DNA of 29,806 nt from IMG/VR virus record IMGVR_UViG_3300009008_001514, positions 1 through 29,806 of that record, one strand, 5' to 3'. Each line of letters opens with the position of its first letter. Position 1 is the stretch's first letter. A program made the position numbers and the translations under genes. This stretch comes from a virus. Shown piece by piece: positions 1-29,806 of this stretch. The notes below the pieces were generated by a model that worked only from the letters and a program-made list of their open reading frames with translations, was not told where the DNA came from and made no database searches.

Positions 1-171
1 AAAGAGAAACGCAAAGCAATGAAGCGTTTTTTAAAAGAAAACAAGTGGCAGATTGGCGAGAAAAGTGTTGGCTTAGGTGGCAAGGAAGTCATCTGTCGAG
101 CATGTCTTGATGAGATAACTGAGCGTATTCTCGAAACTGTAAATGATGATAGTGATTTGTCTAAGGAGTAA
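1..171 (+). CDS. Hypothetical protein, C-terminal part (partial at window edge)
   Basis: The first frame is open from the window edge to a TAA at 169-171, giving 56 residues. The gene either begins upstream or at the internal Met at residue 7. The visible part is basic at the front (KEKRKAMKRF) and has a CRAC pair (C-x2-C) followed by an acidic helix, LDEITERILETVNDDSD. The Shine-Dalgarno site of the next gene, AAGGAG, lies inside its last codons, so the two genes form one transcription unit. A lone CxxC could be half of a zinc site completed upstream. I do not recognise the family. Confidence 0.6.
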   Translation, partial: KEKRKAMKRFLKENKWQIGEKSVGLGGKEVICRACLDEITERILETVNDDSDLSKE

Positions 172-173
172 CT

Positions 174-653
174 ATGTCGTGCAAAACAAAAACAGCATCA
201 GAAATGGATTTTGATTACGAAAAACATATAAAAAAGTCTTCAGAAGAATGGATTGGGTACAACTTCCCAGAACCATTTAGAAGTCACCTGCCTTGGTTTA
301 AAGATCCGCTTACTTTTTGGGATGAAACAATCAACTGGGATGGTGTTGAATATACCGCAATACGGCAAGACGGGGGGACTTGGAATGGGTATGCATTCCT
401 CCCATCTGGGCACATGTACGAGAATGTACGCTATGACAAGATTCCGTATGATGCCCACGGCGGGCTGACTTATTCAGGCTGGTGGGAAGATCACTATGTT
501 ATTGGGTTTGATACAAACCATATGTCTGATTTCGCACCAAACGGATTCGTTAATCAAAAGATGTTGGAAGAAGGCATTTTGAATTACAAGAGTTTGGTGT
601 TCGTACTTGAACAAGCTAGGGATCTGGCTAAGCAAATAGTTCGTTCGGGATAA
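174..653 (+). CDS. Conserved phage-type hypothetical protein, 159 aa
   Basis: The ATG follows AAGGAG by about five bases. The protein is soluble and rich in aromatic residues, with no membrane segment. The stretch around residues 70-118 (NGYAFLPSGHMYENV, then HGGLTYSG, then WW followed by GFDTNHMSD) resembles a hypothetical family I recall from many phages and prophages, with a conserved HGGLTYSG block and a downstream GFDxxH block. The C-terminal 25 residues form a helix (SLVFVLEQARDLAKQIV). The conserved histidines and aspartates could bind metal, but that is inference; no biochemical function is known to me. It belongs to the early gene string. Confidence 0.8.
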   Translation: MSCKTKTASEMDFDYEKHIKKSSEEWIGYNFPEPFRSHLPWFKDPLTFWDETINWDGVEYTAIRQDGGTWNGYAFLPSGHMYENVRYDKIPYDAHGGLTYSGWWEDHYVIGFDTNHMSDFAPNGFVNQKMLEEGILNYKSLVFVLEQARDLAKQIVRSG

Positions 654-666
654 ATGGAGTTATAAT

Positions 667-882
667 ATGAATATATTAGAAAAATCTTTTTCACTGAAGT
701 TCGCTGTTGTTGAGCGCAAGGGGAAACTCTATGCAATGGAAATTCAGAATATAATGAAGTCGGACAAAATTTTAGTTTGGACTGATTCATTAATGAGTGC
801 CAAGAGTTGGAAGGGGGCTATATACTCAGACAGAATCCCAAACTACGACAGGCAATGGACCCCTCTAAAGAGGTATAATTAA
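667..882 (+). CDS. Hypothetical protein, 71 aa
   Basis: This small early gene starts 13 bases after the previous stop, behind a TGGAG ribosome site. It is basic and mixed alpha/beta by eye (FAVVERKGKLYAMEI, then a Lys/Ser/Trp-rich tail). There is no cysteine motif or membrane segment. The last codons and the following gap contain two TATAAT words (874-879 and 885-890) in an 11-base direct repeat. They could be -10 elements for the downstream genes, but no good -35 is present. I do not recognise the family. Confidence 0.65.
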   Translation: MNILEKSFSLKFAVVERKGKLYAMEIQNIMKSDKILVWTDSLMSAKSWKGAIYSDRIPNYDRQWTPLKRYN

Positions 883-903
883 GGTATAATAAGGAGAGAT
901 ATT

Positions 904-1032
904 ATGACTGGATTAATTATATTTTTTCTCATCTATTTTGGAATTCTACTTGGTGGAATGGTGGGTGTTTGGTATTTAGTCAACCGTTTCGATGCTATTA
1001 TTTTTAGAAAAAAGTCTGCAAAAAGGGAGTGA
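904..1032 (+). CDS. Small single-pass membrane protein, 42 aa
   Basis: This short ORF starts at an ATG behind AAGGAGA (about seven bases away) and ends two bases before the next start. Residues 3-26 are a continuous hydrophobic segment (LIIFFLIYFGILLGG, then MVGVWYLV), followed by a strongly basic tail, RKKSAKRE, so N-out/C-in is the likely topology. Such peptides in early phage operons may alter the host membrane or bind a host membrane protein. A holin role is not supported, because a single short segment in an early operon is unspecific. The strong ribosome site and tight packing argue that it is real. Confidence 0.65.
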   Translation: MTGLIIFFLIYFGILLGGMVGVWYLVNRFDAIIFRKKSAKRE

Positions 1033-1033
1033 C

Positions 1034-1234
1034 ATGACCAGCCGAATAGTTCCAGTATTTAAGTGGTTTGATCGATGGGAAGCAGATGGTGCAAGTGATG
1101 AAGAAATTGAAGACCTTCTTCTTGACTTTTTCTGCACCCTTTATGAAGAGGAACCATCCGATGAATTAAGGGCAGAAGTTAAAGAGCTCATAACTTTAAG
1201 AAACAAGTTAAACATTATTAAAGACTCGCTATGA
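1034..1234 (+). CDS. Acidic hypothetical protein, 66 aa
   Basis: I chose the ATG at 1034 because AAAGGGAG precedes it by about five bases. An in-frame start at 992 would run back through the membrane-protein gene. The protein is very acidic (DEEIEDLLLD, YEEEPSDELRAE) and probably helical, with a short basic N-terminus. Its stop overlaps the next start as ATGA, so the two are translationally coupled. Small acidic early phage proteins are sometimes DNA mimics, but nothing specific shows that here. I do not recognise the family. Confidence 0.7.
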   Translation: MTSRIVPVFKWFDRWEADGASDEEIEDLLLDFFCTLYEEEPSDELRAEVKELITLRNKLNIIKDSL

Positions 1235-1563
1235 GTATCGCAAAACAAACACTCGAAGCATTATCTCAAGCAACATCAGAGTTGTCCATAGCCTGTAAGG
1301 GGTATAGGGAAGACGCAGAAAGTAAAGCAAAACAAGTTAGAGAGCTTAAGTTTCTGCGGATTAAATACGACAAGTTGTGCTTACTATCGAGAGAGTTGTG
1401 CGAGCTTCTCGATAACAGAGATGCCTTTCATGCGATTCTTCTGGAGAATGATGCGCTTGACTACGAGAAGTTTAAGGATAATAGGTTTAAGACGGAGAAA
1501 CTGACAGAGCTGGAGCAGACCGAAACGATGATCGAGGATTTAATGGATAAAATACGAAGCTAA
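1231..1563 (+). CDS. Hypothetical coiled-coil protein, 110 aa
   Basis: It starts in an ATGA overlap with the preceding gene. The whole chain is helix-forming and charged, with leucine spacing typical of a two-stranded coiled coil (residues about 30-60, LRIKYDKLCLLSRELCELL, and about 80-108, LTELEQTETMIEDLMDKI). There is no signal peptide or membrane segment. Coupling to the acidic 66-residue protein suggests that they act together or form a complex, but this is inference. I do not recognise the family. Confidence 0.7.
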   Translation: MSIAKQTLEALSQATSELSIACKGYREDAESKAKQVRELKFLRIKYDKLCLLSRELCELLDNRDAFHAILLENDALDYEKFKDNRFKTEKLTELEQTETMIEDLMDKIRS

Positions 1564-1578
1564 CCAAAGGAGAATTAA

Positions 1579-2313
1579 ATGAGTAATTTAACGAGAATAC
1601 ACAACGACTATCTAGATCCAGACCGTTACTATAATCATGATGCTGACGAACGTGCCTATGAGGATGAAATCTTTCAGAAACTTAAAAAGGTTCTGAATGA
1701 TAGGAATTCAGGCAGGTGGGATTGGGATGTAATCGACTACTGTTGGACTTCAAAGGATGCTGATTTGGAGCCCCACGGGCATCAAGGCTTGAGTCTGGGA
1801 AGTGTCACTTCTACTCACGAAGGGGTTACGGTTAGATTTACAGTGCGTGGTGGTAAGACGTTTGTCGGGCAGGATGTTTCTTTAAATGTTCCGAAACATG
1901 TCGAAGAAGATGATAAAATTTATCAGAAAATTCTAGATATTTATCTAGAGCATGCCGAGAACAATGTGATGTGTTTAAGTTCTGCTGGGGAGTGGGATGG
2001 CGACAGTTGGTGGATGACTTATCAAGATGAAGTCGAGGTTAAATTCCCCATCAAGTTTGATGAAGACGAAAACCCTGAAAAATGGGCCGAAGAAATCATC
2101 AAAAAAGCTCAAGAGGATATCAAAGGTTGGTCCGATGAAATGGAACTGGGTGATCGTTACCAAGAAGAGTTAGCAGGATGGATACATGAAGGGAAGAAAT
2201 GTGAACTGGAAAAACCCGGACCTAATAGTGTCTGGGAGATTTTTTGTGAACGCCACGATGAATCTGAAGACCCAATCAATAACGGATGGGTAGGTGATGA
2301 TGGCTTACCTTAA
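1579..2313 (+). CDS. Large acidic hypothetical protein, 244 aa
   Basis: A strong AAAGGAG site precedes the ATG. The protein has very high Asp/Glu content spread over its length (for example FDEDENPEKWAEEII and HDESEDPINN), many Trp, and no membrane or signal segments. The middle (residues about 70-110) reads as beta strands, VTVRFTVRGGKTFVGQDV. The overall acidity would fit a nucleic-acid mimic or a protein that sequesters a basic host factor, but no family motif supports that. Among the unknown genes of this early region it is the longest. Confidence 0.75.
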   Translation: MSNLTRIHNDYLDPDRYYNHDADERAYEDEIFQKLKKVLNDRNSGRWDWDVIDYCWTSKDADLEPHGHQGLSLGSVTSTHEGVTVRFTVRGGKTFVGQDVSLNVPKHVEEDDKIYQKILDIYLEHAENNVMCLSSAGEWDGDSWWMTYQDEVEVKFPIKFDEDENPEKWAEEIIKKAQEDIKGWSDEMELGDRYQEELAGWIHEGKKCELEKPGPNSVWEIFCERHDESEDPINNGWVGDDGLP

Positions 2314-2342
2314 TACGAAGCTAATCAAATGAAAGAAACGCA

Positions 2343-2426
2343 ATGAGAGTAGAAAATAAAGAACTAGCGACGAAGATATGGAGAAAGCTTGGGAAAACAG
2401 AAAGAAAGGTTTTTATTCATCTTTAA
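2343..2426 (+). CDS. Possible 27-aa basic peptide
   Basis: This short ORF (MRVENKELATKIWRKLGKTE, then RKVFIHL) fills the gap between two accepted genes. It is lysine-rich and helical in character. There is no clear Shine-Dalgarno site, only an A-rich leader. It may be real, as phage early regions hold many such peptides, or a chance ORF. Nothing else is visible between 2314 and 2439. Confidence 0.25.
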   Translation: MRVENKELATKIWRKLGKTERKVFIHL

Positions 2427-2439
2427 AAAATGAGGAAAT

Positions 2440-2730
2440 ATGATTGAACATAAAGAATTAAACTGGGTTTTAAAAAGCTATATAAAAAATATTAGTGGTA
2501 TTCGTGAATATGTATCCGTTGCGGATATCGATGAATATTGCTTCATCTACAAACATGAATTGGAATATCCGGTAATCAATATTAATGGAGATAAAAATTA
2601 TAACCAAGATGTGACTTATGGATTCATTCCTAAAAGTGGAAATAGATCCAGTAGCGAAACCAAGGCAGACTCAAGCGGATCGTTGGAAACAACTCTCAGA
2701 AAGAGACTAGACAGTTCGCAGACGATCTAA
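2440..2730 (+). CDS. Hypothetical protein, 96 aa (C-terminus uncertain)
   Basis: It starts at an ATG behind TGAGGAAAT. The first 60 residues look like a compact alpha/beta domain (helical start, then YCFIYKHELEYPVININGD). From about residue 64 the composition changes to Ser/Thr/Lys-rich (SGNRSSSETKADSSGSLETT), while the other two frames over the same bases read as convincing protein. The last third may therefore not be the natural product; see the overlapping frame-2/frame-3 feature at 2618-2822. I do not recognise the family. Confidence 0.5.
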   Translation: MIEHKELNWVLKSYIKNISGIREYVSVADIDEYCFIYKHELEYPVININGDKNYNQDVTYGFIPKSGNRSSSETKADSSGSLETTLRKRLDSSQTI

Positions 2731-2822
2731 GAGAAACCGCAAGTAATAAGAATAAAAAGTCTAAAAAGAGGCTGAAAACTTGGTTAACACACCTTTTCAA
2801 AACACAAGCACAAAGGAATTAG
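2618..2822 (+). pseudogene. Possible small gene split by a +1 frame change
   Basis: Frame 2 opens with an ATG at 2618 and encodes MDSFLKVEIDPVAKPRQTQA followed by DRWKQLSERD, stopping at TAG 2708-2710. Frame 3 is open from 2655 and, continuing from that point, encodes RQFADDLRETASNKNKKSKK followed by RLKTWLTHLFKTQAQRN, ending at TAG 2820-2822, which directly abuts the next gene's ATG at 2823. Joining the two by skipping one base at the TAG gives a smooth basic helical protein of about 67 residues. Either a base was lost or gained (mutation or sequencing error), or a +1 shift occurs at the stop. Frame 3 alone has no ATG. Confidence 0.3.
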
Positions 2823-3059
2823 ATGAAGTATAGAATAGCTGTAATGCACGAACGTCCTCAGATTATTGAGGGCAACGCACACGATGTCGTTACTCAATTA
2901 CGAAAATCTACATTGATCATTGAACCTGACAATACTGTTTACAAAGACAGAGTCGCACAACGCATTCTGGATCTTGATGAATGGCTTATACCAACATACG
3001 ACGACGATGAGTTTGTTAAAGCACTGATTGCTACGGGTGCGATTAAACCGATACATTGA
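2823..3059 (+). CDS. Hypothetical protein, 78 aa
   Basis: The ATG directly follows a TAG in another frame, with AAAGGA as ribosome site. It reads as a small alpha/beta domain: a strand (YRIAVMHERPQII), a helix (NAHDVVTQLRKS), a second strand (TLIIEPDN), then an acidic turn DLDEWLIPTYDDDEF and a C-terminal helix ending in AIKPIH. There is no cysteine motif or membrane segment. The clean boundaries on both sides make it a confident gene of unknown function. Confidence 0.7.
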   Translation: MKYRIAVMHERPQIIEGNAHDVVTQLRKSTLIIEPDNTVYKDRVAQRILDLDEWLIPTYDDDEFVKALIATGAIKPIH

Positions 3060-3070
3060 GAAGGAGTCAA

Positions 3071-3229
3071 ATGAGTTATTTAAAAGTATTCGTATTCTTA
3101 TTAGCTAGCAATGATAACCCTACGATTAAAGTAGTAGGTAAGTATCTAGAAGATGCTAAAGAGATTAGATCTTATTTTTGGGATTACTACGATAGAGAAG
3201 AGAAATTATGGGGGTCGAAGGAGAATTAA
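3071..3229 (+). CDS. Hypothetical protein, 52 aa
   Basis: The ATG lies five bases after AAGGAG. The product begins with a hydrophobic strand (YLKVFVFLLAS), passes through PTIKVVGKYLEDAKE and ends aromatic and charged (SYFWDYYDREEKLWGSKEN). The hydrophobic stretch is too short to be a convincing membrane helix. The next gene's ribosome site, AAGGAG, lies within its last codons. The small size and tight packing are typical of this early string. I do not recognise the family. Confidence 0.6.
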   Translation: MSYLKVFVFLLASNDNPTIKVVGKYLEDAKEIRSYFWDYYDREEKLWGSKEN

Positions 3230-3230
3230 A

Positions 3231-3398
3231 ATGTCTAATTTTATAATAGGGGTGGTTATGACTGTTGGGAAAAGGAAGTCGAAATCTTGGCGAAAACGCT
3301 CACCACGATGTTGTATTTGTACGACATATCGTCACCTTGGCAACACCAAAGGCAGGTTTTCTCATGCCTATTGGAGACAATCTGAACGGATAAGATAG
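3231..3398 (+). CDS. Small basic Cys/His protein, 55 aa
   Basis: I chose the ATG at 3231 because AAGGAG precedes it by about seven bases. An in-frame start at 3153 would run through the previous gene, and ATG 3258 is a second option. The front half is basic (VGKRKSKSWRKRSPR); then comes C-C-I-C followed by His at two places (TYRHLGNTKGRFSHAYWR). C-x2-C with two His could form a compact zinc site, and the basic charge would suit nucleic-acid binding, but this is inference from composition only. Confidence 0.5.
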   Translation: MSNFIIGVVMTVGKRKSKSWRKRSPRCCICTTYRHLGNTKGRFSHAYWRQSERIR

Positions 3399-3415
3399 TT
3401 CGTTCCACATTATAT

Positions 3416-3437
3416 GGTTACTTGTTTACACGTAACC
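3416..3437 (+). promoter_or_regulatory. Copy of the recurrent TTACTTGTTTACA element, in an inverted repeat
   Basis: The core TTACTTGTTTACAC (3418-3431) is framed by GGTTAC and its exact inverse, GTAACC. It lies in the 68-base gap before the gene at 3467 and faces that gene. The same core is found before 10212 and before the giant - strand gene. A TATAAC word follows at 3438-3443, but the spacing to any -35 is poor. An operator is more likely than a plain promoter. Confidence 0.5.
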
Positions 3438-3466
3438 TATAACCAACCTCTGCGAAAGGATGCTTT

Positions 3467-3658
3467 ATGATCCAGCGCATGTCAGGTAAGAGCAAAAAGG
3501 GGAAGGCTCTTACTGTGACCCAACACAATGACCCCTTAACGCACAAAGCTTCATCTGAAGACCAGCCTGTGTTTGTTGTTATGGATGGGAAGGATGTACT
3601 TGTGCAGACTCTCGACTGGAAGGTAGCGTTCCGCTTCTTTCAGATGAACAGAGGGTAG
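3467..3658 (+). CDS. Hypothetical protein, 63 aa
   Basis: The gene starts behind AAAGGAT; a second in-frame ATG at codon 5 is possible. The N-terminus is basic (SGKSKKGKA), followed by a small beta-like segment (QPVFVVMDGKDVLVQTLDWKV) and an aromatic end. It stands between a regulatory element upstream and a strong terminator hairpin seven bases downstream of its stop, so it may be made as a separate single-gene transcript. I do not recognise the family. Confidence 0.65.
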   Translation: MIQRMSGKSKKGKALTVTQHNDPLTHKASSEDQPVFVVMDGKDVLVQTLDWKVAFRFFQMNRG

Positions 3659-3664
3659 ATAACT

Positions 3665-3688
3665 GGCCCTTTCGAGGGCCTTTCATTT
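3665..3688 (+). terminator. Rho-independent terminator
   Basis: GGCCCT and AGGGCC form a perfect six-base stem closed by a TTCG loop, followed by TTTCATTT. The position just after the stop at 3658 and before the start at 3700 is typical. It would separate the first early block from the operon that begins at 3700. Confidence 0.75.
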
Positions 3689-3699
3689 GAGGAATCCAT

Positions 3700-4212
3700 A
3701 TGCCTAGCTTAGATGATAAAGTAGCGCTCTCTCTTGAGCGTGGCCTACTTCACTACAGGTATGGTTATAAAACATGTCAACAAAAACTACAAACTACTGT
3801 GAATAATGATGGCGAAATAGTTTTGACTGATAAGTTCTTCAGGTTGTCAGAGCTGAGGAAATTGCGCTTGGATTTACGGGTCCAAGCGGGTGCGTCCCAG
3901 TATTTGGTATACAAAGACCCTACGGTTTTCATCGCAATGGTACATAGCGAGATATCGCATACGTATTTGTGTGGCGTTAAACACCATCCATTTTGGGTCC
4001 CAAATTCTGTGGATATAGAGGAGTCGGAAATATGCGAGTGTTGCCCCCCGCCTAAAGACCTAAAGGTGATCAGCATGAGTCGGTTGCAGGCTCATTGGAG
4101 AACTAGAAAGCATGTCTGCACAAAGTGGCAGATAACTGTTGGACAGCTTAAAGAAGGCATTCAAATGCTGAAGATGAAACTCAGACTAATGGGGGTCAAT
4201 GTTCAAAATTGA
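3700..4212 (+). CDS. Hypothetical protein, 170 aa
   Basis: A TGAGGAA site precedes the ATG. The product contains a cysteine cluster, CECCPPPK (about residues 112-119), plus further Cys and His (TYLCGVKHHPF, RTRKHVCTKW), so a structural metal site is possible. The C-terminus is helical and basic (VGQLKEGIQMLKMKLRLMG). Its end overlaps the sigma-region-4-like gene by 14 bases, which ties the two together in translation. I do not recognise the family. Confidence 0.7.
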   Translation: MPSLDDKVALSLERGLLHYRYGYKTCQQKLQTTVNNDGEIVLTDKFFRLSELRKLRLDLRVQAGASQYLVYKDPTVFIAMVHSEISHTYLCGVKHHPFWVPNSVDIEESEICECCPPPKDLKVISMSRLQAHWRTRKHVCTKWQITVGQLKEGIQMLKMKLRLMGVNVQN

Positions 4213-4462
4213 AATACATCATGATCGACGGGTATTAGCCGATGTTGTACAGAAACTTGTACAAACATTACCAGACCAAGAGCAGATGGTTGTTCGTCTG
4301 TTTTTTGGGATCAACGAAAGCGAGCATACTGTTGAGGAGATATCTAATCTGATGAGGCTCACAACCCAGAGAATATACCAAATTAAAGGGTCTGCATTTA
4401 AGCGTCTTGCGAAGAAACAAAACCTGAGAGCTATACAGAAGCAGATGGTTGGCTATGTCTGA
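4199..4462 (+). CDS. Stand-alone sigma-70 region 4-like protein, 87 aa
   Basis: Residues 24-72 follow the sigma-70 region 4 pattern closely: LPDQEQMVVRLFFGI matches the family's LPERERxVLxLRFGL, then TVEEISNLMRLTTQRIYQIK matches TLEEIGxxLGVTRERVRQIE, then a basic helix, GSAFKRLAKKQ. Region 4 binds the -35 element and the beta-flap of bacterial RNA polymerase. Here there is no region 2 or 3, so the protein cannot be a complete sigma factor. It is more likely a DNA-binding regulator or one that competes with host sigma for the polymerase. It is coupled to the gene before (14-base overlap; GGGGG just upstream of the ATG) and to the gene after. The fold call is strong; the role is inferred. Confidence 0.75.
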   Translation: MFKIEIHHDRRVLADVVQKLVQTLPDQEQMVVRLFFGINESEHTVEEISNLMRLTTQRIYQIKGSAFKRLAKKQNLRAIQKQMVGYV

Positions 4463-4658
4463 TTTCGAGTGCGCTGATTGTGGAAAGGCAACTCATTCTG
4501 AAATGATGCTGAATCGGCAGGTAATCTTTGATCATGAGAAAATCATTCGGGATGACGGAGCTGTATGCATAGGTGTCGGTATATGTTCGGAGTGCGCCAG
4601 AAACTGGCCTAAGTCTTTTATTCAAGATGAACCTACTGAAGGAGTTTTATTCTCATGA
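4455..4658 (+). CDS. Zinc-ribbon-like small protein, 67 aa
   Basis: The ATG overlaps the preceding stop by eight bases; a TTG at 4449 is an alternative in-frame start. Two CxxC pairs, CADC near the N-terminus and CSEC about 42 residues later, are arranged like a zinc ribbon or rubredoxin-type knuckle. Such small phage proteins often bind nucleic acid or a host enzyme. The overlap with the sigma-region-4-like gene suggests that they work in the same process, perhaps transcription control, which is inference. Confidence 0.65.
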   Translation: MSDFECADCGKATHSEMMLNRQVIFDHEKIIRDDGAVCIGVGICSECARNWPKSFIQDEPTEGVLFS

Positions 4659-5032
4659 TAACCTTTGGACATGAAACAGATCGCAGAGTGATCGCCTACA
4701 TGCAAACAACTTTAGGTAAACTCAAGATCGGATCAATCGAGCAGATAGATGTCAGCAGAAAATCAAAAATATACAAGTGTGAGCACAACTCAGGACGGGC
4801 CTACGACTGCCCAACGCTCGGAGTCGCATACCGATGGTTCGAGCAGTTCGGGGATCTCAAAGACGTTTCACTTCACGAGGTGGAAAACGAAAGTGAAGAA
4901 GAGCAAGAAAGGGAAGGGGTCCTACTCTCGAAAATCTCTCGGCTCGAAGCTGAGAATCGAGAGCTTAGAAAGAGAAACATAGACCTTCAAAAGGCTTTTA
5001 CTAAAATCATAAATGCTCTCAAAAGAGTTTAA
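4655..5032 (+). CDS. Hypothetical protein with C-terminal coiled coil, 125 aa
   Basis: It starts in a four-base ATGA overlap with the zinc-ribbon gene. Residues 1-70 look like a small globular domain (YKCEHNSGRAYDCPTLGVAY). Residues about 78-90 are a run of acidic residues (ENESEEEQERE). Residues 91-120 form a clear coiled coil (LLSKISRLEAENRELRKRNI), which implies a dimer. I do not recognise the family. Confidence 0.7.
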   Translation: MITFGHETDRRVIAYMQTTLGKLKIGSIEQIDVSRKSKIYKCEHNSGRAYDCPTLGVAYRWFEQFGDLKDVSLHEVENESEEEQEREGVLLSKISRLEAENRELRKRNIDLQKAFTKIINALKRV

Positions 5033-5036
5033 GAAT

Positions 5037-5219
5037 ATGGCTAAAAAGGGGGAATGGGTCATCCAGTCTCAGATGGAGATGGATGGCTCTATCTCTTACA
5101 TTATCCAGCATCTGGTGGACGGATACCCAAGCCAGACGATAGGCTGGTTCAAGTCTGTCGATGAGGCTAAAAAATACATAAATGATTACTTGTTTTCTCA
5201 TGAGGATTCGGTATTATGA
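5037..5219 (+). CDS. Hypothetical protein, 60 aa
   Basis: I prefer the ATG at 5037 (MAKKGEWVIQSQ), which avoids a 20-base overlap; an in-frame ATG at 5013 is possible, and neither has a strong ribosome site. The sequence suggests a small antiparallel beta sheet plus helix (GEWVIQSQMEMDGSISYIIQ, then GWFKSVDEAKKYINDYLF), a pattern like short phage proteins that modify host enzymes. The family is unknown to me. Confidence 0.6.
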   Translation: MAKKGEWVIQSQMEMDGSISYIIQHLVDGYPSQTIGWFKSVDEAKKYINDYLFSHEDSVL

Positions 5220-5247
5220 GTACCTTTCACTTTCCAAAAGGAGATAT

Positions 5248-5469
5248 ATGAACCAAATGAAAAGAGAGCTTGAAAACAAGCTGAACGAGTTGGGTGTAGA
5301 CTGTGTTAGAATAGGAAAGGATGTTCTCTTTGACCTTAATGGGAAGCCTGTCGAAGCGAAGGTCAAGGAGATCATCCAATCCTGTCGGCAACACCCGAAG
5401 GGTGCTGTTGTAGCAGAGTCTGGTGACTATACCTATATGTTTGATCCTGCTGGTGCGAAAATAAAGTAA
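5248..5469 (+). CDS. Hypothetical protein, 73 aa
   Basis: I chose the ATG at 5248 because AAAGGAG lies four bases upstream; a longer frame from 5182 would overlap the previous gene. The protein starts with a charged helix (NQMKRELENKLNELG) and continues as a small alpha/beta unit (VDCVRIGKDVLFDLNGKPVE, then KGAVVAESGDYTYMF). There is no cysteine motif or membrane helix. It is the last gene before the promoter region that leads into the recombination genes. Confidence 0.7.
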   Translation: MNQMKRELENKLNELGVDCVRIGKDVLFDLNGKPVEAKVKEIIQSCRQHPKGAVVAESGDYTYMFDPAGAKIK

Positions 5470-5476
5470 GTAAATA

Positions 5477-5523
5477 TTACTTGTTTCTAATGTAAACATA
5501 TGTTATCATATTAGCATATAAGG
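5477..5523 (+). promoter_or_regulatory. Candidate promoter and operator for the recombination/replication operon
   Basis: The 54-base gap before 5524 holds TTACTTGTTT (5477-5486), then ATGTAAACATATGTTATCAT (5490-5509). TTGTTT and TATCAT are 17 bases apart and make a plausible -35/-10 pair (3/6 and 5/6 matches to the sigma-70 consensus). The 20-base word differs from the perfect palindrome at 12561-12580 by only two bases in the left arm plus one of the two spacer bases, so the same regulator may bind both. It overlaps the -10, as a repressor site would. Confidence 0.5.
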
Positions 5524-5916
5524 ATGAAACGGACACACATCCACAACCCGTGGAGAAGTCACAAACCAGTTAAAGAGTCTCTTCTGAAGGCAACCCGTGA
5601 ATGCAAGTTCATTCACTTATCCAACGAAGAGATCCTTGCCAGAGATTTAGAGTGGGAGAATCAATACCCCAGCATGAAAGAGAGGGCAACGAAGGATCAT
5701 GAGAAGATTGATACGCTGGGAGTAAATATTATAAATGTAGACACGAAGCCTGCATTGTTGAATAAAGTTGAACATCCTACAACGAAGTCAGACAATGATT
5801 ATTCCAGTACCAAAAACTTACCAGCCGAAAGCGGAGATCTTGTATCAAAGCTCCAAGCTGAGCTTGAAAGAATTCTCGGAAAAGAAAATCGAGTGGGGCA
5901 AGGCGGGACATTTTAG
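5524..5916 (+). CDS. Hypothetical protein, 130 aa
   Basis: This is the first gene after the 5477-5523 promoter region. AAGG directly abuts the ATG, which is unusually close, so the start is uncertain. The product is basic at the front (MKRTHIHNPWRSHKPVKESL), has a charged helical middle (LSNEEILARDLEWENQYPSM) and a loosely structured C-terminus. The last 122 bases overlap the exonuclease gene in another frame, which suggests that the two are expressed together. I do not recognise the family. Confidence 0.6.
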   Translation: MKRTHIHNPWRSHKPVKESLLKATRECKFIHLSNEEILARDLEWENQYPSMKERATKDHEKIDTLGVNIINVDTKPALLNKVEHPTTKSDNDYSSTKNLPAESGDLVSKLQAELERILGKENRVGQGGTF

Positions 5917-6868
5917 TGCCAGCCTAACACCTTCGTTAATGGGGCTATACGGCTCGCCACTTAAAGTTTTTGAGCAGATGCGGACAGGCCAATGGGACGA
6001 TCTGTCTCAAGTAGCGTCAGTCCAGTTTGGACAGCTAATGGAAAAATGGGTGGCAGAAAAAGCATGCGAAATGCTGAAAATGGATGCGTTCAAGTGTCCA
6101 TATTATCTAGGTGCAAGGTCAGGTACGTGGCTGACCTGCTCGAAGGATTTTCATATGGCTGACGAATCTGAAGGAAGGTGGGCAATGGAATGCAAAACGA
6201 CTAGCTCTTTTGGCACAAAGAAACAACTAGGTTCGCACCTTTCTTCAGATACAAGCCTCGCCTACGAGACTCAATGCCAACATCAAATGATGGTAGACGA
6301 GCTTGATGGCGTTTACAATGCGGTTCTATGTCTGGAGAACCGTCATTCTATCCCCAACGCAGTTCGTCACTTGCAGGATGGCGTCCCTGCTGGCGAGATC
6401 ATGCGTGAGATCCCACATGAACTGAAGATTTTCGTGATCAAACGTAACGAAGAAGCGATTACGCAGATACGAAATTATCTGGTGAAGTGTCGGGAGTTGT
6501 TTGTAACAGGGGGTTCCCCGCCTGCTGACCCATCCAGTCACCTGTCTGTCTATCTGAAGTCGAAGGATCGTAACGGCATGTTCGTAGAAGCTGACGAGAA
6601 GACAGAGAATCGCATCCAACGCATCCAGTCTCTCAAGAAAGAGAGTAAGCACTTGGCTGAGGAAGCCAAGTATCTTGAGAACGAGCTGATGAAGGCTTTG
6701 GAAGATGCGACAGGGTACACGTGGGAAGGTGAGAAACGGTTTGAAGTCAGGCAAATCGAATCAAATCGATTCGACTCAACTCGATTCAAATCAGATCACC
6801 CATCACTTGCAGAACAGTACATCAAAACCTCAACCTCAAACCAAGTTAAGATTTATGACAGAGCGTAA
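5795..6868 (+). CDS. YqaJ-type viral exonuclease, PD-(D/E)XK fold, 357 aa
   Basis: The family makes lambda-exonuclease-like enzymes that resect double-stranded ends and pass 3' single strands to an annealing partner. Visible signs, in order, are an N-terminal GHFSASLTPSLMGLYGSPLK block like the family's SASxxxAxLGxxPY region, the catalytic Asp in SKDF (D118), the E-x-K pair in MECKTT (E132, K134), and YETQCQHQMMV, the Q-x-Q-H helix typical of YqaJ. A coiled coil (residues about 268-305) and a conserved-looking RFDSTRFKSDHPSLAEQY end follow. I chose ATG 5795; an in-frame TTG at 5768 is weaker. The stop overlaps the ERF gene by 14 bases, pairing nuclease and annealase as a recombination module. 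Confidence 0.85.
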   Translation: MIIPVPKTYQPKAEILYQSSKLSLKEFSEKKIEWGKAGHFSASLTPSLMGLYGSPLKVFEQMRTGQWDDLSQVASVQFGQLMEKWVAEKACEMLKMDAFKCPYYLGARSGTWLTCSKDFHMADESEGRWAMECKTTSSFGTKKQLGSHLSSDTSLAYETQCQHQMMVDELDGVYNAVLCLENRHSIPNAVRHLQDGVPAGEIMREIPHELKIFVIKRNEEAITQIRNYLVKCRELFVTGGSPPADPSSHLSVYLKSKDRNGMFVEADEKTENRIQRIQSLKKESKHLAEEAKYLENELMKALEDATGYTWEGEKRFEVRQIESNRFDSTRFKSDHPSLAEQYIKTSTSNQVKIYDRA

Positions 6869-7793
6869 TCTTAAAATTGAACAGCGCATTGCTCACGTAA
6901 AACGTGACCTGTGCGAGCAAGGTATCGCCAAGGCGAACCAAACCAACTTTGGCGGGAAGTACAAGTATCGTGGTGTCGATTCCACGATGGCTACAGTATC
7001 CAGTCTTCATGCGAAGTACGGTGTTAATTTCAGCATCAACAGGATCGATCACTTCAACGTAGCCCAGCAGGGTAATAATACACATATTACATGCTTATTT
7101 GTAATGCGGTTCTCATCATCTGACGACAAGAGTGATTACGTTGAACATGTATGTATTGGGGAAGGTTTTGATCAAGGTGATAAGGCATCTGGGAAAGCCC
7201 ACTCTTATGCTTATAAGAATGGGATGTTTAGCTTCTACGAAATCCCTGTCGAGGGACAGGAAGTTGATTCGTATGACCCAAGAATTGATAACGAAGCATC
7301 AGCCGATAAGTCTGAGCTTGATGCGAAGAGTGAGAACAGCATCCCGATGCCAGACAAGGTGAAGGATGCTGTAAGGGAAGCCAGTGATTCGGATTTTCTA
7401 GGTGGTGCACCAGTTTCTGAAGAAAAAGGATCCCCAGCCAAAGAAGTCAAAGAGCTTCGGGCTAAACAAAAAGCGAAGAAGGCTGAGAAGGAAGAGCATC
7501 AGAAGCTGTCCTTAAAAGAGCAGGCAATTGAACGGTTGTCAAACGCATCAGCTACACTGGCTGAATTCTGTGAAACAGACACCTATAGTTTGGAAGAAGG
7601 CAAGCAGGCCAGAAAGTTTCTTGTCGATATATTGAACAAAGACAAGAAGTTGCTTGAATTAACCGATGAGGCTGACTCTGTTGTGCGGGAGATGCTGAAA
7701 CACACAAAGGAGAAGATTACTAGGATGGAGACAAGCAAGACCAGCGAAGCTGTTGCTGACCTTGCTCGGAAGAAAATGGAAGAGATGGGCTAA
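6855..7793 (+). CDS. erf: ERF-family single-strand annealing protein, 312 aa
   Basis: ERF proteins anneal complementary single strands in phage recombination and genome circularisation. The N-terminal domain shows GKYKYRGVDSTMATVSSLHAKYGV (from residue 34) and the Gly/Asp/Lys block GEGFDQGDKASGKAHSYAYK (residues about 98-117), both hallmarks of the family. Residues about 140-230 are a polar linker and 235-312 a basic coiled-coil-like tail. I chose ATG 6855, inside the end of the exonuclease gene; the frame reads back to 6705 but that part is antiphase to the exonuclease. The coupling to YqaJ is the usual exonuclease-annealase pairing. Confidence 0.8.
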   Translation: MTERNLKIEQRIAHVKRDLCEQGIAKANQTNFGGKYKYRGVDSTMATVSSLHAKYGVNFSINRIDHFNVAQQGNNTHITCLFVMRFSSSDDKSDYVEHVCIGEGFDQGDKASGKAHSYAYKNGMFSFYEIPVEGQEVDSYDPRIDNEASADKSELDAKSENSIPMPDKVKDAVREASDSDFLGGAPVSEEKGSPAKEVKELRAKQKAKKAEKEEHQKLSLKEQAIERLSNASATLAEFCETDTYSLEEGKQARKFLVDILNKDKKLLELTDEADSVVREMLKHTKEKITRMETSKTSEAVADLARKKMEEMG

Positions 7794-7802
7794 CGTCCTG
7801 CG

Positions 7803-7830
7803 GGTCTGCCAGCGATCAGCTCGGCAGGCC
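7803..7830 (+). other. Stem-loop in the gap before the replication genes
   Basis: GGTCTGCC (7803-7810) pairs with GGCAGGCC (7823-7830) through eight positions, one of them a G-U pair, around a 12-base loop. There is no T-run after it, so it is a poor intrinsic terminator. It sits ten bases after the ERF stop, in the 127-base gap before 7921. It could be an mRNA processing or stability element or a replication structure. Confidence 0.35.
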
Positions 7831-7920
7831 GTTGCTTCCAAGGGGAGCCGTCATTAAACTCGTTCTCGAACTCATCAAGAACCATTGTCAACAGAAAAGC
7901 AAAACAGAGGATATATTTTT

Positions 7921-8868
7921 ATGACAAGACTGGATCGGGAGTCTCCCCTTTTCAGTCTCGTTGTTAAAGGATCTCCACTGATGTATCTGATGCAGATTTA
8001 TGATTACAAAACAGGGGTTTGCCCTACTACTATTCAGCAGATACAAGTCGAATGCGGTTTAACCAGACAGCAGGTTCGGACTGCGCTTAAGAATCTTGAA
8101 AAGGATAATATCCTTACAGTTTCAACTTACGCTGGCGCTATTAAAGGTGAGCGAGGTTTTAGGAAGGTCAGTACGATTACTTTCAACCTTGAGCATGAAC
8201 TCTTCAAAAAACCGAAAGGGTATCTGGGGACAAGCGTAGAGATCCCTACAGTTGAGGTTGAAGAGGGCTACCCGAAAGAGTTTGACGAAGACTGGAAAGT
8301 CTACTGCGGTAAGAGCAGAGACAAGGTAGGCCAGAAGAAACCTGCATACAAGTCTTGGGTGAAGGCTGTCTCGAAACACGGCAGAGATCGTGTTATGCAG
8401 GGCACTATCGCCTATGTAGCGATGTGTGAGAGTAAGAACCCGCCACAATGGAAGAAGAACGGAGCGACTTGGTGGAATGCCAAAGAAGCTCGTTATCTTG
8501 ATACTGAATTTCAGCAGAAGGATCACCCCTCAATAGCGTTCTGGAAGCTGATGAACTCCCCGATGCTGGGGAACATTTTGAACGGTGATTCTAAGATTGT
8601 TATCCAAGGCGATCAGTATATGGCTGAAGCCTTGGTGAGACTTAAGGGCTCTGACCCGTATTTGGGTACGACCCTAGACAGGTTGAGAGATAAGAAATTT
8701 GAGGAAGCCTTTAAGAAAAGTTATGAACTCGCAAAACGGAGTCCGTCACCAAGGACGGAAATATACACAACACATGACCAAACAATCATCTGGAATATCG
8801 GACCCGATATCGATACTGGATCAGAACCGAAGATCGGAGAAAGCACTTCTCGGATCATTAATAGCTGA
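7921..8868 (+). CDS. Winged-helix replication protein, 315 aa
   Basis: This is a likely initiator or helicase loader for phage replication. Residues about 35-70 (CPTTIQQIQVECGLTRQQVR, then TALKNLEKDNILTVS) form a winged helix as in DnaD/RepA-like phage proteins. Residues about 120-190 show the pattern F-x2-DW-x2-Y-x3-K ... A-Y-x-SW-x-KAV ... WKKNGATWWN ... RYLD, which matches the C-terminal domain of many phage replication proteins placed before a helicase. I chose ATG 7921 with GAGG about ten bases upstream; an in-frame TTG lies at 7885. The last 95 bases overlap the helicase gene, and the matching tail is Ser/Thr-rich and probably disordered. Confidence 0.7.
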   Translation: MTRLDRESPLFSLVVKGSPLMYLMQIYDYKTGVCPTTIQQIQVECGLTRQQVRTALKNLEKDNILTVSTYAGAIKGERGFRKVSTITFNLEHELFKKPKGYLGTSVEIPTVEVEEGYPKEFDEDWKVYCGKSRDKVGQKKPAYKSWVKAVSKHGRDRVMQGTIAYVAMCESKNPPQWKKNGATWWNAKEARYLDTEFQQKDHPSIAFWKLMNSPMLGNILNGDSKIVIQGDQYMAEALVRLKGSDPYLGTTLDRLRDKKFEEAFKKSYELAKRSPSPRTEIYTTHDQTIIWNIGPDIDTGSEPKIGESTSRIINS

Positions 8869-10087
8869 TCCAGATTTAATCGAGGGAGTTTACTCCCTTA
8901 TAAGAGCTGACGATTTCGAGTCTGAATCCAACCGTTTTATCTGGGAATCCATCATTGCGATGAACGCACAGGATGTCCCAATCGATGCAACAACCATATC
9001 TTCAAGACTCAAGGGTAAGCAGATAAAGCAGGATTACATTGAAGGTCTGACCCTTTTTAGTCAGAATGACCCTGAACTTGTTAACCAATACGCTCTAGAT
9101 GTTAAGACTGGGGCTTCAGGTAGGAGACTTGTGGAGTTGGGGACATTTTTAGGTGAGCAGATATACGCTGGTGGTGAGCCCGATGAGCTGTTGCAGATAG
9201 CTCAGAAAAGGCTCGACAATCTATCAGAGAACGGGGTCAGAAGGTCTTCCAGTTTCCACGAAGGCTTTCTTAATCTAGTGCAGGTGCTTGATAATCCTGC
9301 ATTGGCGAGCGAGTCGAAGCGCATTCCCACAAAATGGAAGTCTATAGATAAATGGCTGGATGGGGGCCTACAGTTGGGCCAGCTTGATGTGGTTGCTGGA
9401 CGGACTGGGATGGGTAAAACCAGCTTTGCCACCAGCCTAATGACCAACGTGGCAAGTCAGCAGATACCCTGCTTGATGCTATCCATCGAGATGCCAGAAC
9501 CCCAGATCGTCAGAAAGATTCTCTCTGGGTATTGCAGAATTCCAGAATCAAAGCTTTCTCAGCAGGACCTTAATAAGGACGACTGGACTGAAATTTTTTC
9601 GAAGAATAAAGAGCTGAGCGAGTTGCCTGTCTATATAGACGACACCAGCAGAACGCTGTTTGAATGTCTGAACAGTATCCGCAGTCATGTTCGCAGGTAT
9701 GGCGTTCAGTTTGTGGTGTTGGATTATATACAGCGGGTTAAGGTCCCCCAGCGTGATGCGAGGTATCTTGAAGTTGGTGAGATATGTGACGACCTAGCTG
9801 ATCTAGCCAAGCGGATGCAGATCAATATTTGTGTTCTGAGTCAGATCAATCGAGGCGTGGAGAGTCGAGCGACAAGAAAACCAGTGATGAGTGACCTATC
9901 CGAATCTGGGAAGATCGAAGAATCTGCATCACGAATCTTTTTACTGTATCGGGATGAAGCCTACAATCACGATACGAACGATAAGGGTACGGCAGAAGTC
10001 AACCTAGCGAAGAACCGCTTTGGTGGTATAGGTACTACCAAAATGGCATTCGTTAAAGAATACACAATGTTCGCAGATTTAGCATGA
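8774..10087 (+). CDS. dnaB: DnaB-type replicative helicase, 437 aa
   Basis: This is a hexameric 5'-3' helicase that opens the replication fork. The N-terminal helical domain (residues about 20-110) begins with SEKALLGSLIADPDLIEGVY, as in DnaB. The RecA-like ATPase domain has Walker A GRTGMGKTS (residues 209-217, catalytic K215), Walker B ending in VVLDYIQ (D317) and the downstream SQINRGVESR and KNRFGG blocks of the family. The length is close to that of bacterial DnaB. I chose ATG 8774 because the N-terminal domain starts only about 20 residues later, even though this overlaps the previous gene by 95 bases; a TTG at 8699 would lengthen the overlap. No primase domain is seen. Confidence 0.9.
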   Translation: MTKQSSGISDPISILDQNRRSEKALLGSLIADPDLIEGVYSLIRADDFESESNRFIWESIIAMNAQDVPIDATTISSRLKGKQIKQDYIEGLTLFSQNDPELVNQYALDVKTGASGRRLVELGTFLGEQIYAGGEPDELLQIAQKRLDNLSENGVRRSSSFHEGFLNLVQVLDNPALASESKRIPTKWKSIDKWLDGGLQLGQLDVVAGRTGMGKTSFATSLMTNVASQQIPCLMLSIEMPEPQIVRKILSGYCRIPESKLSQQDLNKDDWTEIFSKNKELSELPVYIDDTSRTLFECLNSIRSHVRRYGVQFVVLDYIQRVKVPQRDARYLEVGEICDDLADLAKRMQINICVLSQINRGVESRATRKPVMSDLSESGKIEESASRIFLLYRDEAYNHDTNDKGTAEVNLAKNRFGGIGTTKMAFVKEYTMFADLA

Positions 10088-10188
10088 AAGTAGCTTTTCT
10101 GGCCTTGGTACATCTCGTTTTAGGGATGTACGGGATAGCCCTTGTGATAATGTTTGCTTACTTGTTTACATTAGTTGTTGACAATTAA
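10084..10188 (+). CDS. Small single-pass membrane protein, 34 aa
   Basis: This ORF starts in an ATGA overlap with the helicase stop. Almost the whole chain is hydrophobic (AFLALVHLVLGMYGIALVIM, then FAYLFTLVV), ending in DN, so it is one membrane helix. Its codons 25-30 contain the first copy of the CTTACTTGTTTACATTA repeat, so the end of the gene doubles as regulatory DNA. The role is unknown. Confidence 0.5.
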   Translation: MKVAFLALVHLVLGMYGIALVIMFAYLFTLVVDN

Positions 10189-10211
10189 TACTTACTTGTT
10201 AACATTATAGT
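10157..10211 (+). promoter_or_regulatory. Direct repeats flanking a palindrome: operator or promoter region
   Basis: CTTACTTGTTTACATTA (10157-10173) and CTTACTTGTTAACATTA (10191-10207) are identical at 16 of 17 positions and 34 bases apart. Between them ATTAGTTGT and ACAATTAAT (10170-10189) form a nine-base inverted repeat with one mismatch. TTGACA at 10178-10183 with TAACAT 16 bases further on is a plausible sigma-70 promoter, whose -10 overlaps the second repeat. The arrangement suggests a repressor or activator controlling the genes from 10212 on; a replication origin is an alternative. Confidence 0.5.
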
Positions 10212-10454
10212 ATGTCTAGGATAAGAACAGTAGATAAGGCATTTGAAATAAAGATGCCTAATGCAGGTGAGCGGAATTTATACGCTATTACCGTTTTGGT
10301 GAAGTCTTACACACCTGAGACTGCTATTCAGGACTTTGGGGAAGCAAAACTTTACGGTAAGTATTTCTCCATTGACAGGGTGGATGAGGTTACGGATGAA
10401 GACGGCAATATCGGGTACGTCCCTCATCAACCTGAATCGAAAAACCCTAACTAG
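10212..10454 (+). CDS. Hypothetical protein, 80 aa
   Basis: The ATG lies six bases after the second repeat copy and has no Shine-Dalgarno site, so the true start could be the ATG at 10254 (MPNAGERN). The product reads as a small alpha/beta domain (LYAITVLVKSYTPETAIQDF, then YFSIDRVDEVTDEDGNIG) with a polar tail. It is the first gene downstream of the 10157-10211 control region. I do not recognise the family. Confidence 0.6.
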   Translation: MSRIRTVDKAFEIKMPNAGERNLYAITVLVKSYTPETAIQDFGEAKLYGKYFSIDRVDEVTDEDGNIGYVPHQPESKNPN

Positions 10455-10464
10455 AGCGAAATTT

Positions 10465-11307
10465 ATGGGAACACAAACGCAGATACGCACATCAGTTGGT
10501 GGAATCTTAGAGACAGATGGGCGTAGAAATTACAATGGCAGTGGTTCTAAAAAAAGAATCAAAGAGCAGGTCTTTGTTCTCACCCCAGATCAATTTGACA
10601 TCTTCCCAGATACTGCAAATAGGCTGGGGGAAGGCATAGCCAACTCTCATATCTCTTCTCTCAAGAAGAGCATGAAGGAGTCTGGTTTTATGCAGAGTCA
10701 GCCCATTATTGTAAACGAAGCGATGAATATCGTGGACGGGCATCACAGGTTCGTCTCAGCGAAGGAACTTGGCATTCCTCTTTTCTATAAAGTGGTCCCC
10801 GATGCTGATTTGTACAAATACGCAAAAGCAACATCCGTTGTTAAGCGTTGGACTAGCAACGATTGGGCAGAGTACCACGCCGACAGTGGTGACGATGACT
10901 TCATTAAGCTGAGAGGCTTGATGATCGAATTTGATCTGCGTTTGACTGTAGCAGTGCCACTGGCTGAAGGTACGTCAACAAGAGATCGTAGCTCAACTGT
11001 AGTAAAGATGCGTGACAAAAAAATGAAGGTTGCCAGTTGGGGTGATGCTTTCAAGAGAGCGAAGATGCTCCGAGAAGTCAGATCCATCTCCGCAAAGACA
11101 GCTTCTTATGCTTCTTATCAGAATGCTTGGGTGTCTGTTTCTCGTCATGAGAAATACAACCATCAGCACTTCATGAATAAACTAAGAAGATACGTGAGCT
11201 TCATTCGAGAAGAACCTACAACGAGCCTGTACATCGAAGCCATCCTGAACGTCTACAATTATAGAACGAAGAAGGATAACAAAATTGGTTACAAAGATTT
11301 TAAATAA
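10465..11307 (+). CDS. ParB/Spo0J-like nuclease-fold protein, 280 aa
   Basis: Residues about 37-110 match the ParB N-terminal fold: a strand and P-D-Q-F turn, then a helix (SHISSLKKSMKESGF), QPIIVNEAMNIVDGHHR, and an A-K-E-L-G-I-P helix turn. The DGHHR box (residues 91-95) is the nucleotide-binding or catalytic box of ParB-like proteins (G-x-R-R in ParB itself). No HTH of the plasmid ParB type is evident in the rest, which is basic and helical. In phages, such proteins are annotated as partition proteins, CTPase/nucleases or methylation-linked factors. I chose ATG 10465; the frame reads back to 10336 but would overlap the preceding gene. A truncated parA lies 1.3 kb downstream. Confidence 0.7.
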   Translation: MGTQTQIRTSVGGILETDGRRNYNGSGSKKRIKEQVFVLTPDQFDIFPDTANRLGEGIANSHISSLKKSMKESGFMQSQPIIVNEAMNIVDGHHRFVSAKELGIPLFYKVVPDADLYKYAKATSVVKRWTSNDWAEYHADSGDDDFIKLRGLMIEFDLRLTVAVPLAEGTSTRDRSSTVVKMRDKKMKVASWGDAFKRAKMLREVRSISAKTASYASYQNAWVSVSRHEKYNHQHFMNKLRRYVSFIREEPTTSLYIEAILNVYNYRTKKDNKIGYKDFK

Positions 11308-11316
11308 AAAAATGAA

Positions 11317-11568
11317 ATGACCTTCCGATCAAAATTAACATTAATCATGTCTGAGAAAGGTCTGACGATTCAGGATCTCTCTGACTTACTAAAGGTGTCA
11401 CGTGTGTCTATTTCTCACTGGAGAAACGGGAAACGTACACCCTCAACTGGGAACCTTAAGAGGATGTCTTCTCTTTGGGGCATCCCTGTCGATTCTCTGC
11501 TGGATGATGATCTCGACTTGAAATCATTTCTGGCAACAGAGACTGCCCAGCGAGAGGTGGCAGTATAA
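11317..11568 (+). CDS. XRE/Cro-type HTH regulator, 83 aa
   Basis: Residues 7-62 form a five-helix HTH of the lambda Cro/CI class: LTLIMSEKGLTIQDLSDLLK, then VSRVSISHWRNGKRTPSTGN, then LKRMSSLWGIPVDSLL. The second and third helices (LSDLLKV, VSISHWR) are the DNA-reading pair. It has no CI-like dimerisation or cleavage domain, so it should be a simple Cro-like repressor, probably of early or operon genes. It ends just before a terminator at 11611. It is the best candidate in this window for the protein that reads the recurrent TGTTWWCAT sites, but that is inference. Confidence 0.85.
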   Translation: MTFRSKLTLIMSEKGLTIQDLSDLLKVSRVSISHWRNGKRTPSTGNLKRMSSLWGIPVDSLLDDDLDLKSFLATETAQREVAV

Positions 11569-11610
11569 TCAAACACTCGCAGGTTAAGTCATATGCTACA
11601 TCCTCTACGA

Positions 11611-11644
11611 GAGCAGGGGGAATCATGAACCCCTGCTCTTGTTT
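11611..11644 (+). terminator. Rho-independent terminator
   Basis: GAGCAGGGG (11611-11619) and CCCCTGCTC (11630-11638) form a perfect nine-base stem, extended by A-T at 11610/11639, with a ten-base loop, followed by TTGTTT. It lies between the HTH gene and ssb and would insulate the regulator transcript. The remaining bases of the 11569-11667 gap show nothing else clear. Confidence 0.7.
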
Positions 11645-11667
11645 CAACTTAAAACCAGAGCAATCTT

Positions 11668-12033
11668 ATGTTATGTCAAAACATGTGCGTATTTAGCGGA
11701 AGGGCTGGGAAAGACCCTGAAGCGATCTCAGTCGGCGAGAATACTGTGTTGAAGTTCTCTTTGGCGATTGATTCTCCGAGAAGAAACCAAGACGGAACTT
11801 GGGACAGCAACACCAGTTGGGCTGATTTAGAATTCTGGGAGCAGGGTGAAAGCTCTGTCGGCAACCGTATCCGCAAAGTCAGTAAGGGTGATGTTGTTTC
11901 GGTTCATTGTACATACCGTACCAACAAGAAAGAAATCGATGGTGTTAATCGAACCTTCTACTCGTTCAAGATTCAGAATATCTATCTGAGCGAGTTCCCT
12001 AAACAAGAAACCGATGATATCCCTTATGAATAA
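11668..12033 (+). CDS. ssb: Single-stranded DNA-binding protein (SSB), 121 aa
   Basis: SSB coats single-stranded DNA in replication and recombination. The OB-fold order is visible: VFSGRAGKDPEAI, NTVLKFSLAIDSPRRNQ, WADLEFWEQ (the family's W-x-x-V-x-x-W/F segment), KVSKGDVVSVHCTYRTN and the last strand FYSFKIQNI. The C-terminus ends DDIPYE, close to the DDDIPF tip through which SSB recruits partners, though one or two residues longer. It is shorter than bacterial SSB because the Gly/Gln linker is absent. It lies after a terminator and is followed by an overlapping gene. Confidence 0.8.
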   Translation: MLCQNMCVFSGRAGKDPEAISVGENTVLKFSLAIDSPRRNQDGTWDSNTSWADLEFWEQGESSVGNRIRKVSKGDVVSVHCTYRTNKKEIDGVNRTFYSFKIQNIYLSEFPKQETDDIPYE

Positions 12034-12325
12034 GCCGAGAGGGAAGGGAATTATTTTTCGTAATCGTACCACTGGGGAAGTGAATGCGAAGAAGGGGAAT
12101 ATTTTCAACCCATCTCGTTCTGAGGTTCAAGAGGCAGTCAATCGGTTTCTTGAAGGTGGTGGGGTTATCGAGAAGCTCAGTGAAGAGCTGGGGCTGACAG
12201 CGGATGTCAAAGTGCCCGTCACCGGATTTGCTAGGGCAGGCCACGGGGGTCTTAGTGGGCAGGAAGTAGGGTACGAGATTCCCCGTGAGTCTGCTCTTGA
12301 TTACATAAACTATCCTGCACTATGA
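12026..12325 (+). CDS. Hypothetical protein, 99 aa
   Basis: I chose ATG 12026 (MNKPRGKG), eight bases inside the ssb end; ATG 12014 in the same frame is possible and neither has a clear ribosome site. The N-terminus is basic, the centre helical (SEVQEAVNRFLEGGGVIEKL), then a Gly-rich loop PVTGFARAGHGGLSGQEV. Coupling to ssb hints at a DNA-related job. I do not recognise the family. Confidence 0.6.
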   Translation: MNKPRGKGIIFRNRTTGEVNAKKGNIFNPSRSEVQEAVNRFLEGGGVIEKLSEELGLTADVKVPVTGFARAGHGGLSGQEVGYEIPRESALDYINYPAL

Positions 12326-12549
12326 AAAAAGAAGGCACATATGGAAAAGGCTGGTGGCCTGCTGACGAGATGATGTTCATCCGTCAGATTCCAGAGTTGT
12401 GTGCCGAACGGAACAACGACCCCATAGCTTGTCTCCGTGGCTACCTCAAATCCATCCCAGTAAGGAAGGACTGGGGTCGTTACATTCGTGAGTCTGACAT
12501 TCAAGGCTTCATCTCTGAAGCACATTACCAGATAAAATTATTGAGTTGA
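12322..12549 (+). CDS. Hypothetical protein, 75 aa
   Basis: It begins in an ATGA overlap with the gene before. It has an N-terminal aromatic segment (GWWPADEMMFIRQIP) and a helical rest with two cysteines eleven residues apart in CAERNNDPIACLRG, so no tight metal box. It may be a small accessory DNA-binding protein. The gene is followed after 11 bases by the perfect palindrome at 12561. I do not recognise the family. Confidence 0.65.
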   Translation: MKKEGTYGKGWWPADEMMFIRQIPELCAERNNDPIACLRGYLKSIPVRKDWGRYIRESDIQGFISEAHYQIKLLS

Positions 12550-12560
12550 AGTGATATGAT

Positions 12561-12580
12561 ATGATAACATCTGTTATCAT
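12561..12580. promoter_or_regulatory. Perfect 20-base palindrome (operator) at the parA start
   Basis: ATGATAACA and TGTTATCAT are exact inverse nine-base arms around a TC spacer. The palindrome overlaps the first possible start (12561) and ends in the ATG at 12579. A protein bound here would block the beginning of the parA fragment, as in autoregulated partition operons. The right arm recurs exactly at 5501-5509 in the recombination-operon promoter. Confidence 0.6.
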
Positions 12581-12812
12581 GTCTATTATTACTGTAGGTA
12601 GCACCAAGGGCGGTACTGGTAAATCCACGCTTTCTTCTAACCTTTCTGTATTGCTTAGCACGAATGGTTATGAGACTATGTTGGTGGACACTGATCGCAA
12701 CAACAGTGTCTCGCTCTGGTCAAGGATGCGGGGCGAGAATGCCGTCAAACCCCGTATCCCTACTGTCCTTCTTCTGGACAAAACCCCAGTAACGGAGCTG
12801 GTTAATACCTAA
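12579..12812 (+). pseudogene. parA: ParA/MinD-type ATPase, truncated after the first third
   Basis: The product starts with the deviant Walker A of ParA proteins, KGGTGKST (residues 10-17, signature K10 plus K15), then a helix, YETMLVDTDRNNS and LWSRMR, the usual order in ParA. It stops at residue 77 after KTPVTELVNT, just where the family continues into the Walker B strand (VVIDTPG-like). Full ParA proteins are about 200-260 residues, so two thirds are missing and no ATPase should form. I prefer ATG 12579 (MSIITVGS) over the in-frame 12561. The stop overlaps the giant gene's 3' end by 11 bases. Confidence 0.75.
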
Positions 12813-15800
12813 TCTCTGGTGGGGTTGACTCCACTACAGCTCTCAGCATAGCGTTTCTCATCTGAGTCAGACGGTTGGTTCTCATGTCTTTCAGGTCTGT
12901 ATCTATATTCGGATCTGATCTGATTCGTGCTATCTCGTTGTTAATCTCCGAAGCTCTTCTCTGTATGCGATTAAAACCCTTGCGATACTGAAGCATCAAT
13001 TTCTTCTTCTCTTGTATCGACTGTGCCCTCTCGATCTCACCCAATTCCCTCAGCTCACGCATATCACTGAATACTCGGTTCATCTCTCGGCTCATATAGT
13101 AGAACTGCGTATTGAACCTAGAGTTAACCCTTCTTTCTGGATCGTCTACAAACCTTTTAACAATAGGTGCTCTTGTGATCTGGAACCCAGTTGGTAGGGC
13201 TGTCTTGCCTTGCGCCACTCTAGTGATAGCATCTGCACCCGCCAGAACATTCGCCCCAATCCACCCCCCAAAACCATTCACAAGATACTGTATCTGCACT
13301 GGTGAGTAGGTGACTGCATCCCAAGGTATGACAGAGTGTACCGACTGTGAAAGCAGAGTTGAGAACTCACTGGTGTAGGCATTACGCCTTTCTTCTGGGG
13401 ACAGGTTCTGCATTGATATTGATTCAATCGGACGATCTGTAAATGGGTTTTTGTTCGAGTAGATATCCATAAACGGACGGAAGAGAGCAGGACGTACATC
13501 AAATGCAAGTGTCCCTTCCAGAGCATGCAGTAGTCGATCAGCAAACAGCTTCCCGTGTACCTCATCATCAGCGAACTGTTCTACTCCTCTTTCCACTAAT
13601 GTAGCTATGACCCCAAGCTCGAATGCTTTCGGGATGCGGAAAGCAACATCAGTGAATGGCATCTTAAACCAATGGTATGTATCCCTGTCCCATTCTTCTC
13701 TTGATTCAAAGTCTGGGTCGTCTTTGTACATTAGGTACAACGCAGTTGAAGCCATCACATATCCTCCCAGCGTTGTAATTAACCTCATCCTCTGCGATGG
13801 GTCAGCATACGCACGACCTAACTTGTACAAACCCTGTAACCTTGCATTCAAGAACGGGCTGAAGCTGGCAAGATACTGAATCACCCCAAAGCTCCCAGTC
13901 GAGCTGAAGTCCATCAGATCCCTTGCGTTGTAACTTGCTTCGAGATGGGACATACCCTGCTCTCTGAGTCTATCGTAAAGTGCGACTCTGTTTACGTTCT
14001 CCAGTCTGTTGCCTAGCTTGTCATACTTATCAATGGTTGCTCCCCAAAGCCTTTTGCCAGCCTGAAAAGCCACCTTCTGCAACCTGTTGAAGTTTGAGAA
14101 TCCCTCTGGAGAGTCGAGAACAAACTCTTTGTTGATACCGGCCTGAATCATTCTCTTGGCGATATCTGGATCTGCCCCGTTCATAGCGCCGAACTGGAAC
14201 ATCCCCCCACCTGCTGTCAGATACGCCTGTGTCTTAGCATCCTTTTCAGTTCCCTTCCAACCGTTGTAGATGTTTGCAAATGGGTTAAGGCTTGTCCCAG
14301 TTACAGCTACAGAGTTAATCGAGTCTCTTATAAGGTTGGCAATCTTAAATTCAGGACTGAAAGTTACAGAATAGGTGAACCACCGCTTTGTTCCCCTCAT
14401 TATGTTGAAGAAAGGATTGTCTCTGCCGACTTGGTTAAGGGCCTGCAAAGATTCGAGATAGAGCGGATCTTCAATGTAATAGTATTGTCTTTTGCCCCCT
14501 TCCATCACGTGGACAATTTGTCCCCCGTCTGGGACGATCTCTTGATCAAACATCCTTTTTGCTGGGAAGTCTTCAGGTCCCACCGCCATCGGGGTGGGGA
14601 GATTTTTCATCTCTTTGATTGCTTCTTTCCCAGCGTTGTTCTTCAGAGATGCGCTGATCAGATGGTTCCAGTTCATCAACGTGTTCTGAAGCAGATCACC
14701 CAAATGTTTATCAGACCCTTTCAGCTTCTGGTAGGCCTTTTGATTGACAAGACCACTCAGTGTTCTTGGCCCTGAACCCGATTGATTGTCTTCCTCAAGC
14801 AATCTGTAGAACGGTACATAGAATTGGTTCTCCCATATCTTTGCTGTCTCATCATCGATAAGCCCAGACTTTCTGGCGATCTCTGTGACTGAGTTCTGTA
14901 TTGCTTTAAAGTCTTTGTAAACATCGTCAAACAACTTCTCACGTGATACAGATTCTCCCGTCAGAGCATTTATTGTCTGTCCTTGGTTGAACGTAAGAGC
15001 AGTCTCCATTTCTTCGTCAGAGAGGAACTTTAAGGCATCACGTGGGGTCTTTGGGTCATTCTTCAAGTCTCTGTGACGTTGTGAAGCAATCCAACGCAGG
15101 AACACATCGAGATCATTCCCTAGAGGGCTTAACGCTTCGACCAGACTCTTGCTGTCTGGGTCTACGGTTATAGCTCCATCCTCATCCATACTGATGGTTC
15201 CGTATCTGAACAGAGCATCCAGCGGACCATCTGAAGAGTTGGACATTCTTGCTAGGATATATGCTTTGACGCTCAATCTCTTGAGTGATGCAAACTTGTC
15301 GAATACCCCCTGTCTAAGTTTCATTCCTATGTCATGAAACATGAACTCAAGCTTGTTCTTGAGCGTCTGCCCTGCAAGCGGGTTTCCGAACTGAGGTATA
15401 TTAAATACGCTTGCCTGCTCCGCTGACATCCAGCTAGGTGCGGTCGAGTCTTGTTGCCTGCGTGAGATGATTGGACGGTCAGCGTCTGGGGCTATGCTAT
15501 AGCGGACCTTACGCATCTCTGGGGTGTATTCTTTTGTAAGTGCGCCAAACTGCTCATCCAGAAAGACAAGAATCGCATCATCCTGACTCCGTATGCTTTC
15601 TCTCTCATACACAAAGTTTAGTGGAGCATTTTTCGGTTTGTTTAACTCAAGAATATTACTTTCCTCGAAGCGATACTGTTGGTCACGAGCTTCCATCTCG
15701 CCAAGGTTTCTTTGATACTGTGCAAACGGTTTAAACATGTTCGGCATCAGTAACTTTAAATCAAGCCTTGCCTGCTCAGCTTCTGTAAAGAAGTCATCAA

Positions 15801-18800
15801 GTAAATTTTTAACGTCTACATCATTATCAAAATAGTATTCGCTGGGTTGCCCTTTCTCTGCTTTAATTTTTACAGTATATCCATCACTGGTTTTTTCAAT
15901 ATTTTCGTACAGGTTTGTAATTGTTTCGTCTAAGAACTTAGACTCCATAGAGAAGTAACTGAGGAACCTTGGGTTCCTGTACAATATATTTTCGTAGGCA
16001 TCACGTAATACTTTGCTTGGGGACTTCTTTGCCCGTATTGTGCTTTGAAAATGTCTGTATACAACCTCACCTAACGTAATCTGATCCGATGTATCTATTA
16101 TCGCATTAAGCTGTTGCCAGTCTTGCGTATATGCGTGTGTTAAAGCATCAGCTCTTTTGTGGTCAAACGGGTCATAGTTACCCTTTCCGCTTGCCCCCAT
16201 AGCAAAACCACTAAAGTCCTGTATTGCATGCGTTAGCTCATGAAGTATGACGCTTCTCAAGCTGTCATCGAATTGAGACTTAGGGCCTACATGAACCAGT
16301 TTTGGGTTGACGTAGATCGTCTGACCTAACTCATCGTATGCACCCAGACCCAGTATGTCTGTTCGGAACACAACACGATGGTTCATCATGATTTCAGGGA
16401 ATCTTTGCTCTAACTCTTTGTGGCGTATGATATCCAGAAGCTCGAACTCCCCATCACGAGCGTTGAACTTCATCAGCTCGTAATCGTCTATCTCATCCTT
16501 GTACTTACTCATCTCCCCAGTGCGATGCAACTGTAGTAAATCTTCTACAGACTTATTTACTGGTTCAAATTCTTTTTCCAAACTTTTGTTCAGAAAATTC
16601 TTATTAATTAGTAAGACAGGGGCCCCATCTTTGTCGTAGTCTGGGATCTCAAATCTCCACCCTCCATCACGTAGCATATACCAACCACCGAGCATTCCTC
16701 TGTTCTTCCTTGACCAGTCAGACGCTTTAATCATATCCTTTCGGGATATACTGTTTCTTGCAGAATCTGTATCCCACTCATATGGCTGTATAAACTTCCC
16801 ATTGAGCTGGGTTCTCATGTAGTCAGAGAGCTTTTCTCTGGCTACTTCCAAGTTCAGTGACTCTTTGTTTGAAAGCCTAGCTGAGGATGTTCCGAGTGAG
16901 TAACGGATACTGTTTGCTTCTGGGAAGATGGTTGAAGCCTGCTCTTCTGTAATCGGTTTAGGTGTGAATGTGGCATCATAACGTGGGTCTGATGCCACTC
17001 TGGGGTTGTCTCTAAACTTCTTCTCAGCTTGTATGACAAGGTTGCGGATCTCTGCATCCGACATTTCCCTGCCGAAGACTCTGGAGAAGAAATCTTTAAT
17101 GATCTGGAGTATTCGTTGAGCTACATTCTGGTTTGCTCTCCCCTCCGCAATTTCAGCTATTAGCTCTTCAGTGGCTATGCGTTCGCTTACGCCTAGTTCT
17201 TTTGCTTTTCTTCTGACATCAAGTTTTCTTTTACTAATTATTTCATCTAAAAGTTGGTTGAAACTTCGCTCTCCGAGAAACTGCTTGATACCGTAATGCC
17301 CAATACTCTCGTGGAACAGGATTGCTCTGGCAGTGTTCTGGTCACGTATGTTTTCCGAGATCAGAAGTACGGTATTGTCATCAATGAGCGCACCTCTGGC
17401 ACGTAGGTCGATGTCATACCCAGCCTGCTTTGCGTCCTCAATGGAATCGAATACCTTATATTTGAGCATCCTTGCCCCAACAAAACGCTGAGTGAAACGT
17501 GCTAGTTCCTGCACTACTACTGCTGATGGAATGCCCCTCCCGACATCCTGCACAGGTGCTTGGCTTAGCTTCCTTACGTCAATATCTGCTTGGGTTCTGA
17601 ATGAAGGCTGAATAAGAGCCTTGGCAAACTCCTGCAACTTCTTCGTCTTGATGGCTTTACCGCCTTCAGGTTTAAAGTTGATTTTGTAGATTACATCGAC
17701 TGGCTGGTTGTTGTTCACACCCTGAAACTTGTCCTGCTTTGTAAGAACAATATTCAGTGTTCTTGTCCCCGCATCCGAAGTCTGCATGACAGGGATATCT
17801 TTAGGTGTGATTCTCTCGATGAAGTCATCTGGGAGAAACTTGTCGTATTCGCTCCTCCCGAATACCCCAGTATTGATGTCTATGTAGGCATCACGAACAC
17901 CAATTTCTTTGATGTCCTTGATCATGTCTTCAAACTCAGCAAAGGCTGGGGAACCTTTTACTGGGTAGTCTTTTCTTGTTATGGAAGATAAAGATGGCTG
18001 ACCGTTTTGCTGGAAGCTTGCGACCTTGACGATATCTAGGACTTCGTTTTCAAGCTTCCCTACCCTCACCAGATCGGTTAAGGAATTCACGCCGAGATAG
18101 TTTCTGAATATATTCCCTATGTATTCATCGCCATATGTGAACTCAAGCTTCTCGTCTTGTATCCCTATAACGGGGATGCGAACACCTAATTCTTTGTCTG
18201 CATAATCAATAATCTTTTCGGCTACAGTAGGGGGCAGGTCAACGGATTTACCTTTCTTTTTATTGTAGGCAATATAGTCTTCTGCTCTCTTTTCTGTTCC
18301 CTTCTGCATCGTGAGGTTCTTGATGTCCTCAACGGTTCTCACAACACCATCATTCCTAGCGTTCTTGAGTGCAGATACTTGTTTATTGTTAGTGAGCCCG
18401 AAGATATTCTGTTGCTTGCCATCGTCATCTTTAAAGACAACCAGCCTGTTGTCAGCAGTCTCATCGAACTGTGTCTCAACTTGTTGTACTGCTACCTCTG
18501 CTTCACCTTCTTCGGTAAACCCAGTCGTTTTTTCTGTTACCTGTTCGTCAGTGTCTTGCAGTCTTGATGGGTCTGCTTTCTTCTCTGTTGTTTTGGCAGG
18601 TACTATTCTTTTCTTTGGTCTGGTGCTGGCTTTGGGTGGGGCCTTCTCCTTCGCTTTCGGTTCTTCAGCCTTTACTTCCTTTTTCTTTTTCCCTGCATCT
18701 ATACCGCCTGCTGATTTTTTAGGGGGAAGCTTATCTACTACTGGGTCTATTATAGATCTTAGTTTTTCAATATTTTTCTTCAGATTAGCACGAGTATCTT

Positions 18801-21800
18801 TTTTGCCATTAGACACTGGTCCAAACCCTAACCCCTTGGCAAACAGTTTTGATAGTGCCTTTACACCAGAGTCTGTATCGACTTGCGGTGCTATAACATC
18901 AGTCAGCTTGTTTTTATTTGCTGTGTCATTCAGTAATTCAGCAATCTGTTTTAAGGCAGGGCTGTTGTAATAAGCATTAATCTCTGCTTGAGTTCCTTTG
19001 TTGAACCAACCTTCGTTTGATATCCCAAGGATCGGGTAGAACTGCCCAGACTTAACATTCTTTTTCCCACCCATACCACTGGATAGATAGAACGGAACAA
19101 CTATACTGAAGTTTTTCTTCGACTTACCACCATAGATGTCTTGATTTATCTCAAGTAAAACAACAGTCCTCCCGTTTACCTCCGCAACAGGACTGACCAG
19201 TCCATTCTCCAGTCTCATTTCTACTGGGCGAACGCCTTTTGCCTGATACAAAGAAGCGATCTTTTTTCTGATCTGTCTAATATTCTTCTCCCACCCCTTC
19301 AGATCAGACTTACCGTCTTCCTTTTTTACCTCTTCCTCTACTTTTGTTTCAGCAGGCTTTTCAGGTTCCTTTGGTGGGCTAGGTTCCTTCTTTCTAGTTC
19401 TTCTGGGTTTTGCGTCTTGCTTTTTAGCTTCTGGGGTTGGCTCTTCTGTCTTTTTAGCAGTATCTTCCTCAGCAGTTGCTCTCTTAGTATCATCTTGCTC
19501 CTCAGCCTGTGCGGGTTTCTTCTTTTTGGTTGGCTGTTTCGGCTTTGCAGTCTCTTGTGCTGGCTCTTGTACAGTTTCTTCCGCAGGTTTTGTCTCAGAT
19601 GCAGGGGGTTTCTTTGTAAGAGTGATGGTTTCTTTATCACCAATCTTGGTGATCATCTGTTCCTGTTCAAGTTCAGCTCGTGTGAACTTGTCTATGGGTC
19701 CTTTGTTGTCGTGGAAGGTGGTTTCAGTAATATTGCCATCATCATCTCTCTGCATGTCAAAACGAGAGATGTTCGGGTTTCTTTTTACTTTATCAGCACG
19801 TTCTTGCAGGGGGCCTGCTAGGGGCCTGCCCTCTGGGGACGGTGGTGGTGCAGGTTCTTGTACAGGTGCGGGTTTAGCTTTAGGTGCGGTAGCAGGTTTA
19901 GCTTTAGGTGTAGGTGAGGGCGCTTTCTGTCCGATTTTTTTCCTCAGAACTTCTTCGCTTCCGTCCTTGCCTTGCTGTTCTCTTGCTCTTCTTTGCCATT
20001 CTTTTGCTTCTTTCTCAGCCTCTCCCTCCTTTTGGGCTTTTTGTTTCTTTTTATCTGTAGCAAAAGCAACCAACTTTTCTTGCTGGGCAGATGGTTGCTC
20101 CTGCCCCTCTTTCTTTTTGGTTCTAGGTTTTGCAGATGGTTGTTCAGCCTTCTGACCAGTCTGACCTGCTTTGGCCTTCTGAGCTGGCTTAGCCTTCCGC
20201 TGTGACTTGGGTTTTAATACTTCTTCCGCATCGGCTTTTTGCCCGTCATCTTTCTGGGTTTGCTCTTTGGTTTCATCGTCTTGCCGTACATCACCTGACC
20301 TCCTTTTCTTAATTAGGTTGTTAACATAATTTCTGAAGGACTGGTCATTGTCATACTCATCTCTGAGTAGGTCTGCCTCTATCCTTCGTAATGCCCCTTC
20401 TGCGCTCTCTTGCTCTCTCTCCTGCTGTTGCCTTTGCTGTCTTCTTAGCTCGTTGGTGTCTACTGTAGTATCTTCCGTTATAGTCGGTGGGAAGAACTCT
20501 GCCTCTGTTTCTGGGGATTGCCTTGCTTCAGGTCCCCTCTGTCGAGCCGTTCGTGTAGCTCGATCTTGTGGAGTGTAGGGTTCCCCTACTGTTTGGAATC
20601 CTTCGTATGGGACAACTTGTTTGTAGGCATCTGGGTACGGGAGTTCTGTTCCTGTTCTGACTCTGGCAGATTCGCCCATAACTTCTTCAGCAGTGCTACC
20701 GAGATCCGCTTCCGCTCTTCGTCTGGTTCTCTCAGCAGGCGCATCAAAGCCTTGTTCGGCTTCGGTTTCTTCTCCCATTCGGAAGTCTCTTGGCGAGACT
20801 GCTGGCGGATAGAATGGTGTAGCAACTCGTGCCGAATCCTCCTGCATACTCCTTCGTGCATCGAGGTCAGACATAAGCGAATCCATTGCATCGGATGCGA
20901 GAGGATTGTCACGATGCATTTTGATCCACTGCTCAACCGCTTGCTGGCCTTCTGCCATAGCCTTCCCGAGACTTGTTCGTAGTTGATAACGAGTCTTATC
21001 TTTATCAACCCTATAGTCTGTGACGACTCCCTCATTAATGTCTTTAATCTCCTGCTCAACGACCACACGCTCCGCTGTACCCAAGTTATATCTGCTTCTG
21101 ATCGCCTCGAACTGAGATAGGTTCCCCGATTCAATCGCATCTCTTATCTCCTGCCGTATGTTCTCTCTGGGCAGATCACGCATTCTATTAACACCAGCCC
21201 TTACCGTCCCGAATGCGCCACCTGAAATAGCACCCAGACCTCCAGAATATAAGACGCTTCCGTAGTCTATATCCTTAATAATGCTGGCATTAAACCTGTC
21301 TGGGGCTTCACCCTCTGGATCTGTCTCAAGTTTTTGTATCTGGTATGCTGTCTCAGCTTGTTGTAGAAAGTCCTGCGCTCCTTCTTCAATACCCTCTGCA
21401 CCTGCTACAGCACCACCACGTATCGCTACATCTCTGACATTAGGGAGTGCTTTCCCTACTTTTGTTGTTGGGGTTCTAAATAGGAATGCCTTCCCAATAC
21501 GACCCATAGGGGTTTGGGAAGCAATAGCTGTGAGCAAGTTTGTAGGGGATAGAACATTCTGGCTGGCAATTGCCTGCCCAGCTTCTCTTGCTACAACAAG
21601 TTTAGCATCATCGATAGCTTTCTGATTATCTCCGTATATATCCCTAAGCCTTGCATCAATCTCTTCGTTTCTTCGGTTCTCATCATATGCAGATGCACCC
21701 TCCAATATAGGGTTTACACCCAATGTCAGAAGAGTCCCCGATACAATGTTGACCCCCGGAATCATCCCAAGAGCCGTACCGACAACCATTGGGGCAAGAG

Positions 21801-22218
21801 TGGTAGGGGAGCTTGCTATAACATCCCTGCTTACTCGTCCGAGGGTTGATTGTTCAGCAGGGATCTGAACCTGCTCTCCCTTGAGTGTCGTGATGTATCT
21901 GAATATTTCATCACGCTCCTGCGGGTCCTGCAGAAGGTCATTCGCAACCTGACGTATCTGGTTGAACTGAATCGCAGTGTTGTAACCCATATCGGTTACA
22001 GTACGATCCCACCATCCCCCTACAGTGTTGCTACGGTCCACATCTGGTGGTTCAAACCCGATGTATTCCTCTTTAATTAACCTTCTGCGCTCTTCTTCTT
22101 GAATACCAGCGTCATCTAGAAGCTTATTTATATAGTTAGATCGTATTGTGTATGCAGACCAAGGGCGGTTGCCCATTGGGAGACTGTCTAGTCTCTTTCT
22201 GAGATATGAATCAGCCAT
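12802..22218 (-). CDS. Giant polyvalent, probably ejected virion protein, 3138 aa
   Basis: This is the last gene of the late unit. Residues 136-172 and about 310-335 are hydrophobic and Gly-rich, as in virion proteins that cross membranes. Residues about 570-970 and 1170-1230 are Lys/Glu/Pro/Ala/Gln-rich linkers. A globular domain at about 980-1170 (GMGGKKNVKSGQFYP, NEGWFNKG) is unassigned. Zincin 1 has HESIGH at 1636-1641, with acidic TEELIAEIAE (1683-1692) as likely third ligand. Zincin 2 has HELTH at 1993-1997 in LLDIIRHKELEQRFPEI ... HELTHAIQDFSGFAMG, with GEMEAR (E2174, E2176), the pattern I associate with LPD23-like domains. Residues about 2260-2940 resemble LPD38. Known polyvalent proteins are injected with phage DNA and act in the host early. 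No Shine-Dalgarno is visible before ATG 22218. Confidence 0.8.
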   Translation of the reverse strand: MADSYLRKRLDSLPMGNRPWSAYTIRSNYINKLLDDAGIQEEERRRLIKEEYIGFEPPDVDRSNTVGGWWDRTVTDMGYNTAIQFNQIRQVANDLLQDPQERDEIFRYITTLKGEQVQIPAEQSTLGRVSRDVIASSPTTLAPMVVGTALGMIPGVNIVSGTLLTLGVNPILEGASAYDENRRNEEIDARLRDIYGDNQKAIDDAKLVVAREAGQAIASQNVLSPTNLLTAIASQTPMGRIGKAFLFRTPTTKVGKALPNVRDVAIRGGAVAGAEGIEEGAQDFLQQAETAYQIQKLETDPEGEAPDRFNASIIKDIDYGSVLYSGGLGAISGGAFGTVRAGVNRMRDLPRENIRQEIRDAIESGNLSQFEAIRSRYNLGTAERVVVEQEIKDINEGVVTDYRVDKDKTRYQLRTSLGKAMAEGQQAVEQWIKMHRDNPLASDAMDSLMSDLDARRSMQEDSARVATPFYPPAVSPRDFRMGEETEAEQGFDAPAERTRRRAEADLGSTAEEVMGESARVRTGTELPYPDAYKQVVPYEGFQTVGEPYTPQDRATRTARQRGPEARQSPETEAEFFPPTITEDTTVDTNELRRQQRQQQEREQESAEGALRRIEADLLRDEYDNDQSFRNYVNNLIKKRRSGDVRQDDETKEQTQKDDGQKADAEEVLKPKSQRKAKPAQKAKAGQTGQKAEQPSAKPRTKKKEGQEQPSAQQEKLVAFATDKKKQKAQKEGEAEKEAKEWQRRAREQQGKDGSEEVLRKKIGQKAPSPTPKAKPATAPKAKPAPVQEPAPPPSPEGRPLAGPLQERADKVKRNPNISRFDMQRDDDGNITETTFHDNKGPIDKFTRAELEQEQMITKIGDKETITLTKKPPASETKPAEETVQEPAQETAKPKQPTKKKKPAQAEEQDDTKRATAEEDTAKKTEEPTPEAKKQDAKPRRTRKKEPSPPKEPEKPAETKVEEEVKKEDGKSDLKGWEKNIRQIRKKIASLYQAKGVRPVEMRLENGLVSPVAEVNGRTVVLLEINQDIYGGKSKKNFSIVVPFYLSSGMGGKKNVKSGQFYPILGISNEGWFNKGTQAEINAYYNSPALKQIAELLNDTANKNKLTDVIAPQVDTDSGVKALSKLFAKGLGFGPVSNGKKDTRANLKKNIEKLRSIIDPVVDKLPPKKSAGGIDAGKKKKEVKAEEPKAKEKAPPKASTRPKKRIVPAKTTEKKADPSRLQDTDEQVTEKTTGFTEEGEAEVAVQQVETQFDETADNRLVVFKDDDGKQQNIFGLTNNKQVSALKNARNDGVVRTVEDIKNLTMQKGTEKRAEDYIAYNKKKGKSVDLPPTVAEKIIDYADKELGVRIPVIGIQDEKLEFTYGDEYIGNIFRNYLGVNSLTDLVRVGKLENEVLDIVKVASFQQNGQPSLSSITRKDYPVKGSPAFAEFEDMIKDIKEIGVRDAYIDINTGVFGRSEYDKFLPDDFIERITPKDIPVMQTSDAGTRTLNIVLTKQDKFQGVNNNQPVDVIYKINFKPEGGKAIKTKKLQEFAKALIQPSFRTQADIDVRKLSQAPVQDVGRGIPSAVVVQELARFTQRFVGARMLKYKVFDSIEDAKQAGYDIDLRARGALIDDNTVLLISENIRDQNTARAILFHESIGHYGIKQFLGERSFNQLLDEIISKRKLDVRRKAKELGVSERIATEELIAEIAEGRANQNVAQRILQIIKDFFSRVFGREMSDAEIRNLVIQAEKKFRDNPRVASDPRYDATFTPKPITEEQASTIFPEANSIRYSLGTSSARLSNKESLNLEVAREKLSDYMRTQLNGKFIQPYEWDTDSARNSISRKDMIKASDWSRKNRGMLGGWYMLRDGGWRFEIPDYDKDGAPVLLINKNFLNKSLEKEFEPVNKSVEDLLQLHRTGEMSKYKDEIDDYELMKFNARDGEFELLDIIRHKELEQRFPEIMMNHRVVFRTDILGLGAYDELGQTIYVNPKLVHVGPKSQFDDSLRSVILHELTHAIQDFSGFAMGASGKGNYDPFDHKRADALTHAYTQDWQQLNAIIDTSDQITLGEVVYRHFQSTIRAKKSPSKVLRDAYENILYRNPRFLSYFSMESKFLDETITNLYENIEKTSDGYTVKIKAEKGQPSEYYFDNDVDVKNLLDDFFTEAEQARLDLKLLMPNMFKPFAQYQRNLGEMEARDQQYRFEESNILELNKPKNAPLNFVYERESIRSQDDAILVFLDEQFGALTKEYTPEMRKVRYSIAPDADRPIISRRQQDSTAPSWMSAEQASVFNIPQFGNPLAGQTLKNKLEFMFHDIGMKLRQGVFDKFASLKRLSVKAYILARMSNSSDGPLDALFRYGTISMDEDGAITVDPDSKSLVEALSPLGNDLDVFLRWIASQRHRDLKNDPKTPRDALKFLSDEEMETALTFNQGQTINALTGESVSREKLFDDVYKDFKAIQNSVTEIARKSGLIDDETAKIWENQFYVPFYRLLEEDNQSGSGPRTLSGLVNQKAYQKLKGSDKHLGDLLQNTLMNWNHLISASLKNNAGKEAIKEMKNLPTPMAVGPEDFPAKRMFDQEIVPDGGQIVHVMEGGKRQYYYIEDPLYLESLQALNQVGRDNPFFNIMRGTKRWFTYSVTFSPEFKIANLIRDSINSVAVTGTSLNPFANIYNGWKGTEKDAKTQAYLTAGGGMFQFGAMNGADPDIAKRMIQAGINKEFVLDSPEGFSNFNRLQKVAFQAGKRLWGATIDKYDKLGNRLENVNRVALYDRLREQGMSHLEASYNARDLMDFSSTGSFGVIQYLASFSPFLNARLQGLYKLGRAYADPSQRMRLITTLGGYVMASTALYLMYKDDPDFESREEWDRDTYHWFKMPFTDVAFRIPKAFELGVIATLVERGVEQFADDEVHGKLFADRLLHALEGTLAFDVRPALFRPFMDIYSNKNPFTDRPIESISMQNLSPEERRNAYTSEFSTLLSQSVHSVIPWDAVTYSPVQIQYLVNGFGGWIGANVLAGADAITRVAQGKTALPTGFQITRAPIVKRFVDDPERRVNSRFNTQFYYMSREMNRVFSDMRELRELGEIERAQSIQEKKKLMLQYRKGFNRIQRRASEINNEIARIRSDPNIDTDLKDMRTNRLTQMRNAMLRAVVESTPPEIRY

Positions 22219-22236
22219 ATGTAAACAAGTAAGTAA
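22219..22236 (-). promoter_or_regulatory. TTACTTGTTTACAT element in place of a ribosome site
   Basis: The whole gap between the 971-residue gene and the giant gene is this element, read on the - strand as ATTACTTACTTGTTTACAT and touching the ATG. Its CTTACTTGTTTACAT core is identical over 15 bases to the copy at 10157. No Shine-Dalgarno-like sequence is present, so the element may control this gene's transcription, translation, or both. Confidence 0.45.
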
Positions 22237-25152
22237 TTATGGGGATGCTTTTAATCCTCTCGCTCTACCTTCAACGGCCCTAAGAAACATAGCTAATTTT
22301 TTGAGATACTTTCCCTTTTTTGCAGTTTCCGATATAGTTGCATTCCCCCTCCTATCAAACCTATAGCCACCTTTGTAGACCATACCAACCTCTATTGGAC
22401 TGTTTGGGTCTTTCCTGTATTTTTTTAACAAAGGCTGGATGTAATTTTTAACATACATCGCAACAGCATTTATTTGGGATTTTGCGTCACCATTTTTGAT
22501 CATGTTCCACATCATCCCTTGTGTGCCTGCTGTTTTTTCCAGTTGTCGATATGCTCCTATCCCAAACTGTCCAACACCAAATGAATCAGATCCGTCCTTT
22601 TGGTCGCCTTTTTTTACATATAAAGTATCGTAACCTTTCCCATTATGCCCTCTTCTATTTGATTCTGAGTCTATGATTGTTCTTAATATTTTAGCGTCTA
22701 CCCCATATACCGAAGAAGCTCTGACAACCAATTCGTCCATCTCTTCGGGGGAAACTGTACCTAAGTTTTTGACCTCTTTTTTGGTGTCTATGTTATTATA
22801 AAACTTCACTGCACCCAGCTTAACCTTATCTACCATAGCTTTATGCTTAGGGTCCAACCAAGAGGCGAGTCTTTGCGCCATTTTATCATTAACAAATTCA
22901 TCAGTCTCCTCTTCATCCATACCCCTCCCCTCGGCGACATTTTCTAAAAAGAATTTACCCTCTTGTGGGGTAAAAGTACCAAGCGTTAGTGGAGTTTCTT
23001 GTTCATCTTCATACCTTTGCTGGATTCTTGCTTCTAGTAAATTCTTTGGCCCTTTTACTCCTGAAATTTTTGTTGGGTTATCTGGGAAGGGTTTTGTTAG
23101 TCTATTGAGTTCTAATATAGCCTTGGATCTAATATCCTCCCCAAAGGATTTGGATTCTATCCCAGCCATCAACCCGCTCTGACCACTACCAGACATTTGT
23201 GACATTTTGTGATCCGTAGCCTGCTTTTGTATTTGGTCTGCAGTAAATTTTTTTTTAGCATCATCACTCCCAGTAGCACTACTGTAAATATCAATAATGC
23301 GGTTTGTAAAAGCCCTCTGTTTATGCTCAGCAGGGGATAATCCGCTATCAGATTTTTGCTCAAAGTATTCTGCATATTTGTTTTTAAATTCAGTTAAGCT
23401 GGAGAAAACATCTTCATCTTCATAACTACCAGCTATTCGGGGACTTTTGACAAAATCATTATCAAAGATTGCATCTTTAGTCCCGTCTGGATTGTAAACA
23501 TAACCCTGAAAACTATCTCGTGACTCAATATCTTTTACGGCTAACTTAGACGTTATTGCGAATGTCTCAGCATGTTCTTTCTCCTCTGCTTCTTTAACAG
23601 CCAATTCCTCATCAGATAAGGTAAACCCAGCTCTTCCTGAATCAATCTTCTCTTCTTTAGTAATTCGGTCTTGCCTTTCTTGTTCTTTGTAAAAATTCTT
23701 ATAAGCCCTTTCGTTACTCAATTTAGCGAGTAGTGATTTTTCGTCTTGGTCTTGTCTGGCCTGAACCACATATTCTGGTATCTCCCCGTACTGCTTTTCG
23801 TAGGTTTCGTAAAATTCAGGCATTGTTACAACAGCAGTATCCTCCTTGAATTGCGCATCTACGTCTGCTTTAGATGCAGGGATATCCCCAGTAATCATCG
23901 GGGTTACAAAGATGCCTTTCTTTCTGTCATACTTTGCGAGTGGTTCGGAGCTGGTTACCTCTCCAGCTTCCTTGGGAACAGCATCCAGAGCAGTTCCATC
24001 TACGAATGGGGAATCCTCCATAGCAAACATGCCAGTATCATTAGACGCTAAAGAATCAGCAGGCAGGGATACAACTTCTGCGTTACTACTGTCAGTTTGG
24101 TCATCCGTTGGTGTTCTTGATAATGTCGGCTGGTTTGTCCCTAAAATCGACTCCACTTCCCCTGTAAACAATGTCTTGTAAGATTCTTCTGGTTTTGCCC
24201 ATCCTTCTTTAGCAGGAGTAGTATTTTTTGCTATTCGTTCATCTGCTTTCCGAACCTCTTCGATCTCTTCTGATTGCGACTCTTCAGAGAGGGCTCTTGT
24301 CGGGGTTTCGTCCGCAAATACCCCCCTGAACTGACCTTTGCCTCCACCGCCATACTGATTAAGGAATCCTTCCCAAGTGATTTCTTGATGACCCTTATCC
24401 TTTAAATACTTCTGGTACTTTGCGTCAATTTCAGCTTCGGATAAAAGCATCTCCCTAGAATCATCTGCAAAATAGAAGTCTGGTATGGATTTCTTTTTTC
24501 CCTCCTTATCCTCCATCATTGACTGAAGTTCGGGATAAGAATAAGCCCTGTGGGTGGAGTCCTCACCGAATAATTCTTGTTTACCCCACTTCTTAAGGAA
24601 CTCTTCCTCTATTTCTTGATTACGATCATTGATGGGTTTGTATATATTCTTGAACGCTGTAGACAGTTTGGAGAGCCTGTCTGGGGTCATTCTTGTCGAA
24701 TCAATAAAGTCGTCATCTGTAAGTTCCTGCCCGTAAAAGGAGCCTTCCCCGAAATCTACATCCTCTCCTTTAGAGATTTTATCGATATACTTGTTCCTCT
24801 CTGATACAAGCTTTCTGACTGCGTTGGGCTTGAGGCTCCTCGATAGGATTTTAAAGCTGGAATCCTCCAACTGTAGGCGTTTAAAAGCGTTATCTTGTGC
24901 AATCTTGTCCTGCTCTATGTCGTACTGCATCGCCATCCCAACGCCCTTGATCGTTGAGTCGATCATACTGTTATAACGCTTATCCTCACGTTCTCTACGG
25001 CGTTGCTCTTCCTGTGCGTCAAGCATGTTCCGTTTGAACCTCGCTTGACCATAATCCATATAGGCTTGCCCAACCCTCCCAAAGGCTTGTGCCCCTGCGC
25101 TCACCAACCCAGAATACGGGTTCCCTCTAAGATTCCTAAACTGTACAGCCAT
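22237..25152 (-). CDS. Ejection protein with C-terminal lytic transglycosylase domain, 971 aa
   Basis: This is a likely internal virion protein that opens the cell wall during DNA entry, comparable in role (not in sequence) to T7 gp16. Residues about 808-930 form a soluble lytic transglycosylase (SLT) fold: the catalytic Glu in IIDSESNRRGHNGKG (E830), then DSFGVGQFGIGAYRQLE, the G-x-x-Q-F signature, and a helical C-terminus ending in AVAMYVKNYIQPLLKKY. The first 330 residues are helical and charged; 330-480 are a polar, Thr/Pro/Asp-rich linker. The ATG at 25152 follows AAAGGTAAAT. The gene lies between the 813-residue protein and the giant protein. Confidence 0.8.
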   Translation of the reverse strand: MAVQFRNLRGNPYSGLVSAGAQAFGRVGQAYMDYGQARFKRNMLDAQEEQRRREREDKRYNSMIDSTIKGVGMAMQYDIEQDKIAQDNAFKRLQLEDSSFKILSRSLKPNAVRKLVSERNKYIDKISKGEDVDFGEGSFYGQELTDDDFIDSTRMTPDRLSKLSTAFKNIYKPINDRNQEIEEEFLKKWGKQELFGEDSTHRAYSYPELQSMMEDKEGKKKSIPDFYFADDSREMLLSEAEIDAKYQKYLKDKGHQEITWEGFLNQYGGGGKGQFRGVFADETPTRALSEESQSEEIEEVRKADERIAKNTTPAKEGWAKPEESYKTLFTGEVESILGTNQPTLSRTPTDDQTDSSNAEVVSLPADSLASNDTGMFAMEDSPFVDGTALDAVPKEAGEVTSSEPLAKYDRKKGIFVTPMITGDIPASKADVDAQFKEDTAVVTMPEFYETYEKQYGEIPEYVVQARQDQDEKSLLAKLSNERAYKNFYKEQERQDRITKEEKIDSGRAGFTLSDEELAVKEAEEKEHAETFAITSKLAVKDIESRDSFQGYVYNPDGTKDAIFDNDFVKSPRIAGSYEDEDVFSSLTEFKNKYAEYFEQKSDSGLSPAEHKQRAFTNRIIDIYSSATGSDDAKKKFTADQIQKQATDHKMSQMSGSGQSGLMAGIESKSFGEDIRSKAILELNRLTKPFPDNPTKISGVKGPKNLLEARIQQRYEDEQETPLTLGTFTPQEGKFFLENVAEGRGMDEEETDEFVNDKMAQRLASWLDPKHKAMVDKVKLGAVKFYNNIDTKKEVKNLGTVSPEEMDELVVRASSVYGVDAKILRTIIDSESNRRGHNGKGYDTLYVKKGDQKDGSDSFGVGQFGIGAYRQLEKTAGTQGMMWNMIKNGDAKSQINAVAMYVKNYIQPLLKKYRKDPNSPIEVGMVYKGGYRFDRRGNATISETAKKGKYLKKLAMFLRAVEGRARGLKASP

Positions 25153-25187
25153 ATTTACCTTTTATTGTTATGCAGTATTTTATTCAC

Positions 25188-27629
25188 TTACGGGAGCCAG
25201 CCTTTACCGAATTCACTACCCCAGTTTGCACCAGTCATCGTGGCGTAGGGGTTGCCTTTCCCAAGCCAGAAACCAACAGCACCACCTGCAAGAGATCCAA
25301 GGAAGCTCTTCCTATTTCCGCTGGTGTTCGAGCTTTGAGCATTTCCTTGAGCTTGAATTTGGGCGATCTTTTCAGCAAGTTCTGCGCTTTTTTCCTGACC
25401 CCATTTCGACATACCTAATGACAGCCCAGACGCTAATTTGTGTTCTTGTCCGTACTGTCTGTCCATCGCTTCACCGAGTCTCACTTCGTTCAGTTTATGA
25501 GCAAGACCACCGTATGCGAAGCTACGTGAGAAAGCGTCTTGTCCCTGAGCGGCTTGCATCCCTGCGGACCTTAGCAGGGCACTTTGTTTCCCTTCGCCTA
25601 AGCCCGTATAGAAGGCCCCAGCCTGAGAAGCGGATTTACCGTAAAAACCACCTGACCTAGTTGCTAAATTACTATAATGTTCTCCAGACCTAGTTGCCAT
25701 ATCTGCCAGCATTGCTCCACGATTCGTAGCATCCTTACTATAGGCAGATCCTGTATCGATATTAGCACTATGTGCCTGCCCCAAAGCTCCTATTCTTAAA
25801 TCTCTAATTCCAGCCTTATGCTTGATTGAAGAAAGCTCAGATTGAGTCATGCCAGAAGCTTGATCGTATAACTGTGACCGCACTGCAGACCGCTGATCTC
25901 TCATTTGCATAGCGTCAAATAAAGACTGCCTTCTTGCTCCTCTTTTTTGTTCTGCTGTAGAAGTATCCAGAGCACTCATCATCCTTAGTGCAACAGGTGA
26001 TGTGGGAGACACACCTCTCTGTGTAAGCATCTGTGTGAGGTTCTTCTTTTGTGCGCTATTGTCTCTACTGATCTGATCAGCCTGCTGTGCGTACATCAGA
26101 TTCTGCATACCCCTTGGGGTACGTTTTGCTTCTTCAGCTAAAGAATCGATATTCCCACGATAGGTTCTCTGATCTTTTCTGATCGAGTCGATGTCTGACT
26201 GCAAACCAGAATAAAAGCCATCATCTGTGGCAAGTCTGGTCTGCTCCTGAGCTAATCTCCCAGCTTCATCGTAGTATCTGTCCCCTTTTGAAGCTAAACC
26301 TCTATAGGTTTGCTCAGCATCCGTTATTAGACGGGAATACTCATCCTCTGAAAGTTTAGAAAGTCTGCCGTACTTATCCTCCGCAATCCTAGATAATCTG
26401 CCGTATTCGTCTTCTGACTTCTTAGTTAAGCGATCATATTCTGATGTCCCAGACTTAACCCACTCCCCAGTGGCTTCATCATACGTATACCCTGTGGCAT
26501 CGCTGAACATTTTGTCATATGCACTGCCATACTTTTCTGATTTGTCTAGATATTTCTTCTCCAGCCCACCTGTAAATTTGCCTGTTTTAGGATCATAAAC
26601 CCCTCCGTAGTAATCCTGCTTAGCCCCCATTTCTTCCATAATTGAGGCACGTTCATCCACTGCTTTCTTGAGCAGGTCCTCATCATACCCCAACAAGCTT
26701 GCGTATGTTCTGGCCCCTACTGTTTTAGGCTTTCCATCTTTATCAATAATAGTCGTTGATCCTTCACCCCCTGCTCCCTGTACAGCACCTTCACCCACAT
26801 AAAAATACCTACCCTTTTCATCTACATGCCAGTGGTCGTTATTATCGTGCTGTAGCTTATTATCCTTATCGTGCCACCCGATAATATTCCCATCTCTGTC
26901 TTTCTTGAAGAATGTCGCTGGGTCAATGGTGATGGCATTGCCGTCAGCATCGGTGGTTTCAATATCATTTGCTCTGGGATCACCTTTTGTGGTGACTTGA
27001 ACAGTATAAGTATCCCCAGAGTTGGTATACCCAGCAGGGACAGTTCTTGTGGCTGGTGCTGTGGAGTCTTTTTTACTGTCTAGGTATGTGGATAATGAAT
27101 CTTGATTATTATAAAGCCCTTGAAGGGTTACCCCGTCTTTTTCATCCCACTCTATTGTTTCGGTTAGATTGGATGTGTTGAAGGTTGGGAGTTGGTTGTC
27201 GTTATTGTTGTCGTTTTTTTGCAACAGATTTTGTAATGCATCCGCTGGATGAGTGTCAAAATCAGTATAAGTATCAAGATCCTCTTCTACATAATCATCA
27301 ACTTCCTTTTCTATATCAAAACTATCTGTATTACTACTAGAACCACCAGTACCACCATATCCACCAGAAGCCCCAGAATAATCACCAGAAGGATTAAAGC
27401 CACCACCTGTCGTAGATGTGGACGAAGTAGAAGTCCCAGTTGATCCACCTTTGTTTACAGGGGGGAATGATCTAACCCCATCATAAGGTGTTGCTATATC
27501 AGCACCTCCAGCGTCTTTCAGCATCTGTATTTCACCCTTAGTGGCATAGATCAGCTCTTCATTTGTGCCTTGCGGGGTTTTGATTTTCTTCGGGACCTTT
27601 ACTGTCCCGCCCATTCCTTTGTATGCCAT
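25188..27629 (-). CDS. Probable internal virion protein with hendecad repeats, 813 aa
   Basis: The gene starts behind AAAGGTTTT. The N-terminal 50 residues (KGMGGTVKVPKKIKTPQG) are followed by a Gly/Ser/Thr-rich stretch (about 60-105), an acidic stretch and Asp/Thr-rich segments. Residues 398-463 and 627-692 hold two blocks of 11-residue repeats (YDRLTKKSEDE type and GEHYSNLATRS type), which form amphipathic helices. The C-terminus (about 775-813, SLAGGAVGFWLGKG, GANWGSEFGKGW) is a glycine-rich, membrane-prone segment. Position between tail genes and the SLT protein fits a T7 gp14/gp15-like ejection protein. There is no recognised enzyme domain. Confidence 0.65.
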   Translation of the reverse strand: MAYKGMGGTVKVPKKIKTPQGTNEELIYATKGEIQMLKDAGGADIATPYDGVRSFPPVNKGGSTGTSTSSTSTTGGGFNPSGDYSGASGGYGGTGGSSSNTDSFDIEKEVDDYVEEDLDTYTDFDTHPADALQNLLQKNDNNNDNQLPTFNTSNLTETIEWDEKDGVTLQGLYNNQDSLSTYLDSKKDSTAPATRTVPAGYTNSGDTYTVQVTTKGDPRANDIETTDADGNAITIDPATFFKKDRDGNIIGWHDKDNKLQHDNNDHWHVDEKGRYFYVGEGAVQGAGGEGSTTIIDKDGKPKTVGARTYASLLGYDEDLLKKAVDERASIMEEMGAKQDYYGGVYDPKTGKFTGGLEKKYLDKSEKYGSAYDKMFSDATGYTYDEATGEWVKSGTSEYDRLTKKSEDEYGRLSRIAEDKYGRLSKLSEDEYSRLITDAEQTYRGLASKGDRYYDEAGRLAQEQTRLATDDGFYSGLQSDIDSIRKDQRTYRGNIDSLAEEAKRTPRGMQNLMYAQQADQISRDNSAQKKNLTQMLTQRGVSPTSPVALRMMSALDTSTAEQKRGARRQSLFDAMQMRDQRSAVRSQLYDQASGMTQSELSSIKHKAGIRDLRIGALGQAHSANIDTGSAYSKDATNRGAMLADMATRSGEHYSNLATRSGGFYGKSASQAGAFYTGLGEGKQSALLRSAGMQAAQGQDAFSRSFAYGGLAHKLNEVRLGEAMDRQYGQEHKLASGLSLGMSKWGQEKSAELAEKIAQIQAQGNAQSSNTSGNRKSFLGSLAGGAVGFWLGKGNPYATMTGANWGSEFGKGWLP
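25554..25751 (-). repeat. Second block of 11-residue repeats (residues 627-692)
   Basis: Six consecutive 11-residue units can be laid out: GSAYSKDATNR, GAMLADMATRS, GEHYSNLATRS, GGFYGKSASQA, GAFYTGLGEGK and QSALLRSAGMQ. The bases are less similar than the residues, so this is an old repeat kept by selection on the protein. Confidence 0.6.
26241..26438 (-). repeat. First block of 11-residue repeats (residues 398-463)
   Basis: Six 11-residue units are visible: YDRLTKKSEDE, YGRLSRIAEDK, YGRLSKLSEDE, YSRLITDAEQT, YRGLASKGDRY and YDEAGRLAQEQ. Tyr at position 1 and Leu at position 4 mark the first five units. The first three are very close in DNA as well, which suggests recent duplication. Confidence 0.7.
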
Positions 27630-27636
27630 AAAACCT

Positions 27637-27897
27637 TTATAGTTCTTTCAGTTTTTTTGAGTAAACAGTTAGAGCGTTTATGATATCTTGAGTCGTAGAA
27701 GAGTTTACCACTAGTCCCGATATAGAAGACAGTAAGTGATTCGATATGTCGAGCTTTAGCTTATCTATCTCTTCTTCTTTTTCCTTTATAGACTGATCGA
27801 GTGCCAAAAGTCCTTTTTCAGTAGACGCAAATCCCTGTCTTATATTGGTATCTTCTGCAAGATGCCCCGTAGGGATAGAAAATCTATTATCGCTCAA
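27637..27897 (-). CDS. Small coiled-coil protein, TTG start, 86 aa
   Basis: The start is TTG at 27897, supported by GAGGAG five bases upstream and by a four-base overlap (TTGA) with the stop of the 434-residue gene. No Met occurs anywhere further in the chain. Residues about 30-60 are a coiled coil (QSIKEKEEEIDKLKLDI), then a helical, mostly hydrophobic tail. The size, order and TTG coupling suggest an accessory virion protein or chaperone of its large neighbours, which is inference. The next gene starts eight bases downstream. Confidence 0.7.
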   Translation of the reverse strand: MSDNRFSIPTGHLAEDTNIRQGFASTEKGLLALDQSIKEKEEEIDKLKLDISNHLLSSISGLVVNSSTTQDIINALTVYSKKLKEL

Positions 27898-29198
27898 CTC
27901 GGCTCCTCAGACAATGCTGGTTCAAGATCAAGTGGATGAGCATTGGTTTCTACAGAAATAATATCTCCATCTCCACTAATCTGAGCGTATTGAAATACAT
28001 AGCCTCCAGAGTTCTCTGGGAGCAGGAACTTTTTAGCCGAATAGATGCTGGACCCTGACTCATCATGCGTTGCTTCAAACTGATAGGTGTCGCCCAACTT
28101 CTCCCCATCAAGATAGAAATCAACAAACACATCATCTTTGTATGTAATCTGACATTCGGATACCCCCTCTAATGTCTTGTAGAACCTTACAGGGAGAGCA
28201 ACTGGGGCCCATTTAAGAACATCACCTGTATCACTGACATCGTGTATGACATGTGGTAGCCTTCCGTATGATAATGCTGGAAGGTAAACCTTCTTAGTAT
28301 CCTGCACCTTTGTTGTTGTAAGGGTCTTCTTTATTGTAGTGCTGTCCGCATCATCCCCATCACCCACAACCAGAACATTATCTAGATACAAGCTCACATT
28401 TATTGTGCCTTTGAAAGTGATTTCATAAAAATGCCACACAACTTGATCGCTGTAGATGCCAGATGGTTCGGTCACAAAACTGAAATCCGCTATATTCGAT
28501 GAATCTGTTGATGTAAAATGAGGGAAATACCCAATACTCCCAGATGGAGCAGAGATTGTTTTGGGCTTGTACTCGCTATTATTCGGGAGTGTGTCTGTTG
28601 CTATTGTCTTCAAAACGCTCCCATCGAGAGACATGACCACTTGTGGGCTTCCTTTGTAGATCAGTCTTAGGCTTCTCACAACTGACAGCTCTGCACCAGT
28701 TAACGAGTTGACCGTTTTAGCGACGGGGTGATGAGATATAAGGTTTCCGTCATTTGTGTTGCTAGTCGTTAGAACAAAGAACGGTATTCTGCCGTATGAG
28801 TTTGAAGGGAAGTATACCCTTTGTGTATCTTGAACTTCCGTTGTAGTTAGGGTTGTAGCGGATATGACTGCAGTTGCTGTGTCATCCAAATGCAAGCTCA
28901 CATTTATCGTCCCAGAGAATGTGACCTCATAGTAATCCCAATACTGTAATCTTGTATAATTTGATGTTGGCTCCGTCATCTCCTTAAGGTCTATTTCCTC
29001 TGTAGCATCAGACTCTACCTTGAAAATATAACCTATGTGACCCGCAGGGACCGTAAGCACACGAGTTTGGTATGTCGGGTTGGACGGAAGTGTTATTGTG
29101 TATGCAGGATCAGAAGCCCCATCGACATAAACCCTAACAGTCGGGCTATTTATGTAGTGGACGATAAGACCACGAAGTATTTGCCTTTCTCTGATCAT
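27894..29198 (-). CDS. Tail-associated beta-repeat protein, 434 aa
   Basis: The protein is built almost entirely of repeated beta modules of about 80-90 residues. Each has V-x-x-x-(L/V)-D-G/D/N at the front, and a later R/K-x-V-x-x-P ... G-Y/R-x-P motif. Clear examples are VRVYVDG ... LTVPAGHIGY, NVSLHLDD ... VYFPSNSYGRIP, VVMSLDG ... ISAPSGSIGY, NVSLYLDN ... VYLPALSYGRLP and VDFYLDG ... LLPENSGGY. There is no signal peptide or membrane helix. Such proteins are expected on the virion surface, for example as tail fibre or capsid decoration. The start is the ATG at 29198 in an ATGA overlap with the upstream gene. Confidence 0.65.
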   Translation of the reverse strand: MIRERQILRGLIVHYINSPTVRVYVDGASDPAYTITLPSNPTYQTRVLTVPAGHIGYIFKVESDATEEIDLKEMTEPTSNYTRLQYWDYYEVTFSGTINVSLHLDDTATAVISATTLTTTEVQDTQRVYFPSNSYGRIPFFVLTTSNTNDGNLISHHPVAKTVNSLTGAELSVVRSLRLIYKGSPQVVMSLDGSVLKTIATDTLPNNSEYKPKTISAPSGSIGYFPHFTSTDSSNIADFSFVTEPSGIYSDQVVWHFYEITFKGTINVSLYLDNVLVVGDGDDADSTTIKKTLTTTKVQDTKKVYLPALSYGRLPHVIHDVSDTGDVLKWAPVALPVRFYKTLEGVSECQITYKDDVFVDFYLDGEKLGDTYQFEATHDESGSSIYSAKKFLLPENSGGYVFQYAQISGDGDIISVETNAHPLDLEPALSEEPS

Positions 29199-29806
29199 AT
29201 GTCCTCAGTACCGTATTTATAAGAAAGCACCCTACCTGTTCCTGTATAATAGATATGCGGTATATAGCCTACGATATCCTTTGGGTAATGCAGTCTGACG
29301 GTTTTTACATTACCGCTTGATGTTGGGAGACTAGTGGACCCTGCTGTTGCATAATTTGGGTTGCTTGTCTGTATGGCATTATCCACATACAGATCAACCT
29401 TCATGTCATCACCAAAATACTGAACATCAGTGTAATTAAACCTCATCTTGTTTATAAATGATTCAACTGGTTCCTGCTCAAAGACTATCTCATAGATCGT
29501 AACCTCCCCAGTAGCTCTATATCGAAGGTACTTGACCAGACTATAGTTGCTGAAAGGAAAATACAGACAGGTTTCATCCGTTGAATTGGCAAGAGTCCCT
29601 GTAAAGAAGTTCGTATCTGCGTGATCGTATAGTCTAATCTCTCCGCTTGAGTTTGTTGGGTTTGTGGAAGTCTTATATTTGACTGTAATCCCGAAAACAG
29701 CTTTGGTTGAATAAAGATCCCCGAAGGAAATAATCCCGCTATCGTGTGTTATCGATAAGTCATCCCCTGAACTCCCATATGAACCACTGCCTGCTGAATC
29801 CTTAAC
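29195..29806 (-). CDS. Beta-repeat virion protein, 5' end outside window (at least 203 aa)
   Basis: The frame is open from the stop at 29195 to the window edge at 29806, so the gene continues to the right; Met at 29446 is internal and should not be taken as the start. The visible protein contains the same module as its downstream neighbour, KVDLYVDN ... VRLHYPKDIVGYIP, and, before it, EIRLYDHADTNFF ... CLYFPFSNY, which resembles it more weakly. The two genes are therefore paralogous or a split repeat protein, coupled by an ATGA overlap. Tail-fibre or receptor-binding function is likely but not proven. Confidence 0.65.
   Translation of the reverse strand, partial: VKDSAGSGSYGSSGDDLSITHDSGIISFGDLYSTKAVFGITVKYKTSTNPTNSSGEIRLYDHADTNFFTGTLANSTDETCLYFPFSNYSLVKYLRYRATGEVTIYEIVFEQEPVESFINKMRFNYTDVQYFGDDMKVDLYVDNAIQTSNPNYATAGSTSLPTSSGNVKTVRLHYPKDIVGYIPHIYYTGTGRVLSYKYGTEDI

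Follow-up and report, generated by a model that had tools for sequence, protein, structure and literature searches.

In phages of ordinary size, few proteins are as large as the giant polyvalent ones. The stretch of DNA that was analysed, referred to as the window, comprises all 29,806 nucleotides of IMG/VR record IMGVR_UViG_3300009008_001514, and a single gene accounts for nearly a third of this 29.8-kb record. A preliminary description of its product envisaged a toolbox of activities injected with the genome to protect it or to reprogram the host. The protein is a further LPD38 phage polyvalent protein, a known and widespread class of giant virion proteins that probably enter the host together with the phage DNA, and it carries one undescribed domain. 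Most members of the class combine a constant anchor with a built-in protease and exchangeable cargo. Two zincins, that domain (termed U) and the LPD38 anchor reside in one chain encoded in the late block, which is the multidomain make-up of phage-type polyvalent proteins.

A giant coding gene at the end of the late block

The giant ORF begins with an ATG at position 22218 and continues for 3138 codons on the minus strand to a stop ending at position 12802 (Table 1), confirming the 9.4 kb of open frame previously noted without a strand; the plus strand of 12802-22218 is interrupted by many stops throughout. Comparison with the related contig L002 shows that the ORF is coding and under purifying selection: the C-terminus has a dN/dS of 0.05, the HExxxH region one of 0.06 and the N-terminus one of approximately 0.1, the folded parts spanning 0.05-0.12, and the linker reaches 0.29. 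Selection against L002, together with conservation across the family, rules out a chance ORF. The C-terminus is 92% identical to that of L002, and the start codon is also retained there (MADSYLRKRLDSLPMGNRPW / MSEAYLRKRLDSLPMGNRPW). No clear Shine-Dalgarno sequence is found 5′ of the ATG (22205-22264, minus strand). Contig L001 represents the same phage, with 2 differences in 18.6 kb.

Table 1. Features of the giant gene and its upstream neighbours in the window.
Feature	Position	Strand	Evidence
Giant LPD38-family polyvalent/ejection-type protein, 3138 aa (P0001)	12802..22218	-	frame, Pfam/PHROG matches, dN/dS
Gly-rich N-terminal region, residues 1-470	20809..22218	-	common to L002, L011
K/E/P/A/Q-rich linker, residues 471-969	19312..20808	-	fastest evolving part, dN/dS 0.29
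Cargo domain U, residues 970-1165, core ~999-1104	18724..19311	-	profile match to phi14:2 g067
Second linker, residues 1166-1255		-	composition
Segment, residues 1262-1500	17719..18435	-	conserved in L002, 86% identity
HExxxH zincin-like metallopeptidase domain (zincin 1), residues 1501-1781	16876..17718	-	invariant motif, predicted fold
HESIGH active-site motif of zincin 1, residues 1636-1641	17296..17313	-	motif
Second zincin-like segment (zincin 2), residues 1782-2240, HELTHAIQ at 1993	15499..16875	-	motif; phrog_13543 E=1.1e-4
C-terminal anchor, residues 2277-3138, ~860 aa, helical	12805..15390	-	phrog_18222, family alignment
Pfam LPD38 (PF18857), residues 2834-3005, within anchor	13204..13719	-	E=2.6e-27
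971-aa upstream gene	22237..25152	-	weak PHROG matches
813-aa upstream gene, Gly-rich	25188..27629	-	conserved in L002 and L011

The gene is the last in a series, following two large late genes on the same strand with gaps of 35 and 18 bp. These neighbours had been described as probable ejection proteins; their position agrees with that designation, and their identity as such is weakly supported (E 0.001-0.01). The 971-aa protein has a weak match to the PHROG "internal virion protein with endolysin domain" of the T7 gp16 type (E=0.0099) and, at its N-terminus, to a minor head protein PHROG (E=0.0011). Its C-terminus looks like a lytic transglycosylase by eye, a resemblance that Pfam and PDB searches did not confirm. 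An ejection role for the 813-aa protein is suggested by position and composition only.

Convergent with this block is an early block on the plus strand (5768-12033) encoding a YqaJ exonuclease, ERF annealing protein, DnaB helicase, ParB-like protein, HTH protein and SSB. Near the ParB-like protein (10336-11307, E=0.007) lies a ParA/MinD-type ATPase ORF shortened to 83 aa (12561-12812, plus strand), in which the CbiA/AAA_31 match covers the N-terminal part only. This ORF runs 11 bp into the 3′ end of the giant gene before its stop, an identical situation being present in L001, and it may be a decayed gene or a mini-ParA.

Within the giant protein, the Gly-rich, hydrophobic N-terminus of ejection type and the central K/E/P/A/Q linker are both present as first described, the latter in two stretches. 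The sole strong hydrophobic 19-mer of the N-terminus is at residues 141-159 (KD 1.69), and an EGxxExxQ motif occurs at residues 275-282; 24/104 relatives also have this motif in their first 700 aa, where the background expectation is 0.01 per 700 aa. Part of the segment beyond the second linker (residues 1259-1349) is predicted to fold with moderate confidence.

A conserved C-terminal anchor

The presence of LPD38 in the C-terminal 700 residues, proposed from the sequence, is borne out by a Pfam score of 96.6 bits against a curated cut-off of 27. In a PHROGs scan, phrog_18222 matches residues 2277-3128 (E=1.1e-157), and the conserved unit is therefore about 860 aa long, far exceeding the 189-position LPD38 model of Pfam. 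When an alignment of seven phage homologues was run on viral and bacterial genome contigs, this C-terminus was found to be encoded by at least 580 viral contigs (580 of the 600 pattern matches listed are relatives), and 91 relatives were found in bacterial genome contigs. Among polyvalent-protein domains, LPD38 has been listed as phage-only (PMC5512222).

An AlphaFold model of the anchor based on 99 sequences is confident (pLDDT 85.1, pTM 0.86) and matches predicted giant phage proteins with TM values of up to 0.88. The PDB fold search returned no significant match (best E=0.67, TM 0.1), and searching PDB sequences with profiles of the anchor, the zincin and U likewise yielded nothing significant. 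A confident model lacking PDB relatives makes the anchor a good structural target. In a set of 102 intact relatives, strongly hydrophobic 19-mers (KD at least 1.5) occur 78 times at 300-399 residues from the C-terminus, and the feature is weaker in the window protein; conceivably, this recurrent hydrophobic helix just before LPD38 is a membrane-inserting element.

Exchange of cargo and the U domain

LPD38 is present in 33/33 family members scanned, and their N-terminal parts contain InPase, ART, LPD1/3/5/37, RadC, GGDEF, PBECR5, methylase, helicase, ddrB-ParB and other domains, of which domain scans detect none of those named in the window protein. Relatives share the anchor and swap the N-terminal cargo. 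GGDEF is carried by two of the LPD38 giants, and its occurrence in polyvalent proteins was already mentioned by Iyer et al. (PMC5512222). At closer range, the window protein and its L002 counterpart are 83-94% alike in the N-terminus, zincin 1 and the anchor, and the U domain forms a block within the linker that is present in the window and without a counterpart in L002.

U corresponds to the domain at about residues 980-1170 that the preliminary description had left unassigned. There is indeed a compact, non-linker segment at this place, and it proves to be no orphan, having matches in crass-like and other giant proteins. Its motif reads FYxSSGxGGK..WYPFFGFG..GWxxKG and no Pfam model matches it. 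A single-sequence search in viral contigs retrieved the same phage only, and a sub-threshold tblastn match (E=0.2) linked U to g067 of the crass-like Cellulophaga phage phi14:2. A profile that combined g067 with seven relatives from viral contigs, and left the window out, matched the near-identical L001 copy at 6.5e-17, the hhalign probability between U and g067 is 94.7%, and a reversed-sequence control gave no match. Eight aligned members retain R, Y, SSG, K, P, G, W, K, Y and L. An AlphaFold model of U, from an alignment without homologues, has pLDDT mostly below 50, and the best PDB sequence match of the U profile, an interleukin receptor at E=0.042, was judged to be noise.

The other carriers of U are ORFs of approximately 1500-2740 aa, several of them cut by contig ends, that are without LPD38 or the HExxxH zincin. 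Given the independent profile match, the occurrence in phi14:2 and other carriers, the absence from L002 and the lack of a Pfam model, U is a mobile, previously undescribed domain that occurs in giant phage proteins. Four of these ORFs (L182, L183, L185 and L186), of about 2500-2740 aa and in part truncated at contig ends, are essentially devoid of Pfam annotation and constitute a further unclassified group of phage giants; an HExxH motif is present in L183 and L185.

Zincin signatures and their coupling to cargo

Zincin 1 displays the HEXXXH motif with a downstream Glu by which the zincin-like MPTase of polyvalent proteins is recognised. In 36/36 aligned relatives, H1636, E1637, H1641 and E1685 do not vary, and a profile of the HESIGH region finds matches in 101 ORFs, with HExxxH or HExxH present in 101/103 matches. 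Residues 1559-1739 have a predicted fold with pLDDT mostly 83-96, for which no significant match to PDB folds was obtained within the composite model. An apparent likeness of the 970-2169 model to the RNA polymerase alpha subunit, involving many chains at only E 0.4-3, was judged to be noise.

Zincin 1 itself is not universal: the HExxxH profile alone matches 63/104 members, and most of the others have a different, HExxH zincin at the same place. Thus, 32/39 intact giants without the HExxxH type have a canonical HExxH ahead of the anchor and no more than 900 aa from it, where shuffled sequences would give 0.26. In a set dereplicated at 70% identity, whose 67 representatives were gathered by similarity to the window anchor and include a small cargo-free class, a zincin signature, which for part of the sample is the motif only and was allowed anywhere in the N-terminal part, occurs in 60/60 members whose N-terminal part is at least 900 aa long, with about 1 expected from shuffles. 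The N-terminal part is underestimated in L163, L167 and L075 through a spurious anchor match, and L097 is a possible short exception. No signature of either kind is found in the cargo-poor HTVC034P type (1230 aa) and Palmer (1678 aa), or in an ORF of 818 aa consisting of the anchor only.

A signature in all members with a long N-terminal part, and in none of the clear cargo-free ones, is the pattern that a processing protease predicts, and zincin 1 makes best sense as a processing module that goes with the cargo, not as an effector. Processing by such peptidases was proposed earlier by Iyer et al., who also described the HEXXXH set (PMC5512222); the near-obligatory coupling of the zincin to cargo length is added here. 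This chassis-protease-cargo rule is the most informative general result of the analysis, and it makes an active-site test of the release hypothesis of Iyer et al. possible in phage PTXU04, which encodes a relative.

That the metallopeptidases are instead effectors cutting host proteins was listed as possible by the same authors (PMC5512222), and the presence of two zincins within one protein would suit such a function, as would the restriction of zincin 2 (HELTH) to near relatives, which is expected of cargo. This alternative is nevertheless unlikely in light of the 60/60 count and of the exchange of zincin type at the same anchor-side place, a behavior anticipated for processing and not for an effector; these objections bear on zincin 1 more than on zincin 2. 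The zincin 2 segment is 77% identical in L002 and locally kept in the more distant relative L011. Residues ~900-1400 of the L011 protein are unlike the U domain and 1262-1500 segment of the window, and HELTHAIQ is retained at its residue 1853. Since L011 has HELTHAIQ and no U, zincin 2 is probably older than U.

As far as domain assignment reaches, the two zincins would be the sole recognisable enzymes in the giant protein, and its enzymatic diversity is low: Pfam and PHROGs scans find no methylase, helicase, ART, nuclease or nucleotide enzyme. The "several polyvalent effector domains" of the preliminary description thus reduce to two zincins, the first of them better viewed as a processing module, and protection of the genome or reprogramming of the host is unsupported as worded. 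With no effector enzyme recognised beyond the zincins, the toolbox reading is only partly supported; family and probable delivery stand, and the effectors were overstated.

A model for packaging, ejection and cargo release

The explanation that best accommodates these features, to which a probability of roughly 0.7 is assigned, is that of a phage-type polyvalent protein that is packaged into the head of a phage, probably one with a short tail, and leaves it along with the genome. The ~860-aa C-terminal module and the Gly-rich N-terminus would together form a structural or ejection chassis, encoded in the gene slot of T7 gp16. Between these chassis parts, the U domain, the 1262-1500 segment and zincin 2 would be carried as cargo on disordered linkers, and the anchor-side HExxxH zincin would cut the polypeptide, either before packaging or after ejection, to free the cargo from the chassis. 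To the family membership, domain order, zincin signature, coupling to a long N-terminal part and cargo exchange observed here, this model adds self-cleavage by the zincin and activity of the cargo in the host, both of which we infer.

Comparison with known phage systems

The gene-slot argument is clearest in Pelagibacter phage HTVC034P, whose gp44 (1229 aa) resembles the window protein in having an N-terminal hydrophobic region and the anchor (5.5e-109) and differs from it in having no cargo and no zincin. The gene order in this phage (tail tubular A, tail tubular B, acetyltransferase, internal virion protein [phrog_418, 1.6e-5], a 580-aa protein, LPD38 protein, tail fibre) parallels T7 genes 11-12-13-14-15-16-17, placing the LPD38 protein at the gene-16, or ejection, slot. 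Similarly, a "DNA ejection" gene (phrog_598, 2.3e-50) lies two genes upstream of the LPD38 giant gene of BA3. T7 gp16 and the N4 virion RNA polymerase are giant ejected proteins, each the last of its ejection set. Homology of the anchor to T7 gp16 was not found (hhalign probability 0.3%, hmmsearch E=0.32), a PDB fold search also failing to match, and the window protein was rejected as a gp16 homologue. Position, as seen in HTVC034P, thus supports the statement that the protein works like T7 gp16, and the hhalign value gives no support to its being a T7 gp16. Identity with an N4-type vRNAP was rejected as well, since neither the anchor nor the zincin profile is similar to N4 gp50 and no T7-like RNAP core or other RNAP domain appears in Pfam and PHROGs scans.

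PTXU04 gp25 (YP_009823381.1, 2197 aa) and its Xuquatrovirus relatives possess the same anchor (E=7e-196 to the profile); the predicted fold of the gp25 anchor matches that of the window at TM 0.80, with 25% identity. The same HExxxH zincin is present in gp25 (5e-47), and its gene ends the late block as that of the window does. Unlike the window protein, gp25 has another N-terminal part, no U domain and no second zincin. E. coli BL21 is without its type I restriction activity. In a screen with this host, gp25 was essential, being scored "Fit" with a large drop in plating upon knock-down (PMC11879866), and the need for it there is therefore not simply anti-restriction. By homology, the window protein is likely to be essential as well. 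The same study places gp25 in a set of genes that are toxic or interfere with infection upon expression (PMC11879866), and fingerprinting of excised gel bands from PTXU04 identified gp7, 10, 11 and 12, not gp25 (PMC6563267).

Essentiality in BL21, together with the reduction of HTVC034P-type members to N-terminus and anchor at the gp16 slot, could also be understood if the giant protein were mainly a virion or ejection-channel component resembling gp16, with central domains that are structural or regulatory and nothing acting in the host cytoplasm. The pronounced sensitivity of HelliStehle, a relative of PTXU04, to restriction systems (PMC11990801) is in keeping with such a role. Bona fide enzymes are swapped as cargo across the family, however, and the presence or absence of U between close relatives suits cargo better than a structural part, so that a pure channel component is a possible but distinctly less probable account than the packaged and processed polyvalent protein preferred here.

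Association with the virion, as originally suggested, gains support from more distant members. BcepIL02 gp70 has its zincin (1.5e-19) and anchor (1.8e-41) in common with the window protein, and 51 unique peptides of its counterpart JC1 gp69 were detected in virions purified with CsCl (PMC9144972). From homology to this virion-detected protein and from gene order, we infer that the window protein is packaged and ejected. At 4515-4667 aa, gp70 and gp69 also contain LT-like, methylase, helicase and LPD3 domains that the window protein is without. Methylase and helicase domains, and annotation of these two proteins as DarB-like, invite the idea that the window protein is a DarB/Bcep22-type anti-restriction protein guarding the incoming DNA. 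This is very unlikely: no N6-adenine methylase or SNF2 ATPase of the DarB type was found by Pfam and PHROGs scans, nor a ParB-like domain, and DarB identity was rejected because the anchor and zincin have no HMM similarity to P1 DarB.

The remaining parallel is with Crassvirales. Phi14:2 g067 has the U domain in common with the window protein and, unlike it, is without the LPD38 anchor and the HExxxH zincin; it is annotated as a virion protein from MS/MS, and its gene adjoins that of the catalytic RNA polymerase, g066. Tentatively, and at somewhat less than even odds, the LPD38 C-terminus may be a structurally uncharacterised fold that replaces T7 gp16 as the final ejection protein in many podoviruses, its giants acting as a general platform for protein delivery in which an obligatory metallopeptidase, conserved in position, frees exchangeable cargo, and U may have moved between this platform and unrelated crass-like virion proteins. 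The common U domain ties podovirus giants to crass-like virion cargo, and the large cargo proteins that crass-like phages store in head and tail and extrude partly unfolded (PMC10172136) offer a precedent for delivery of this kind.
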